Below are positions 1-64,000 of a stretch of DNA of 64,000 nucleotides, one piece after another. The DNA is from Marivirga arenosa (lineage in GTDB: Bacteria; Bacteroidota; Bacteroidia; Cytophagales; Cyclobacteriaceae). The stretch's first letter is position 1. Each line of letters opens with the position of its first letter. The notes beneath the pieces are model-generated. The model was given only the letters and a program-made list of their open reading frames with translations. It did no database searches and was not told the DNA's origin. The DNA is taken from positions 248,001 to 312,000 of the forward strand of contig NZ_CP129970.2 of the NCBI RefSeq assembly GCF_030503895.2, given 5' to 3'. A program made the translations under genes and the position numbers.

Positions 1-60
1 AGAAAAGTCCTTAGCTACCTTATCAACTGCATTCTGATATTTCATGTCATTCTTGTTCAT
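1..60 (-). CDS. 5' end of a cassette gene, product unknown (partial)
   Basis: An open frame begins with ATG at 58-60 and runs off the left edge without a stop. The first 20 codons read MNKNDMKYQN then AVDKVAKDFS. The start lies about 10 bases after the GTTG core (70-73) of the attC-like repeat, the same placement as other cassette genes in the array. Too short to identify; function unknown. Confidence 0.5.
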   Translation of the reverse strand, partial: MNKNDMKYQNAVDKVAKDFS

Positions 61-69
61 AATGCCCTA

Positions 70-194
70 CAACGGTCTCGGGTATGAAACGTAGGGCATT
101 TCGAAGTACTTTCCTGTCCGCCCGAAACGAACTTTACTAGAAACCCAAAACTTGCGGAAATCACATTCCGCCCTATGTTTTATACCCATTGTTG
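70..194 (-). repeat. attC-like inverted repeat A
   Basis: The arms 70-97 and 170-194 pair imperfectly: the coding strand starts CAACAATGGGTATAAAAC and ends with the complement of a CAAC-GGGTAT-AAAC-TAGGGC arm. Total 125 bp. The right arm contains the stop codon and last residues of the barstar-domain gene, and the partial gene at the left edge starts just beyond the left arm. The interior is not strongly structured by eye. Confidence 0.7.
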
Positions 195-979
195 CCAACA
201 GTTTTTATTAATTTTTCAGCGTTTTGATTGTTGTAATCCGCTATTATTTCTTTCAATATTTTTGATTCTTTCTCAAACGTGTTTTCAAATTTATCCCAAT
301 TAGTCAATGTCAAAACATTGGGCATTTCTACAATTCCAGTTATTGAATCCCAAAATGCGTCCCAATTATTTCCATAAAATTCAGGAAAATATAATCGTTC
401 GGCAAAAGTGTCGTGCAGGTGCTTGATATTTTCAATATGCCCGAGGTCAATCGTTTTTAATTCAGGTTTTAGTAATTCGTTAAGTTCCGAATCAACGTCT
501 TCTAAAATCTGTTTTCGATACCATTCTACTGGTTCAAGTTGCTTTTTCAAAGCATCCGAATTCCATTGATTGTATTCTGATTCTATTGGACAATTGTCGA
601 GTTCACTTTCATACCCTATTGCAAGTCCAATTGACAGAAATGGTCTTTTAATTTCCAATTCTTGTTCAAGATATAATTTTCTCAATTTTCTTGTAGCTAA
701 TACAATTTCAACTTTACCGGATTTTATTTTTTTTAATAGTTCTACTGTTCTCCACTTTTCGTATTCCCTCCAGTCGAAATGCTTTTTGACAACTGATTTT
801 ATGTACTTTTTTACTTCTCGACTTTTGAAATTGAACGCTAACAAGTCGTTATAATGGTCTTCTGGGATTGTGTTTTCGAGTTCCTTATTTTCATAAATCC
901 ACTTTTCAAATGATTCCAACGAAAGGTCATCATTTAAGAATTGATAAAATTTAATTCTATTTGGATTTATGTTTTTCAT
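173..979 (-). CDS. Barstar-domain immunity-like protein with N-terminal extension
   Basis: 268 aa. Residues about 180-255 resemble barstar, the intracellular inhibitor of barnase-type RNases: a helix beginning IKHLHDTFAERLYFPEFYG, then NNWDAFWDSITG with the conserved Trp/Asp helix, then a strand ending LTLTNWDKF. The first 170 residues are charged and match no family I recognise; a free barstar is only about 90 aa. No barnase-like toxin is adjacent, so this may be an orphan immunity protein. The last residues (GNNGYKT) and the stop are encoded by the attC-like repeat. The cassette starts at 995 with GTTGCCAAC, complementary to its own 3' core at 191-199. Start ATG at 977-979. Barstar assignment is from pattern recognition only. 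Confidence 0.75.
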   Translation of the reverse strand: MKNINPNRIKFYQFLNDDLSLESFEKWIYENKELENTIPEDHYNDLLAFNFKSREVKKYIKSVVKKHFDWREYEKWRTVELLKKIKSGKVEIVLATRKLRKLYLEQELEIKRPFLSIGLAIGYESELDNCPIESEYNQWNSDALKKQLEPVEWYRKQILEDVDSELNELLKPELKTIDLGHIENIKHLHDTFAERLYFPEFYGNNWDAFWDSITGIVEMPNVLTLTNWDKFENTFEKESKILKEIIADYNNQNAEKLIKTVGNNGYKT

Positions 980-992
980 TCAAATTGTTGGC

Positions 993-1232
993 AACAATTG
1001 TGCAAACGCTATTATTGCGTTTATATATTATTGGCACTAATCTAACGGATTTTTTATTGTATTCATATAGGTGCTTACAACAGTTGTTTATATGCAACTT
1101 TAGGTGATAAAATATCTATTATGTAAGTCATTAGAATTCAAAAAAAAAGCTGAGCTTAAGGTTTTGGTTGTAGATGAACTGATGCAATAAATGTAATTAA
1201 AATCCTACAAGAAAGAAAATGGAAGTTTATAA
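993..1232 (-). repeat. 240-bp direct repeat, copy 1 (attC-like family)
   Basis: About 96% identical by eye to 10149-10389 in the same orientation; a shorter divergent relative is at 3610-3700. It contains the hairpin AAACGC-TATTAT-TGCGTTT near 1005-1022 and a GCTGAGCTTAAGG block. It stops at AAC (993-995) immediately before the barstar cassette, the expected place of the previous cassette's recombination site. The remaining 1233-1355 up to the mazF stop shows no gene or clear structure. Confidence 0.8.
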
Positions 1233-1355
1233 TGTCGGGCTAAAATGCCTTTGCCACACATAGCTGACGAAACACAAAATAGCAAAGTCAAATTACAAGC
1301 TCAATCAATAGAAACAATAAGCAAATACTTTTATAGGTAACCTTAGACTTAGTTG

Positions 1356-1679
1356 TTAATCCACAAATATTTCCTTTATAATGCTTTTAATTTCTTTGAT
1401 TTCGGGTTTTGATAATCTTCCTAAAGGTTTAATTATTCTTTGCTTATCTATAGTCCGAATCTGATCGAGCACAACCCAGCCTATTTTGTTGTCGTGTTTT
1501 ACTTCTACTCGAGTGGGATAATTTTTTGAGCTTGTTGTCATAGGGGCAATCACGATCGTCCTCAGATATTTATTCATCTCATTTGGGGAGATCACTATGC
1601 AGGGTCTGGTTTTCTGAATTTTACTTCCAATTGTAGGATTCAAATTGACTAAAACGATTTCGTACTGATTTATTTCCAT
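1356..1679 (-). CDS. mazF: MazF/PemK-family endoribonuclease toxin
   Basis: 107 aa, the usual length. It opens with the family pattern for a small SH3-like barrel (QYEIVLVNLNPTIGSKIQKT, then RPCIVISPNEMN), followed by VIAPMTTS, GWVVLDQIRTIDKQRI and a C-terminal helix; the Arg of RPCIVIS and the Thr/Ser of APMTTS sit where catalytic residues lie in MazF. MazF enzymes cut mRNA at short sequence motifs and are normally held by MazE. The ATG overlaps the end of the preceding mazE reading frame, as in typical mazEF operons. The antitoxin frame carries a premature stop, which is unusual beside an apparently intact toxin. The cassette's 5' core is at 2022-2030; its own 3' core is not clear. Confidence 0.9.
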   Translation of the reverse strand: MEINQYEIVLVNLNPTIGSKIQKTRPCIVISPNEMNKYLRTIVIAPMTTSSKNYPTRVEVKHDNKIGWVVLDQIRTIDKQRIIKPLGRLSKPEIKEIKSIIKEIFVD

Positions 1680-1915
1680 TCGATTAGATTTTCATCCTCG
1701 AACACATCATCAAATAGTAAATTATCATCCTTATTCTCAGACATTTCCTTAAATGCTTTTTCCCACCCTTTTCGAGGTTTTGAAATGGGTTTTATAATAA
1801 TCTACCCTTTTTCTAAAATCAAATCCACCTTATCCTTAATATTATATTTCTCCAAAATAGTCTTACTAAATCTGATGCCTTTAGAATTACCTATCTGTAC
1901 AACTGAAACCTCCAT
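1670..1915 (-). pseudogene. mazE: MazE/AbrB-type antitoxin interrupted by an in-frame TAG
   Basis: Translating from ATG at 1913-1915 gives MEVSVVQIGNSKGIRFSKTI then LEKYNIKDKVDLILEKG, a standard AbrB/MazE DNA-binding fold, then TAG at codon 38 (1802-1804). The same frame continues as IIIKPISKPRKGWEKAF and on to LIEWK and a stop at 1670-1672 overlapping the mazF start. Intact relatives of this type have an uninterrupted ..EK-x-IIIKP.. join, so a point mutation is the simplest reading. The C-terminal, toxin-binding half might still be made by reinitiation or readthrough; otherwise the toxin is free. Sequencing error is the main alternative. Confidence 0.8.
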
Positions 1916-1932
1916 AATCTCTTCTATTTATT

Positions 1933-1951
1933 GTAATTACAAAGTTACTAC
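1933..1951 (-). promoter_or_regulatory. Putative mazEF promoter and operator palindrome
   Basis: The coding strand reads GTAGTAACTTTGTAATTAC, an imperfect palindrome that contains a Bacteroidota -7 element (TAACTTTG, complement of 1940-1947) 24-25 bases before the mazE ATG. MazE-family repressors bind such palindromes over their own promoter. A good -33 element is not obvious. Confidence 0.4.
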
Positions 1952-2026
1952 TTTTTAATAGGGATAAGAAGATGAAGTTGATTTATATTTAGAATGCTCA
2001 GATTCACATTTTGCAGAAATTAAGCT

Positions 2027-2224
2027 TAACGGGCTTGTGTAAAAATCTGTGCGCGACATTTTATTAAGGCAATAAAGTTAGCAATTTTTATTTTGCTATC
2101 AATAGCTATCTGGAAGTGACGGAAACTGGTTGACTTATCTTTTTGCTCGTATGCCAAAAATTGCACGAATTAACTACTGAGCTTACTCGAAACTGCTTAA
2201 GTGCATGTTTTATAGATTGTGTTG
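2027..2224 (-). repeat. attC-like inverted repeat B (long family)
   Basis: 198 bp, bounded by TAAC (2027-2030) and GTTG (2221-2224), with terminal arms sharing TGTAAAAA-type and TGCrC blocks. It is clearly related to the repeat at 9407-9605 along its whole length: shared blocks include GCAATTTTTATTTTGCTATC and GAAACTGCTTAAG, with perhaps three quarters of positions identical by eye. It separates the parDE and mazEF cassettes. Confidence 0.75.
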
Positions 2225-2230
2225 GTAACT

Positions 2231-2521
2231 TTATCCTAGTATTTCAGTGGCATCTTGTCGTCCAATGATTGCCAAAATCTCAACAAGCTCGTCCTTTACT
2301 CTAAAATAGATGCTGTCTACCCCGCAGACACAACGTCTATATCCTTCTTTAATATAGTCGACAGACTCGTATGAAAACGGCCGCTCTGCTATCATGTCAA
2401 AGTAATCAAAGAATGTATTGAAATACTTGTCGGCTTGTTGCTCGCCAAATCTTTTAACTCCGTATTGATGTATTCTGATGAGGTCATTTTTGGCTTCATT
2501 ACTAAGTCTGTAATTAGCCAT
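2231..2521 (-). CDS. parE: RelE/ParE-family toxin
   Basis: 96 aa, typical for ParE. Recognisable blocks are LSNEAKNDLIRIHQYGVKRF at the N-terminal helix, the central DYFDMIAERPFSYES, then YRRCVCGVDSIYFRVKDE and a final strand with VEILAIIGRQDATEIL; the end R-x-D pattern is characteristic. ParE toxins generally poison DNA gyrase, though members of the fold can also be mRNA interferases. It overlaps the upstream antitoxin by 8 bp, a translationally coupled arrangement. The pair forms one cassette with its own promoter; its 5' and 3' core sequences differ at one base. Confidence 0.92.
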   Translation of the reverse strand: MANYRLSNEAKNDLIRIHQYGVKRFGEQQADKYFNTFFDYFDMIAERPFSYESVDYIKEGYRRCVCGVDSIYFRVKDELVEILAIIGRQDATEILG

Positions 2522-2753
2522 TCAAATCAGACTTAGATTGTGCTAAAATCTGTTCTTTAGTTGCATCTGTAAAACCACTTTTCTCAGCTTTTTCAAGTTT
2601 TGCCCTAACCCAATCGATTTGCCTTTGTTGGTTTCTTGCTTGTCGGATTAAGTCGTTAACTAATTCACTCTTACTTGAATATTCTTGACTATCGACCTGA
2701 GCTTTTAGCCACTTGTCATTTGGTTCGGTAATTGAAATACTTTGACGTGCCAT
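2514..2753 (-). CDS. parD: ParD-like type II antitoxin
   Basis: 79 aa. The N-terminal ARQSISITEPNDKWLKAQVD is the ribbon-helix-helix strand and first helix, followed by SSKSELVNDLIRQARNQQ and a charged tail that would wrap the toxin. Family members bind ParE and repress their own promoter as dimers. A near-perfect palindrome overlapping the -7 element lies just upstream. It begins with ATG at 2751-2753, 59 bases after the cassette's 5' core. Confidence 0.92.
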   Translation of the reverse strand: MARQSISITEPNDKWLKAQVDSQEYSSKSELVNDLIRQARNQQRQIDWVRAKLEKAEKSGFTDATKEQILAQSKSDLNG

Positions 2754-2762
2754 AATTCTTTA

Positions 2763-2801
2763 TTTGATGTAAATATACACCAAATACGAATCAATTGCAA
2801 A
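2763..2801 (-). promoter_or_regulatory. parDE promoter with overlapping operator
   Basis: The coding strand has TTTG (complement of 2798-2801), a 20-base spacer and TATATTTA (complement of 2770-2777), matching the Bacteroidota TTTG-N19/21-TAnnTTT pattern. Over the -7 element lies TTTGGTGTA-TA-TTACATCAAA (2763-2784), a near-perfect palindrome fitting ParD autorepression. The cassette therefore carries its own promoter. Confidence 0.65.
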
Positions 2802-2816
2802 GATGGTTGCTGTTGC

Positions 2817-2863
2817 CAACGAGTAGTGTAAAATGCGTTTTAATGCATTTTTACAAAATGTTA
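2817..2863 (-). repeat. attC-like inverted repeat H (compact)
   Basis: 47 bp between CAAC (2817-2820) and GTTA (2860-2863). Arms GTAAAATGC and GCATTTTTAC pair around an 8-base centre. The upstream arm holds the stop codon of the 2851-3294 gene. It is the shortest element in the array and would fold as one hairpin when single-stranded. Confidence 0.75.
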
Positions 2864-3294
2864 GGTGCTTTTTTAGTCTTTATATGAAATTCACACCATG
2901 ATCCTCCATGATGGTCTCTCGTAATTATTTCAATTCTATTATTGTTGTTTTCCCAATGTGTGAATATGCCATAATCTCCGTCATAAAATTCGTCAGGTTT
3001 ACCTAATAAATGAATTAGCTTATCAATAAGTGATTTAACTTCTTTTTTATCTCTTATTCCAGTTCCCACACTAGTCAGCGTTGTACCATCTTTACTTAAT
3101 TTTGAGGTTGAAATATTTAGATCTATATTTTCAAATAATTTAAATTCACCGAATTGCAATGATATATAGCTATCGTCTTGATAGTGATTATTTGAAAGTT
3201 TAATGAGTTCACTCAATTCGGTCCCCCATTCAATAAAGTGACCATTTTCTAGTTTTATTCCTTTCTTGATACTTTCGAAAATGTAATCTCTCAT
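2851..3294 (-). CDS. Hypothetical cassette protein, 147 aa
   Basis: No family recognised. The protein starts MRDYIFESIKKGIKLENGHF and has alternating strands, with a C-terminal block IEIITRDHHGGSWCEFHIKT containing a DHHGG patch. No signal peptide or membrane segment. The neighbouring gene ends one base before this ATG (3292-3294), so the two are co-translated and travel as one cassette. The last residues (APNIL) come from the attC-like repeat. A toxin/immunity or enzyme/partner role is possible from context but not shown. Confidence 0.75.
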   Translation of the reverse strand: MRDYIFESIKKGIKLENGHFIEWGTELSELIKLSNNHYQDDSYISLQFGEFKLFENIDLNISTSKLSKDGTTLTSVGTGIRDKKEVKSLIDKLIHLLGKPDEFYDGDYGIFTHWENNNNRIEIITRDHHGGSWCEFHIKTKKAPNIL

Positions 3295-3295
3295 A

Positions 3296-3595
3296 CTAAT
3301 TACCTGAGTCTGAATTTTTATTAAAAGTCATTATTGCATTATGTGCAATCTTTCCAATTTCGCCTAATTCGTGCCGGTCTTTATATTTGGATTGAGAATA
3401 ATATTGAATATCGCGAGCTAACTCTTTTAAAAATTCATAACCTGATTTTCTATAATTCTCTGCTTCTTCTTTATTCAACTTTATTAGCATTGAGAATCCG
3501 AATGCTGATACATTGCAGTGCACATCAATGTAAAAGTCTGTTCCGTTCTCAAGGAAAAACCAAAATCTATCTTCTTTATCAGTGACTTTCATCAT
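3296..3595 (-). CDS. Hypothetical cassette protein, 100 aa
   Basis: First gene of the two-gene cassette. It reads MMKVTDKEDRFWFFLENGTD then FYIDVHCNVSAFGFSMLIKL, and a helical C-terminus with LARDIQYYSQSKYKDRHELG. A further upstream GTG (3605-3607) is in frame but lies inside the recombination core, so ATG at 3593-3595 is preferred. Small, soluble, mixed strand then helix; resembles immunity proteins in size and composition only. Function unknown. Confidence 0.7.
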   Translation of the reverse strand: MMKVTDKEDRFWFFLENGTDFYIDVHCNVSAFGFSMLIKLNKEEAENYRKSGYEFLKELARDIQYYSQSKYKDRHELGEIGKIAHNAIMTFNKNSDSGN

Positions 3596-3609
3596 CCTTA
3601 ATTGCACCT

Positions 3610-3700
3610 AACAATTGAATATAGTTACCCCTGGTGACTTTATATCTATTATGACAGTTATTACAATTTAAAAAATAAAGCTGAGCTTAACGTTTTGGTA
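3610..3700 (-). repeat. Diverged partial copy 3 of the 240-bp repeat family
   Basis: It shares AACAATTG at the core, then TATCTATTATG, TTACAATT, AAAAAATAAAGCTGAGCTTAA and GTTTTGGT with copies 1 and 2 in the same order and orientation, but lacks the first 90 or so bases after the core and everything beyond 3700. It sits directly before the two-gene cassette, as copies 1 and 2 sit before theirs. Confidence 0.7.
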
Positions 3701-3823
3701 ATGGGTATAACTGTAAATATATCGGATTTATAATAAAACACAATAGTGAGTCAATAGCTTGAGAAGATGAATTTTTAATAGTTTTTTGATTACAGTACAC
3801 TATAAATCCAAATAATATTTTGT

Positions 3824-3959
3824 CCTGAGTTTATTTCTTAACTCCTGCCCTATTTTATTTCTTCCTGACTTAAATTACAGTTTTCTGATTAGGAAAAAGT
3901 ATTCCCTGAGTAATTTTATTCTACCCTGACTTATATTTTTCATTCCTGAACTTCAGGAC
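3824..3959. repeat. Degenerate CCTGA-TTATTT repeats
   Basis: Within this stretch CCTGAG, CCTGCC, CCTGAC, TCTGAT, CCTGAG, CCTGAC and CCTGAACTTCAGG recur every 15-30 bases, separated by T-rich runs such as TTTATTTCTT. Spacing and sequence are too irregular for CRISPR. No gene is seen on either strand. The rest of 3701-3972 shows nothing else recognisable. Confidence 0.5.
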
Positions 3960-3972
3960 GTATATTTAGAGC

Positions 3973-4130
3973 TTATCGCTTATTCAAATATCTACTGAAA
4001 TAGCCTTTACGTTTCGCTTCTTTATTCCTAAAAAGATATTTACCTGCTTGGGCTACTTCATCTACTAATTCTTTTAAATAGGTATAGGTTTTATCCCTAC
4101 AGACTTTAAGCTCAGCCTTCTCTTTTTTTT
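3973..4130 (-). other. Out-of-frame continuation of the coiled-coil gene
   Basis: After the A9 run, the -1 reading continues EKAELKVCRDKTYTYLKELV then DEVAQAGKYLFRNKEAKRKG and YFSRYLNKR before TAA at 3973-3975. The amino acid composition matches the upstream protein and the stretch has no other explanation. It may be lost through a one-base insertion, switched by tract-length variation, or reached by transcriptional slippage on the A tract. Confidence 0.65.
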
Positions 4131-4702
4131 TCCTTCTTAACTTTAGCCAACAGACTACTTAATGCTGAAGCTTCATTTTCTGCTTGATCTAGTTTACTTC
4201 CTTCAAAATTTATAGCTTCCAATAAGGGTAAATTCGCTTTTCCGAGAGCAGATAAATCGCTTAAATCCTGTATTAAATCTGAATTATGGCTGCCTTTAGC
4301 TATTTCTTGCAAGTTTTTTAATAAGTCAGCTCGTTTGCGAAAGGCAAAGCGAAAAGCATTTTCCAGTTCGTTTTTTAAATCCTCGGCTTTTTTACTTTTT
4401 TCATCCCACTCCTGCCTGTAAGGCCCTTTCTGATATCGATTATTCACCCATTGGGATTGCACATAACTTAATGCCCCTATCCGGGCTTCAAACTCCTGGA
4501 AATCCTTTATTCCTATTTTGATTAATTTCCCCTGATCTGCTTTGCTCCATTGATATAAATTGTAGGCTTCCTGTAAAAAAACATCTACAGGCATATTGGG
4601 TATTTTTACTTCACTGGGCGATAGGCGCTCTATTTTGTCTTTTAAGGCTTCAAAGTTTTCTTTGGACATTCTTATATAGCTTGGTTGAAATTTAGGAATC
4701 AA
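4112..4702 (-). CDS. Coiled-coil hypothetical protein, frameshifted at a 9-A tract
   Basis: 196 aa as read. It is rich in Lys, Glu and Leu with long helices (KKAEDLKNELENAFRFAFRK and LPLLEAINFEGSKLDQAENE), no signal peptide or membrane segment. Start: TTG at 4700-4702 is preceded by GGAGGT at good spacing; the first ATG is at 4667-4669. The C-terminus ends abruptly in EKKREG just after nine A residues (4123-4131). Dropping one A reopens the frame for about 45 codons to 3973, so the annotated end is probably not the original one. Family not recognised. It lies in a segment that appears inserted into an attC-like repeat. Confidence 0.6.
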   Translation of the reverse strand: MIPKFQPSYIRMSKENFEALKDKIERLSPSEVKIPNMPVDVFLQEAYNLYQWSKADQGKLIKIGIKDFQEFEARIGALSYVQSQWVNNRYQKGPYRQEWDEKSKKAEDLKNELENAFRFAFRKRADLLKNLQEIAKGSHNSDLIQDLSDLSALGKANLPLLEAINFEGSKLDQAENEASALSSLLAKVKKEKKREG

Positions 4703-4774
4703 AAATTAATACCTCCAAAAGTATATATCAAGTAATCCTATTGCTTTTTATTAAATGGAACCATTTCGAGTAGG

Positions 4775-4999
4775 AAACCCGTTTGCTATACTGGTCTGTG
4801 AAATACTGAAAGTAGTAATTTATGCTTTCTCCACAAACTGATAAACTTTACTAATTGCAAAATCTTAGAATAATTAAGCACTATACTCGATCAAAGCAAC
4901 ATCTTTACTTGCCAGCTATGAAAAGCAAGCATAAATTACGGGCTATTTAGCAATAAACTCTTTACATCGTGGTGAGCAAATGGGGTTTATAAAGTGTTA
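4775..4999 (-). repeat. attC-like inverted repeat E, downstream end truncated
   Basis: It begins at GTTA (4996-4999). Paired blocks: AAACCCGTTTGCT (4776-4788) with AGCAAATGGGGTTT (4974-4987), and GTAATTTATGCTT with AAGCATAAATTAC further in. The other repeats continue past the outer arm to a GTT core, but here pairing stops at about 4775, followed by unrelated sequence, so the core is missing. The 317-bp gap 4703-5019 is otherwise empty. Confidence 0.6.
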
Positions 5000-5019
5000 G
5001 CTGTAGTTATATTTCACCT

Positions 5020-5238
5020 TCACAGACTGATCAAGAAACCAAAAAGAAATGCTAACAATGATAAGCTACCCATGATAATTAAAAAATAAGACTGAAGTTT
5101 GAGCCAATACACAGTTGTCCCTAACACTCTTTGCATATCGCTGAGACCTGTTTTCTTAAGATATCGTTGTATTCCAATACCTAAAAGGATAAAACCCACA
5201 GCAAGCAATATATAAATTAGATTATTATCCTGTCCCAT
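5020..5238 (-). CDS. Small membrane protein, 72 aa, unknown
   Basis: Two hydrophobic helices: residues about 8-25 (LIYILLAVGFILLGIGIQ) and 48-72 (LQSYFLIIMGSLSLLAFLFG), joined by a basic loop with LKKTGLSDMQRVLG. No family recognised. Sole gene of its cassette: the 5' core GTTAGCTGTA (complement of 5257-5266) matches its own 3' core at 4996-5005 exactly over ten bases. ATG at 5236-5238. It could be a toxin or immunity protein, but nothing in the sequence decides. Confidence 0.65.
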   Translation of the reverse strand: MGQDNNLIYILLAVGFILLGIGIQRYLKKTGLSDMQRVLGTTVYWLKLQSYFLIIMGSLSLLAFLFGFLISL

Positions 5239-5262
5239 TTTTGTTGCAAGTCCATTTACAGC

Positions 5263-5322
5263 TAACGGTTTGGCTATGAGCAGTAGTGTCCCGAAGGGCG
5301 CTATTGCTTATAGGTTTTGTTG
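5263..5322 (-). repeat. attC-like inverted repeat D
   Basis: 60 bp from TAAC (5263-5266) to GTTG (5319-5322). The arms CTAT-AGCA-TAG and CTA-TGCT-ATAG pair with extra unpaired bases on one side; the centre carries CCCGAAGGG, which can form a tight hairpin tip. In length and layout it is the closest match in the array to a classical integron attC site. Confidence 0.8.
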
Positions 5323-5340
5323 GCAGCTGGCTTTTTTATT

Positions 5341-6021
5341 TTATCGATTATGAAAAAAATTGATGTCCAAGTTTTCATCTTCAATATAGTCTTGAAAGTT
5401 TTTATTTTCCAAAAAATCAATTAAATCTTTGCCATCAATAGACCCTTCGTCAATCAGAAGTTGTGATAATTCTTTATGAATTCGTTGAACGAAATTGTGT
5501 TCTTGAAAAATGCTTATTAAGTCCATAATTTTGAACTTTAAAAAGTTATAATCACTCGTTTTAAATTCCTGAGATAAATACTTTAAATATTTCATTACAA
5601 TTTCAAAATCGCCACCACAACCCGTTGTGTCTAATATGTCTTTAAAATGCTGAGCATTTATGATTTCGAGAGTAATCATGTCTCTTTGTAGGATGATTTC
5701 AATGTTCTGTCCAATCATGCCTGCCAAGGCAATTGCTGCAATTTCATTAGCTCTCTGAATATTAGTTTCTGTTTTTACATTGAAATTTGCTGATATATGC
5801 AAGGCACCGTTCATACTCTTGTCTGGAAGACCGTCAGGATTGATTGTAAGTCTATTGACTATCCAATAATCTTTAAATAAATACCAAACAATTCCATGAG
5901 CAGCTTCATGCAGTGCTCGTTTTTCTATGCTAAACTCGTTTGAAGTCGCCACTTGTTGTGGGACAGAGACATTTTTCTGAGGAGATGAGAAGATTGATTT
6001 TAATATTTTGAATAGTCTCAT
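5341..6021 (-). CDS. M41-like (FtsH protease-domain) zinc metallopeptidase
   Basis: 226 aa. The zinc motif is HEAAH at residues 38-42 in the context EKRALHEAAHGIVWYLF, as in the FtsH protease domain, followed by VNRLTINPDG, a GALHIS strand, the helix ANEIAAIALAGMIGQNIEII and GCGGDFEIVMKYL (Asp138), matching the position of the third zinc ligand in M41 (GA-x-x-DL-x-x-A). FtsH's transmembrane and AAA+ ATPase parts are absent, so this is a free-standing protease module. It is the last gene of the HEPN-SIR2-peptidase cassette, 28 bases after the SIR2 stop. It could process or release a partner effector; that role is inference. It is cytosolic by sequence. Confidence 0.75.
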   Translation of the reverse strand: MRLFKILKSIFSSPQKNVSVPQQVATSNEFSIEKRALHEAAHGIVWYLFKDYWIVNRLTINPDGLPDKSMNGALHISANFNVKTETNIQRANEIAAIALAGMIGQNIEIILQRDMITLEIINAQHFKDILDTTGCGGDFEIVMKYLKYLSQEFKTSDYNFLKFKIMDLISIFQEHNFVQRIHKELSQLLIDEGSIDGKDLIDFLENKNFQDYIEDENLDINFFHNR

Positions 6022-6049
6022 ATTATTAGGTTCTGTTAGCAGATGGCTT

Positions 6050-7282
6050 CTATTTTAGTAGTTCTTTCGGAATCAATTTCAAGTAATCTTGGTAAGGAAT
6101 TTTTGTAACACCTTGAGCTACATAGTCACAGTTGTACTTATCGAGGATATCCGACTTAGGTTTATAAGGATCGATAACTATCATTTTCTTTCCTGCTTCT
6201 AAGAAATTATTAATCAAATAGTCATTTATTCCAGGGTCTTGAAATCCATAGCCAACAACGATTAGCAGAGAAGATTCCTTTAGGTTCGATTCAAAGTGCT
6301 TAAAGAGTTTGATGTAATGGTCATCTTCAATGTATCTCTTAGTTTTCTCTGTGGTACCACTAAGAAAATCTGGAGACACATCATCCCACAGGTGTTGAAA
6401 CTCAAATTTCTTCTTTTCTTCGTTAAATACTTCTTCATGATAGTCTCTTACTGCATAGTTTGACTTAATTCTAACTCTTTCATGGTTCTGTCTATAAATT
6501 ACCGTATTAAATACGCTCCCATGCAATTTATACAGACAGAGTTTAGTGTCGAACTTATCTGTAAATCGCTCCAATTTGACTTTATATGTTTTATGTACTT
6601 TTTTGTCGCCATGAGGAAAGTCATAGCTGACAGTTCCATAAAAAGGAGAACCTTCAAGCTCGAATCCATCAGAAAATTCTTGCCATAAATCCGAATGATG
6701 TCTACCAATCCAATCAAAGAATAAGTCATGATTTAGAGTATGAACTTTCAGGTCATTTACCTTGAGTAACTCTCTTAATAGGCTCCAAAATGAATCGTAC
6801 GGTGGGTAGTTTAATGTGCTAACATCTTCAAAGTATTTTAAGCTGTGTAATTGCGACCCTAAAAGTTGATTAAAACTGCGATTAAAATCAGAAACTCTAT
6901 TGTAACAATCTCTCTGCCCATCTTTCCCTTTGAAGTGCTTATCATTAAAAGCCTTGTAAAAGCCTTCAATTAAATCCTTATTTTCTTTTTCTCTTAGATA
7001 ACCTGAATAGAAATCATAAAATGTTTCGTAGTGAAATTCTTGGTCATCTTTTAAAACATCATTATTGTAAAACTCCAAGAACTCTTGAAGAAATTGTCGT
7101 TCATCCCATCTGCTCCATCTGTTGGGGTCATCTTGACCGTTTAGGAACATCGCATGCTGGTCAGTATGAATTAGAATTTCACTTTCATCGATTTTGCCCA
7201 TTCTTTGATTTAATTGCCGTACTCCTGGGAGTCCTTCAGGAATCGAAAAGCCTGAACCAAATAAGAAAGAAACTATTGCCAT
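6050..7282 (-). CDS. SIR2-like NADase-type defence protein
   Basis: 410 aa. SIR2 NAD-binding motifs occur in order: FLFGSGFSIPEGLPG (residues 7-20, the GAG-S loop), TLNHD (182-186, the catalytic Asn and Asp), KLHGS (252-256, His254) and LIVVGYGFQDPGINDYLIN (340-358). The cysteine zinc module of protein deacetylase sirtuins is absent, as in the SIR2_2-type proteins of phage-defence systems, many of which deplete NAD+. Gene order HEPN, SIR2, peptidase, with 23- and 28-bp gaps, points to one operon. Which event triggers it and whether it hydrolyses NAD+ is inferred. No membrane segments. Confidence 0.88.
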   Translation of the reverse strand: MAIVSFLFGSGFSIPEGLPGVRQLNQRMGKIDESEILIHTDQHAMFLNGQDDPNRWSRWDERQFLQEFLEFYNNDVLKDDQEFHYETFYDFYSGYLREKENKDLIEGFYKAFNDKHFKGKDGQRDCYNRVSDFNRSFNQLLGSQLHSLKYFEDVSTLNYPPYDSFWSLLRELLKVNDLKVHTLNHDLFFDWIGRHHSDLWQEFSDGFELEGSPFYGTVSYDFPHGDKKVHKTYKVKLERFTDKFDTKLCLYKLHGSVFNTVIYRQNHERVRIKSNYAVRDYHEEVFNEEKKKFEFQHLWDDVSPDFLSGTTEKTKRYIEDDHYIKLFKHFESNLKESSLLIVVGYGFQDPGINDYLINNFLEAGKKMIVIDPYKPKSDILDKYNCDYVAQGVTKIPYQDYLKLIPKELLK

Positions 7283-7305
7283 AATGCTCGTTTTTCAGAT
7301 TGCTG

Positions 7306-8052
7306 CTATTTCCAACGTTGAATTATTTTATTAATATTTTGTTCTAAAAGTTCAGAAAAGTTGTCTTCGCTAAACTTCTCCTTTTTCTCAAGCATTTCAA
7401 CTACTTTCTTCGTTTGTTTCCATATTTTGAGTAGTTCAGACAGTTTTGGCTTCAAAGCCTTCGCATTATCGGGCGTGTAGTGTACAGTTTTGTTTCTCAA
7501 TGAAAAGAGATTTACGATTTCATTGATTTGAACTTTATTCAGTTTTAAATCATCCTTGAATATGTATATCAAGCGGTCAATAATCCTAGCAGTCGATATT
7601 CGTGAATAGCTTAAATTGTCTATTTCGTTTATATGATTTAAAAAGAGTAAATGCCTGTTAACTAATGTTTCTATGAAAAAGCCGAAATTGTTTAAGTGCC
7701 CTAAGATTTCAATAGAGTTTATTTCGTGTTGATGTCCAAAACTGTGTTGGCCTAAGCGAGCCTTTTGCTGTGCGGTTTCCCATGAAGCAGCCATTTGAGA
7801 TGCTGTTTCGTCAGAGATTGCTTCGATGCTATCAGTTTGTAAGAGTTCAACTGGATTGTCAGGCAAGCTAAGATTTTCAATTAGTTTCCTGTCTGCTTCT
7901 GTCGGGTCAATTTTGTCAATGTATTTAGAAAATATAATTGAGGCATACTCATAAATCAAGACTTCATTTAAATAGTGAAATGATTCACTCAAGTAAAAGT
8001 TTATCCCTTCACCTAATTTGGAATATGTTTCTATGTCGTGATTATTCGCCAT
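7306..8052 (-). CDS. HEPN-like helical protein with RX4H motif
   Basis: 248 aa, nearly all helical. Near the C-terminus is VNLFSLRNKTVHYTPDNA: R186-N187-K-T-V-H191 fits the RX4-6H catalytic signature of HEPN domains, with the usual polar residue after Arg, and a preceding helix with FIETLVNRHLLFLNHINEID. HEPN proteins are often RNases in toxin-antitoxin and abortive-infection systems. It is first in the three-gene cassette, its ATG being 17 bases after the GTTGGCAGC core. No clear promoter is seen in front. The HEPN call is by motif and fold impression only. Confidence 0.65.
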   Translation of the reverse strand: MANNHDIETYSKLGEGINFYLSESFHYLNEVLIYEYASIIFSKYIDKIDPTEADRKLIENLSLPDNPVELLQTDSIEAISDETASQMAASWETAQQKARLGQHSFGHQHEINSIEILGHLNNFGFFIETLVNRHLLFLNHINEIDNLSYSRISTARIIDRLIYIFKDDLKLNKVQINEIVNLFSLRNKTVHYTPDNAKALKPKLSELLKIWKQTKKVVEMLEKKEKFSEDNFSELLEQNINKIIQRWK

Positions 8053-8068
8053 TTATTTTGCTTGCTGC

Positions 8069-8193
8069 CAACGCTAAGCATATGGCTTTGTGGCGGTTTT
8101 TAAAGTGCCTTCTTGTCTGCCCGCACTATTGCTATTTAAATGTACAAAATTTTCTTTTACCCCTGAAGCCGCCATAAGCTATATGTAGTGTTA
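8069..8193 (-). repeat. attC-like inverted repeat G
   Basis: 125 bp from CAAC (8069-8072) to GTTA (8190-8193). Arms ATATGGCTT-GTGGCGG and CCGCCATAAGCTATAT pair over about 25 bases with offsets. The stop codon of the lipocalin-like gene is the TAA inside its core. The middle holds no gene. Confidence 0.75.
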
Positions 8194-9294
8194 GGGACTT
8201 TCTTTTTCAAAATCTATTCGTGCAGCAAATCTTGCTCTTTCATCATATCTATAGTTTAAATCAAGGCTTAAATTATTTAAGTTCAAGGAATATATTGACA
8301 GATATTCTTCCCAACCATCATTTGATTTAATTATTACATAGGATCCGTTTTTTGCTAATCTCCAAGTGCCTTGTTCATTGTTTGTGAAATCAATTCTATT
8401 TTTATTTTTTACAAGGGTTATCTTATTATTTGAAACATACTGTCCATTATCCTTGAATTCTATAGAGAAATTGAGGTTTAAGATTGAATCAATATGCAGA
8501 GCATTTATATTATTTGAAAATCTTGAAAATGACCATTTCCCAATTAATTCATATTCTTTTTTCTGAAATTCTTTTAATGTTAATAGTCCATTATTTTCTA
8601 AAGTGACAATAGTCGCTTTTGGAAAGTCTGACCACTCTTGGACTGAAACTTCAGCTACAATGCGACCTTTAGCTTCAGATTTTAAATTAAAGAAATATTC
8701 CTTTAAAGATTCTCTATCAGCGATATACAGAACATAGTAATTCTCGCTATTAGCCAATTTCCAGTCACCATAATTTGCATAACCGTATTCTTCACCCTGA
8801 TAAATTAAAGTTAGAGTACTTGAATCAGAAAAGTGAAATTTTAAAGATGAAAGTGAACCTAATTCAGACTTTACTTGCCATTCAGTATTTTCAAAATCTC
8901 TAGCACTCAATTCAATATCCTCGGAGCTAAAAGGTTTTAGTACAATATAGGTTTCTTTATCCTCAATAGGTCTTAAAATGATACTATCTTTATTAATTGA
9001 TTCTATTTTAATTTTTTCTCCTTTAAGCTTAAAAATCCCTCCCTTTTTAACTCTTGTTTTATTAGGCTTTTCTTTAAAATTATGAAATTTTACAGTTTTA
9101 TCAGAGAACTCAACTATTCCTGAAACAATAGAAAATGATTCCATTTTTTCAACAGAATCAGCAGGGCTGTCAATCGAATAAACTTCTTCCATTGAACGAA
9201 TATAATCTACTTTCCAAGCACCAGATAGCTCTTGTCCCAATGTAAAGAACGTGGACAGCAATAAAGCGGCTAATAATGGTAAAATTCTTTTCAT
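8191..9294 (-). CDS. Secreted lipocalin-like beta-rich protein
   Basis: 367 aa from ATG at 9292-9294. An in-frame ATG at 9307-9309 exists, but the shorter start gives a clean signal peptide (MKRILPLLAALLLSTFFTLG, cleaved before QELS). Three beta-rich segments each carry a G-x-W or N-x-W strand: GAWKVDYI, NTEWQVKSELGSL and GKWSFSRF, with a fourth GTWRLAKNGSYVII, like the tandem lipocalin-like domains of Bacteroidota. It is likely periplasmic; ligand unknown. The stop lies in the recombination core at 8191-8193, and 5' and 3' cores match over nine bases. Confidence 0.7.
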   Translation of the reverse strand: MKRILPLLAALLLSTFFTLGQELSGAWKVDYIRSMEEVYSIDSPADSVEKMESFSIVSGIVEFSDKTVKFHNFKEKPNKTRVKKGGIFKLKGEKIKIESINKDSIILRPIEDKETYIVLKPFSSEDIELSARDFENTEWQVKSELGSLSSLKFHFSDSSTLTLIYQGEEYGYANYGDWKLANSENYYVLYIADRESLKEYFFNLKSEAKGRIVAEVSVQEWSDFPKATIVTLENNGLLTLKEFQKKEYELIGKWSFSRFSNNINALHIDSILNLNFSIEFKDNGQYVSNNKITLVKNKNRIDFTNNEQGTWRLAKNGSYVIIKSNDGWEEYLSIYSLNLNNLSLDLNYRYDERARFAARIDFEKESP

Positions 9295-9406
9295 TGTAAT
9301 TCTGACCAATACATTATCATTTGTTGATTTTTATTAATTCACTAAATTTTTCTGCTCTTCCGTTAGCTTTCGGAGTCAATGGCTTAGCTATAGAGCGGAT
9401 TGTCCC

Positions 9407-9605
9407 TAACGGGCGCGTGTAAAAATCCGTGCGCCACTATTAATTAAGGCGATGAAGATAGCAATTTTTATTTTGCTATCAATAGCCTAGTTGATGTGAC
9501 TGAAACTGCATGAATTTACTTTTTGCTCTGCCTGCTAAAAATTGCGGGAATCAACTACTTTGCTTGCCGGAAACTGCTTAAGCGCATGGTTTTTACATAG
9601 TGTTA
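9407..9605 (-). repeat. attC-like inverted repeat C (long family)
   Basis: 199 bp, relative of the repeat at 2027-2224. Outer arms GTGTAAAAATCCGTGCGC and GCGCATGGTTTTTACA pair well; an inner hairpin GATAGCAA-TTTTTA-TTTTGCTATC lies at about 9453-9478. It separates the 179-aa orphan from the lipocalin-like cassette and supplies the stop codon of the former. Positions 9295-9406 hold no gene; a GTTAGC/GGCTTAGCTA stretch there may be an older remnant. Confidence 0.75.
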
Positions 9606-10129
9606 GCCTCAGTATCTATTTCTTTAATCTCTGAGAAGCTTGATAAAAACTTAGAAGAAAAGAATGTTTTAACAGCCTCAAACATATTTCCATCTAAATT
9701 GAATTCAATACGCTGATTATCTTTGAGTTTAATAATTCCTGTAAGTTCTCCTGCGTGATAAGTATCACCTCTGATCCTTGTCCATCTCGCATACTTTATT
9801 GGAAGGCCAATGTTGTAAAGAAACCAAAAAGGAGTAAAAGGAAACGGTTCGATGTTGTCAGGCTCCTTGATGATCTCTATTTGGTCGATTTTATCGTATT
9901 GCACAGAAAAAGTCAACTTATCTCCCAAACGTCCTACAAGTCCGTTGGGTCTTTGATCTAAATGAATTCTGGAAGGGTTATGCTTTCTAATTTCAGTAAT
10001 CAACTCCTCTGGTCCACTTGTTATGTTTAAGTGGCCCAGTCCATACACTTTGATCTGCATTCTCTCACGAATAGAAAGTTCCGCACCCAAAACTTTGTCA
10101 AAACTATTTGCTTTAAATGAAATGTTCAT
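9593..10129 (-). CDS. Hypothetical cassette protein, 179 aa
   Basis: No family recognised. ATG at 10127-10129 gives MNISFKANSFDKVLGAELSI; a TTG further up (10151-10153) lies inside the recombination core and is unlikely. A hydrophobic aromatic stretch PFPFTPFWFLYNIGLPIKYA (about 90-110) could be a short membrane anchor or buried core, flanked by beta-type segments (TYHAGELTGIIKLKDNQRIE), giving a PH-domain-like impression. The C-terminus EANTM and stop are encoded by the attC-like repeat. This is the cassette nearest the chromosomal boundary; 5' and 3' cores match over ten bases. Confidence 0.7.
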   Translation of the reverse strand: MNISFKANSFDKVLGAELSIRERMQIKVYGLGHLNITSGPEELITEIRKHNPSRIHLDQRPNGLVGRLGDKLTFSVQYDKIDQIEIIKEPDNIEPFPFTPFWFLYNIGLPIKYARWTRIRGDTYHAGELTGIIKLKDNQRIEFNLDGNMFEAVKTFFSSKFLSSFSEIKEIDTEANTM

Positions 10130-10148
10130 TCGAAGATCTATTGAGGCT

Positions 10149-10389
10149 AACAATTGTGCAAACGCTATTATTGCGTTTATATATTATTGGCACTAATCTA
10201 ACGGATTTTTTATTGTATTCATATAGGTGCTTACAACAGTTGTTGATATGCAACTTTAGGTGATAAAATATCTATTATGTAAGTCATTACAATTCAAAAA
10301 ATAAAGCTGAGCTTAAGGTTTTGGTTGTAATTGAACTGATGTAATAAATGTAATTAATATCCTACAAGAATGAAAATGGTAGTTTATAA
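10149..10389 (-). repeat. 240-bp direct repeat, copy 2, at the array boundary
   Basis: Same sequence as 993-1232 with about ten differences. A GTTAGC at 10414-10419 is complementary to the core at 10146-10151, so the full element may extend to there (about 270 bp). Beyond it, 10420-10610 has no gene or structure I can name; this is the likely junction between cassette array and chromosome. Confidence 0.8.
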
Positions 10390-10613
10390 CAAAAAGACTA
10401 TAATTAGAACACGGTTAGCTATTTCTTAATTTGTGAAATGACTGTGTCTTTAGGGAGCCGCAAACAAACGGGCTATTCAAACCGCAACAACCCTATCCCC
10501 TCTTCCACTTTTCAGAATTCCACTCCGCTAAGCGTGATCAGTTGCTTTTTTATCGTAAAAACCTATTGTATTCTCTTTCTAAAGCCGATACTTATTGAAT
10601 TACATAAAATAAA

Positions 10614-10644
10614 AAACCCGCAAGGGTTTAAAGCTTGCGGGTTT
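10614..10644 (-). terminator. Terminator of the ferredoxin gene
   Basis: Stem AAACCCGCAAG (10614-10624) with CTTGCGGGTTT (10634-10644), 24 bases after the ferredoxin stop, followed on that strand by a T-rich run. It also insulates the array from ferredoxin transcription. Confidence 0.85.
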
Positions 10645-10667
10645 AAATATTTTAAGTTCAAAAATTA

Positions 10668-11030
<363 letters not shown>

Positions 11031-11063
11031 TTAAGCTCTTCGCTAATTTAGTTAGTATAACAA

Positions 11064-11095
11064 CAAATTTAGAGACAATAAGTTTACCGAACAAA
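11064..11095 (-). promoter_or_regulatory. Promoter of the ferredoxin gene
   Basis: The coding strand has TTTG (complement of 11092-11095), 20 bases, then TAAATTTG (complement of 11064-11071): a full match to the Bacteroidota -33/-7 consensus, 46 bases before the ATG. Confidence 0.75.
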
Positions 11096-11298
11096 ATAAT
11101 TTGAATTCATTAATTTAATGAGTGAGTAATTTAAAAAAGTTCTACACAAAAGATTTTGAAATTAACTTTAAAACTAAAAGTCATTTAAGCAACATCTTTA
11201 AGAAATGAGTAATTGAATTACAAAAAAATGATTCTTAAAACATTAATTTCCAAACTGATTACTATGATTAGAGTATAATAAAGGTGTATTACTATTCT

Positions 11299-13548
11299 AT
11301 GATAAAAAACTACTACCAACAGCTTCTAAATTTTCTTAAAAGCCCTGATTTCCTAAAATCTATAATAGTCACTTTTGGTATAGTATTACCCTTAATAATT
11401 GGAATCCAAATTGACCAAATCTCCTATCTACTTAGCGTATCCATAGGTGTTTTTCTTACTTCAGGAAGTGATGTTCCCGGTAGCCGAAAACATAAAAGCA
11501 TTGGAATTTTAATTGCTACATTAATTGCAGTATTAACCACCATCGCCATTACCTATGTAGCTCCAAACCCTTATTTGTTGGTACCAACAATGTCACTTCT
11601 TATTTTCGGAATATCCTTTATTTCGGTATATGGTTTTAGAGCTTCCTTAATTTCTTTTTCAGGCTTATTAGCGATCGTATTAAGCTTTGCACATCCGCAA
11701 GTTGGTCAAGAAATCTTAATTCAAGGACTATTCATTGCAATTGGAGGCTTTTGGTATTTATTTTTATCGGCTATATTCCATCCATTACTGCAAAAACGTC
11801 AAATCAATAAAGAACTTAGTTCATGCCTACAGTTTACAGCTCAATACATTCGAATCAGGGGAAATTTAGCTATAGGAGAAGGCAAGGCTGAAGAATTAAA
11901 AAAAGAGTTATTTGAGCTGCAAACCACTATAAACGCCACTCACGAAACTCTGCGAGAACTTTTATTGACCGAAAGGCAGAGCTCTGGGTTTTCAAATTAT
12001 AAGAGAAAACAATTATTGATCTTCATTGAATTAATTGACATTCTAGAACTCTCAATGGCAAACCCAGCTAATTATGAAAAAATAAATAGTCTATTTCTAG
12101 AAAAACCTCATTATGTTCGCCCATTTATAGATTTAGTATTTCAATTATCAGATAGATTGGATCAAATGGCTATTGCGATGTTAGAAAACAAAAAACTCTC
12201 GCATAAAATAGACTTTAACATCCTGATCCAATTATGTGAAAAAACTATTCAAACTTATAAAAACGATATTGGATTACCAGAAGCTAGAGAGGGTGCTCTT
12301 TTGCTTAGAAATTTACTTGAATATGAAGAAAACCAAATTCAAAAAATTGATTCCATTGAAAGGGTATTTTATGATCTCGAAAACCGAAAAAATATTGGAA
12401 TTAGAAGTAAAGAGGGAAAGCAGTTTATCACTCAGCAAGATTACGATCTTAATATCCTAAGTGAGAATTTTAGTTTCAAGTCACCTATTTTAAAGCACAG
12501 CGCTCGTCTCACTATTGCTATGCTTTTAGCGTACACAATCGGGACTTTATTTTCACTACAAAATACTTATTGGATATTATTAACGATTGTGGTAATAATG
12601 AGGCCCGGTTATACCCTTACCAAAGAAAGATCAAAACATCGATTATACGGCACATTAATTGGAGCATCAATTGCAAGCATCATAGTTTTAATCAATCAAA
12701 ACACTTATTTATTTGCCTTTTTGGCAATTGTTTCACTAACTCTTGCACTTAGCTTTATCCAAAAAAACTACAAAACCGCCTCCGTTTTTATTACAACCAG
12801 TATCGTTTTTATTTACACTCTCATAAATCCAGACGCATTTGAGGTTATACAATATAGAGTGGTAGATACAATAATAGGAGCAGCTATTGCATTTGGAGCC
12901 GGTACATTACTATGGCCTACATGGGAATCAGAAAGTATACAAAACACCATATTAAAAGTATTAAGAGCTAATAGAAAATATCTCGCCCAAATTGATCGGT
13001 ATTATCATGAAAACAGTGGCCTTACTGATTATAAACTAGCTAGAAAGGAAGCCTTTTTAGAAATGGGGAATTTAAATGCAGCATTTCAGCGATTAAGCCA
13101 AGAACCCAAATCCCAGCAACATCATGTGGGCAAAATAAATGAGATTGTTAGTATAAATCAAACACTCCTTGCTGCAATGGCCTCCTTAGGAACCTATTTA
13201 ATTAATCATAAAGAGAATGAAGTTTCAAAAGACTTTGAATTTATAATTAAAACTATAGACCTCAATCTTAAACAGGCTATACAGCGTTTACTTAAAAAAG
13301 ACCAAACAGGCTCTATTTCTGAAGACGAATTAGAGCTTGCACATCAGCATTTAGAAGAAAGATTTGAAAGCTTAGTATCTATTCGAAATCAGGAGTTAGC
13401 ATTTAAGAAAACAAAGCCAATTGACCCCCAGTTAAGAAAAAGATTGCAGTCTACGCGCTTAATATCAGATCAAATGAAGTGGCTAGTTACTATATCGGGC
13501 AATATCAAGAAAGTAATCGAAAGCTTAGAATCGGACTTGGTGAAATAA
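11299..13548 (+). CDS. FUSC-family (YccS/YhfK-like) inner-membrane protein
   Basis: 749 aa from ATG at 11299 (an in-frame GTG lies 15 bases upstream). Two membrane blocks: residues about 20-165 with several helices (GIVLPLIIGIQIDQISYLLS, LLIFGISFISVYGFRASLIS), a helical cytoplasmic region, then 390-540 with LTIAMLLAYTIGTLF and the FUSC signature TYWILLTIVVIMRPGYTLTK followed by RSKHRLYGTLIGA. A C-terminal helical domain follows. Family members resemble aromatic-acid efflux and fusaric-acid resistance pumps; the substrate is unknown. Monocistronic; the 280-bp upstream gap shows no clear promoter consensus for it. Confidence 0.88.
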   Translation: MIKNYYQQLLNFLKSPDFLKSIIVTFGIVLPLIIGIQIDQISYLLSVSIGVFLTSGSDVPGSRKHKSIGILIATLIAVLTTIAITYVAPNPYLLVPTMSLLIFGISFISVYGFRASLISFSGLLAIVLSFAHPQVGQEILIQGLFIAIGGFWYLFLSAIFHPLLQKRQINKELSSCLQFTAQYIRIRGNLAIGEGKAEELKKELFELQTTINATHETLRELLLTERQSSGFSNYKRKQLLIFIELIDILELSMANPANYEKINSLFLEKPHYVRPFIDLVFQLSDRLDQMAIAMLENKKLSHKIDFNILIQLCEKTIQTYKNDIGLPEAREGALLLRNLLEYEENQIQKIDSIERVFYDLENRKNIGIRSKEGKQFITQQDYDLNILSENFSFKSPILKHSARLTIAMLLAYTIGTLFSLQNTYWILLTIVVIMRPGYTLTKERSKHRLYGTLIGASIASIIVLINQNTYLFAFLAIVSLTLALSFIQKNYKTASVFITTSIVFIYTLINPDAFEVIQYRVVDTIIGAAIAFGAGTLLWPTWESESIQNTILKVLRANRKYLAQIDRYYHENSGLTDYKLARKEAFLEMGNLNAAFQRLSQEPKSQQHHVGKINEIVSINQTLLAAMASLGTYLINHKENEVSKDFEFIIKTIDLNLKQAIQRLLKKDQTGSISEDELELAHQHLEERFESLVSIRNQELAFKKTKPIDPQLRKRLQSTRLISDQMKWLVTISGNIKKVIESLESDLVK

Positions 13549-13667
13549 AGGTCTAGATCCCGCTTATTTTCTGTACTTATCATTTAAGCCTTTCCCTTCT
13601 AAAATTAATGGTTTAATCTTATTTCAATTTAAGCCATATAACTATATTAAAATAAAATTACTTGAAG

Positions 13668-14129
13668 CTACTTCTTTCGGTATTTTATCTGTAGCCCATT
13701 TAAAAAATTTCTCAAATATTGCTCTTGAAAAGGTCGATATTGTTTTTGCTTTGGATTTCTTAAAAAGGCAGTTATCTCATGTGGACTGATTGGTTTTTCA
13801 GCTAAATTAAAAATATCCACTATATCTTCTGTTTTTAAAGAAAGAGCTATTTTCAGCTTCTTTAAAATTTCATTATTCTCTAATACTTTTTCTGCTGTGG
13901 GTTGAACACCTTCCTTTTTACCTCTATTTTTATTGATTAAGCCATTTAAGAAAGTTGCTAATTGATCATCATGAATATCCTTATATTCTTCATGATCCTC
14001 TGCTTTTAACCAGTCGGTTACCAGTGATCGTGTCACCTTATAATCTGCCTGATCAAATATTGAAATCATTTCCTGATCACTGAAATCAAAAGTGAAGCGA
14101 AGTCTTTTTAAAATATCGTTATTGGTCAT
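13668..14129 (-). CDS. DUF1456 (YehS-like) protein
   Basis: 153 aa made of two similar halves: NNDILKRLRFTFDFSDQEMI with a FLNGLINKNRG end, and NNEILKKLKIALSLKTEDIV with a FLNGLQIKYRKK end. This tandem helical repeat is the DUF1456 family, widespread and of unknown biochemical function. Cytosolic. It is 82 bases downstream of sucD, with a terminator between them. Confidence 0.88.
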   Translation of the reverse strand: MTNNDILKRLRFTFDFSDQEMISIFDQADYKVTRSLVTDWLKAEDHEEYKDIHDDQLATFLNGLINKNRGKKEGVQPTAEKVLENNEILKKLKIALSLKTEDIVDIFNLAEKPISPHEITAFLRNPKQKQYRPFQEQYLRNFLNGLQIKYRKK

Positions 14130-14149
14130 ATCTAGCTAAAAATAAAAAA

Positions 14150-14180
14150 GGCTGTTTCAGTATAAAAAACTAAAACAGCC
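14150..14180 (-). terminator. Terminator of sucD
   Basis: GGCTGTTT (14150-14157) pairs with AAACAGCC (14173-14180), with a T run following on the minus strand, 31 bases after the sucD stop. Confidence 0.8.
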
Positions 14181-14210
14181 TACAATTAAATATTATTAGT
14201 TATCTCCTAA

Positions 14211-15083
14211 TTAAGATAAAGCTTTTTTCATGGTTTCACCTATATCAGCTGGTGACTGAACAACGTGGATTCCACATTCGTCCATAATCTTCATTTTTGC
14301 TTCAGCAGTATCGTCTTTTCCGCCAATTATAGCGCCTGCGTGGCCCATTCTTCTTCCTGCTGGTGCTGTTTTACCAGCTATAAATCCAACTACAGGCTTT
14401 TTATTGCCATTTTCTTTGATCCATCTAGCTGCTTCTGCTTCATAGTTTCCGCCAATCTCACCTATCATCACAATAGCATCCGTTTCATCATCTTCCATCA
14501 ACATTTTTACCGCCTCTTTAGTTGGGGTACCAATGATTGGATCACCACCAATACCGATAGCAGTAGAAATACCTAATCCAGCTTTCACAATTTGATCAGC
14601 TGCTTCATAAGTTAAAGTACCTGATTTAGATACAATACCTACTCTTCCTTTTTTGAAAACAAAACCAGGCATAATACCAACTTTAGCCTCACCCGGAGTA
14701 ATAACACCCGGACAGTTAGGGCCAATTAAAGTTAAATCCTTATCTTGAATATAGGTTTTTGCTTTCATCATGTCTTTTACTGGAATACCTTCAGTAATCG
14801 TAATGATTACTTTAATTCCAGCATCAGCAGCTTCCATAATTGCGTCAGCAGCAAATGCAGGTGGAACAAATATGATGGATACGTTTGCTCCTGCTTCTTT
14901 TACAGCATCTTCAACTGTATTAAAAACTGGTTTACCCAAATGTGTTTGTCCTCCTTTTCCTGGAGTAACCCCTCCTACCACATTAGTGCCATATTCTATC
15001 ATTTGTTCAGCATGGAAAGTACCTTCTGAACCCGTGAAACCTTGTACAATTACTTTAGAATCTTTATTGACTAAAACGCTCAT
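14211..15083 (-). CDS. sucD: Succinyl-CoA ligase (ADP-forming) alpha subunit
   Basis: 290 aa, full length. It catalyses succinyl-CoA + ADP/GDP + Pi to succinate + NTP in the citric acid cycle with the beta subunit SucC, which is not in this window. Seen: the CoA-binding Rossmann start [56 protein letters not shown] and the phosphohistidine loop [13 protein letters not shown] (His248). A lone sucD is usual in Bacteroidota. It has its own promoter and terminator. Confidence 0.97.
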
Positions 15084-15105
15084 TATGCTCTGTTTAAAGT
15101 TTCTG

Positions 15106-15136
15106 CAAAAATAGAAGAAATGCCTTCATTCACAAA
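15106..15136 (-). promoter_or_regulatory. sucD promoter
   Basis: Coding strand TTTG (complement of 15133-15136), 19-base spacer, TATTTTTG (complement of 15106-15113), 23 bases before the sucD ATG. Full Bacteroidota consensus. Confidence 0.75.
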
Positions 15137-15226
15137 GTAATTTCATGCTTGTTTGATAAGAACTTTAATAAATGGAAAGTAAACAATATTTCATTTTATG
15201 AATTAGAATTAAAAAAAGACCAATTG

Positions 15227-15385
15227 ATGACCAAAATGACAAAGAAGCGTGACCTACCTTCTAAAACATGTCCCGTTTGTAATCGACCTTTTGTATGGAG
15301 AAAGAAGTGGGAAAAGAATTGGGAAAGCGTGAAATATTGTAGTAAAAAGTGTAGTAAAGAAGCAAAATTCTTAAAAAAGAACTAA
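15227..15385 (+). CDS. DUF2256 zinc-ribbon-like protein
   Basis: 52 aa from ATG at 15227; the frame stays open further up to a TTG, but the family begins at about [17 protein letters not shown]. Four cysteines in [18 protein letters not shown] and YCSKKCSK suggest a small zinc-binding fold. Conserved in many bacteria, function unknown. It is followed after 30 bases by the NAD(P)HX repair gene. Confidence 0.82.
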
Positions 15386-15415
15386 ATTTTAGGATAAAGA
15401 CTGAAAGTTATTTGA

Positions 15416-16906
15416 ATGAAGATTTTAAATATTCAACAAATTAGAGAAGCTGATCAATACACTATTGAAAATGAACCAATAAAAAGTATTGATCTAATGG
15501 AGAGAGCAAGCTACGAGCTTTTTACATGGATTACTGAAAGATTCAACAATGATTTTTCTGTTTATGTATTGGCAGGCTCAGGAAATAACGGAGGGGATGG
15601 ATTAGTAGTAGCCAGATTACTTTCTGAAAGTGACTATAAAGTACAGGTTATACTTCCATTAGGTAAAAATGGTTCAGATGATTTTGAAGAAAACCTCAAA
15701 AGGCTTAAAAAAATAAATACAGTATTAATTTTAGAAGAACTGCCCGAACAGATTAGTGAAAAATCGATAATAATAGATGCAATTTTTGGCTCCGGATTAT
15801 CTCGACCTATTGAAGGAAGGCTTGCTGATTTAATTAAAAAGGTTAATAATTTTGAAGCGAATAAAATAGCCATTGATATGCCCTCTGGTCTATTTGCTGA
15901 TAAAGCGAGTCCTTCCGAAATAATTTTTAAAGCAGATTACACATTGAGTTTCCAAGTTCCTAAACTAGCATTCATGATGGCTGAAAACCAGGAATACATT
16001 GGAGAATTCGAAATTTTGGACATTAAACTTGACAAAGAATATATTAATAACTGCTTAAGCGATTACTCAATTTACGAGGTAGATTCAGTAATTAAAAATA
16101 GGTTAAAATTAAAATCGATAGCCCATAAAGGTAACAGAGGAAGAGCTACCATAATTGCGGGTGGTTATGCAAGAATGGGAGCTGCAATACTAGCAGCAAG
16201 AGCTTGCCTTCACTCAGGAATTGGGCTGATTTCTGTTCAAACATGCCCACATTGCATTGATATCGTCCAAAACCAAATTCCAGAAGCCTTGATCCTTACA
16301 GATGAAAATGAATATGTATTAGGAAGTTATCTGGATTACAGCAAACAGGATGTTATTGTTTTCGGTCCTGCAATAGGATTTGCTCATAAAACATTAGTGC
16401 TTTTAGAGAATCTGTTAAAAGATTACCAAGGTCAACTTATATTAGATGCAGATGCAATTACACTACTTGCTGAAAATAGAGAGTTACTAAATCTATTACC
16501 AGAAGGAACCATTTTAACACCCCACCATGGTGAGTTTAAAAGGTTGGTTGGAAAATATTCCAATAATTTTGAAGCCATTATGCAACTAAAATCATTTTGT
16601 ATGCATCATAAGGTTGTAGTTGTATTGAAAGGTAAATTTTCAGCTGTTTGTAATGCTGATGGCAAAATCAGTTTTAATCCAACTGGAAATGCAGGAATGG
16701 CTAAAGGAGGTAGTGGAGATTTGTTATGTGGAATTTTAGCAGCTATATATCCAAGAATAAAAAATAGTTATGAAACAGCAAAGTTGGCAGTATATTTGCA
16801 CGGCCTAAGTGGTGATATAAGTAAAGAAGAAAAGGGTGAAAATTTTATGACCCCTAGCATAATGATTGAAAAGCTTCAAAGTGCTTTTAAAAAGATAGAA
16901 AATTAG
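15416..16906 (+). CDS. nnr: Bifunctional NAD(P)H-hydrate repair enzyme
   Basis: 496 aa, the length of the fused enzyme. The N-terminal half (1 to about 210) is the YjeF epimerase that interconverts R- and S-NAD(P)HX: QIREADQYTIENEPI, AGSGNNGGDGLVVARLL. The C-terminal half is the ADP/ATP-dependent dehydratase of the ribokinase fold: HKGNRGRATIIAGGYARMGA, LILDADAITLLAE, TILTPHHGEFKRL and NAGMAKGGSGDLLCGILAA with the catalytic Asp of GSGD. Together they repair damaged NAD(P)H. Cytosolic. The T9SS-tail protein follows after 43 bases. Confidence 0.95.
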   Translation: MKILNIQQIREADQYTIENEPIKSIDLMERASYELFTWITERFNNDFSVYVLAGSGNNGGDGLVVARLLSESDYKVQVILPLGKNGSDDFEENLKRLKKINTVLILEELPEQISEKSIIIDAIFGSGLSRPIEGRLADLIKKVNNFEANKIAIDMPSGLFADKASPSEIIFKADYTLSFQVPKLAFMMAENQEYIGEFEILDIKLDKEYINNCLSDYSIYEVDSVIKNRLKLKSIAHKGNRGRATIIAGGYARMGAAILAARACLHSGIGLISVQTCPHCIDIVQNQIPEALILTDENEYVLGSYLDYSKQDVIVFGPAIGFAHKTLVLLENLLKDYQGQLILDADAITLLAENRELLNLLPEGTILTPHHGEFKRLVGKYSNNFEAIMQLKSFCMHHKVVVVLKGKFSAVCNADGKISFNPTGNAGMAKGGSGDLLCGILAAIYPRIKNSYETAKLAVYLHGLSGDISKEEKGENFMTPSIMIEKLQSAFKKIEN

Positions 16907-16949
16907 TATTTACTATAACTTTAGTATATTTGAAACGTAATTAAATTTA

Positions 16950-17309
16950 ATGAATAAGTTAAGATATATATTGTTGTTCACTTTCTTACTATCAGTTTTC
17001 TCAATGAACGCTGGTGAAACGAAAAATATTGTTGAATATAACAAGGATATTGTAACTATTCTTAAAGACGCTGAAGTTTACCCAAATCCTGCTGAAGATT
17101 TTGTATATCTTAAATTAGATGAGCAGAAAATCAACAAGTCAATTGAAATTCAAGTCATGAGTATCATAGGAACTAAAATGAATAGCTCAGCTGAAAAAAT
17201 TGACGATGGCCTTTACAAAATCAACCTAAAAAATATTCCTAGTGGGCATTATTATGTAATGATTACCATAGATTCAAAAAAGAGCTTGAAAAAGTTCTTA
17301 AAGAAATAA
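16950..17309 (+). CDS. Minimal type IX secretion (Por sorting domain) protein
   Basis: 119 aa. Signal peptide at residues 1-21 (MNKLRYILLFTFLLSVFSMN), a spacer of about 20 residues, then a complete type A sorting domain: VYPNPAEDFVYLKLDE, IQVMSIIGTKM and GHYYVMITIDSKKSLKKFLKK. These domains direct export through the type IX system and are usually fused to large enzymes; here no cargo is present. It may be a decoy, a small surface peptide or the remnant of a larger protein. A TATATTTG -7-like element lies about 20 bases before the ATG. Confidence 0.85.
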   Translation: MNKLRYILLFTFLLSVFSMNAGETKNIVEYNKDIVTILKDAEVYPNPAEDFVYLKLDEQKINKSIEIQVMSIIGTKMNSSAEKIDDGLYKINLKNIPSGHYYVMITIDSKKSLKKFLKK

Positions 17310-17414
17310 TTATATATCTAAAGCCAATTAATCATTTCTTACATATACCCCCATTTGCATAAATTCACTTTTTTTATCGATGAATAATAAGTACTTTTCG
17401 ATAAACTCTTTCAT

Positions 17415-18089
17415 ATGAAATTTAAGGCCCTTTTTTATTGGATTGTTGCCATTCTTGAAATTATCTCATTACAATTTGAGATAGATATTATACATCAAAT
17501 TGCAAAACCTCTTCTTATGATCTCTCTATTAACCTATTTTTGGGATCAATCGGATGGTAGAAGGAATGAAAAATGGGTTAGTTATGTAACTCTGGCATTA
17601 GCTTTTAGTTGGATTGGAGATATTATGCTACTTTTTACGGTTAAGCATTTTCTCTTCTTTTTCGCTGGACTTTCAGCATTTTTAGCAGCTCATATTGTAT
17701 ATATTGTTGCTTATAAAAAGGCAACTTTTAAGGATTCATTTAGCTTCAGATGGTCTGCATTTCCATTTATTATCATTGCTTATTTAGGCTTAATGGCATA
17801 CCTCATTTTACCCTATGTAGACAGCGTAATCCAAGTACCTATTGCCCTTTATGCTTTAATTATTGCAAGTATGGTGGTTGCTGCGTGGTATAGAAAAAAT
17901 CAAACCACTAACGAAAGCTTTCAATTTGTTGTTTTGGGTGCTGCATTATTTACTATTTCAGATTCAATTTTAGCTATAAATCGTTTTTCACATACTATTC
18001 CTTATGCTGGTATTGCGGTAATGAGTACTTACATTGTTGCACAGTGGTTAATTGTGAATGGGCTATTGAAACATAAATCAGAAGTGTAA
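17415..18089 (+). CDS. YhhN-family membrane protein (lysoplasmalogenase-like)
   Basis: 224 aa with about eight hydrophobic helices. Family blocks: LAFSWIGDIMLLF, FFAGLSAFLAAHIVYIVAY and GAALFTISDSILAINRF. The family includes animal TMEM86 lysoplasmalogenases; the conserved Asp residues in IGD and ISD fit, but bacterial substrates are rarely known. An integral cytoplasmic-membrane protein in its own unit. Confidence 0.9.
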   Translation: MKFKALFYWIVAILEIISLQFEIDIIHQIAKPLLMISLLTYFWDQSDGRRNEKWVSYVTLALAFSWIGDIMLLFTVKHFLFFFAGLSAFLAAHIVYIVAYKKATFKDSFSFRWSAFPFIIIAYLGLMAYLILPYVDSVIQVPIALYALIIASMVVAAWYRKNQTTNESFQFVVLGAALFTISDSILAINRFSHTIPYAGIAVMSTYIVAQWLIVNGLLKHKSEV

Positions 18090-18174
18090 ATCAAATATTA
18101 ATTGTATTTTTATTATACTTTATATAATTATACAAACTTTATCTTCAATTATTTAATATTTTTAATTCAAAAAG

Positions 18175-18207
18175 TTTGTATATCTCGAAAAGCTTTCTCT
18201 AAATTTG
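18175..18207 (+). promoter_or_regulatory. Promoter of the met operon
   Basis: TTTG (18175-18178), 21 bases, TAAATTTG (18200-18207): the full Bacteroidota consensus. Transcription would start near 18213, about ten bases before the riboswitch. Confidence 0.75.
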
Positions 18208-18223
18208 AAGCATTAATTCGAAA

Positions 18224-18320
18224 ATAAATTTATAACGAAGAGGTAAGAGACAGGCTCGGTGACCCTCTGGCAACCTGATTCAAGGTGCCAAATCCTGCCC
18301 GAAAGGGAAATATAAATTAT
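18224..18320 (+). ncRNA. SAM-I-type riboswitch
   Basis: P1 forms from AAATTTATA (18226-18234) with TATAAATT (18311-18318). P2 pairs AGAGG and CCTCT around GACAGGCTCGGTGA; P3 is GGCAACC with GGTGCC; the core AAGGTGCCAAATCCTGCC is the most conserved S-box segment, whose CCTG can pair with CAGG in the P2 loop as the pseudoknot; P4 is CCCGAAAGGG. It precedes methionine genes, as expected for SAM feedback. The 3' strand of P1 ends against the leader-peptide ATG at 18319, so SAM binding could hide that start; no canonical terminator is evident directly after. Confidence 0.9.
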
Positions 18321-18465
18321 GAACAACTTAGAACAAATCGCATTAAGCGAACACTTCAGAAAAGCCAATTCGGCTCCAAACAAAAATTCACAATTACTAT
18401 CTAATAGATTTACATCTATTATCTCAATGGCCAGCATGCGAATGCGAATGTGCTGTTGTTGCTAA
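18319..18465 (+). CDS. Met/Cys-ending leader peptide of the met operon
   Basis: 48 aa, MNNLEQIALSEHFRKANSAP through to MASMRMRMCCCC and TAA. Four Met and four consecutive Cys codons fall within the last twelve residues. The ATG is at the 3' end of the riboswitch P1 stem; 207 bases separate the stop from metY. A run of codons for the amino acids the operon makes is the signature of a translation-sensing attenuator, analogous to the polycysteine leaders known in mycobacteria. An AATTTGAG/CTCAAATT hairpin (18523-18530 with 18558-18565) lies downstream. It does not resemble any functional protein. Confidence 0.75.
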   Translation: MNNLEQIALSEHFRKANSAPNKNSQLLSNRFTSIISMASMRMRMCCCC

Positions 18466-18609
18466 AAGCAATTCTTTCATTTTGGATTAAATCAAAATTT
18501 TAAAGGATAATTATAAGCTTTCTAATTTGAGCGTACCCGCTTAATAGATTTTAATTCTCTCAAATTCATCTTATTACAAATTCAATCCAGTCGAATCAAA
18601 CTATATTGA

Positions 18610-20987
<2,378 letters not shown>

Positions 20988-21001
<14 letters not shown>

Positions 21002-22187
21002 AGCGGGATTAATAGGATTTGGAGTTGTAGGAACTGGCGTATTCCAAGCTCTTAAAAAATATGAAGATTATGGAGTAGAAATCACAAGAATAGCCGTAAA
21101 AAATATCGATAAGAATAGAACCATAGAATTTTCAAAAGAGCTGTTAACTCAAAATGTAAATGAAATAGTTGAGGACAGCGAAATTGACCTCATTATAGAA
21201 CTTATTAACGATCCTGAAGAAGCATTTGAAATTGTTACTCAAGCATTTCAAAATGGAAAATCAGTGGTAAGTGCAAATAAGAAAATGGTTGCCCTATATT
21301 TAGAAGAACTATTCAATATAAGTAAAAAAAATAATGTAAAATTCTTTTACGAAGCCGCTGTTTGTGGCAGTATACCGATCATTAGAACTATTGATCAGCA
21401 TTTTCAATCAGATAAGATAAAATCGATTGAAACCATAGCAAATGGAACTTGTAATTTCATTTTATCCAAAATGGTTGACGATGGCCAATCATATGATAAT
21501 TCATTAAATAAAGCACAAGAACTTGGTTTTGCAGAGTCAGACCCATACTCTGATGTAAGCGGTGAAGACACTCGCTTTAAATTATCCATAATGATTTATC
21601 ATGCCTTTGGCCAATATATCCATCCTGAAAATATTCCTATGCAGGGCATAACTTCATTAGACAATAATATTATTGAATATGCAAAAAAACACCAACTCAA
21701 AATAAAATTGATAGGCGAGGCATTATTAGCTAATAACAAAATAGAAGCTAAAATAGAGCCGAAGCTTATCTCTAAAAAACATGACTTCTACAATATTGAA
21801 AATGAATACAATGGCGTCATTATAAATTCAGAATTTTCAGGTGAGCAATTTTTAAAAGGTAAAGGAGCAGGAAGTTATCCTACAACACTAGCCGTGTTAT
21901 CCAACCTTAAAGATATTCGCTATAATTTGGCTTCCACACGTTTTAAGAATAATGAGAGGTTTGGTAAAAGCAATAGTTTAACTGACAAGGTCTATTTTGT
22001 ATCAGGTTCTAAAGAAATCGAAAATTCAGAGGGTTTTGATATTTTAGAGGAATTCTCAAATCACAAAATCGTTAAAACAAATTTTCAAATTCTGAATAAA
22101 TTAAAATTAAAAGACGAAAAATTTTATTGGGCTGAAATAAATAAAGAATTATATGATGATTTTACAAAAGTTGAGTCATTACTTTAG
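20988..22187 (+). CDS. hom: Homoserine dehydrogenase (monofunctional)
   Basis: 399 aa. The NAD(P) Rossmann start is KAGLIGFGVVGTGVFQALKK, followed by VVSANKKMVALYLEEL, YEAAVCGSIPIIRTIDQHF, ANGTCNFILSKMVDDG, then AQELGFAESDPYSDVSGEDT with the substrate-binding acidic residues, and the catalytic-domain end GKGAGSYPTTLAVLSNL. No fused aspartokinase and no obvious C-terminal ACT domain. It supplies homoserine to MetX, so the operon runs aspartate semialdehyde to homocysteine under SAM control. Confidence 0.94.
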
Positions 22188-22236
22188 GGATAACATCTTT
22201 TTTAAACTAATTTGGGGGTGTTAAAAATTTATATAA

Positions 22237-23148
22237 ATGAAAATTGCAGTACTTTCAAGAAACCCAAATTTATATTCTACTAGAAGATTATTAGAAGCCA
22301 TTGAACAAAAAGGTCATGAAGCGATAAGGCTTGACCATATGCATTGTGATATCATCATGGATGAAGCCGGACCCTCTATTTATTACCATGGTAAAAAGCT
22401 GGAAAAAATAGATGCTATAATTCCAAGAATTGGGGCTTCTGTTACTTTTTATGGTACCGCGGTTGTTCGCCAATTTGAAATGATGAAAACTTTTAGTGCG
22501 GTTGATTCATTAGCCATTACTCGATCAAGAGATAAACTGAGAAGTTTACAGATTCTGTCAAGATCTGGATTAAATATGCCGAGAACAGCTTTTACTAATC
22601 GTTCTGAAAATGCTGGCGAATATATTCTAGAGCACTTAGGAAAAGCCCCTGTTGTATTAAAGTTATTAGAGGGAACTCAAGGCTTAGGAGTTGTTTTGGC
22701 AGAAACACGTAAAGCTGCCGAATCCGTAATTGAAGCTTTTGAAGGATTAAAAGCCAGGGTAATCATGCAGGAATTCATCAAAGAAGCAGGTGGCGCAGAC
22801 ATTCGTGTTTTTGTGGTGGATGGAGAAGTAGTGGGCGCAATGAAAAGACAAGGAAAAGAAGGAGAATTCCGTTCTAATCTTCATAGAGGTGGATCTGCAA
22901 ATGTTATAAAATTAAGTCGAGCAGAAAAAGCTGCGGCACTTAAAGCGGCAAAAGCTATGGGATTAGCCATTGCTGGCGTTGATATGCTTCAATCATCAAG
23001 AGGGCCATTAATTCTAGAAGTGAATTCTTCTCCAGGATTAGAAGGGATAGAAAAAGCAACCGGAATTGATATTGCTGGAAAAATTATCGAGTATATAGAA
23101 AGAGGAAAAGATAAAAAACGATTACCGAAGGATAATGTGAAAGCATAA
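22237..23148 (+). CDS. rimK: RimK-family alpha-L-glutamate ligase
   Basis: 303 aa, typical. ATP-grasp enzyme that in E. coli adds glutamates to the C-terminus of ribosomal protein S6 and can make poly-glutamate. Seen: [80 protein letters not shown], and the metal-binding [18 protein letters not shown]. It starts 49 bases after hom and ends before a strong bidirectional terminator. Confidence 0.94.
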
Positions 23149-23214
23149 AATAAGACACTAGATTTTAGAACCTAGATTCTAGAGAATGAATTGCTGATTT
23201 AACTTCATGAAATA

Positions 23215-23259
23215 AAAAAGAGGGTCTGCTTTAAATATTTATAAGCAGACCCTCTTTTT
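23215..23259. terminator. Bidirectional terminator between rimK and clpX
   Basis: Perfect 17-bp stem AAAAAGAGGGTCTGCTT (23215-23231) with AAGCAGACCCTCTTTTT (23243-23259), serving the convergent genes on both sides. It is flanked by CTAGATTCTAGA-type palindromes at 23158-23184 and 23273-23293. Confidence 0.93.
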
Positions 23260-23305
23260 GTTTATGAATAATGTCTAGAATCTAGATTCTAAACTCTAAT
23301 ATCTA

Positions 23306-24544
23306 TTAAGCTACCCTAAGATTTTTATATTTTGATTTCTCAAATTTAGAGGCCGCATATTTCTTGTCAATTACTAAATCAGTTCCTGATGATTCTCCAT
23401 CAAATTCAAACATGGCATCTGTCATGATTACCTCACAAATTGATCTTAATCCTCTTGCACCTAATTTGAATTCTACAGCTTTATCTACAATATAATCTAA
23501 AGCAGACTCCTCAAAAACCAACTTAATACCTTCCATATCAAAAAGCTTGGTATACTGTTTTACCAATGCGTTTTTCGGATTCGTTAAAATCGATTTTAAA
23601 GTATCTTTACTTAAAGGATCAAGATGAGTTAAAACAGGTAACCTACCTATCAATTCTGGTATTAAACCAAAATTTTTCAAATCCTGAGCCGTGATATATT
23701 GTAACAGATTATCCTTATCTATTTCTTCATCATTTGAATCTGATTTAGCAAAACCTAATGGAGTTGTGTTTAACCTTGAAGCAATACTTCTACTGATTCC
23801 ATCGAAAGCCCCTCCACAAATGAATAATATATTTTCAGTATCAACATTAATCATTTTCTGATCAGGATGCTTTCTTCCTCCTTGAGGTGGAACATTTACT
23901 GAAGTTCCTTCCAAAAGTTTTAGCATCGCTTGCTGTACTCCTTCCCCACTCACATCTCTTGTAATAGAAGGGTTATCAGATTTTCTAGCTATTTTATCAA
24001 TCTCATCAATGTAAACAATTCCTCTTTGAGCAGCTTCAACATTGTAATCAGCAGATTGTAATAGTCTAGTCAAAATACTTTCGACATCTTCACCTACGTA
24101 ACCTGCTTCAGTTAAAACTGTAGCATCAGCAATACAGAAAGGCACTTGTAAAATTTTAGCTAATGTTTTCGCTAAATAAGTTTTACCAGTACCCGTCTCT
24201 CCTACCATAATAATGTTTGACTTTTCAATGGTCACATCATCTTTAGTAGATTTCTGCATCAATCTTTTATAATGATTGTATACTGCAACTGATATTACTT
24301 TTTTTGCTTCATCTTGTCCTACAACATATTGATCCAGATGTTCTTTCATCTCAATCGGACGAATAAGATTGAACTTTGGATCTTTAGATGAAGACTTAGT
24401 TTTAACCTCTTCTTGTAGAATTTGCTGAGCCTGAGCGATACACTTATCACAGATATGTGCATGAATCCCAGAAATCATCAAATCGACATCTTTCTTGTTA
24501 CGTCCACAAAAAGAACAGCTTACCTGTGTTTTGTCTTCTGCCAT
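23306..24544 (-). CDS. clpX: ATP-dependent Clp protease ATP-binding subunit ClpX
   Basis: 412 aa. Zinc-binding domain with CSFCGRNKK and [12 protein letters not shown]+ domain with [16 protein letters not shown] (Walker A), [16 protein letters not shown] (Walker B), then [15 protein letters not shown] and [17 protein letters not shown] (sensor and substrate loops). It unfolds ssrA-tagged and regulatory proteins and feeds them to ClpP. Its start overlaps the clpP stop codon by one base. Confidence 0.98.
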
Positions 24545-25212
24545 TATTTTCTCACTAATACTTCGTCAATCAAACCGTATTCCTTAGCCTCTTCAGCTCT
24601 CATCCAGAAATCTCTATCAGAATCTTTTTCTATTTGTTTGTAGGTTTTACCACTATGTTGAGCCAGAATATTGTACAAGTCTTCTTTAACTGATAATGTT
24701 TGTTTCAAAGAAATCTCCATATCAGAAGCCTGTCCTTGCATACCACTCATCGGTTGGTGAATCATAATTCTTGCATGAGGTAAAGCAGATCTTTTCTTTT
24801 CTGCACCCCCAGCTAATAATACAGCACCCATACTAGCAGCTAATCCAGTACAAATTGTTCCTACATCTGGCGAGATATAATGCATTGTATCATAAATACC
24901 TAAACCAGCATAAACAGACCCACCTGGGCTATTGATGTAAAGGCTAATATCTTTTTTGGCATCTACAGATTGCAAAAACAATAATTGAGCGGTGATTACA
25001 TTGGCTATATTATCATCAACTTGCATTCCTAAAAAGATGATACGGTCCATTATTAGACGAGAAAAAACATCAATCTCTCTAAAATTGGTTGGTCTTTCTT
25101 CAATTACAGCACGAGTCATATTCTCTACTTGCTGCACATATGAATCTACCATGCTACCTGATAAACCTTCACCTTTTACGGCAAATTTCCTAAATTCCTC
25201 TTTATTAATCAT
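24544..25212 (-). CDS. clpP: ATP-dependent Clp protease proteolytic subunit ClpP
   Basis: 222 aa. Serine protease with Ser127 in [14 protein letters not shown], His152 in [11 protein letters not shown] and an Asp in the region KDSDRDFWM; also IYINSPGGS-type [20 protein letters not shown]. Assembles as a 14-mer with ClpX. It begins about 80 bases after the tig stop, past a terminator hairpin; a TAAATTTG -7-like element (complement of 25234-25241) suggests its own promoter. Confidence 0.98.
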
Positions 25213-25245
25213 TTAAGTATTTGGTTATAAGTACAAATTTAAAAA

Positions 25246-25271
25246 AAAAGTCCTTTAATGAAAGGACTTTT
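25246..25271 (-). terminator. Terminator after tig
   Basis: AAAAGTCCTTT (25246-25256) with AAAGGACTTTT (25261-25271), loop AATG, followed by T residues on the minus strand; lies between tig and clpP. Confidence 0.75.
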
Positions 25272-25293
25272 AAATTAACGATAAAAATAGCTT

Positions 25294-26637
25294 TTAGTTC
25301 TTATCAACAGCTTTTTTGAAGCCGTCTAAATCTACTTTTTTATCTTTGATAGAAATTTTGTCCTTTACAAAGTCCAAAACTCTTTTATTCAATAATTCTT
25401 CGTATACTTTTCTGTAGTTTTCACCATTCTCGCCTTGAAGATAATTTTGAGCAAAGCTCTCCATATTCTCTCCTAATTGGTCAGACATACCATAGGCTCC
25501 AAATTGCTCAGCAATCATTTTCTTAGTATAGTCCATTACATCGGTATGCTCTACTTTGATATCATCTTTGTTTGCTTCAGCAATTTTATTTTTGATAAGA
25601 TTCCATCTTAAATCTTTTGTATAAAGATCATACTCCTTATCAATTTGCTCTTGCGTTACTTTACCTTCGTTACTTACTAACAACCAGTTTTTCAAGAAAT
25701 CATCAGGTAATTCAAATTTAGTTTTCTCAACTAATGTATCTACTAAATCTCTGTTCAGTAGATTTTCGGTTTCTCTATCGTAGTTTTCAGAAATAGTTTC
25801 TTTTACTTTTTCATCAAACTCTTTCTTATCTTTCACTGCATCCTTACCGAACACTTTATCAAATAATTCCTGATTAATTTCAGCCGGCTTAGTTCTTTTA
25901 ATATCAGAAACAGTTAAAGTGTATTCACCGCTTGCTGCATTTGCATCGGTTTCATTTTGACCTAAAAGTCTAGATTTAGCTTCCGCAGAAGTAATAGTTT
26001 TTTCAATATCAAACTTAACCTCATCACCTTTCTTTAAGCCTACAAATTTCTTTTGAGCTTTTTTCTCAATATCCTCAATAGGAAGAACAACTCTTTCTTG
26101 AACTTCACCATCTGCAGTGCTTAATTTACCTTCTAAAGTATCTTCTGCTTTGCTTTCATCTACTGACTCAGTATCACCATGTTGCTTAGTTAAGTTATCC
26201 ATGGTTTCTTTCATTACTTTATCAGTAACTTCAATGTTATGCTTCTCGATTTTAAATTTGTCATCTAATTTGATGTCAAACTCATCTACCAAGCCTAATG
26301 TATATTCAAACTCAAATTCTTTTTGGTTATCCCAATCAATTTTAGCAGCATCCTCCTGATTAGGCATTGGCTCACCTAAAATTTTCAAATCATTTTCTTT
26401 GATGTAATCAGATAATGATTTTGATAACAAACTGTTGATTTCTTCAACCAAAATGCTTTTACCATACAACTTCTTGATATAAGATGCAGGCACCTTTCCA
26501 GGACGAAATCCTTTTATGTTAGCATTTTTCCTGTACTCTTTGATTTTTTGTTCAACATTAGGTTGATAATCAGCTTCATTTAATATAATTTTAATTGAAG
26601 CGTTGGTGTTGTCCTTTTTGTTGAGTGTAATGTCCAA
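25294..26637 (-). CDS. tig: Trigger factor
   Basis: 447 aa. The ribosome-associated chaperone: N-terminal domain with the ribosome-binding block NIKGFRPGKVPASYIKKLYG, a divergent middle domain (FVGLKKGDEVKFDIEKT) where the peptidyl-prolyl isomerase lies in other phyla, and a long helical C-terminal domain. Adjacent to clpP and clpX as in many bacteria, though separated from clpP by a hairpin terminator. Confidence 0.94.
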   Translation of the reverse strand: MDITLNKKDNTNASIKIILNEADYQPNVEQKIKEYRKNANIKGFRPGKVPASYIKKLYGKSILVEEINSLLSKSLSDYIKENDLKILGEPMPNQEDAAKIDWDNQKEFEFEYTLGLVDEFDIKLDDKFKIEKHNIEVTDKVMKETMDNLTKQHGDTESVDESKAEDTLEGKLSTADGEVQERVVLPIEDIEKKAQKKFVGLKKGDEVKFDIEKTITSAEAKSRLLGQNETDANAASGEYTLTVSDIKRTKPAEINQELFDKVFGKDAVKDKKEFDEKVKETISENYDRETENLLNRDLVDTLVEKTKFELPDDFLKNWLLVSNEGKVTQEQIDKEYDLYTKDLRWNLIKNKIAEANKDDIKVEHTDVMDYTKKMIAEQFGAYGMSDQLGENMESFAQNYLQGENGENYRKVYEELLNKRVLDFVKDKISIKDKKVDLDGFKKAVDKN

Positions 26638-26723
26638 AACAATTAAATTTTATAGTGTTATCAATATACAAAAAAACCCTTCTTTCCTGTACTTTGTTAC
26701 TGGAACTAAGGGTTTGTGTAGTG

Positions 26724-26805
26724 TGCGGATGGAGGGACTCGAACCCCCATGCCGTGAGGCGCTAGATCCTAAGTCTAGTGCGTCTACCAATTTCGCCACA
26801 TCCGC
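26724..26805 (-). tRNA. tRNA-Leu (anticodon TAG)
   Basis: 82 nt. Acceptor stem GCGGATG/CATCCGC, D arm with GGCGAAATTGGTAGACGC, anticodon arm CTAGA-CTTAGGA-TCTAG (anticodon TAG), a class II variable arm, T arm with GGGGGTTCGAGTCCCTCC and discriminator A. CCA is not encoded. Confidence 0.96.
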
Positions 26806-26907
26806 ATTCATAAATTTGAAGTGCAAATGTAGTGAAATATTTTTTCACTGCAAGTCGCAGATGTGTTTTTTTATATGTTATTTTGAAGATCATTTTTTAC
26901 CGCTTAT

Positions 26908-29118
26908 ATGCAGAACATAGATTTAGAAGAGGAACGTAAGTTAATTCTCAGAGAATACCGTAAATTATTAAGGAAATCAAAGCCTTTTTTAAAGGACGGG
27001 GATGCTAAATTAATTAAGAAAGCTTTCACAACCTCCATGGAAGCTCATAAAGATATGAGGCGAAAATCAGGTGAGCCTTATATTCTTCACCCTATAGCTG
27101 TGGCAACAATTTGCGTTGAAGAGATCGGCTTAGGGACTACTTCCATTATTTCAGCTCTATTACATGATGTAGTAGAAGATACTGACTGGGAACTGGAAGA
27201 TATTGAAAGAGAATTTGGTCCAAAGGTTGCCCCTATTATTGATGGGCTCACAAAAATATCTGGCGTTTTTGATTATGGAACCTCTCAACAAGCAGAAAAT
27301 TTTAGAAAAATGCTGCTTACCCTTTCCGAAGATGTTAGGGTAATCCTGATAAAATTAGCCGATAGGTTACATAATATGAGAACCTTGGATAGCATGCCAA
27401 GAAACAAACAGCTCAAAATTGCTTCCGAAACCATCTTTTTATATGCTCCTTTAGCCCATAGACTGGGTTTATATGCTATTAAATCAGAATTAGAAGATCT
27501 TCATCTAAAATATACTGAATCAGAGGTATATAGAGATATAGCAAACAAAATCAACAATACTAAATCTGCCAGAAAAAGATTTATTAAGCATTTTATAGCA
27601 CCAATTGAAGGAGAGCTCAGTAAACTTAAATGGGATTATTACATAAAAGGGAGGCCTAAATCCATTTATTCCATTTGGAATAAAATGAAAAAACAAAATA
27701 TCCCCTTTGAACAGGTATATGATTTATTTGCGATTAGAATTATTATTGATGCATCTGTGGAACATGAAAAAGCAGCTTGCTGGGAAGTTTATTCAATCGT
27801 AACCGATTTTTACAAACCGAATCCTGATCGCCTACGAGATTGGATATCCACTCCAAAAGCTAATGGTTACGAATCTTTACACACTACAGTGATGAGTGAT
27901 AATGGCCAGTGGGTAGAAGTGCAAATTCGTACTAGCCGAATGGATGAAATTGCAGAAAAAGGCTACGCTGCCCATTGGAAGTATAAAGATTATTATTCTA
28001 AACCTGAAGAAACAAGATTGGAACAATGGATTGCCCGAGTGAGAGAGATGTTAGAATCTAATGACACAAATGCAATAGAGTTCTTGGACGATTTCAGGTC
28101 TAACCTATTCTCTGATGAAGTATTTGTTTTTACACCCAAAGGGGAATTAAAAACTTTACCTAATGGAGCTACAGCTTTAGATTTTGCTTTTGATATCCAT
28201 ACAGAAATTGGAGCTAAATGCTTAGGCGCTAAAGTGAATAACAGATTAGTTCCTTTAAACTATGAACTTAAAAATGGAGATCAAGTAGAAATTCTCACTT
28301 CTAACAAACAAAAACCAAGTGAAGATTGGCTCAGATTTGCAGTAAGTTCAAAAGCAAAAGCAAAAATTAAGGACGTTCTAAAGGAAGATAAAAAATCCGC
28401 TGCTATAGAAGGTAAAGAAATTGTTTACCGAAAGCTAAAGCAGATGAAAATAGCTCCTTCGGATGAAGTGATTAATAAAATCAGAGCTTATTTTGATGAA
28501 AAAACACCATTAGACCTCTATTATGGAATTGCTACAGGCAAGCATGACCCTAAAAACATCAAGAAGTTCCAGGATGAGGAACAAGAAAGGGCTAGAAAAA
28601 ACAATAAAAGGATTCGCTCATCCGCTGACGCTAAATCTTTTGAGCAGGCATTAAAGAAAGCTAAAGGAGAAGACATGCTTCTCATTGGAGAAGATATGGA
28701 TGTAGTGGATTATGTGATCGCCAAATGCTGCAATCCTATTCCTGGAGACGAAGTATTTGGCTTTGTAACGGTGAATGAAGGTATTAAAATCCATAGAACA
28801 TCCTGCCCAAATGCACCTGAATTGTTATCTAATCATGGTAACAGAGTGGTTAAAGCACGATGGACTTCTCAACAAGAAATTGCATTTTTAGCTGGATTAC
28901 AAATCATTGGAACCGATAGAGTGGGATTAATTAGTGATGTAACTCAAATTATCTCCAGTGAATTAGAAGTAAATATGCAATCCATTTCAGTTGATACAAA
29001 AGATGGAATTTTTGAAGGTAAAATTCATTTATTTGTGCAGAGCACCAAGCATTTAGATCAATTGATTGAAAAAATGAAGGCTGTACGTGGGATAGTGAAG
29101 GTGAACCGCTATGATTAA
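26908..29118 (+). CDS. spoT: Bifunctional (p)ppGpp synthetase/hydrolase (RelA/SpoT homologue)
   Basis: 736 aa, the long form. HD hydrolase domain with SGEPYILHPIAVATI and SALLHDVVEDTDWEL, synthetase domain with RLRDWISTPKANGYESLHTT and EVQIRTSRMDEIAEKGYAAH, TGS domain (VFTPKGELKTLPNGATALDF) and C-terminal ACT (FLAGLQIIGTDRVGLISDV). The HD residues are intact, so it should both make and degrade the stringent-response alarmone. It heads a spoT, fur, STAS, purA block on one strand. Confidence 0.96.
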   Translation: MQNIDLEEERKLILREYRKLLRKSKPFLKDGDAKLIKKAFTTSMEAHKDMRRKSGEPYILHPIAVATICVEEIGLGTTSIISALLHDVVEDTDWELEDIEREFGPKVAPIIDGLTKISGVFDYGTSQQAENFRKMLLTLSEDVRVILIKLADRLHNMRTLDSMPRNKQLKIASETIFLYAPLAHRLGLYAIKSELEDLHLKYTESEVYRDIANKINNTKSARKRFIKHFIAPIEGELSKLKWDYYIKGRPKSIYSIWNKMKKQNIPFEQVYDLFAIRIIIDASVEHEKAACWEVYSIVTDFYKPNPDRLRDWISTPKANGYESLHTTVMSDNGQWVEVQIRTSRMDEIAEKGYAAHWKYKDYYSKPEETRLEQWIARVREMLESNDTNAIEFLDDFRSNLFSDEVFVFTPKGELKTLPNGATALDFAFDIHTEIGAKCLGAKVNNRLVPLNYELKNGDQVEILTSNKQKPSEDWLRFAVSSKAKAKIKDVLKEDKKSAAIEGKEIVYRKLKQMKIAPSDEVINKIRAYFDEKTPLDLYYGIATGKHDPKNIKKFQDEEQERARKNNKRIRSSADAKSFEQALKKAKGEDMLLIGEDMDVVDYVIAKCCNPIPGDEVFGFVTVNEGIKIHRTSCPNAPELLSNHGNRVVKARWTSQQEIAFLAGLQIIGTDRVGLISDVTQIISSELEVNMQSISVDTKDGIFEGKIHLFVQSTKHLDQLIEKMKAVRGIVKVNRYD

Positions 29119-29165
29119 TTGTAGATTTCCTATATTTGCCAATCATGAAGGGAGATGAATAAATT

Positions 29166-29639
29166 ATGGCATTGAACGAGAAGGTTTACAAAGAAGTAAA
29201 GCAAATATTTACGGCATATTTAGAAAACAAAGGTTTGAGAAAAACTCCAGAAAGATATGCTATACTAGAGGAAATATATACCCGTACTGGTCATTTTGAT
29301 GTAGAATCACTTTACATCAGTATGAAAAATAAGAACTATAGAGTAAGTCGTGCTACGGTTTATAATACACTAGATTTATTAGTGGAATGTGATCTTGTCA
29401 GCAAGCACCAATTCGGAAGAAATTTGGCACAATACGAAAAGTCTTACGGCTATAAACAACATGATCATGTTATTTGTGCTGAATGTCATAAAGTAGTTGA
29501 ATTTTGTGATCCAAGAATTCAAAATATTAAAACTATGGTGGGTGATCTTTTGAATTTTAAAATCATGCACCACTCTCTAAACCTCTACGGTATTTGTGGT
29601 GATTGTCAGGCGAAATTAAATGCTGAAGATCAAAAATAA
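29166..29639 (+). CDS. Fur-family metal-responsive regulator
   Basis: 157 aa. Winged-helix DNA-binding part ([36 protein letters not shown]) and the dimerisation/metal part [18 protein letters not shown] with a second CGDC pair near the end: two CxxC motifs for structural zinc. Could act as Fur (iron), PerR or Zur; the sequence alone does not settle it. 47 bases after spoT. Confidence 0.92.
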
Positions 29640-29657
29640 TTATAAAAATAATATAAA

Positions 29658-29999
29658 ATGGATTTCAAACAGGAAGTAATTGATAATATTCTTAATCTTG
29701 AAATATCTGGTGACTTGATCGGAGAAAATAATGGGCCGGGTTTGGTTGAATTAATCAATGACAACATAAATAAAGGGATTAAAAAATGTATCATTGATAT
29801 CTCAAATGTCAGATACATGAATAGTAGTGGAATTGGTGTACTGATTACTATTTTAACTAAGTTAAGAAATAAAGAAGGTGAAGTTGTGTTGTTAAATCCA
29901 TCAGAGCAGGTGAAAAAACTATTATTGATCACTAAACTCAATAATATCTTTACCATTTATGACTCTAAGGAAGAGGCTTTGAAGAGCTTAATTGACTAA
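29658..29999 (+). CDS. STAS-domain protein (anti-anti-sigma-like)
   Basis: 113 aa, a single STAS domain: LEISGDLIGENNGPGLVELI, then CIIDISNVRYMNSSGIGVLI with the phosphorylatable Ser pair, then LTKLRNKEGEVVLLNPSEQ. Such proteins bind partner kinases/anti-sigma factors; no partner is adjacent. It is 18 bases after the Fur gene and before purA, suggesting co-transcription. Confidence 0.9.
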   Translation: MDFKQEVIDNILNLEISGDLIGENNGPGLVELINDNINKGIKKCIIDISNVRYMNSSGIGVLITILTKLRNKEGEVVLLNPSEQVKKLLLITKLNNIFTIYDSKEEALKSLID

Positions 30000-30079
30000 T
30001 AGAACAATTCTTAAATAAATATCAAATCATATTAATCAAGGCTTTAGACTAAAGCCGCATAATTTTAAAAAATTAGAAA

Positions 30080-31348
30080 ATGAAAATGGATGTTTTGCTG
30101 GGTTTGCAATGGGGAGATGAAGGAAAAGGAAAAGTAGTAGATGTATTAGCACCCAACTACGATACGGTAGCTCGATTTCAAGGAGGACCGAATGCTGGCC
30201 ACACTTTAGAATTTGATGGTATTAAACATGTTTTGCATCAAATTCCAAGTGGGATTTTTCGAGAAACCATCAAAAATGTAATCGGGAACGGTGTTGTATT
30301 AGATCCAGTGATTTTTAAAAATGAAATTGATAAACTAGATCCATTCAATATTAATTTTAAAGAGAATCTTTACATTTCTAATAAAACTCAATTAATACTC
30401 CCTACTCATCGATTATTAGATGCGGCCTACGAAAAATCTAAAGGCAACGAAAAAATAGGATCTACTTTAAAGGGTATTGGCCCAACCTATCAGGATAAAA
30501 TCGCTCGTCTTGGGTTAAGAGTGGGTGATATTTTTTATGATAATTTCAAAGAGAAATATCAGAAGCTTGTTGATTCACACAAAACCATCTTAGAGTTTTA
30601 TAAATTTGATTACGAATTAGAGGAAGCTGAGAAAATATTTTTTGACGCTATTGAGTATTTAAAAACATTTAACGTAAGCTCAACCGAATATTTAATCAAT
30701 AACGAATTAAAAGCTGGGAAATCAGTTTTAGCTGAGGGTGCTCAAGGATCGTTATTAGATGTTGATTTTGGTAGCTATCCATACGTTACTAGCTCAAATA
30801 CGATGACCGCTGGAGTATGTACAGGTTTAGGCGTTGCGCCAAACAGCATTCAAAAAGTATATGGTATTTTTAAAGCGTATTGTACTAGAGTAGGCGGTGG
30901 CCCCTTCCCTACTGAGCTTTTTGATGAAGATGGTAAAGAACTGCAAAAAGTAGGTAATGAATTTGGTGCTACCACTGGAAGACCAAGAAGATGTGGTTGG
31001 TTAGATATCCCTGCATTAAAGTATGTGGTAATGATTAATGGGGTAACCGAATTATTTATGATGAAAGCTGATGTTTTGTCTGGTTTCGAGAAAATAAAAG
31101 TCTGCACTCAATATGAATTAGAAGATGGCACTATTACTGAAGAATTTCCATATGATATAGTTGATTCTGAAGTAAAACCTATTTATGAGGAATTAGAAGG
31201 CTGGAATTGTAGCTTAGATGATATTTCTTCTTTTGATGATATGCCAAAAGCATTAAAAGATTATATCAAATATATTGAGGAGAAGATGGGTGTACCAATT
31301 AATTTAGTTTCAGTAGGTCCGGATAGAACACAAACAATATTAAGATAA
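30080..31348 (+). CDS. purA: Adenylosuccinate synthetase
   Basis: 422 aa. Joins IMP and aspartate with GTP in AMP synthesis. Seen: the catalytic start LGLQWGDEGKGKVVDVLA, RFQGGPNAGHTLEFDG, GSTLKGIGPTYQDKIAR, AEGAQGSLLDVDFGSYPYVT and GATTGRPRRCGWLD. Followed by a terminator. ATG at 30080. Confidence 0.98.
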   Translation: MKMDVLLGLQWGDEGKGKVVDVLAPNYDTVARFQGGPNAGHTLEFDGIKHVLHQIPSGIFRETIKNVIGNGVVLDPVIFKNEIDKLDPFNINFKENLYISNKTQLILPTHRLLDAAYEKSKGNEKIGSTLKGIGPTYQDKIARLGLRVGDIFYDNFKEKYQKLVDSHKTILEFYKFDYELEEAEKIFFDAIEYLKTFNVSSTEYLINNELKAGKSVLAEGAQGSLLDVDFGSYPYVTSSNTMTAGVCTGLGVAPNSIQKVYGIFKAYCTRVGGGPFPTELFDEDGKELQKVGNEFGATTGRPRRCGWLDIPALKYVVMINGVTELFMMKADVLSGFEKIKVCTQYELEDGTITEEFPYDIVDSEVKPIYEELEGWNCSLDDISSFDDMPKALKDYIKYIEEKMGVPINLVSVGPDRTQTILR

Positions 31349-31367
31349 GTCTTGCAAAAAGATTTAG

Positions 31368-31397
31368 AAAAGGAAGCCAATCACTTAGCTTCCTTTT
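31368..31397 (+). terminator. Terminator of purA
   Basis: AAAAGGAAGC with GCTTCCTTTT around a 10-base loop, followed by T residues; lies between convergent genes and may serve both. Confidence 0.85.
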
Positions 31398-31413
31398 TTT
31401 TATAAATCAAATA

Positions 31414-32418
31414 TTACAACTCACTATCCAAGCTCTCTCCTTCAAATTGAGAATCTAAACTGATCGCATTTAAGCCTCGATCTTGGAGATATTTTGTAAA
31501 AACATTTGCATAGCCATGGGTAGAATAAATTGTTTCTGCTTCTGACAATTTAACTGCTTGCAATAAACCTTTCCAGTCAGCATGATCAGAAAGTACAAAT
31601 CCTCTGTCGGCTGCTTTCCTTCTTCTTGTGCCTCTTAGCATCATCCAACCAGAAGCTATCCCTGTACTATAAGGAGCCAATTTTTTCATCCATGGAGTAC
31701 CAATTGAAGCAGGTGTTGCAATTATCAAATTCCCTTGGTAATTTTTCTTATTAATTTCATTGGTAATTTTAATGGTTTCGGGCAAATCTAAACCTGTTTT
31801 CCTCAAAGCTTCGGTGGCATTCTCAACGGCTCCGTGGGTATAAATTTTACCCAATGAAGCATCAACATTTTTCATGATTCTTTGAGCTTTACCTAATGCA
31901 TAAGCAAATATTACTGAGGTTTTCCCCTTTTCTTGATTTACTTTCCACCAGTTGTTGATATCATTAAAAATATCTTTCTGATCCCTCCATTGATAAATAG
32001 GCAATCCAAAAGTGGTTTCAGTTACAAACTCATGACATTTTACTGGTTCAAATGGTGTTGATAAACCATCGTCTTCCAATTTATAATCGCCAGATACTAC
32101 AGCTACTTTACCCCTATATTCCAATCTGATTTGTGCTGAACCTGGAATATGACCAGCAGGATGAAAGCTTAGCTTAACTCCATTAAAATTTATGACCTGA
32201 CTATAATCTATAGTTTCAATTCTAATATCATTACCAAGCCTTTGACGCATAACATATTCAGAATCATGATGAGCTAAATAATATTGATGACCAAATCTAG
32301 AATGATCAGCATGCGCGTGGGTAATCACTGCATTTTTAACTGGATACCAAGGATCTATATAAAAGTCTCCCCTAGGACAATATATGCCTTTCGAAGTGAA
32401 ATCAAGTAACGAATTCAT
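31414..32418 (-). CDS. DNA-ligase-associated DNA exonuclease (MBL fold)
   Basis: 334 aa. A metallo-beta-lactamase/beta-CASP enzyme: ITHAHADHSRFGHQYYLAHH, HPAGHIPGSAQIRLEYRGKV, VVSGDYKLEDDG and, near the end, FVLSDHADWKGLLQAV with YSTHGYANVFTKYLQ. This matches the ligase-associated exonuclease that accompanies an ATP-dependent DNA ligase and a helicase in a repair cluster; those partners are not in this window. Confidence 0.9.
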   Translation of the reverse strand: MNSLLDFTSKGIYCPRGDFYIDPWYPVKNAVITHAHADHSRFGHQYYLAHHDSEYVMRQRLGNDIRIETIDYSQVINFNGVKLSFHPAGHIPGSAQIRLEYRGKVAVVSGDYKLEDDGLSTPFEPVKCHEFVTETTFGLPIYQWRDQKDIFNDINNWWKVNQEKGKTSVIFAYALGKAQRIMKNVDASLGKIYTHGAVENATEALRKTGLDLPETIKITNEINKKNYQGNLIIATPASIGTPWMKKLAPYSTGIASGWMMLRGTRRRKAADRGFVLSDHADWKGLLQAVKLSEAETIYSTHGYANVFTKYLQDRGLNAISLDSQFEGESLDSEL

Positions 32419-32437
32419 TTGAATTCAACTTTAATCC

Positions 32438-32890
32438 TTAACTCTTTGTTTGGTTAACTTTTGAAATGATTCGTGCTAATTCATTTAGTTCATCAGAAGT
32501 TAAAACACCAAAAAATTGATCCATTTTGTCTTTAATTACAGGCTCAATTTCCTTTAAGGCTTTAATTCCTTCAGCATTTATTGATATAGAAGAATTTCTC
32601 TTATCAGAAGATAATCTTTCCCTATTTATTAGTTTCTTTTCAACAAGTCTTTGGACAATTCTTGAAATATCAGGAACATTTTCTCTCAGATGACTTTTTA
32701 CTTTATTCAAATTCATTGAATCATCAGAATTCTCATCTAGTATTTTTAAAACCTCATATTGCTGACGAGTAATTCCATAGGATTTCATTTCCCTGGAAAT
32801 TTCATATGACATCTTTTGTTGGCAGCTTAATAAGGTTGAAAATGTTTGGCTAATTAATGGATTGATTTTTCCGCTTGCTTTCCCACTCAT
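32438..32890 (-). CDS. MarR-family transcriptional regulator
   Basis: 150 aa. A helical dimerisation N-terminus, the wing-helix block YGITRQQYEVLKILDENSDD and IVQRLVEKKLINRERLSSDK with RNSSISINAEG. MarR proteins respond to phenolic or oxidative signals. Two direct TTAATCGA copies (coding strand) about 20 bases apart lie in front of the gene and may be its own operator. It ends 20 bases before the exonuclease gene, so co-transcription is likely. Confidence 0.9.
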   Translation of the reverse strand: MSGKASGKINPLISQTFSTLLSCQQKMSYEISREMKSYGITRQQYEVLKILDENSDDSMNLNKVKSHLRENVPDISRIVQRLVEKKLINRERLSSDKRNSSISINAEGIKALKEIEPVIKDKMDQFFGVLTSDELNELARIISKVNQTKS

Positions 32891-32901
32891 TATTCTTTGG
32901 T

Positions 32902-32935
32902 TCGATTAACTTAAATTAATACTCGATTAATGCAT
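32902..32935 (-). promoter_or_regulatory. Direct CGATTAA repeats upstream of marR-like gene
   Basis: CGATTAACTTAAATTAAT and CGATTAATGCATTAA on the plus strand share CGATTAA with about 21-base periodicity, near two helical turns, 12-45 bases before the MarR start. A plausible autoregulatory operator; sequence evidence only. Confidence 0.35.
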
Positions 32936-32984
32936 TAAAAATAAGGATAAGTTACGGATTTAATAAAAATAAGTTCAATAAATT

Positions 32985-34202
32985 TTATTTACCGAATACT
33001 ACTGCAGATAATACTTTACATTTCATTTCGGTTTCATGCCACTCTTTCTCTGGCTTTGAGTCTTCAGTAATCCCAGCACCAGCATAAAAAGTTACTTTTT
33101 CATTATCGATCTGGCAGCATCTTAAATTCACAAAAAGATGACTCATTTCATTTAAATGAATTGGTCCAAGAAACCCACTAAAATACGCTCTGTCATGCTT
33201 TTCCTTTTCCAATATAAATTTCAACGAAGTATCTTTAGGCATTCCACAAACTGCTGAAGTTGGGTGCAACAGCTTTAACATAACAGATCCCAGCTCTGGA
33301 AAATGAACTGATTTGGTATCTACCTTAAATGTGGTTTTTAAATGTAAAAGATTACCGGCCTGAACGGTCTTCGGTCCCAATTCATCAAAATCTCTCAACC
33401 TGATTTTCTTAAAGCAGTTGATTATGTAACGCGAAACATAAGCTTGCTCTTCAATTTCTTTTTGGGTCCAGGTAGTTTCTGCTATACTTTTATCTTCAAT
33501 AGCTTGGGTTCCCGCTAAAGCCATTGTTTTAAAATAATCGCCTTTCTTTTCCTCTATTAAGGTTTCAGGGCTAGCGCCAAACCATAAACCAGTATTTTCT
33601 GAAAAGGTCAAACTAACGAATGCATTAGGATATTTGTGAGCTGCCTTCAAAAATGCCTTACCTAAATCAATAGAATTATTATATTCTATATTCTTAGTCT
33701 TTGCTGGGACAACTTTATAGAATGTATTGTTCTTTATTTCTTTAATAGCATTTTCGACCATTGATATGTAGCCTTCAGAAGAAATAGAATCTGAAATACC
33801 ATTATGTTGGAGCAATGAAAAATTAAACTTCTCAGAATTTTCAAATATCTCCTTTACTAAACTCTCATCAGGAGTATTATTCCATTTAATTTCGGATTTT
33901 GAATGATTTTTATGATTTGACTGAATGTTAATTTCTGCTAAAATTTCAGCATTAAAATGAACTATACTTTTTTCACCTTCCTGAAAAGGATGTAGCAAAA
34001 ATCCAGTGGATAAATCATCTAAATTAAAGTCTTCTACTATAGAACCACCTTCCAAATCACATATTATTTGCAATCTAGAATCATTAGGCAGTCTGTAAAT
34101 CGCAACAGCTGCATTATTCTTTTGGGCAAAAGCTAGAAACTGATCAATAGCAGTTTCAGTATTAATTTTTATATTTTCTATTTCTTTAGTAAAATTATCC
34201 AA
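32985..34202 (-). CDS. menF: Isochorismate synthase
   Basis: 405 aa of the chorismate-binding family: TFYKVVPAKTKNIEY, SLTFSENTGLWFGASPETLI, MALAGTQAIEDKS, HLKTTFKVD, LLHPTSAVCGMPKD and FSGFLGPIHLNEMSHLFVNL. It converts chorismate to isochorismate, the first step of menaquinone synthesis; a siderophore role is possible but no such genes are near. Its ATG follows the hotdog thioesterase stop by two bases. Confidence 0.92.
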   Translation of the reverse strand: MDNFTKEIENIKINTETAIDQFLAFAQKNNAAVAIYRLPNDSRLQIICDLEGGSIVEDFNLDDLSTGFLLHPFQEGEKSIVHFNAEILAEINIQSNHKNHSKSEIKWNNTPDESLVKEIFENSEKFNFSLLQHNGISDSISSEGYISMVENAIKEIKNNTFYKVVPAKTKNIEYNNSIDLGKAFLKAAHKYPNAFVSLTFSENTGLWFGASPETLIEEKKGDYFKTMALAGTQAIEDKSIAETTWTQKEIEEQAYVSRYIINCFKKIRLRDFDELGPKTVQAGNLLHLKTTFKVDTKSVHFPELGSVMLKLLHPTSAVCGMPKDTSLKFILEKEKHDRAYFSGFLGPIHLNEMSHLFVNLRCCQIDNEKVTFYAGAGITEDSKPEKEWHETEMKCKVLSAVVFGK

Positions 34203-34204
34203 CG

Positions 34205-34630
34205 CTACTTTTTAACTACTGCCATTGTAATACGACTTATGCATATCATTTGTTCACGCTCATTGGTGATTTCTATCTGCCAAACCTGAGTTGTTTTACC
34301 CACATGAACAGGAGTTGTCTTGCCATATACCCATCCCTCTTTAATCCCTCTTATGTGATTTGCGTTAATATCTAAACCTACGCAATAATACTTTTCTTGA
34401 TCTACCATAAGCATAGCAGCTACACTTCCGAGGGTTTCAGCCAAAACAACCGAAGCCCCACCATGAAGTAAACCATAAGGCTGATGGGTACGGTGATCAA
34501 CTGGCATTTTAGCAATCAGATAGTTATCCCCTACCTCAGTAAAACTCATGCCTAATACTTCTGAAATTGTATTTTTACCTAATTTATTTAACTCCTCAAC
34601 AGAAGGTTTATGAAGAAATTTTCTATCCAT
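34205..34630 (-). CDS. Hotdog-fold thioesterase (PaaI/MenI-like)
   Basis: 141 aa from ATG at 34628-34630; an upstream TTG frame exists but lacks family similarity. Seen: GMSFTEVGDNYLIAKMPVD, RTHQPYGLLHGGASVVLAET and VGLDINANHIRGIKEGWVYG. PaaI-type enzymes hydrolyse acyl-CoAs. Because it is directly joined to menF, a role as DHNA-CoA hydrolase in menaquinone synthesis is plausible; that is inference from neighbourhood. Confidence 0.88.
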   Translation of the reverse strand: MDRKFLHKPSVEELNKLGKNTISEVLGMSFTEVGDNYLIAKMPVDHRTHQPYGLLHGGASVVLAETLGSVAAMLMVDQEKYYCVGLDINANHIRGIKEGWVYGKTTPVHVGKTTQVWQIEITNEREQMICISRITMAVVKK

Positions 34631-34735
34631 AGCAATTTCGCTTCTTTGATTTTGTAATTTCGAGCCGAAAATTACGGATACATATTCAATTTTAAACAAT
34701 AAAACTTAAAATTGATTTCTCTTTCTTAATAAGAT

Positions 34736-35350
34736 ATGGTTAAAGATTTATATATAGTTCGCCACGGTCAGACAGATTATAACTTAAAAGGCATAGTGCA
34801 AGGTAGCGGTGTTAATGCTTCTTTAAATGAAAATGGAAGAAGACAAGCTGAGGAATTCTTTAAAGCCTACGGTGATTTCCCGTTTGATAAATTATACATT
34901 TCACAGCTAAAAAGAACAGAAGAATCAACTCGAAAATTTATTGAGAAAGGATTAGAATTTGAGAAACTTGAAGGACTAAATGAAATCAGTTGGGGAACCC
35001 GAGAGGGCCAACCTTTTACGCCAGAGGAAAATAAATATTACCACAGCATTTTAGAAAAATGGAGTCAAGGTGAAACTTCACTACCTGTTGAAGGTGGAGA
35101 ATCGCCTGATCAAGTAGCTATGAGGCAGTTAGAGGCCATAAATTACATCATGCAAAAACAGGATGAAAAGAAGGTTTTGATTTGCATGCACGGTCGAGCT
35201 ATGAGAATATTATTGGCTCAATTATTCAATTACCCTTTGTCAAACATGGATATTTTTGAACACTCAAATCTTGCTCTTTATCATATTAGGCATACTGCTA
35301 GTATGTTCCAATTGATTAAATACAATGATAAATCGTATTTAAATCATTAA
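34736..35350 (+). CDS. Histidine phosphatase-superfamily protein
   Basis: 204 aa. Phosphoglycerate-mutase-like: LYIVRHGQTDYNLKGIVQG with the nucleophile His in RHG, LYISQLKRTEEST, LNEISWGTREGQ and CMHGRAMRILLAQL with the second His. Substrate unknown (2,3-bisphosphoglycerate mutase, alpha-ribazole phosphatase and others share this fold). Divergent from the thioesterase gene; converges with the transporter gene, overlapping it by four bases. Confidence 0.92.
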   Translation: MVKDLYIVRHGQTDYNLKGIVQGSGVNASLNENGRRQAEEFFKAYGDFPFDKLYISQLKRTEESTRKFIEKGLEFEKLEGLNEISWGTREGQPFTPEENKYYHSILEKWSQGETSLPVEGGESPDQVAMRQLEAINYIMQKQDEKKVLICMHGRAMRILLAQLFNYPLSNMDIFEHSNLALYHIRHTASMFQLIKYNDKSYLNH

Positions 35351-36714
35351 AAGATTAATAAGCCTATTATAAATATTACAGCCCCAAATATTAAAGCGAA
35401 AAAGCTGTAAGGTAATATGTCTTTAGCTTTCAATTGCGTAATTCCTAATAAGGGTAAGGCCCAAAAGGGTTGCAACATATTGGTTATTTGATCACCATAA
35501 GCTAAAGCCATGATAATTTTGTAGATAGGAATATTTAATGCATTTGCTGCTTCTACCACAATAGGCCCTTGCACCGCCCATTGCCCTCCTCCAGATGGGA
35601 CAAAAAAGTTAACTAAGCCAGCACTAAAGAAAGTTAAAATAGGGAAACTTGTCGCTGTTGAGATGGAGACGAAGAAATCAGAAATTAGAATCACTAAACC
35701 TGAGTATTTCATAATTCCCATAATTCCGGAGTATATAGGAAATTGAATAACAATTCCACTTACGCCCATGATTCCAGAATTAACTGCTCTCATAAACTTT
35801 GCTAAGCTTCCATGTAATAAGATACCAAAACTTAATAATAGAAAATTGATGAAATTTAAATCCACTATTGATTCATTTGTATTCCATTTATCAAAAGCAT
35901 AGAAAGAGGCACTTAATACCATTATACCCGATAATAAATAGGCAATCCATGCCTTATTTTCACTAGCTGAATTATCTATTTCAGCTTCTTCCTTATTGGA
36001 AGGTTTTAGCAGCTTACTATAATCAGTATTTGAACTAAAAATTCGGCCTAAGAAATAAAAAAGACCTGGTATGAAAATCAATAGCACAATACTAATTACA
36101 ATATTCATGCTAGAAAACAGAGTCTCAGATATACTTATAACTCCAATTTTATCGACTAAAAAATGCCCTATCTCTGCCACTTTTAATGGAGCAGAAGCCG
36201 ATAATCCACCATGCCAGACCATCATGCCAGAATAACCTGCAGCACCTAAGATTCCATAATTGAAATTTTTATTTTCTGCATTAAAGTTCTCTCCAATTTT
36301 TCGGCTTAAAATTGCACCAAAAATTAAGCATAGACCCCAATTCAAAAAACTCATGACTATGGTAAAAAAACTTATTAAAAAAGCTGCTTGAGAAGTATTA
36401 GAAGGTACGGATGCTATTTTTTTTATGATATTAGAAAAGAAAGGAGTTAAAGCAAGCGTATGTCCCAGCAATAAAATCAAAACCATTTGCATGGTAAAGG
36501 CAAGTAATTCCCAAAAGCCTTTTTGCCAGAAACCTAATATGTTTTGTGATTGCTGAAATACGTTTTCACCCTCTCCTCCTGTGAAAAACAAAGCAAGGAA
36601 AAAAGTAATAGCGCTTAATAAAAGAGCTATGACAAAAGGTGATGGTAAGAAGCGATCAACTAGCTTAATATATTGCTTTGAAAATGACATTTCGAGTTTT
36701 TCTCGAAAATACAT
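35347..36714 (-). CDS. Short-chain fatty acid transporter, AtoE/TIGR00366 type
   Basis: 455 aa, about 12 membrane helices. Blocks: LVDRFLPSPFVIALLLSAIT, GFWQKGFWELLAFTMQMVLI, LSFLNWGLCLIFGAILSRKI, YSGMMVWHGGLSASAPLKVA and NFFVPSGGGQWAVQGPIVVE. A second in-frame ATG at 36688-36690 fits the family start (MSFSKQYIKLVDRF) about as well. Family members import short-chain fatty acids such as acetoacetate or butyrate. Confidence 0.9.
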   Translation of the reverse strand: MYFREKLEMSFSKQYIKLVDRFLPSPFVIALLLSAITFFLALFFTGGEGENVFQQSQNILGFWQKGFWELLAFTMQMVLILLLGHTLALTPFFSNIIKKIASVPSNTSQAAFLISFFTIVMSFLNWGLCLIFGAILSRKIGENFNAENKNFNYGILGAAGYSGMMVWHGGLSASAPLKVAEIGHFLVDKIGVISISETLFSSMNIVISIVLLIFIPGLFYFLGRIFSSNTDYSKLLKPSNKEEAEIDNSASENKAWIAYLLSGIMVLSASFYAFDKWNTNESIVDLNFINFLLLSFGILLHGSLAKFMRAVNSGIMGVSGIVIQFPIYSGIMGIMKYSGLVILISDFFVSISTATSFPILTFFSAGLVNFFVPSGGGQWAVQGPIVVEAANALNIPIYKIIMALAYGDQITNMLQPFWALPLLGITQLKAKDILPYSFFALIFGAVIFIIGLLIF

Positions 36715-36780
36715 TTCTAGAATATAAGGAACAAATCCAGTAAATAATTTGGACTAGTTTTATGCTAAAGTCAGAGAAAA

Positions 36781-37788
36781 TTATAACTCAGTTAAAAACT
36801 TAAGTGTATCAACTCCATCAGCATAATCCCACAGCTCTGGCAATTGAGCTCTTCCTGGAGGAATCTCTCCTTCTTTTTCAACCACACATTGAATTCTCTC
36901 TTGGTTTGATTTTATTTTATTCTGAAGTTCATCTTGATCTTTATAAAACTCATAAAATATAACTGAAATAGGCGAAACAAGAGATTCATCTTCCTTCATG
37001 AGAAAAAAACCTGAATCTAAATGTGGTTCTTCATTTACTAAATAAATTGATTTATTATAATCATAATTATTCACCCATTTATGATGATCAGAAACCCATT
37101 TAAATTCATCAAGTGCTTCAATGAAGGGTGAAAAATCATATCCTTCCGGTGCAAATATTTTGCTGACATTTCTACATCCTAAGCCATAATATTGAAAGAT
37201 ATCTTTCCCTAAAGACTTAATTTCCTCTTTAGTTTCATTACCCGTCAAAACAGCTACGGATGATCTATTCTTTCTGATTATGTTAGGATATTTACCAAAA
37301 TACTGCTCAAAGTAACGAGCAGAATTATTACTACCAGTAGCAATTACTGCATCAAAGCCTCCTACAGTATCCTGAGTTAATTCAATTTTCGATTCAAAAT
37401 CAGGTTCTATATCAATAAGAAGTGAGGTGATTTCTCTTATGAGATATGGATCTTGTGAACTAATTTTTGCAATTACCTTATGACCTGCAATTAATACAGA
37501 TAGAAAGTCATGGAAGCCTACTAAAGGGATATTTCCAGCCATTATAATTGCTACGGTTTTATCATTAGAATCTTCTAATTGATAATCTTTTGTCCACTTT
37601 TCCAGACTTTCAGCCTTTAACATTTCAGCAATTGCTTCTACAGCATGCTTTACATTTTCGCGAGTAAACCAATTGTTATGAGCCGTTGCTCTAAAATACC
37701 ATTCGTCTAATTCCGCTTCACTTAAACTTCTTAGTTTTTCACCTAATACTTTAAATGCATTAACTCTCTGCTGCCGATTCATATTCAC
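36781..37788 (-). CDS. LuxC-like acyl-CoA reductase
   Basis: 335 aa. Aldehyde-dehydrogenase-like fold: VAIIMAGNIPLVGFHDFLSV, AVIATGSNNSARYFEQYFGK, IIRKNRSSVAVLTGNETKEE and YYGLGCRNVSKIFAPEG, where the Cys of GLGC is the likely thioester nucleophile. LuxC-type enzymes reduce acyl-CoA or acyl-protein thioesters with NADPH. A stand-alone gene here; biological role in this organism unknown. Confidence 0.88.
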   Translation of the reverse strand: MNMNRQQRVNAFKVLGEKLRSLSEAELDEWYFRATAHNNWFTRENVKHAVEAIAEMLKAESLEKWTKDYQLEDSNDKTVAIIMAGNIPLVGFHDFLSVLIAGHKVIAKISSQDPYLIREITSLLIDIEPDFESKIELTQDTVGGFDAVIATGSNNSARYFEQYFGKYPNIIRKNRSSVAVLTGNETKEEIKSLGKDIFQYYGLGCRNVSKIFAPEGYDFSPFIEALDEFKWVSDHHKWVNNYDYNKSIYLVNEEPHLDSGFFLMKEDESLVSPISVIFYEFYKDQDELQNKIKSNQERIQCVVEKEGEIPPGRAQLPELWDYADGVDTLKFLTEL

Positions 37789-37921
37789 CTTTTTTGAAAT
37801 TAAAATGCAAAATTAGTGGATTTAAGATAGAATGGAAAGAATATAGAAAAAGTTGAATTCAATTAAATCGTAACATCTCATCCTTGCAGCAGTTGACTAT
37901 ATAGAAACCAAAAAAAAGACT

Positions 37922-38362
37922 ATGGCTATTAAAAGAAAAGTAAATGCAAATTGGAAAGGTACTGGAACTGAAGGTGAAGGTCATTTAAATAGTTCAAACA
38001 AATTCTTTGATAACACTCCTTATTCATTCAAGAGTAGGTTTGAAAATGAAGATGGAAAGTTGGGAACAAATCCGGAAGAACTTATTGCCGCAGCGCACTC
38101 TGGATGCTATGCTATGGCTTTAAGTGTAGCCATATCACAAGCAGGCCATACACCAGATGAAATTGATGCAAATGCAGAAGTTGTTTTAGACAAAGAAGGT
38201 GAAGGTTTTGCTATAAAAGAAATAAAATTAACGGTTAAAGGATCCGTTAGTGGAATGTCAGAAGATGACTTCCTAAAAATGGCTGAAGATGCTAAAAAAG
38301 GATGTCCAATTTCTAAAGCACTAAGTGCAGTACCAATTTCACTAGAGGCAAGTTTTAAATAA
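37922..38362 (+). CDS. OsmC-family peroxiredoxin
   Basis: 146 aa. Thiol peroxidase for organic hydroperoxides: EGHLNSSNKFFDNTPYSFKS, the first Cys in AAAHSGCYAMALSVAIS, and the second in DAKKGCPISKALSAVP. The two cysteines sit where the peroxidatic and resolving residues of OsmC/Ohr are found. Cytosolic, monocistronic. Confidence 0.92.
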   Translation: MAIKRKVNANWKGTGTEGEGHLNSSNKFFDNTPYSFKSRFENEDGKLGTNPEELIAAAHSGCYAMALSVAISQAGHTPDEIDANAEVVLDKEGEGFAIKEIKLTVKGSVSGMSEDDFLKMAEDAKKGCPISKALSAVPISLEASFK

Positions 38363-38398
38363 TAAAATACTTGGGTGTGATTAAATATCACACCTTTT

Positions 38399-39070
38399 CT
38401 ACTCAACTGGTTTATCTAATAAATAAAAATCAATAAACTCTCTTACACAACCTCTTCCCCCCTTAGTATTTAAAACTAAATCAACGGTTTCTTTCACTTT
38501 CAATACGGCATCTGCAGGACAAGATGAAAAACCAACCGCATTCATAACGGCTAAGTCATTTATATCATCTCCGATTATAGCCACTTCTGAAAAGTCAATA
38601 TCCATTTTTTCACACCAAGCCGATAGCACCTCAATTTTAGGATCGCCACCAACATAAACATTCTTTATATTCAGCATATCGGCTCTGGCTTTAACCATTT
38701 TGACTTTTACAGCCGATGAAATAATTCCAGTTTGAATTCCAAATTTGGGTAGTGCTTTTATGGCCATACCATCCTTTGCATTGTATTTTTTAAATTGATC
38801 TCCGTTTTCTGAAAAATACATCCCCGTATCCGTCATCACTCCATCCACATCTAAAATCAACAGCTTTATATTTTTCAATTTAGATTTATCTACAAACATG
38901 GGGCGAGTCAACATATTGGTGAAATCAAGGCTGTTTTCAACACAAAACAGCTTCAAATCACTCAGTTTTATTTCGTCAACTCTGTATATATTGTATGCTT
39001 TCAGGAAATCCTCAATTGTTTTCCCTTCTTTAGCTAGGTATGACTCAATGTTTTTCGATAGTAAATCCAT
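38399..39070 (-). CDS. KdsC-like HAD phosphatase with N-terminal extension
   Basis: 223 aa. The HAD motif is LLILDVDGVMTD (Asp74, Asp76), then QFKKYNAKDGMAIKALPKFG and VAIIGDDINDLAVMNAVGFS, as in 3-deoxy-manno-octulosonate 8-phosphate phosphatase. The first 65 residues are extra, beginning MDLLSKNIESYLAKEGKTIE, helical and of unknown role; KdsC is normally about 170-180 aa. It may act on KDO-8-P or on another sugar acid phosphate. The shikimate dehydrogenase-like gene starts about 75 bases upstream of this gene's ATG (minus strand). Confidence 0.8.
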   Translation of the reverse strand: MDLLSKNIESYLAKEGKTIEDFLKAYNIYRVDEIKLSDLKLFCVENSLDFTNMLTRPMFVDKSKLKNIKLLILDVDGVMTDTGMYFSENGDQFKKYNAKDGMAIKALPKFGIQTGIISSAVKVKMVKARADMLNIKNVYVGGDPKIEVLSAWCEKMDIDFSEVAIIGDDINDLAVMNAVGFSSCPADAVLKVKETVDLVLNTKGGRGCVREFIDFYLLDKPVE

Positions 39071-39146
39071 TTTCAGTTTTTTGATGGCTCACAAAAATAG
39101 TAATTCTAATTTACTCCGCGTTGTGAAATAATAATGCTTCAATAAG

Positions 39147-39986
39147 TCAAATAGCTTCCAGATTCCAATTTTCTAGTATTTGCTCGGTAGAAATGTCTCC
39201 TATGAACAATTTATATTGTCTTATTAACTGAGCTTTATACATCTCACTACCAGGGATAAACTCCAAATTATGCTCGAGGCAATACTTTTGAAGATGATTT
39301 TGTTTATTATCCTTCTCCGGCATATTGTGACTAAATACCATTTTGCAATGCGTGATTAATTCTTTAAAACCCTCTGCTTTCAAAAAATCAGCTTGAGATG
39401 ATATAGGTGTAGCATCCACTAAAAGATCATACGGCCCATTAAAGTCATCATCTTCTATTTCCAAATCTCTCTTTTTACTATTTACTTTTTCCCGATTTCT
39501 TCCTGTGATTACAGCTTTTATCCCTAATTCTTTCAAAACATGATAAGCCACTCCAGATACTCCTCCATTTCCATAAATCACGGCAGTTTTTATGGTGTGA
39601 TTAGAATTATTTATTCCTTCAGATAGAGCTGCTTTTAAACCCTCGGCATCTGTATTATAGCCCAATAATTTACCCCCTTGATTGATTACAGTATTGACTG
39701 CTAATGTTTTTTTAGCAATGGGTTCTACTTCATCCAAAAAAGGAATAATTGTAGATTTAAGACCATCCTTTCCAGTTACTGCACCTCCTCTTGAAATGGG
39801 TGATTTTAATAATTCAGCATATTGCATTGGAGTGATTGGGTCAGAAAAATTGAAATACATCAAATCTAAACCTAATTTCTGCAAAGCAGAATTATGTTTT
39901 TGGATGGAATTAGCACTTCCTGAAGTAGAGAAAATAAATTTAGTATTAGGATTTATTTTAACTGAAAAAGAATCTATTTCTGACAT
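39147..39986 (-). CDS. Shikimate dehydrogenase-like protein
   Basis: 279 aa. Blocks: ISRGGAVTGKDGLKSTIIPF with a Lys near the expected catalytic place, TLAVNTVINQGGKLLGYNTD (NT and NTD motifs), AVIYGNGGVSGVAYHVLKEL as the NADP-binding loop, and PGSEMYKAQLIRQYKLFIG. The catalytic loop is less canonical (family: TIPHK), and the N-terminus diverges, so a paralogous dehydrogenase of the AroE/YdiB type is possible. It is 15 bases downstream of the ATP-grasp gene, so likely co-transcribed. Confidence 0.75.
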   Translation of the reverse strand: MSEIDSFSVKINPNTKFIFSTSGSANSIQKHNSALQKLGLDLMYFNFSDPITPMQYAELLKSPISRGGAVTGKDGLKSTIIPFLDEVEPIAKKTLAVNTVINQGGKLLGYNTDAEGLKAALSEGINNSNHTIKTAVIYGNGGVSGVAYHVLKELGIKAVITGRNREKVNSKKRDLEIEDDDFNGPYDLLVDATPISSQADFLKAEGFKELITHCKMVFSHNMPEKDNKQNHLQKYCLEHNLEFIPGSEMYKAQLIRQYKLFIGDISTEQILENWNLEAI

Positions 39987-40001
39987 TTTTAATTCATTAA
40001 A

Positions 40002-40820
40002 TTATGCTTTTAAAGCAGTTAATGCTTTAACGAAATTATCAATAAAGAAATGCTTTTTGTCTTCTGATAGTAAATCAATGGATAAGTACGGGTTCAAATC
40101 CTCCAATTCGACCAATAATAAACTTCCATCCTTTAATTTACACGCATCTACTCTTTGAATGCCGCATTTCATATTATTCCATTCAATAAACTTGCTAGCA
40201 AAATCCAACTCTAAAGATTGAGGTTCATAAGGCATTAATTCCCATCTTTTATGTTTGTCAGGAGCATACAAAGCATACTGAAATTCATTATTAATGAAAT
40301 AAAAAGAAAGCTCATATTCAAAATCTATATAGGGCTGAATAATTTTACCATCAAGGTTTTCATTGGCTATCTCCTCCTTACTCACAGATTGCATCCCAAT
40401 AGAATCTGCACCGTTTTTTAATTTGATAATATATTGATCAGACTTAGGGAGACGATCTAAATCTTCAATCTTTTCAACAGTAGGAATAACAGAATAATTT
40501 TGAGCATACAAATCCAAAAGATACTGTTTCCCTTTCATATCTGCTTTACCATCAAAGGAATTGAATGTTGGCGTATTTTTAACTTTTACACTATTTACAA
40601 ACTGATCAAAATATTCTTGATAATAAACAACAGGTCCTGTATTTCTAAAAACGATTAAATCAGCTTTATCAATATGATCAATTGCTTGCTGAGGATGTCC
40701 TATTAAAACATTAAAGTGATCTTTTAATTGAGAAGTTATGTAAAGATCCTCTTCGTAGTAATTACGACCTTGTGCCTTATAATATAAATCGGTTAGATAA
40801 AGAATATCTAATTTTTGCAT
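40002..40820 (-). CDS. ATP-grasp-like ligase, substrate unknown
   Basis: 272 aa. ATP-grasp pattern: YIIKLKNGADSIGMQSVSKE (ATP-binding lysine and glycine loop), KIIQPYIDFEYELSFYFI, then CKLKDGSLLLVELEDLNPYL with the metal-binding E-x-x-x-x-N. The N-terminal DILYLTDLYYKAQGRNYYEE resembles the pre-ATP-grasp domain. It resembles the glutathione-synthetase/RimK branch. Paired with the shikimate dehydrogenase-like gene it may make a small amino-acid-like product; inference only. Confidence 0.72.
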   Translation of the reverse strand: MQKLDILYLTDLYYKAQGRNYYEEDLYITSQLKDHFNVLIGHPQQAIDHIDKADLIVFRNTGPVVYYQEYFDQFVNSVKVKNTPTFNSFDGKADMKGKQYLLDLYAQNYSVIPTVEKIEDLDRLPKSDQYIIKLKNGADSIGMQSVSKEEIANENLDGKIIQPYIDFEYELSFYFINNEFQYALYAPDKHKRWELMPYEPQSLELDFASKFIEWNNMKCGIQRVDACKLKDGSLLLVELEDLNPYLSIDLLSEDKKHFFIDNFVKALTALKA

Positions 40821-40858
40821 GAAAATTATTTAATGAGATTCATTGCCAGAAATAAAAA

Positions 40859-40886
40859 GAGCCTGACAGCTTACGCTAACAGGCTC
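40859..40886 (-). terminator. Terminator after the 40.9-kb secreted-protein gene
   Basis: GAGCCTG (40859-40865) pairs with CAGGCTC (40880-40886), followed on the minus strand by TTTTT; ends the sigma factor operon. Confidence 0.75.
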
Positions 40887-40909
40887 AAAGATACTAATGT
40901 AATAAGGTT

Positions 40910-42151
40910 TTATTGCAATGCTCCTTTCACAACTTTTAAATCATTTAGAGCTTGATTTTGATTTATCTTTCCAGATTTCAAATCTTTCAAAGTTTTCCCC
41001 TTTACTTGTAATTCCAAGGTTTCAGGTATTCCACAATCTGTACATTTCGTTATCCCAACTTTAAAAATTAATTGCTCATCATCAGCTAGGCTATTGACAT
41101 TTTTACCATATTCTAAAATATTATCTATCAACTCTTCCTCAAACCGTGGATATAAACTCTTGATAAGTTCATCCCGTTCTTCTTGTGTTAAGTCTTCCCT
41201 ATCCTGAGTAGGTACATTCCAAAAATCACTTCCAGATCTGATGGAAGAAACCATGTCCATATAAAAGATCACTCCAAGTCCTTCTATCTGATCATAAGGC
41301 ATTCTTGAATTAAGATAATAAGTATCAGATAAGTCTTTAGCATATAACCTTCTCATAATAGTTTGAAGCAAAGTTAAATCCTTAGCAAGTGGTTTTACTT
41401 CTGCTTTCTGATTTATCGCGATTCTACTTTTCGCCTCCTCTCTGTCAATCTTACCTTTTTGAAAAGCTCTTAGATCAGATACTTTTGCCTCGATAGACAA
41501 TCTATTTGATTTTACTGCCTCAACACCTTGAGCGTTGCGGTAGAATCTCATATCCTGACCCTTTTCCATAACTAAAATTTTATCCGAATCTTTAAGCTGA
41601 CTAATCAATTGTCCATAATCGAGTAAAAATTCAATCACCTGTTCTTTATTTTCAGCAATTTTTTCATTTCTCATGCTGTCCATTTGCATAATTTTTACTT
41701 GAGCTCTCTCCATTGCAATTTCAGCTCTTCTTTCCAATTCAGCTTGCCTTTCCGCTAATTCAGCTCTTCTTTCGGCTCTTTCCGCTTCTATTTCGGCCCT
41801 TGTTTCTTCATCTAATTCTTCATCTTCAATATCAATTCGTATATCTTCGATGACCTCGAAACTTCTGGCAATTGCGTTTGAAAAATCTGGCATAGGTGGC
41901 ATCTCAGGTGCAATGGTGAATCCAAAAGCTCTATTTCTTGGCATCGTTAAAATCACTCCATAATCTTCTATGTACTGAGCTTGTTCTTCATTATTATTAC
42001 CCCAATTAGCAGATCTATTATCATTTACCAAGCTATTCAAAACCGTTTGAGCAACTTTCAAATCCTTATTCATTTTAGCTTTGTCAATATCTTGAGCGAA
42101 GCTGATCATGCCCATAAGGAATAGTGCTACTATTAAACTATATCTTTTCAT
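40910..42151 (-). CDS. Secreted coiled-coil protein of the sigma operon
   Basis: 413 aa. Signal peptide MKRYSLIVALFLMGMISFAQ. Two similar segments, KDLKVAQTVLNSLVNDNRSA and KDLTLLQTIMRRLYAKDLSD, frame a strongly charged Arg/Glu coiled coil around residues 100-165 (AEIEAERAERRAELAERQAE). No enzyme motif recognised. It follows the anti-sigma gene by 31 bases, and is probably the periplasmic sensor or target of the pathway. Confidence 0.8.
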   Translation of the reverse strand: MKRYSLIVALFLMGMISFAQDIDKAKMNKDLKVAQTVLNSLVNDNRSANWGNNNEEQAQYIEDYGVILTMPRNRAFGFTIAPEMPPMPDFSNAIARSFEVIEDIRIDIEDEELDEETRAEIEAERAERRAELAERQAELERRAEIAMERAQVKIMQMDSMRNEKIAENKEQVIEFLLDYGQLISQLKDSDKILVMEKGQDMRFYRNAQGVEAVKSNRLSIEAKVSDLRAFQKGKIDREEAKSRIAINQKAEVKPLAKDLTLLQTIMRRLYAKDLSDTYYLNSRMPYDQIEGLGVIFYMDMVSSIRSGSDFWNVPTQDREDLTQEERDELIKSLYPRFEEELIDNILEYGKNVNSLADDEQLIFKVGITKCTDCGIPETLELQVKGKTLKDLKSGKINQNQALNDLKVVKGALQ

Positions 42152-42182
42152 CTCTATTTTATTTAAATTTTTAATTCTTTAT

Positions 42183-42956
42183 TTAATAAGCTTCTTCAGC
42201 TGATTGATTACTTGCCAGAGCATTGATCATTTGACCGGTCTCAATTTTAAAAAGATCTTTATCTGACTCCATCAATTCCATTTTAGCAAACAAATAGTCC
42301 ATATCTTCCTGTCTTTGTTCTTGAACGTATTCAGCAAAATCAGACAATAGTTGTTCTGTATATACTTGTTGTTGTTCGTTACTTTCTTTCCAATAGGTTT
42401 CCATCAGCTGCAAGTTATTTTGTTGCAATGAGGTTAAGTAATTATCAATAATTGCTTTGTTCTGATTACTTTGTTTAGCTAAATAGCTTTTTAGCTCTTG
42501 CTTATCTTCCACTCGCTTTTCTTCCAGTTTCTGTTCATAATTAGCCAATACCTGGCCCATCATTTTCTGAACTTCCTGCTGATTTAATTGATTTTGATCA
42601 GTTGAATTTTGGTTAAATGCTATTCTAAAGCCATTATCCTGACTTGAAATTTCGAGTCCTGTAAATTTTGCAGCTAACATTAAAATCAAGAAGGAGGCTG
42701 CAATTGAAATAAACCATTTAAACCCATTATGACTATTTTTTGGTGGCTCGGTTTTGTATACATTAAAAAATGGAGGTGCACTCACCTTTTCATCCTCCCA
42801 GCTCCCCATAATATTTTGAGTACTTTGAAAAGCCTCCAATTCTTCTTTTAAGTCTGGATTTTGACTTAATTCCTTTTCAAAAGCTGTTTTATCTTTAGGA
42901 TCAAGCTCATCATAGAGATAATCCATTATCATCGCTTTCCAATCTTCAGTTTTCAT
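42183..42956 (-). CDS. Putative anti-sigma factor, one membrane helix
   Basis: 257 aa. An N-terminal cytoplasmic helical part (MDYLYDELDPKDKTAFEKEL) like ZAS-type anti-sigma domains but without cysteines, a membrane helix at about 81-100 (FKWFISIAASFLILMLAAKF) and a C-terminal Gln-rich periplasmic coiled coil. Overlaps the sigma factor gene by 11 bases. Binding the sigma factor is inferred from position and topology. Confidence 0.82.
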   Translation of the reverse strand: MKTEDWKAMIMDYLYDELDPKDKTAFEKELSQNPDLKEELEAFQSTQNIMGSWEDEKVSAPPFFNVYKTEPPKNSHNGFKWFISIAASFLILMLAAKFTGLEISSQDNGFRIAFNQNSTDQNQLNQQEVQKMMGQVLANYEQKLEEKRVEDKQELKSYLAKQSNQNKAIIDNYLTSLQQNNLQLMETYWKESNEQQQVYTEQLLSDFAEYVQEQRQEDMDYLFAKMELMESDKDLFKIETGQMINALASNQSAEEAY

Positions 42957-43557
42957 ATTTTAATGTATTTTCTGTAATATTCTCTTTTGCTAATAGTTTT
43001 CTCATGTGTGAGAAAGCATAATAAAGTCTAGACTTTACGGTATTTTCAGAAACATTTAAAGCCTCTGCTATTTCTCTGAATTTCAATCCCTCATATTCTT
43101 TCATAATCAAAACCTCTCTTTGGTCTTTACTTAATTGCTGTAAGCATTTATTTAAAATGCCACCTAATTCACTTCTTAAATAAGTCTGTTCTGGATTATG
43201 TTCTCTGGGTTTTGACACTTCCCAAACTGGGCTTGTATCCTCTTCCTTTTTAGGTAAAAGCTGGTCAAAACTTAACCATCTGTGTCTTTTACCTTTTCTG
43301 CTTTCTTGCCTGCAAATATTTGTAGCTATTGTATAAATCCATGATTTAAACTTGCTACATTCTTTCAATTGATCAATTTTATGATGCATGGTAATGAAAG
43401 TTTGCTGAGCGGCTTCAGCAGCTAAATCGGATTCTCCAAAGTATTTAAAAGCATAATTATAAATACGCGGATACCATTCTCTCACCACTTCGCCTTGCGC
43501 ATAGGTGTCTCCACTTTGGGCTTGTGATATTAAATCTTCATTTTGCACCGCATACAT
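42946..43557 (-). CDS. ECF-type RNA polymerase sigma factor
   Basis: 203 aa. Region 2: LAAEAAQQTFITMHHKIDQL and FKSWIYTIATNICRQESRKG. Region 4: GGILNKCLQQLSKDQREVLI and KFREIAEALNVSENTVKSRL. Sigma-70 superfamily, extracytoplasmic-function group. First gene of a three-gene operon with its membrane anti-sigma and a secreted coiled-coil protein, so envelope stress is the likely input. Confidence 0.95.
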   Translation of the reverse strand: MYAVQNEDLISQAQSGDTYAQGEVVREWYPRIYNYAFKYFGESDLAAEAAQQTFITMHHKIDQLKECSKFKSWIYTIATNICRQESRKGKRHRWLSFDQLLPKKEEDTSPVWEVSKPREHNPEQTYLRSELGGILNKCLQQLSKDQREVLIMKEYEGLKFREIAEALNVSENTVKSRLYYAFSHMRKLLAKENITENTLKYEN

Positions 43558-43700
43558 TTTAATATATTCAAGTTATGACTTATTTAATTCTTGGATGCGG
43601 CTGCTCTCTGAAAAGTTTTAAAGGATGTGAAATATTTTTATTTTTTTAAAATATTAAATCAAGGTGTTGATTATTAAGCATAAGCTGTAGGTATAAAACA

Positions 43701-43730
43701 AAAAAGGTGAGCCTAAGCCCACCTTTTTTT
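43701..43730 (-). terminator. Terminator of the MBL-rhodanese gene
   Basis: AAAAAGGTGAGC (43701-43712) with GCCCACCTTTTT (43717-43728), one mismatch, between the converging transcription end and the sigma operon's upstream region. Confidence 0.85.
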
Positions 43731-43758
43731 CACTAATCAATCAAAAAAAACTAAAACA

Positions 43759-45096
43759 CTATTTAAAGTCATTTACCGCATCACTTAAGTCATACACTTT
43801 AGCTTCTGGTAATAATCTTTTTACTATACTAAATCCTGCTGCTGACCTATAACCACCAGCACAGTGTACTATTATTGGCTTTTCAGTATCGATATCATCT
43901 GCTTTTTCACGCAATTCAGGTAATGGAATATTCGTTGCAGATTCAAAGAATTTACCATCTGCTACCTCTGATTTGTTTCTAATATCAATTATGGTGTATG
44001 CTTCAGGGTTTTTCTTAAAGTCCTCTACATTCACCAAAGGATCGGTTACTACATCACCTTTTGGGTTAATTACTCCTGCTACTAAATTATTTTCATATCC
44101 TATCTTAGCAGCTCTATAGATTGCAAATTCTAATTCTTCTTTATTTTCTGCAATCAGGTAGTACTCCTCATCAGGACCTACTATAGATCCTAACCAAGTT
44201 TCAAACTTATCAGCTTCTTTATTTTGGATGTTTATAGCACCTTTAATGTGACCTTTTTTAAATTCTTCTTTTACTCTGGTATCAATGATTAATGCAGAGC
44301 TAGGAATTTCAAAGCCTTCTTTTATTTCTGCATTTTTTACTGCCTCCTCTAATGAAGCTGCTCCTTTTCTATTTACCTCAACACTATTTGGGAAATATTT
44401 AGGTATAAAAGATTGTCCTTCTAAAAATGCATCTACAAACTTATCTTTTTCCTTAATTTGAAACGCCCAGTTATTTTCTTTCTCTTTAGCAATGGTACTG
44501 CTCAAGTCACTACTCATGTTTTTACCACAAAGTGAGCCGGGTCCGTGTGCAGGATAAACTACCGTATCATCTGATAAATCAGCAAATACATCATTTACTG
44601 TATCATACATCATTCCTGCTAATTCTTTTTTACTTACCTGAATATTTCCGGCTCCTTCTCTTAGGTCGGGACGACCAACATCTCCTACAAATAATGAGTC
44701 TCCTGTAAATACAGCTTTTTGCTCACCATTTTCATCTAGTAATAAATATGAATTATGATCTGGAGAGTGCCCTGGAGTAAACAATGCTCTGAAAGTAACT
44801 CCACCTATTTTAACTTCTTCCCCATGACCTAAGGGTGAGAAATCATAACTCACTCCCACTTTTTCATTTACATAAATCTTAGCATCAAATTTATTATGCA
44901 ATTCTAAATGACTACTGATAAAGTCTGCGTGTGGGTGCGTTTCAAATACTGCTATAATTTTAGCATTATGATCATGCGCAAAGTCTATATATTGTTGAAT
45001 ATCTCTTGATGGATCTACTAAAGCTACTTCTCCTCCACTTTCAATTGCAAAAGAACCTTGAGCTAAAGCGTCATCATAAAAATGTTTAATATTCAT
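43759..45096 (-). CDS. MBL-fold/rhodanese persulfide dioxygenase-like protein
   Basis: 445 aa. The MBL domain has FETHPHADFISSHLELHNKF (the metal motif is THxHADF rather than THxHADH), FTPGHSPDHNSYLL, FTGDSLFVGDVGRPDL and VVYPAHGPGSLCG. Two rhodanese domains follow: the first (LIIDTRVKEEFKKGHIKGAI) has no cysteine at the active loop, the second ends in VHCAGGYRSAAGF with the catalytic Cys. This architecture oxidises glutathione or protein persulfide to sulfite, detoxifying sulfide. A GTAAC-N4-GTTAC operator lies 60 bases upstream. The sulfite/sulfur exporter gene is just upstream. Confidence 0.9.
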   Translation of the reverse strand: MNIKHFYDDALAQGSFAIESGGEVALVDPSRDIQQYIDFAHDHNAKIIAVFETHPHADFISSHLELHNKFDAKIYVNEKVGVSYDFSPLGHGEEVKIGGVTFRALFTPGHSPDHNSYLLLDENGEQKAVFTGDSLFVGDVGRPDLREGAGNIQVSKKELAGMMYDTVNDVFADLSDDTVVYPAHGPGSLCGKNMSSDLSSTIAKEKENNWAFQIKEKDKFVDAFLEGQSFIPKYFPNSVEVNRKGAASLEEAVKNAEIKEGFEIPSSALIIDTRVKEEFKKGHIKGAINIQNKEADKFETWLGSIVGPDEEYYLIAENKEELEFAIYRAAKIGYENNLVAGVINPKGDVVTDPLVNVEDFKKNPEAYTIIDIRNKSEVADGKFFESATNIPLPELREKADDIDTEKPIIVHCAGGYRSAAGFSIVKRLLPEAKVYDLSDAVNDFK

Positions 45097-45156
45097 ATCG
45101 TTGGTTTTTCTTTTTTTGAATTCAGTAGTATTAACGACACTAATGCAATTAAGATA

Positions 45157-45170
45157 GTAACATTGGTTAC
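45157..45170 (-). promoter_or_regulatory. GTAAC-N4-GTTAC palindrome before the MBL-rhodanese gene
   Basis: GTAACATTGGTTAC, flanked by ATA and ATAG, about 60 bases before the start codon. The same palindrome precedes the TauE and small-rhodanese operons. Symmetric TGTTAC-type half sites and position suggest a Crp/Fnr-family activator. Confidence 0.6.
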
Positions 45171-45195
45171 ATAGTGATTTAAAATGCTTGTAAAC

Positions 45196-45223
45196 AAAAA
45201 AAGAGCTCCTAGGAGCTCTTTTT
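45196..45223 (-). terminator. Terminator of the TauE/SafE gene
   Basis: Perfect palindrome AAAAAGAGCTCC-TA-GGAGCTCTTTTT, 26 bases after the exporter stop codon. Confidence 0.9.
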
Positions 45224-45248
45224 AAAATTAAACAACATTAGAATCCAA

Positions 45249-46070
45249 TCACATGAATAGTTCTTTAAAAATCATGATTGATCCCATGATTAAAACGAAC
45301 CATCCAAAGCCTTTTTTTAGTTTTTGTCCATCAATTAAATTTGATAGATAAGAACCTATAAATATACCTGAGCCAGCGATTACAGTGAATATGGCTAAAA
45401 ATACCCAGTCAATTTCTCCACCAGATTGAATATCACCAATGAAACCAATTAAAGATTTAGCAGCAATAATTAATAATGAAGTACCTACTGCTTCTTTCAT
45501 TGGTAACTTAGCCAATACTACTAGTGCAGGAATAATTAAGAATCCTCCACCTGCACCAACTAAACCTGTCAATGCTCCTACTACGATTCCTTCTACAATA
45601 ATTAATGGGTAATTAAATTTTTGAACGGTTTCTCCTGCTTCCTCCTCAGCCTCTTCTGCTACTTTTTTCTTTCCTTTAATCATAGAGTATGATGCTGCAA
45701 TCATTAAAATCGCAAAAATCACCATAATCCCAATTGATCTTGTGATTTCTAATCCTCCAATGTAAAACCATGATTCTGGTAAAGCTGGTACTAGAAGTAA
45801 ACGCGTTAAATAAACTGAAATGAAAGCTGGAATTGTAAATACTATACCTGTTTTATAATTTACTAATCCTTTTTTAGCATAATTTAATCCCCCTACTAAA
45901 GAACTAAAACCTACAATGAATAATGAATAGGCAGTGGCTGTAACAGGATTAATTCCAAGTAAATAAACTAATACAGGTACAGTAAGAATAGAACCTCCTC
46001 CACCGATTAAGCCTAAAGAGATGCCAATTATAGCCGCACTTAAAAAACCAATTATTTCTATTAATGTCAT
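45249..46070 (-). CDS. TauE/SafE-family sulfite/sulfonate exporter
   Basis: 273 aa with about eight membrane helices. Family signatures: ISLGLIGGGGSILTVPVLVY and VVGALTGLVGAGGGFLIIPA, the duplicated glycine-rich helices, plus NPVTATAYSLFIVGFSSLVG. Exports sulfite or similar sulfur oxyanions, which the neighbouring persulfide dioxygenase would produce. Preceded by the GTAAC-N4-GTTAC operator and a TACTTTTG -7 element. Confidence 0.92.
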   Translation of the reverse strand: MTLIEIIGFLSAAIIGISLGLIGGGGSILTVPVLVYLLGINPVTATAYSLFIVGFSSLVGGLNYAKKGLVNYKTGIVFTIPAFISVYLTRLLLVPALPESWFYIGGLEITRSIGIMVIFAILMIAASYSMIKGKKKVAEEAEEEAGETVQKFNYPLIIVEGIVVGALTGLVGAGGGFLIIPALVVLAKLPMKEAVGTSLLIIAAKSLIGFIGDIQSGGEIDWVFLAIFTVIAGSGIFIGSYLSNLIDGQKLKKGFGWFVLIMGSIMIFKELFM

Positions 46071-46101
46071 ATTGTCTATCTGTTAATTTTAAGACAAAAG
46101 T

Positions 46102-46138
46102 AGATAGTACAATATCTATCAGGCGTAACAAATGTTAC
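46102..46138 (-). promoter_or_regulatory. Operator and promoter region of the TauE gene
   Basis: GTAACAAATGTTAC at 46125-46138; next to it GATAGTACAATATCTATC forms a second inverted repeat (46103-46120). A TACTTTTG -7 element overlaps the latter. The centre of the first palindrome lies about 29 bases before the -7 element, near -41, the class II position of Crp/Fnr activators. Confidence 0.6.
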
Positions 46139-46207
46139 TATATTAAATAAACAACCGACTTCACATTTAATCAAAGGTTCTAAGCTAAATCCACTGATTA
46201 TACTATT

Positions 46208-47188
46208 TCAAGAACCTCTATTAATATGTTTTTTCAATTTAGCTTTCAGTACTTCTTCAGAAGAAATTTCCCATCTTTCAACAATAATCCCTTTTGGATC
46301 AACCAATAAATAAGTTGGATATGATTGAATCTTATATTGAAGTAGCAACTCTTTTTTATCACCCTCAATCGTCCATATCACTGGCCAGTTTATTGATAAA
46401 TTATTCTTCTCAGCTAAAGATGTCCATCTATCTATAGCACTATCTTCATTAAGTGTAATAAATTGCACTTCACTAAATTCTTCCTTCACTTCAATTAAAT
46501 AGGGAAAAGCCTTCCAACAGGGTCCACACCATGAAGCGGCTATATCTATTAATAGATATTGACCACGAAAATCTTTAGTGCTAATAGAATTCCCTTCTTT
46601 GTCAAACCCAGTAAAATCAATAATTTCAGCTTTCAGCTCGATTTTTCTCTTTTCTAAACTATTTATATATGCATTGAAATTAGGTATTTCTGAACGCCTT
46701 GCTATTGGAATAAGCTGATAAAGCTCTTTAAATTGAGCTTTTGTGAAATCCATAAATCTGTAATACCGATCTATGTAATTTAAGGCAACTATTGAATTTA
46801 AGTTTGAAATGAAAACCTCTTTGAATTTGGGATATGGATCTTTATAATCAAACTTTTCAAAAATTTTATGACTTTCTGATCCACTTACTATTAATTCTTT
46901 ACTAAAAATATTCTGTTCAAAAAACACTTCAACCTCACCCCCATCGTACCAAAATGTATATGATCTATTGTTTGGTGTAATAAGCGCTCCAAATTCGGGT
47001 TCAGAAACTGTTAATGAAAATACATATTCCTTTTGATCCGGGCTAAAAGCATAAGTTTCATTCTGAAGGATTAGCAAATATTCTTTAGATAGCCCCTTAT
47101 TACTTCTAATAGTCAAATTTACTTGCTCCTGTGAGAATCCAAGCGAAATTGAGATGAAAAAGAACAACAAGGTTATATAAGAATTCAT
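46208..47188 (-). CDS. TlpA-like thioredoxin-fold protein
   Basis: 326 aa. Signal peptide (MNSYITLLFFFISISLGFSQ), a beta-rich N-terminal half (DUF4369-like impression), then a thioredoxin domain with LLIDIAASWCGPCWKAFPYL, NLSINWPVIWTIEGD and QIKSYPTYLLVDPKGIIVERW. The CGPC pair implies a periplasmic disulfide or thiol oxidoreductase. No operon partner; its own upstream region is AT-rich. Confidence 0.88.
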   Translation of the reverse strand: MNSYITLLFFFISISLGFSQEQVNLTIRSNKGLSKEYLLILQNETYAFSPDQKEYVFSLTVSEPEFGALITPNNRSYTFWYDGGEVEVFFEQNIFSKELIVSGSESHKIFEKFDYKDPYPKFKEVFISNLNSIVALNYIDRYYRFMDFTKAQFKELYQLIPIARRSEIPNFNAYINSLEKRKIELKAEIIDFTGFDKEGNSISTKDFRGQYLLIDIAASWCGPCWKAFPYLIEVKEEFSEVQFITLNEDSAIDRWTSLAEKNNLSINWPVIWTIEGDKKELLLQYKIQSYPTYLLVDPKGIIVERWEISSEEVLKAKLKKHINRGS

Positions 47189-47236
47189 AGTTTTTCTTAT
47201 AAAAATAAAAGAGTAAAAGCTAAAAACAAACTAAAA

Positions 47237-47752
47237 TTACCGTTTATTTTGAAATGGAATTAAAGCCATAATTATAGCATGTTCATAGTATTGTGTTCTA
47301 TCTATTAATCCATTGGTTAAAATTCCGACTGCTCCATCTTTTTGCTTTGAATTACTTCTTTTAAAGTAAATATCATCCGCTTCGCCTAATTCAATACCAT
47401 TGTTTACCATTTCTGCAATTGGTTCAGGTAGATAAAACACTGCAGTTTGCGCTTGACTGTTCTTCGTTTTAGATAAGATAACTATCCAAGCAAAAGCTTG
47501 CATACCGAAATCATCATTATGAATTCCTCCCTCAATGCCTACCCAATAATCAGCATTAGGCTTATTATTCCTTGCATTTTGAGCTCTATTTTTTGCTCCT
47601 AGTAATGTTTCCTTATGATCCATGGGTTGATCTCTTACATTGGAAGGAACGTTAATACCTTCAAATGAAAAATCATCATCTATCATTTTTTGGAAGGCTA
47701 TTTTAGTAGCTTCAATTTTTACTGGATTTTGAGAAGCAATTATTATTTTCAT
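47237..47752 (-). CDS. yjjX: Inosine/xanthosine triphosphatase
   Basis: 171 aa. Start MKIIIASQNPVKIEATKIAF, then NVRDQPMDHKETLLGAKNRA, VGIEGGIHNDDFGMQAFAWI and KDGAVGILTNGLIDRTQYYE: the YjjX family that hydrolyses damaged ITP and XTP. Cytosolic; end marked by a terminator upstream of katG's stop side. Confidence 0.92.
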   Translation of the reverse strand: MKIIIASQNPVKIEATKIAFQKMIDDDFSFEGINVPSNVRDQPMDHKETLLGAKNRAQNARNNKPNADYWVGIEGGIHNDDFGMQAFAWIVILSKTKNSQAQTAVFYLPEPIAEMVNNGIELGEADDIYFKRSNSKQKDGAVGILTNGLIDRTQYYEHAIIMALIPFQNKR

Positions 47753-47781
47753 TTATTTTGATTTTAAAATGGCCGAATATA

Positions 47782-47813
47782 AGAAAAGCCGAACTTTTCA
47801 GCTCGGCTTTTCT
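47782..47813. terminator. Hairpin between katG and yjjX
   Basis: AGAAAAGCCGA (47782-47792) with TCGGCTTTTCT (47803-47813); on the minus strand it follows the katG stop by 23 bases, with further T residues, so it most likely ends katG. Confidence 0.8.
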
Positions 47814-47835
47814 AAAAACAATAACCACTAATTGA

Positions 47836-50184
<2,349 letters not shown>

Positions 50185-50206
50185 CTATATATAGTTATAG
50201 ATAAAA

Positions 50207-51244
50207 TCAATAACTATGTTCGTCAATTTTAACTTTGCCACGGAAGGTCCAGAAAACAAAGCCTGTGTATATCGCAACTAAGGGTACAGCAATCATTGCA
50301 ATGGTAAGCATTATACCTAATGATTTTTCAGAGGCAGAAGCATTATAAAGTGTTAAACTATAAGCAGGGTCAATAGTAGAATGAAGCATAGAAGGAAAAA
50401 GCCCTACTGCTCCAATTACTAATAATGCTGAAATCACTCCAGTAGAAGAAATAAAAGCATATCCATAATTCCTTTTGCTTACCTGACGAGGAATATTAGC
50501 CATTAATAATACTAGAACCACAGGCAAGAAAAACATCCATTCTTGTTCTTTAATTTGATCAGTTAAATGGGGTACGTATAGTAATGTGTAAAAGCTTAAC
50601 AGTAACGCTGCTAAAATAAAAAATACAGTACTATTTTTTATTATTAAACCTAATTGGTCATAAAGCTTACCTTCAGTTTTCATTCCCAAATAAAGAGCTC
50701 CATGAAGCATAAATAAACCTAAAGTGGTCACACCAGTTAATAGAGAAAATGGATTGATAAAATTAAAATCTGTTTCATGAGTGAACTCACCTGTTTCATC
50801 AATTGGCAGTCCCTGCAGTACATTCCCTAATACCATACCTAAAGCAAGTGCCATAATAATGCTGGCAACTGAAAAAGCGATATCCCAAGTTTGCTGCCAC
50901 CACACCATCGGTTCTTTCCCTCTGAATTCGATTGACACTGCTCTAAAGATAATCATGACCAAAAACAACATCAGCGGGATATATAAACCTGAAAAAAGTG
51001 TAGCGTAAACAGGAGGAAAAGCTGCAAATAAGACTCCTCCTGTAATTACAAGCCAAACTTCATTTCCATCCCAAACGGGGCCAATTGCATTTATTGCAAT
51101 TTTTCTATTTTCCCTATTTCCTAAGAAGAGATGAATAGCTCCAACACCAATATCAAAACCATCCAGGATCGCATAACCCGTTACCACTGCTCCCAACAGC
51201 AAAAACCACCAAATATTATATTCAAGTCCGATAAAAGTATCCAT
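50207..51244 (-). CDS. cydB: Cytochrome bd oxidase subunit II
   Basis: 345 aa, eight or nine membrane helices. Start IWWFLLLGAVVTGYAILDGF then DIGVGAIHLFLG; AINAIGPVWDGNEVWLVITG; TTLGLFMLHGALYLGMKTEG. The family pairs with CydA as a high-affinity quinol oxidase. Starts 40 bases after cydA. Confidence 0.95.
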   Translation of the reverse strand: MDTFIGLEYNIWWFLLLGAVVTGYAILDGFDIGVGAIHLFLGNRENRKIAINAIGPVWDGNEVWLVITGGVLFAAFPPVYATLFSGLYIPLMLFLVMIIFRAVSIEFRGKEPMVWWQQTWDIAFSVASIIMALALGMVLGNVLQGLPIDETGEFTHETDFNFINPFSLLTGVTTLGLFMLHGALYLGMKTEGKLYDQLGLIIKNSTVFFILAALLLSFYTLLYVPHLTDQIKEQEWMFFLPVVLVLLMANIPRQVSKRNYGYAFISSTGVISALLVIGAVGLFPSMLHSTIDPAYSLTLYNASASEKSLGIMLTIAMIAVPLVAIYTGFVFWTFRGKVKIDEHSY

Positions 51245-51284
51245 ATTTTTAGCTTATTAAAATTAAGATTGATTGATAATTTGA

Positions 51285-52658
51285 TTAGTTGAAATCAGGT
51301 ACACTAGCAGTTTGATGCGGCCTTTGGTCTTCCATTTTCTCATCATACGGTCCGTGCTGAATTTTCTTATTAAGTAGATATATAAATAATAGAAAAAGCA
51401 ATAAGTAAACGAAGAAAAATAAAATTAATGAGAATAAAACCTGATTAGCAGTAACTGCTTGAGATAAGGCATCAGAAGTTTTCAATAATCCATAAACCAC
51501 CCAAGGCTGTCTTCCCATTTCAGCGGCAAACCACCCTACCTGATTAGCAATCTGGGGTAAAAATACTGCCCAAACGAATACCCACATAAGCCATCTATAT
51601 TGAAATAATTTTCCTCTCCACCATAAGAAGCCTGCAAATAAACTTAAGCCAATTAATAACATACCAATAGCTACCATAAGGTGATAAAATTGAAAAACTG
51701 CGTTCACCTGAGTAGGAATTTCATCTTCAGGAAAAGCATCTAGACCTTTGACTGGGGTAGTAAAATCCTGATGGATTAGAAACGTTAGACCTTTTGGTAA
51801 TTTAATTCCTACAACTTCTTTTGATTTGTGATCTACCCAACCGAATAAATATAAATCTGCCACCTCACTTTTAGGATAATGACCTTCAAATGCAGCAAGT
51901 TTTGCAGGTTGATTTTCTGCAACACCATCAGCTGAATTATGCCCAGTAAATAATTGTGCTAAAGAAGAAATCATTGCTACAACCAATGCGATTTTAAAAG
52001 CTGGTTTTGCTATTTCAAGGAATTTTCCTTTTAAAATGTAATATGCATTTACTGAGAGTACTAAAAACGCTCCGGCAAGAAAGGCTCCTATAATAACATG
52101 AGAAAGTCTATCTACTGATGATGGATTAAATACCATTGCCCAGAAATCAGTAATTTCTGCCTTTTGGTTTAAACCCTCTCCCACTATTTTAAAACCAGCA
52201 GGGGTTTGTTGCCAACTATTGGCTACCACTATCCAAACAGCTGAAAACATAGAACCAAAAGCAACTCCAATAGTAGAAATAAAATGAACAACGGGTGAAA
52301 CTCTATTCCATCCAAAAAGCAATACCCCAAGAAATCCTGATTCTAGTGCAAAAGCAAATAAACCCTCAGCAGCTAAAGCAGAACCAAATATATCTCCAAC
52401 ATAGCGTGAATAGGTTGCCCAATTCGTTCCGAATTCAAACTCCATTACAATTCCAGTAGCTACTCCAATTCCGAATATGAGAGCAAAAATCTTAACCCAA
52501 AAACGGGTCATTTTATGATATAACTCTTTTTTTGTTTTCAAGTACATCCCTTCCATAATGATTAATATTACTCCTAATCCAATGCTTAAAGGTGGATAGA
52601 TGTAATGGAAGGCCACTGTAAAGGCAAACTGTATTCTTGCTAAGATTTCAGTATCCAT
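51285..52658 (-). CDS. cydA: Cytochrome bd oxidase subunit I
   Basis: 457 aa. [40 protein letters not shown] (heme ligand region), [20 protein letters not shown] and the quinol site region [20 protein letters not shown]. Reduces oxygen with menaquinol and also gives resistance to sulfide and peroxide, matching the neighbouring genes. The length suggests the short Q-loop form. Lies 22 bases after the methyltransferase gene. Confidence 0.97.
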
Positions 52659-52680
52659 AATTGATAGTTTTTATTTATTG

Positions 52681-53277
52681 TTAAGGTTTAGTTGCAATTA
52701 AGCGGATAATATCAGCTTTTCCTTCATGATATTTTCCTTCTGTTAAATGTGTTTCTGTAATTTCCAGCAATTCTATATTTAAATCTTTAAAATCTTCTTT
52801 AAGGATTTCTTTTGTATATAACATCTCTACATTTTTGGGTCCTCCAGAATTATTATTGATTTGATCAGGATTAAAAGCTTCCAATATTATTTTCCCTCCA
52901 GGCTTCAACCATTTTATGGCTTTTTGATGAGCAAGTTTTCTTAATTCTTCAGGAAAATGAGCGTAAATGAGAGCCACTACATTAGCTGAATTTTCCGGAT
53001 ACTCCTTTTCATGAATATCTGCAGTTTCATAATGAGGAGACACATTCATCTCTTTTGCAAGTTTATTTGCTTTAGCTTTTGCTGATGAGCTAAAATCAAA
53101 TGCATTCACTTGCCAACCTAAAAGTGCAGCAAAAACTGCGTTTCTACCTTCACCATCGCATGGAAGAATAATCTTACCTGCTTCCATTTTTTTTAAATTG
53201 TCACGGAGAAATTCATTGGGCTCAGTTCCGTAAACAAACGTATCCTGAGCATATCTTTCATTCCAAAATTCTTTCAT
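52681..53277 (-). CDS. Class I SAM-dependent methyltransferase (TehB-like)
   Basis: 198 aa. Start FWNERYAQDTFVYGTEPNEF, then KIILPCDGEGRNAVFAALLG (SAM-binding, with a variant D-G-E-G-R loop), VALIYAHFPEE and WLKPGGKIILEAFNPDQ. Resembles tellurite/thiol methyltransferases; substrate unknown. First gene of the cydAB transcription unit. Confidence 0.88.
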   Translation of the reverse strand: MKEFWNERYAQDTFVYGTEPNEFLRDNLKKMEAGKIILPCDGEGRNAVFAALLGWQVNAFDFSSSAKAKANKLAKEMNVSPHYETADIHEKEYPENSANVVALIYAHFPEELRKLAHQKAIKWLKPGGKIILEAFNPDQINNNSGGPKNVEMLYTKEILKEDFKDLNIELLEITETHLTEGKYHEGKADIIRLIATKP

Positions 53278-53310
53278 AAATTTTAGTTATTTTGTCGGTT
53301 TTTACAAAAT

Positions 53311-53340
53311 AAAAAAGCCAGAAAACTACTGGCTTTTTTT
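53311..53340 (-). terminator. Terminator of the small-rhodanese operon
   Basis: AAAAAAGCCAG with CTGGCTTTTTT around AAAACTA, directly after the stop of the 53343 gene. Confidence 0.92.
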
Positions 53341-53342
53341 AC

Positions 53343-53534
53343 TTATTTTTTGGGCACAGCACAACTGCCACTACCACATCCTTGATTCAACAAAGCTAGA
53401 AAAGTGAATAATCCTCCCACTATTAATGCCATGAAATCCCATTCCAGATAAGCTGTTACTAATAAATACATACCTATAAGCAATCTTAGCCATCGCATAA
53501 AAGTCCAGGGAGTATTCCAAATCGCTTTAATCAT
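53343..53534 (-). CDS. DUF2892-like small membrane protein
   Basis: 63 aa. Two hydrophobic segments (LRLLIGMYLLVTAYLEWDFM, ALIVGGLFTFLALLN) and a cysteine tail QGCGSGSCAVPKK. Such proteins commonly accompany rhodaneses and may help carry sulfane sulfur at the membrane (inference). Its start overlaps the end of the second rhodanese gene by four bases. Confidence 0.8.
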   Translation of the reverse strand: MIKAIWNTPWTFMRWLRLLIGMYLLVTAYLEWDFMALIVGGLFTFLALLNQGCGSGSCAVPKK

Positions 53535-53845
53535 ATTAATTTTCTATTTAGTGAAGTCCACGCACCACCGTTAAAAACGTTTTCATAACCATTCGCTTTT
53601 AATATACTTTTAGCTCTGCTACTCCTCATTCCTGATGCACAACAGGTGATTATTGTTTTTTCTTTATCTCTTAATTGAGAAATATTAGAAGCCAAAGTCT
53701 CTACAGGAATGTTTTTAGCATTCTTTATATGACCTTGTTTAAACTCCCCTTTTGTTCTAACATCCAAAATTATGGCCCCTTCTTCAGCTAATGTTTTAAA
53801 ATCAGCTTTAGGACCTAAACCGAATAATTTTCTTAAAAAACTCAT
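53531..53845 (-). CDS. Rhodanese-like sulfurtransferase
   Basis: 104 aa. GAIILDVRTKGEFKQGHIKN, then NIPVETLASNISQLRDKEKT and ITCCASGMRSSRAKSILKA with the active Cys loop CCASGMRS. Transfers sulfane sulfur. Overlaps its neighbours on both sides by four bases; middle gene of a three-gene operon. Confidence 0.93.
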   Translation of the reverse strand: MSFLRKLFGLGPKADFKTLAEEGAIILDVRTKGEFKQGHIKNAKNIPVETLASNISQLRDKEKTIITCCASGMRSSRAKSILKANGYENVFNGGAWTSLNRKLI

Positions 53846-54105
53846 AATGCCATTGCATAATTTTCAGCCGCAAACCATGAACCTCCGTTGTGGCAATCTA
53901 TACCTTTGGATTGTAAAATGCTTTGTGCCATTCCACTTCTATTTCCTGATGCACAGCATAATACTATTTCTCCATCGATCCTGCTAATTTCCTCAGCTTT
54001 ATCTTCTATCTCATTTAAGGGAATATTTATTGCTCCTTGAGCATGTCCCATTACAAATTCTCCTTCTGACCTTACGTCAATAATTGTTATATTTGAATTT
54101 TTCAT
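53842..54105 (-). CDS. Rhodanese-like sulfurtransferase
   Basis: 87 aa. TIIDVRSEGEFVMGHAQGAI, NIPLNEIEDKAEEI and VLCCASGNRSGMAQSILQSK with the catalytic Cys. First gene of the operon; the GTAAC-N4-GTTAC palindrome is 59 bases upstream. Close paralogue of the next gene, so likely an old tandem duplication. Confidence 0.93.
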   Translation of the reverse strand: MKNSNITIIDVRSEGEFVMGHAQGAINIPLNEIEDKAEEISRIDGEIVLCCASGNRSGMAQSILQSKGIDCHNGGSWFAAENYAMAL

Positions 54106-54163
54106 TTATTTCTAATTTTTGTAAAACTATGATGCAAGTAACGCACATTCAAATATTAGGATA

Positions 54164-54177
54164 GTAACAGTTGTTAC
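54164..54177 (-). promoter_or_regulatory. GTAAC-N4-GTTAC palindrome before the rhodanese operon
   Basis: GTAACAGTTGTTAC, flanked by ATA on one side and ATT on the other. On the coding strand the following bases TATCCTAAT parallel TATCTTAAT after the site at 45157-45170, supporting a shared promoter architecture. Confidence 0.6.
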
Positions 54178-54222
54178 ATTCATTTAAGATATAATAAAGA
54201 AAAAGAAGATGAAAAGTTCTAT

Positions 54223-54762
54223 TTAAATCAACTCAATACTGTCTATTAGTAATTCAAATTTTTCATTCCTCTTATTTGCAATCAAAAAGGTTACCTCTGA
54301 AACAGATGAATGATTGAAGTTAGGCATATTAAGTCTTCTACCTCTAAAAACAGGATACATACTACTTAGTGGAATATCGATAATATCCCAATTGTTTGTC
54401 GTTTGAAAAGTAAATGTATAAGAATAATAATCATTTGAATTTGCCTTTATTCTGAACTGGTAATTTTTACCATCACCTTTCAATTTAATTTTAACTTTTG
54501 TAAAATCTGTTAACTCGATTTTAGGAAATCGGTATCTGACAGATGAAAACCCACCATTGTTTTCTAAGGAAACATCTCCCTTAAAAACTGCATACCCTTC
54601 TTCATTAATTCTGATAGAACCAGCGGAAACTCCACCCATAACTTTATCATCTACCACATACCAATTAGATAAATCAGAATTCTTATTAAAGTTAAATATT
54701 GTCATCTTACTGATTTGAAAGGGGACTAAAAATACTAATACAAAATAAAATAATTTCACCAT
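54223..54762 (-). CDS. CIA30-family protein
   Basis: 179 aa. Short hydrophobic N-terminus (LFYFVLVFLVPFQISKMTIF), then the CIA30 fold: WYVVDDKVMGGVSAGSIRIN, NNGGFSSVRYRFPKIELTDF and DIIDIPLSSMYPVFRGRRLN. Related to the complex I assembly factor family and to galactose-binding-like domains; bacterial role unknown, probably exported. Confidence 0.88.
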   Translation of the reverse strand: MVKLFYFVLVFLVPFQISKMTIFNFNKNSDLSNWYVVDDKVMGGVSAGSIRINEEGYAVFKGDVSLENNGGFSSVRYRFPKIELTDFTKVKIKLKGDGKNYQFRIKANSNDYYSYTFTFQTTNNWDIIDIPLSSMYPVFRGRRLNMPNFNHSSVSEVTFLIANKRNEKFELLIDSIELI

Positions 54763-54923
54763 ACATGATATTAGTTAGTCATTTATAATGCATAACTAAC
54801 AAAAGCTAGGGTGGTTTAAATATTGAAATCAAATGTAGAATTAAGTTCTATTTTAGTGTTGTTACATTTGCTAAAGTATTTTTTACTGTATATTTGCAAT
54901 TAAATAATCAAACAGATTTTTAG

Positions 54924-55406
54924 ATGCTTCAAAGAATACAAACTATATTTTTACTGATAGTTGCGTTAGCAATGCTAGTTTTCCTTTTTTCACCTTTATG
55001 GCAAAAAGTGGATACTGAAACCGGTGCTACCTATACGATTACTGCTTTTGCATTAGAAACTTCCAATATTCCAGAACAAGGAGAAGAACAAGAATTTATG
55101 CCATATGCTGTTGCTGGAATTTTAGGACTTTTAGGTTCATTAGTTGCTTTCATTGCCATTGGAATGTATAAAAATAGAATGAGACAGATTATGCTCTCAA
55201 CTCTGAATTCAATCTTAATCGGTACGGCTTTAGGTTTATCTGCATATTGGACTACACAAGCAGAAGGCAATGTATTACCAGGTATAGCTGGAGCTTATAA
55301 TTACGGGCTTTTTCTCCCAGCCATAGCGCTAGTATTCAATTCATTAGCTGTTCGTTTTATAAGAAAAGATGAAAGGCTTGTAAGATCTATGGATAGGTTG
55401 AGATAA
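54924..55406 (+). CDS. DUF4293 membrane protein
   Basis: 160 aa, four membrane helices. Starts MLQRIQTIFLLIVALAMLVF, the DUF4293 signature of Bacteroidota, with later helices AVAGILGLLGSLVAFIAIGM, LSTLNSILIGTALGLSAYW and LFLPAIALVFNSLAVRFIRK. Function unknown. Monocistronic. Confidence 0.88.
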   Translation: MLQRIQTIFLLIVALAMLVFLFSPLWQKVDTETGATYTITAFALETSNIPEQGEEQEFMPYAVAGILGLLGSLVAFIAIGMYKNRMRQIMLSTLNSILIGTALGLSAYWTTQAEGNVLPGIAGAYNYGLFLPAIALVFNSLAVRFIRKDERLVRSMDRLR

Positions 55407-55433
55407 TAAGGAGCTATAAAGAAAAATATATAA

Positions 55434-55464
55434 AATGCTTCTATATTAGAGAGGCATTTTTTTT
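55434..55464 (+). terminator. Terminator of the DUF4293 gene
   Basis: AAATGCTTCT with AGAGAGGCATTT and eight T residues, about 30 bases after the stop. The rest of 55465-55609 contains no recognisable feature apart from the htpG leader. Confidence 0.65.
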
Positions 55465-55609
55465 GATTGTGAATTAACAATAATGCTATTTTTTCATAGT
55501 TGACATTATCCAATTCAAAATTTATGACAAGCTGACAGCAAATGATCATAAAAATTCAAATGGAATAACTATTGAGGTTTGCGAGTTTGTAATCAAAACA
55601 GTAAACAAA

Positions 55610-57496
55610 ATGCAAGAGAAAGGTAGTATTTCGATTCATTCGGAAAATATTTTCCCGATAATAAAGAAGTTTTTATACTCTGATCATGAGGTATTCCTAC
55701 GTGAGTTAGTTTCAAATGCAGTAGATGCTACTCAAAAAATTAAAAGCCTAGGTACTTTAGGCGAATATGAGGGTGATTTAGGTGATCTTAGCATCGAAAT
55801 CAAGATAGATAAAAAGAAAAAGACTTTGCATGTCATCGATAAAGGTATCGGTATGACAGGTGAAGAAATCAAAAAATATATTAACCAGATTGCCTTTTCT
55901 GGTGCCACCGAATTCGTAGAAAAATATAAAGAAAAAGGTGAAGGATCTGGAATAATAGGTCACTTCGGTTTAGGTTTCTATTCTGCTTTTATGGTGGCAG
56001 ATACAGTAGAAATTATATCCTTATCAAGAGAAAAGGACTCTAAACCAGCTCATTGGACTTGTGATGGAAGTACTGAATTTGAATTAAAAGAGGGTGACAA
56101 GAAAGAAAGAGGGACTGAAATTATTCTTCACATTAATGATGATTCAAAAGAGTTTTTAGAAGAATACAGAATCAATGAAATTCTTACCAAGTATTGTAAA
56201 TTCTTACCAATCCCAATCATATTTGGAGAAACAGAAGAAACAGTAAAAGAAGGGGAAGGAGATGATGCCAAAGAGAAAAAGGTAAAGAAACCAAAGGTAA
56301 TCAACAATACTACTCCAATCTGGACAAAAGCACCTGCTGACTTAACGGATCAGGAATATAAAGACTTTTACAAAGAATTATATCCATTCAGTGAAGATCC
56401 TTTATTCTGGATTCATCTAAATGTTGATTATCCGTTCAACTTAACAGGAGTATTATACTTCCCTAAAATCAAGAATGACTTTGATATTCAGAAGAATAAA
56501 ATTCAGCTATATTCTCGTCAAGTATTTATTACTGATGAAGTAAAAGATGTTGTTCCTGAATTCTTGATGTTAATGCATGGAGTTATCGACTCTCCTGACA
56601 TTCCTCTTAACGTTTCTAGAAGCTACTTACAAGCAGATAGTAATGTAAAGAAAATCAATAATCACATCACCAAAAAAGTAGCGGATAAATTAGCTGAACT
56701 TTACAAAAATGATAGAAAATCATTTGAAGAGAAGTGGGAAAGCATTGGCTTATTTGTGAAGTATGGAATGATGAGTGATGACAAATTCTATGACAAAGCG
56801 AAGAAATTCTGCTTATTACAAAGCATTGAACAGGATAAATATTTCACTTTAGATGAATATAAAGAAAGCATTGCTGGTAATCAGACCGATAAAGATGGGA
56901 ATGTGACTATACTTTATGCTTCAAATCCTGATAAGCAACATGCATACATTAACTCAGCACAGAAAAAAGGCTATGATGTTGTTTTATTAGATAGCCCAAT
57001 TGATGCCCATTTCATCAATCAATTAGAACAAAAACTAGAGAAAACAAATATCAAGCGTGTGGATGCTGATATTGTAGACAAGTTAATTGACAAGGATGAA
57101 AAAGCAGAAAGCGTTCTTTCTGATGATGAAAAAGAAAAGCTTAAAAAGATTTTTGAAGAAGCCATCAATAATCAATCTATGACGGTTGCAGTGGAAGCAT
57201 TATCGCCTGATGAATTACCAGTATCACTGACAATGCCAGAATTTATGAGAAGAATGAAAGATATGCAGCAAACTGGAGGTGGAATGCCTTTCATGGGTGG
57301 AATGCCAGATCAGTATAATTTAACTGTGAATGCAAATCATAAGATGGCTTCCAAAATATTGAAAGCTGAAAAAGAAGAGGAGCAAAAAAATATTGCAAAG
57401 CAGAACTATGATTTAGCGCTATTATCGCAAAACATGTTAAATGGTAAAGACTTGACTGACTTTATTAACCGTAGCGTTGAAATGATGGAAAAATAA
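55610..57496 (+). CDS. htpG: Chaperone HtpG (Hsp90)
   Basis: 628 aa. GHKL ATPase domain: YSDHEVFLRELVSNAVDATQ, VIDKGIGMTGEEIKKYINQI, GHFGLGFYSAFMVAD; middle domain with DIPLNVSRSYLQADSNVKKI; C-terminal dimerisation domain. An acidic-lysine linker lies at about 210-225 (VKEGEGDDAKEKKVKKPK). The cytosolic ATP-driven chaperone. Its own transcription unit, closed by a terminator. Confidence 0.97.
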   Translation: MQEKGSISIHSENIFPIIKKFLYSDHEVFLRELVSNAVDATQKIKSLGTLGEYEGDLGDLSIEIKIDKKKKTLHVIDKGIGMTGEEIKKYINQIAFSGATEFVEKYKEKGEGSGIIGHFGLGFYSAFMVADTVEIISLSREKDSKPAHWTCDGSTEFELKEGDKKERGTEIILHINDDSKEFLEEYRINEILTKYCKFLPIPIIFGETEETVKEGEGDDAKEKKVKKPKVINNTTPIWTKAPADLTDQEYKDFYKELYPFSEDPLFWIHLNVDYPFNLTGVLYFPKIKNDFDIQKNKIQLYSRQVFITDEVKDVVPEFLMLMHGVIDSPDIPLNVSRSYLQADSNVKKINNHITKKVADKLAELYKNDRKSFEEKWESIGLFVKYGMMSDDKFYDKAKKFCLLQSIEQDKYFTLDEYKESIAGNQTDKDGNVTILYASNPDKQHAYINSAQKKGYDVVLLDSPIDAHFINQLEQKLEKTNIKRVDADIVDKLIDKDEKAESVLSDDEKEKLKKIFEEAINNQSMTVAVEALSPDELPVSLTMPEFMRRMKDMQQTGGGMPFMGGMPDQYNLTVNANHKMASKILKAEKEEEQKNIAKQNYDLALLSQNMLNGKDLTDFINRSVEMMEK

Positions 57497-57534
57497 TTAG
57501 AAATTCGTAATTGAAAAATTAATAATTATTAGAG

Positions 57535-57566
57535 ACAGCCCGGAATTTTCAATAACTTCGGGCTGT
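57535..57566 (+). terminator. Terminator of htpG
   Basis: ACAGCCCGGAA (57535-57545) with TTCGGGCTGT (57557-57566), then TTT, 39 bases after the htpG stop. Confidence 0.88.
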
Positions 57567-57582
57567 TTTCGTTAATGGCTAT

Positions 57583-58476
57583 ATGAAGAAATTCTTACTC
57601 ATATCAATTTTTTTCATCTCATTATCCACTATACTAATCGCGCAGGATAAAAAAGAAGAAGCTTCACAGGATACTATCCCAACTCCAGCTGACACCATCA
57701 AAAAAACTTTCCAATTTTTAGATGGAGCTCCTGTTACCATAGACTTAAGCACGGAACAAGAAGAGGAAGAAGACAAAGAAGAAAAGAAAGAAGAAAAACC
57801 AAAAAGAAACTTCTATTATGATAAGAAAACTCGAAAGAGCTATACGCTTTCAGGTTATGGAAATAATGTAACTCGTGAACTCTTTAATTACTTAAAAAAA
57901 GAATTTGTGGAACCCGATCCATATGTCCGAGATTTCTATTGGTATGATTTTCAAAGAAAAGAAATCAGAAGTACTAAAAATGCAGACCCGAAATTTGCTG
58001 GAATATTACATGGACCATACCAAAAATTAAAGGATGAGGTAGTAATTGAAAAAGGGATGTTTTGGAATGGGCTAAAACATGGCAGATGGATGCGCTATGA
58101 CAATAACGGGATCTTATTAGATAAGTTAACCTATTTTAAAGGTTGGCCTATTGACTCTAAAATCACCTATTATGATGAGGAAAAGCGAGAACGGGTAAAA
58201 GAAGTAATTCCTATTGAACATGGTGAAAAAGAGGGAACCTATCTTTACTTTCATGAAAATGGTCAAGTAGCCGTCCAAGGTGAGTACAGATTTGATGAAA
58301 AAGTAGGCTTATGGGTTGAATATTATGATTTAAGAAGAAGAAGGAAAAAAACCATTCAATACGGTCGTGATCCTTTCGATAAAAACTTTGAGCCCTACAT
58401 TAACCAAGAATGGAATTCCGCAGGTAAATTAGTGTATGATCGTGATCAATGGAAACGTAAATATGCCTCAAAATGA
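57583..58476 (+). CDS. Secreted YwqK/MORN-repeat-like protein
   Basis: 297 aa. Signal peptide (MKKFLLISIFFISLSTILIA), an acidic-lysine linker (EEEEDKEEKKEEKPKR) and a C-terminal half of MORN-like repeats: GMFWNGLKHGRWMRYDNNGI, GEKEGTYLYFHENGQVAVQG and EKVGLWVEYYD. The YwqK family is sometimes labelled antitoxin, without support here. Overlaps crcB by four bases. Confidence 0.85.
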   Translation: MKKFLLISIFFISLSTILIAQDKKEEASQDTIPTPADTIKKTFQFLDGAPVTIDLSTEQEEEEDKEEKKEEKPKRNFYYDKKTRKSYTLSGYGNNVTRELFNYLKKEFVEPDPYVRDFYWYDFQRKEIRSTKNADPKFAGILHGPYQKLKDEVVIEKGMFWNGLKHGRWMRYDNNGILLDKLTYFKGWPIDSKITYYDEEKRERVKEVIPIEHGEKEGTYLYFHENGQVAVQGEYRFDEKVGLWVEYYDLRRRRKKTIQYGRDPFDKNFEPYINQEWNSAGKLVYDRDQWKRKYASK

Positions 58477-58844
58477 TAAAAAATTTACTATTAGTAGGTT
58501 TAGGTGGAGCATTAGGTAGTATTGCTCGTTATGGTACAGCTTTAATTTCTCAAAAGTATTTATCTACAATTTTACCATTCGGTACTTTAATAGCCAATAT
58601 TTTAGGTTCATTTTTAATAGGGATTTTCCTTGCCTATGAATTAGAAAACCCATCATTAAACTTTAAACTATTACTTATCGCAGGCTTTTGCGGAGGTTAC
58701 ACAACATTTTCAACCTTTACTTTTGAAAATTTAAGCTACCTACAAAATGGTCAGTTTGGCTTGTTTCTTTTATACGGAATTGGAAGTATACTAATAGGTT
58801 TATTAGCAGTATTTTTAGGTTTCAGTTTAATCAAAATAATATAA
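58473..58844 (+). CDS. crcB: Fluoride channel CrcB/Fluc
   Basis: 123 aa, four membrane helices. LLVGLGGALGSIARYGTAL, PFGTLIANILGSFLIGIFLA with the conserved Asn, and GFCGGYTTFSTFTFENLSYL with the central TTFSTF motif. Exports fluoride as an antiparallel dimer. No fluoride riboswitch is visible. Confidence 0.95.
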   Translation: MIKNLLLVGLGGALGSIARYGTALISQKYLSTILPFGTLIANILGSFLIGIFLAYELENPSLNFKLLLIAGFCGGYTTFSTFTFENLSYLQNGQFGLFLLYGIGSILIGLLAVFLGFSLIKII

Positions 58845-58874
58845 AGAAGGAAGCTATATTAATTAGCTCCTTCT
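58845..58874. terminator. Bidirectional hairpin at the convergent crcB end
   Basis: AGAAGGAAGCTA (58845-58856) with TAGCTCCTTCT (58864-58874), one bulge; it includes the final codons of the gene on the other strand. Confidence 0.7.
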
Positions 58875-59797
58875 ATACTTTCATTTTCTTCTTCTTGCTT
58901 TAAAGCCAGTGGTTTAATCCTTTCTAACTCTGCTTTAGCTTTCTCATTATCAGGATATATGGATATTACTTTCTCATAAGCTTTAACTGCTTCTGAATAA
59001 TTCTCCATTTCTGTCAAAAGCTCTGCATAACTATTATGAGTATACCATACTGAGGAGTGATAATAGGTGTTGAGTTGAAAAACAAGTGAGGCTTCTTTAT
59101 TTTTTCCCCCAGCTTTTAATACCTTACCCAAGGTATTCAACTCTGCAGATCTACCTACTTTATAATAAGCTGTATTATAAATATTTTGGATATCTTCGTA
59201 AACCTCATCCATAGTCATTTTATCAAAAAGATCAAGAAAATAACTAGCTCCTTTATAATTAGGGGCTGATGGATATCCCAATGCAATCTGAGCAACATCG
59301 GTTAATAAATCTGTACTTGGCGATTCTACTATTCTACCAATTTCATTTCCATCTTCTTTAAAAATAAAGGTAGGTACACGGTGAATATTTAAGCCCTTTT
59401 CTTCTCCATTAGGGCCTTGTTTGTATTTTTCATCAGAACTATGAAGAGCAATGAATCTCAGTTGATCCCTTTCTAAACCTAATTCATCCCAAAGTTTAAG
59501 AAATTGAGGTACCCACTCCTGGCTATCTCCACACCAAGTTCCTAAATAAATGTCTACTTCTTTGTTCTGAAGTTTTTTAGTCCATTCTAACTCTCTTTGC
59601 TCTAATGAGAATTTCTCATAGCCTTTGTTAAACCAAGTTGAATAAGTAGTATCCTCTTGTAATTGATGAACTGGAAATTCCCCCCAAATATGTTTATCTC
59701 CATCATCGTTAGTGTAAAATTCTACCCCCTGAGCTAGAGACAGAGAAATAGAAAGTAAATAAAAAGTGGTTAAAATTGATAGTGCTTTCTTCATCAT
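58859..59797 (-). CDS. Secreted thioredoxin-fold/TPR protein
   Basis: 312 aa from ATG at 59795-59797; a longer frame adds nine residues before the signal. Signal peptide MMKKALSILTTFYLLSISLS. Thioredoxin-like domain with LGTWCGDSQEWVPQFLKLW (one active Cys only: WCGDS) and RVPTFIFKEDGNEIGRIVES, then a C-terminal TPR-type pair (YSEAVKAYEKVISIYPDN). A single cysteine argues for a non-classical redox or binding role. Confidence 0.85.
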   Translation of the reverse strand: MMKKALSILTTFYLLSISLSLAQGVEFYTNDDGDKHIWGEFPVHQLQEDTTYSTWFNKGYEKFSLEQRELEWTKKLQNKEVDIYLGTWCGDSQEWVPQFLKLWDELGLERDQLRFIALHSSDEKYKQGPNGEEKGLNIHRVPTFIFKEDGNEIGRIVESPSTDLLTDVAQIALGYPSAPNYKGASYFLDLFDKMTMDEVYEDIQNIYNTAYYKVGRSAELNTLGKVLKAGGKNKEASLVFQLNTYYHSSVWYTHNSYAELLTEMENYSEAVKAYEKVISIYPDNEKAKAELERIKPLALKQEEENESIEGAN

Positions 59798-59906
59798 AGT
59801 TCTTTTAGAATAATTTTTATGCAAATTAACTACTAAGGTATATTACCAACTATGATTTGTGTTAAATAGTGTTAACAACACGAAATAATTTATATTCGAC
59901 CGCAAA

Positions 59907-62900
59907 TTACCTTAAAATATAAAGCTTCCCGTATCCTTTTGTAAATGCTTTATCACCCGCTGTTGCTCTCTGTTCCATAAAAGCTCCATCTTTACGTACT
60001 AATACTCGGTAGAGATAAACACCATTTGCTAATCGATCACCAAATTCATCTTTTCCATCCCAAGCATAATCAGTTATATTATTTCCGATATGAATAGGCC
60101 CGATTTCATCTTGCAATATTTCTCTTACTACCCTACCTGTTACCGTTAAAATTTGAATTTTAATTTCTTGAGGTAAGTCGCTACCTGTTAAGGTAAAAAC
60201 AAAGCGTGTGCTGGTAGAAAATGGATTAGGATAAGGATAAAAATTTGTGATAGTAGATGCATTAACTACTTCAAAGCGTACTTTGTAAGGCTCTTCCCCT
60301 GCTGTATTCTCACTAGCATCAGTTGCTCGAACTCTTAATTGATAATCTCCATCTTCTAAAGGATTAGGTTGGTAATTTATGGTAAAAGCATTTCCTTCTG
60401 ATGCTGGAATCCATTCAACATTAGGGCTTGAAAAGTTGATTCTCTGTGGCAAGCATCCTTCACACTGTTCTAGTAATTCCATTTCAATTCCAGTAGTATC
60501 TTTTTTCTGAATGAGTTGATTTTCATCTTTTAATTCAATTTGAATAAAAGGTTGGGGTGATACTATATCACCATCTAGAATACTAATTCCATCAAAAGTA
60601 ACTTCAATCAATGGTGGAAGTGAGTCTTTCTGCACCATGAATAATCGATTATAATTAAGCAGATTATTACTAAATCTTTTCTCACTGTATAAGTTATTAT
60701 CATTCAGTTTCAGGATTAAATCATTCTCACCTACTTTTGCTTCAGAATTAATACCTAGGCTAAATGTGGTATCTGATTCGCTGAGTAAAGCAGGAAACTG
60801 TATCTTTTCATTGAAAGTCTGTCTACTTTCACGGTTAAATATCTCACGATTTAAAATTATAGGGTCATCAAAATCATTAGGAGTAACATTGAATAATTGA
60901 AATGAAGCATTATATACTTCTCCTTCAGCCAATTCTGCTCTCATTTCTTCTGTATCTTGAGTTGGTAAAATTAGAATATCAGGTACTTCAGTATGTGTCA
61001 CTTCCCAATTAGTGAGTTCAGCAGGTGTTAAATTTGTAGGGTCAGAAAAATTAATTCTCAATCTTAATTGAGGATATAATTCAGCATTTATATTCGATAT
61101 ATTAAGCGGTAGGTTCACATCTGAGAATAATAATGTTTGATTAGATAAAGTATCAATTCCAAATACATCAATTCTAATTATATCAGATGCTTCAACATTA
61201 ATAAAATTAGCATCTAATAGATCCCAAGATTTTGCTGGACCTATAATTCTAGAAACTATACTTCCTGATTCAAAACGCGCATTTATTATGTCATCCAAGT
61301 TAATAGTTTGTTCTTTAGTTGAAGTAGTACTATTGGGATCAGCCAAAACTTCAATCCCATTACCCTCTCCTGCACCTTTTCTTCCCAATAATATATAAGG
61401 CTCTCCATTTTGTAAATTATCTATCGCTGATGAAGAAGCACCTAAGTTCAATAATTCTGTTCTATTATTAGCGCGTAACACATTCCATGCTACACTATCA
61501 TATGAACTAATCAATACAAAGTCGTCTTCAGCTAATTCATCAAAATATTTCTTAAAATACTCTTCCGGTTGTGCTAATTGTCCATTTCTAATCTGATTAA
61601 TGACTTGTGGTCTAATCCCACATGATAAGGGATCTAACACATCAAAACTTCCATTCGATAGGATTACATAAGGCACGCCAGTTGATTTATCAAATGCTAC
61701 TAAATTAAGTGTATTTATAGCACAAGGCCCCAACTGACTACCAAAAGTGGCATATTCATTCCCATTGATTTTAATACTGATATTATCTGTTTGACTATTA
61801 GCAGGAGCTACAACACTTAAGTCAAAGTTATTTTCTTCAAAGCTCCATGTATTTGAAATGGTAATCCCTTCAATATTATTTTTTGAAATCTGATTAATAG
61901 AATTCTGACGCCAACCTTGAGCTAAATTTGAATTGTAAACAAAGTTTGAATTCGACCATTCATCTAATTCACCTGCTTGAGGGTTTGCAAATTTGCTTCT
62001 CCAGTAATAATTCTGATCCTCTACAGCCAATAAATTTACCTGCCATTCTGCTATTACTCTCGCATTTATGGTTTGGGATTGTAAGTATGGACTATTGAAA
62101 GTAGGAACAGTATCTAATTGAAATGAAAAATCTCGTACAGGAGACTTTAAATCAATTGATTGTGTTTTTAAGGTAATATTTTGATTATTTATTATTCCAT
62201 CATTGTAGGGATATAAATTAAGTGTTGTACCTAAGGAAATGAAGAATTCAATCTGAGCTGTATTATTATTTTCGTTGAGTTCATCTACTTTGCCAGCAGG
62301 ATCAATTATAACTTCAAATATATTTTGTCCAAAACTTTCTGGCCTATTATTTATTACTTTAATCTGAACCGTATCCTGATAATATACTGGTGCCACATAT
62401 TGTGTGTCTTGAACAATTATTTCTCCATTAGGCAAATTTCTTTTTACTAAAATAGCTAAGGAATCTTCAACTGTTATGCCATAATTATTAATGATCACAT
62501 CTATCCCAAATTCAGAAGTTAAGGCATCAATTTCATTCCCATCAAAAGAAACTACCTCCAATGATTCATCCGTTATTTCATAATCAGGCTTTTCAGCAGG
62601 AAATAGTTTAAATGCGGGATCTCCCATCAAATTCATCTGTTGTGCCTGAGAGATATACAGAGGCGAAGGATTGGCACCAAATATATCCAAGTATGAATTT
62701 GTTATTGCTTTATGAACGATTCCTATGGGTTCATTAATTAAAACCGAATCGTTATATGCCTTTGCAAAAAATATATCGCTGTAGCGTTTCAATTCATTTG
62801 AGAACCCTAAATAGGAATGAGCAATCATCCCTAAAGCACCCTTATTTGCTGTGTTGATCCAATTTTCGCCAAATACATCTGCATTTTTAGCGATTTGATA

Positions 62901-64000
62901 AATAGCCCCTGCATCACAACCATTAATTAGAATAAAGGGGTATTTCCCTTGATTTTCATAACCCAAATTTTCGTTCGAAACAAGTCCAATATCGATGTCT
63001 GCAGTATTGGGACTAGAATGACCAAAGAAAGTAATCAAATTAACTCCTTTATTAATTTCTTCAGATACATTTATAAACTCCACAACTTGGGTAGTTTCCT
63101 TGGTTAGGTTAGAATAATCTCCTCCGATATAAGGCCTTATTTCAGCGCTAGCAAAGTCGTTGATATAATTGATATATCGATTCACTTCAGTAAAAGAAAC
63201 CCCACCACTAAGATTTAGGAAATGTTTCCTTCTCAAATCATCAAATTCCTGAGATTCCATATCCTTTATCTTATCTAAATAATTAGCTACAATTTGACTA
63301 TTATGTGCATTTAAACGGCCAAAGGATATAGATGCTCTGGCATTATCTATTAAATCAAACCCATATAAATTGTCGGAACCAGGTGAACCTGCGGGTGGAA
63401 CAAAATCATTGTATAAATCATCAGTTATTTCATTTCTTCTGTAATAATTATGATACCAATTGGTTCCTTTCCCAATTATAAAAACCATTTTAGCTTTGGT
63501 ATTTTGAACCAAATATTCAGTAAATCTATAAACAGCTAGAGGTGAGATTTCTCCATAATTGAACTGGTTATATAATCGATTTATATCAACTGTAAGTGTA
63601 TCATATCCTCCACCAGTAGTTGAAGCCCTGTAAGCAGAATATGCAGCTACAGGATTGCTATACTCTCCGCTAGGCCTCATTAATTGAGGATGACTAATTA
63701 TTACATAATCAGGGTTTAAATTAGCCAAATTTCTAAAACTAACTTTCTCAATTTTAGGACTTAAGAAATTCTGATTTTGAATGTATAGCTTTGCGCCATT
63801 TAATGTATTTTGGACTACAGTATTGATTTCAGAACCGTTTCGATTGGTTAACAATAGCTCTGGTTCATTATAAATATCCACTCTGTAAAGTCGTGCACTA
63901 CTATTGGTATTTGTAAAGCTCACATAAGATTCAGAATTAGGATTTGGATTTAGACTAAACTGAATACCCGATTCATTTTCTAAATCTGCATTTCTTTGAT
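59907..64000 (-). CDS. C25-family (gingipain/PorU-like) type IX secretion protein, 5' truncated
   Basis: About 1,364 codons in the window; the frame stays open to the right edge (63924-64000 reads NADLENESGIQFSLNPNPNS upstream of the first internal GTG), so the start is outside. C25 peptidase domain: ITFFGHSSPNTADIDIGLVS (catalytic His) and PFILINGCDAGAIYQIAKNA (catalytic Cys). Long CARDB-like beta domains follow, and a C-terminal sorting domain with FYPYPNPFSTSTRFVFTLTG and GNNITDYAWDGKDEFGDRLA. Resembles PorU2-type sortases or secreted gingipain relatives. It is exported or part of the type IX machinery itself. Confidence 0.9.
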   Translation of the reverse strand, partial: QRNADLENESGIQFSLNPNPNSESYVSFTNTNSSARLYRVDIYNEPELLLTNRNGSEINTVVQNTLNGAKLYIQNQNFLSPKIEKVSFRNLANLNPDYVIISHPQLMRPSGEYSNPVAAYSAYRASTTGGGYDTLTVDINRLYNQFNYGEISPLAVYRFTEYLVQNTKAKMVFIIGKGTNWYHNYYRRNEITDDLYNDFVPPAGSPGSDNLYGFDLIDNARASISFGRLNAHNSQIVANYLDKIKDMESQEFDDLRRKHFLNLSGGVSFTEVNRYINYINDFASAEIRPYIGGDYSNLTKETTQVVEFINVSEEINKGVNLITFFGHSSPNTADIDIGLVSNENLGYENQGKYPFILINGCDAGAIYQIAKNADVFGENWINTANKGALGMIAHSYLGFSNELKRYSDIFFAKAYNDSVLINEPIGIVHKAITNSYLDIFGANPSPLYISQAQQMNLMGDPAFKLFPAEKPDYEITDESLEVVSFDGNEIDALTSEFGIDVIINNYGITVEDSLAILVKRNLPNGEIIVQDTQYVAPVYYQDTVQIKVINNRPESFGQNIFEVIIDPAGKVDELNENNNTAQIEFFISLGTTLNLYPYNDGIINNQNITLKTQSIDLKSPVRDFSFQLDTVPTFNSPYLQSQTINARVIAEWQVNLLAVEDQNYYWRSKFANPQAGELDEWSNSNFVYNSNLAQGWRQNSINQISKNNIEGITISNTWSFEENNFDLSVVAPANSQTDNISIKINGNEYATFGSQLGPCAINTLNLVAFDKSTGVPYVILSNGSFDVLDPLSCGIRPQVINQIRNGQLAQPEEYFKKYFDELAEDDFVLISSYDSVAWNVLRANNRTELLNLGASSSAIDNLQNGEPYILLGRKGAGEGNGIEVLADPNSTTSTKEQTINLDDIINARFESGSIVSRIIGPAKSWDLLDANFINVEASDIIRIDVFGIDTLSNQTLLFSDVNLPLNISNINAELYPQLRLRINFSDPTNLTPAELTNWEVTHTEVPDILILPTQDTEEMRAELAEGEVYNASFQLFNVTPNDFDDPIILNREIFNRESRQTFNEKIQFPALLSESDTTFSLGINSEAKVGENDLILKLNDNNLYSEKRFSNNLLNYNRLFMVQKDSLPPLIEVTFDGISILDGDIVSPQPFIQIELKDENQLIQKKDTTGIEMELLEQCEGCLPQRINFSSPNVEWIPASEGNAFTINYQPNPLEDGDYQLRVRATDASENTAGEEPYKVRFEVVNASTITNFYPYPNPFSTSTRFVFTLTGSDLPQEIKIQILTVTGRVVREILQDEIGPIHIGNNITDYAWDGKDEFGDRLANGVYLYRVLVRKDGAFMEQRATAGDKAFTKGYGKLYILR

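What the first reader, a model, noticed from the sequence alone, without database searches (positions are those of the whole stretch)
70..10151. Integrase-less gene-cassette array with integron-like R'/R'' cores and long attC-like repeats
Seen: every repeat opens with AAC and closes with GTT on the coding strand, apart from one that has lost its GTT end, and all genes and repeats face the same way. For six units, 9-10 bases at the unit start are the exact reverse complement of the bases beginning that unit's own 3' repeat; a seventh differs at one base. This self-complementarity is what integron cassettes show, because a circular cassette carries both halves of its core. Several repeats (47-60 bp) look like classical attC, others reach about 200-270 bp. 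Gene content is toxin, immunity and defence-like. I see no integrase. A resident cassette system in this phylum with such long sites appears not to be part of the classical picture.
Basis: partly seen in the sequence, partly recalled or inferred. Interest (0 to 1): 0.95.

Follow-up and report, generated by a model that had tools for sequence, protein, structure and literature searches.

The report
Integrons with a stripped-down integrase
The repeats mark a gene-swapping array that works like an integron in a bacterium that looks like one of the Bacteroidota, and relatives suggest it is run by a recombinase lacking the part thought essential for integrons, in a large group of bacteria where integrons have rarely been found.

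Summary
The window carries an integron-like cassette array: six units have 9-10 exact self-complementary bases, a seventh 8 of 9. A second genome of the same species has a different array there, and both ends of the replaced stretch fall at GTT cores. The attC-like sites (about 40-270 bp) keep their pairing on the bottom strand (wobbles 218 bottom-only, 31 top-only). Three long repeats (984, 3613, 10140) are not attC but the decayed end of an integrase gene plus attI. An intact integrase lies elsewhere (C1:1664093-1665259). In relatives such genes head the arrays, face the same way, and have attI just after the stop codon. They lack the IntI additional domain (I2) reported as necessary for cassette capture, and have an N-terminal domain that weakly resembles HARP. 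Canonical IntI occurs in 1 of 295 sampled genomes of the class, this recombinase family in 146 of 295 (an upper bound for integron carriers). It works like an integron; the recombinase is not an IntI member. Its activity is inferred, not tested.

The parts
10140..10389 (-). Relic of an integrase 3' end (reads ...TYMNTIKNPLD*) and attI; core GTT 10149-10151
   Evidence: 96% copy at 984-1148; same attI follows the integrase stop codon in the same-species genome; conserved between strains up to the core
9411..10151 (-). Cassette 1 (179-aa protein, no Pfam or PADLOC match) with attC at 9411-9610 (191 bp inner length)
   Evidence: own-core match 10 nt
8073..9410 (-). Cassette 2 (372-aa protein with Lipocalin_4 match) with attC at 8073-8198 (117-bp class)
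   Evidence: best site in the genome for model R1, which it helped to build
5267..8072 (-). Cassette 3: three genes, one SIR2-like (6050-7282), with short attC at 5267-5327 (52 bp)
4767..5266 (-). Cassette 4 (72-aa protein) with a long attC (about 4767-5004) that has lost its GTT end
   Evidence: own-core match 10 nt; related intact 228-232 bp sites in other genomes; the low end is approximate
3610..3700 (-). Third integrase-end/attI relic (core GTT 3610-3612)
   Evidence: by eye it matches the region after the integrase stop in L066 and L068
2821..3612 (-). Cassette 5 (two genes) with short attC 2821-2868
   Evidence: own-core match 9 nt
2031..2820 (-). Cassette 6 (ParD/ParE pair) with attC about 2031-2229; own core differs at one base
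1356..2030 (-). Unit with PemK/MazF-like toxin and interrupted antitoxin frame; no clear own attC
984..1232 (-). Second copy of the integrase-end/attI relic (core GTT 993-995)
74..995 (-). Cassette 8 (Barstar-domain protein) with attC 74-199 (117-bp class)
1..73 (-). Start of the next cassette; the array continues outside the window to C1:242140

Best explanation
The array is part of an integron-like system of the Bacteroidota. A tyrosine recombinase (mostly about 370-390 aa: an N-terminal domain, a core-binding domain and a catalytic domain, without the IntI additional domain) is encoded upstream of the cassettes and faces the same way; its attI, usually a short palindrome followed by GTT, lies after its stop codon. 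[quoted passage not shown] GTTNNNNNN). The recombinase joins the folded bottom strand of a circular cassette to attI, or attC to attC, within the GTT core (G/TT by analogy), and excises cassettes the same way. In the window the local integrase genes have decayed to tails with attI, so this array would be served in trans by the intact integrase at C1:1664093-1665259 or by earlier ones. Shown by sequence: site anatomy, chains of units, attI position, exchange at GTT between two same-species genomes, cassette copies with GTT borders, two of them with a copy at attI. Inferred: that this recombinase catalyses it, use of the folded single strand, the exact cut, and any role of the N-terminal domain.
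For: Self-complementary cores, 1 of 5040 pairings. GTT after the integrase stop with its own complement plus stem downstream: 21 of 30 usable relative loci (38 tested), 20 of 57 usable named loci (80 fetched), 11 of 18 usable class loci (20 fetched), against 4.7%, 3.8% and 2.9% when attI regions are swapped between loci. In 22 usable of 24 chosen named loci the 3' side passes in 16, the 5' side in 1. Chains of 12 cassettes in L072 and 16 starts in L083, several of these copies. 134 of 140 distinct cassettes have their longest ORF on the array strand. Wobbles that keep pairing only in the bottom strand 218, only in the top 31; 111 of 130 distinct sites lean to the bottom, 3 to the top, 16 ties. 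Strain comparison and cassette copies. Catalytic R, K, H, R, H, Y invariant in 22 integrases. In print, a gene with 27 bp before and 140 bp after it inserted without homology in Riemerella (Bacteroidota), the 140 bp folding like attC (PMC13148043, section 11).
Against: No reaction has been shown for this recombinase. The IntI additional domain, reported as necessary for cassette capture, is missing. The attI test fails in 9 of 30 relative, 37 of 57 named and 7 of 18 class loci (the named set includes many homologues from other phyla). The recombinase group is not one clade in the tree (5 label changes; it mixes with IS91-associated and other recombinases). Sites were found partly by the complementarity they are said to show, with thresholds set by me; the attI swap test, the strand comparison and the copies are less open to this. 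Some copies could come from homologous recombination. Integrase sizes and N-termini vary (295 to over 550 aa open frames).
Confidence: 0.86

Rival explanations
1. A canonical IntI, now lost or acting from elsewhere, built and moves these arrays; the recombinase next to them is unrelated.
For: attC sites of integrons are read by structure, so an IntI might act on them; canonical IntI exists in the phylum (over cut-off in 105 of 395 genomes).
Against: No IntI over cut-off in this genome and in only 1 of 295 genomes of the class, while 11 of 18 usable class loci have array and attI after the I2-less gene.
Confidence: 0.05
2. XerC/XerD modules: cassettes flanked by dif-like sites and moved by the housekeeping Xer recombinases.
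For: XerC- and XerD-like genes are present and related in the core domains.
Against: Sites are 40-270 bp imperfect hairpins with a GTT core and bottom-strand bias, unlike the short dif sites (recalled); the arrays sit after a different recombinase gene. No dif-like search was made.
Confidence: 0.02
3. The repeats are RNA elements such as terminators or attenuators between genes, and arrays differ by ordinary homologous recombination between them.
For: They lie after genes and fold; homologous recombination between like repeats can swap blocks.
Against: Pairing is kept by G.T wobbles on the strand opposite to the transcript (218 to 31), the reverse of an RNA function; start-own-end complementarity and GTT borders between unlike neighbours are not expected.
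Confidence: 0.05
4. Rolling-circle or IS91-like transposition spread the units, the recombinase being an accessory of such elements.
For: Close homologues are linked to IS91-type transposases (annotated in L225; by eye in L097).
Against: Two such homologues fall, with recombinases of other phyla, in a separate branch (98/87); units chain from attI with own cores. A transposase beside the units was not searched for systematically.
Confidence: 0.02

Closest known systems
Canonical integrons (IntI, attI, attC cassettes)
   Same: Cassette arrays with one orientation, R''/R' cores ending AAC and beginning GTT, bottom-strand hairpins, attI at the head, mobile units, chromosomal arrays and a plasmid-borne example
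   Different: Recombinase lacks the IntI additional domain (22-27 against 64 residues at that place) and carries another N-terminal domain; attI is at the 3' end of the integrase gene; sites in length classes up to 230 bp, one of 270
Treponema chromosomal integrons (PMC3607928, passages)
   Same: Integrase transcribed towards attI, in the direction of the cassettes
   Different: Those were identified as intI genes; the present recombinases lack the I2 region (Treponema sequences were not compared here)
Archaeal XerA / XerC-like recombinases (4a8e, 5hxy)
   Different: Xer act on dif sites and stand without cassette arrays (recalled)
Unexplained homology-independent gene uptake in Riemerella anatipestifer (aph(3')-IVb; the paper says lnu(H) and blaRATA are parallel; PMC13148043, section 11)
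   Same: Gene moves with 27 bp before and a 140-bp attC-like hairpin after it; here cassettes have a median of 28 bp from core to start codon and sites of 115-150 bp are common
   Different: That paper found no integron and names no recombinase; whether Riemerella has this recombinase was not tested here

Membership tests
Integron (IntI type) | IntI tyrosine recombinase over the curated model cut-off (TIGR02249, 265 bits) | tested here: not met
   194.9 bits for the 388-aa protein; none over cut-off in the genome
Integron (IntI type) | IntI-specific additional domain (I2 helix) | tested here: not met
   22-27 residues in 32 rows of the group against 64 in 12 IntI and 65 in 2a3v
Integron (IntI type) | attI site next to the integrase gene | tested here: met
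   GTT core after the stop with matching first cassette: 21 of 30, 20 of 57, 11 of 18 usable loci; swap control 4.7, 3.8, 2.9%
Integron (IntI type) | attC sites: R''/R' core and bottom-strand hairpin | tested here: met
   142 distinct sites; bottom fold mean z -2.0 to -6.2 by class, weaker on top in all 7 classes; wobble bias. Not tested with the published attC model
Integron (IntI type) | Cassettes exchanged within the GTT core | tested here: met
   the exact G/TT cut cannot be resolved as the sites share GTT
Integron (IntI type) | Integrase catalyses attI x attC recombination | not testable with these tools
   needs an assay
Integron (IntI type) | Promoter Pc at attI driving promoterless cassettes | not tested
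   not examined
Xer recombinase | Over XerC/XerD/XerA model cut-offs | tested here: inconclusive
   214.6 bits against 220 (XerA-like NF040815), 196.6 against 329.6 (XerD), 182.8 against 335.15 (XerC); but the genome's own XerC-like protein also misses its cut-offs (319.3 against 335.15)
HARP domain (N-terminal part) | Sequence and fold match | tested here: inconclusive
   first hit by profile (4o66, E 0.097) and by fold (4o66, E 0.045, prob 0.87, rmsd 7.9; then XPB; none under 0.001); Pfam HARP in 3 of 16 members, best E 0.0012, DUF5710 in 6 of 16, best 0.0016

The most novel reading that the evidence does not exclude
A second, separately evolved integron system: a recombinase lineage without the I2 helix came to read folded single-strand attC hairpins, perhaps through an added HARP-like DNA-structure-reading domain, and is the main chromosomal integron platform of the Bacteroidia, possibly also behind the unexplained homology-independent resistance-gene uptake in Riemerella.
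Probability: 0.45. Interest if true: 0.97.

Novelty: new variant of a known kind. Interest (0 to 1): 0.93.

Why it matters
The I2 domain is described as necessary for cassette capture, as conferring single-strand recombination and as not found in any other protein (PMC7790495, passages). Its presence has been used to select integron integrases (PMC2426708, PMC9668308, passages). Arrays headed by recombinases without it mean either a second route to single-strand cassette recombination or that the domain is not what makes an integron; both can now be tested. [quoted passage not shown] reviews do list Bacteroidota among phyla with integrons (PMC8618304, PMC9668308, passages).

Tried and rejected
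Rfam on window 1-12000: one sub-threshold match, taken as chance. A covariance model of the 117-bp class (R1) finds 25 sites in the genome at E <= 0.1 (7 of them used to build it), several in clusters; other site classes were not modelled. PADLOC: only the SIR2-like protein matched, of 8 tested. Recombinase hits in Acinetobacter and Klebsiella plasmids are C-terminal matches (one annotated TnpF) and were not pursued (rhizobial hits were counted but not listed). Named loci outside the Bacteroidota: the attI test was met only in L148 (Saccharibacillus) and L150 (a Spirochaetota MAG), both with low stem scores; the L114 match has a weak core; all three may be chance. Extra-helical bases: gaps occur on both arms (64 and 76 of 142 sites), so no claim is made. 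The first wobble count had asymmetric scoring and was redone symmetrically. One search used a wrong start for unit 6, corrected. The first tree script found no IntI rows, redone; its 12 IntI rows are close relatives. The family count (167 of 196 genomes) includes Xer-level matches and is not used. Organism not named: records of this genome may be left out. Ten paper searches, listings seen, gave no description of an I2-less integron in Bacteroidota: (open-licence papers only, no preprints; supplementary files not searched).
Full report
What was checked. On the minus strand, units in the window start with GTT and end in a repeat that begins with the reverse complement of the unit's own start. 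Six units match exactly over 9-10 bases and a seventh over 8 of 9. Among all 5040 pairings of the seven starts and ends only the true one reaches 62 of 63 matching letters. The array runs on outside the window to C1:242140. That the organism belongs to the Bacteroidota is inferred from the names of the relatives; the 'class' of the genome searches is not named and is taken to be the Bacteroidia.

Strain comparison. A second genome that the tool calls the same species (G001) is collinear on both sides of the array: 92.8% over 17.8 kb on the far side; on the attI side the relic (90.6%), the ferredoxin gene (92.9%) and, after 8.2 kb that the window lacks, 3.9 kb at 98.4%. In cassette orientation the two agree through the attI relic up to ...CACAATTGTTAG and part there; they agree again from CGTTCAATAAG onwards. 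Between these points the arrays differ; G001 has its own chain of four units there and further single ones. A 1.3-kb stretch (window 3692-5010), the second relic copy and a 142-bp piece also match G001, at other places.

The integrase. Two long repeats of the window (984-1232, 10140-10389) hold the codons ...TYMNTIKNPLD and a stop followed by a hairpin and GTT; a third relic (3613-3700) matches another version by eye. The same arrangement follows the stop codon of an intact 388-aa tyrosine recombinase elsewhere in the genome (C1:1664093-1665259, minus strand) and of a truncated one at C1:1771143-1771622. At the first place the upstream flank is 97% identical to G001 over 9.9 kb, while the integrases and arrays differ; one 645-bp cassette is 100% identical in both strains at different places.

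Generality. For each locus I took the sequence after the recombinase stop codon and asked whether a GTT 8-mer within 170 nt recurs as its reverse complement 0.3-4 kb downstream, followed by a stem closing in GTT (thresholds mine). It does in 21 of 30 usable loci of genus and family relatives (38 tested, one duplicate gene dropped before), in 20 of 57 usable named loci (80 fetched; 18 of the 20 are Bacteroidota) and in 11 of 18 usable loci picked down the score list of the class (20 fetched); when attI regions are swapped between loci the rate is 4.7%, 3.8% and 2.9%. Of 24 named loci that I chose, 22 have room on both sides: the 3' side passes in 16, the 5' side in 1. Named carriers include Winogradskyella ursingii, Flavobacterium aciduliphilum, Algoriphagus ornithinivorans, Arcticiflavibacter luteus, a Rufibacter and a Cyclobacterium MAG. 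A plasmid of Chryseobacterium sp. SNU WT5 carries integrase, attI and cassettes; on a second Chryseobacterium plasmid no chain was found. Chains reach 12 cassettes in L072 and 16 starts in L083, several of them copies. Of 140 distinct cassettes 134 have their longest ORF on the array strand, 5 on the other, 1 has none; median 28 bp from core to start codon.

The sites. 142 distinct sites from 26 loci fall into length classes of about 52-55, 115-121, 146-150, 176-184, 203-204, 218-223 and 228-232 bp, with some others between 38 and 270. Bottom strands fold better than shuffles (mean z -2.0 to -6.2 by class; 52-100% of sites under -2) and better than top strands in all seven classes. G.T wobbles that keep pairing only in the bottom strand number 218, only in the top 31; 111 of 130 distinct sites lean to the bottom, 3 to the top, 16 tie. 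An RNA function of the transcript would give the reverse. The attI stems show no such bias (13 against 9 in 18 sites, a small sample), as if attI were used double-stranded, like canonical attI (inference).

Mobility. Among 19 stretches compared, 11 near-identical pairs (99% or more, 350-3500 bp) were found; several share a copy. Nine of 11 begin within 10 nt before a GTT (15% for a random point) and 11 of 11 end within 12 nt after one. Two arrays (G001 C1:248k, L083) carry at attI an exact copy of a cassette found further down.

The enzyme. Catalytic R248, K273, H337, R340, H363 and Y372 are invariant in 22 integrases. Against IntI4 (2a3v) the segment that holds the IntI additional domain is 22 residues instead of 65; across the tree set 22-27 in the group against 64 in 12 IntI. 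The IntI, XerC, XerD and XerA-like cut-offs of NCBIfam are not met, the last by 5 bits. IntI rows form one clade (100/100) apart from the group; the group itself is not one clade and mixes with IS91-type and other recombinases, so its origin is open. A model of the W. ursingii protein (pLDDT 83.9) matches XerA and IntI4 in the core. The N-terminal domain, folded alone from the A. ornithinivorans protein (pLDDT 89.8), has the SMARCAL1 HARP domain as first fold match, then XPB (E 0.045 and up, none under 0.001), and the same HARP structure is first by sequence profile (E 0.097); this is suggestive only. That it might stand in for I2 in reading hairpins is a guess.

Distribution. Canonical IntI over cut-off: 105 of 395 genomes of the phylum, but 1 of 295 of the class. 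The A1 profile at E <= 1e-75: 146 of 295 genomes, 90 of 156 genera. The 149 genomes without a match should have Xer recombinases (recalled), so the cut-off keeps most of these out, but IS91-type relatives may pass: the count is an upper bound.

Literature. [quoted passage not shown] intI genes have been reported in the Bacteroidetes/Chlorobi group (PMC2426708, passages) and reviews list Bacteroidota (PMC8618304, PMC9668308, passages). A survey of tyrosine recombinases says that the insertion is not fully conserved in its integron-like subgroup but essential for integron function (PMC8138268, passages); present proteins may be among those. I2 is described as necessary for cassette capture and not found in any other protein (PMC7790495, passages). 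Taxon-specific attC models have been made for 11 taxa, none Bacteroidota (PMC8352920, passages). Treponema integrons have the same gene order, with the integrase transcribed towards attI (PMC3607928, passages). In Riemerella anatipestifer a resistance gene entered the chromosome by transformation without homology, consistently with 27 bp before and 140 bp after it, the latter folding like attC, by a mechanism called not yet fully elucidated (PMC13148043, section 11). That matches the cassettes described here; whether Riemerella has this recombinase was not tested. Ten paper searches gave no description of such integrons (calls listed under Tried and rejected).

Verdict. It works like an integron and differs from IntI-type integrons in the recombinase. 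Mobility at GTT cores is shown by comparison; the catalyst is inferred from position and conservation.

Noticed in passing
window about 1680-1916, minus strand: The antitoxin-like frame before the PemK/MazF-like toxin (1356-1679) is interrupted by a stop codon (seen by eye).
   Followed up: no
G000 C1:900k, 1002k, 1075-1080k, 1426k, 1517k, 1641-1662k, 1744-1749k, 2229-2235k: Further sites of the 117-bp class found by model R1 outside the window locus, some in clusters of one orientation.
   Followed up: partly
L225 11002-12944; L097: IS91-type transposases accompanied by short recombinases related to the integrase (annotated in L225; by eye in L097).
   Followed up: no
attC-like sites of the arrays: Site lengths are quantised (about 53, 117, 148, 180 bp, steps near multiples of 31-32); cause unknown.
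   Followed up: no
G001 C1:1688919-1697092: About 8.2 kb extra between the ferredoxin-like gene and the large membrane-protein gene that are neighbours in the window.
   Followed up: no
L224 15720-17036: A group II intron reverse transcriptase gene lies inside the Chryseobacterium plasmid array; such introns are reported near integrons (PMC7923331, abstract).
   Followed up: no
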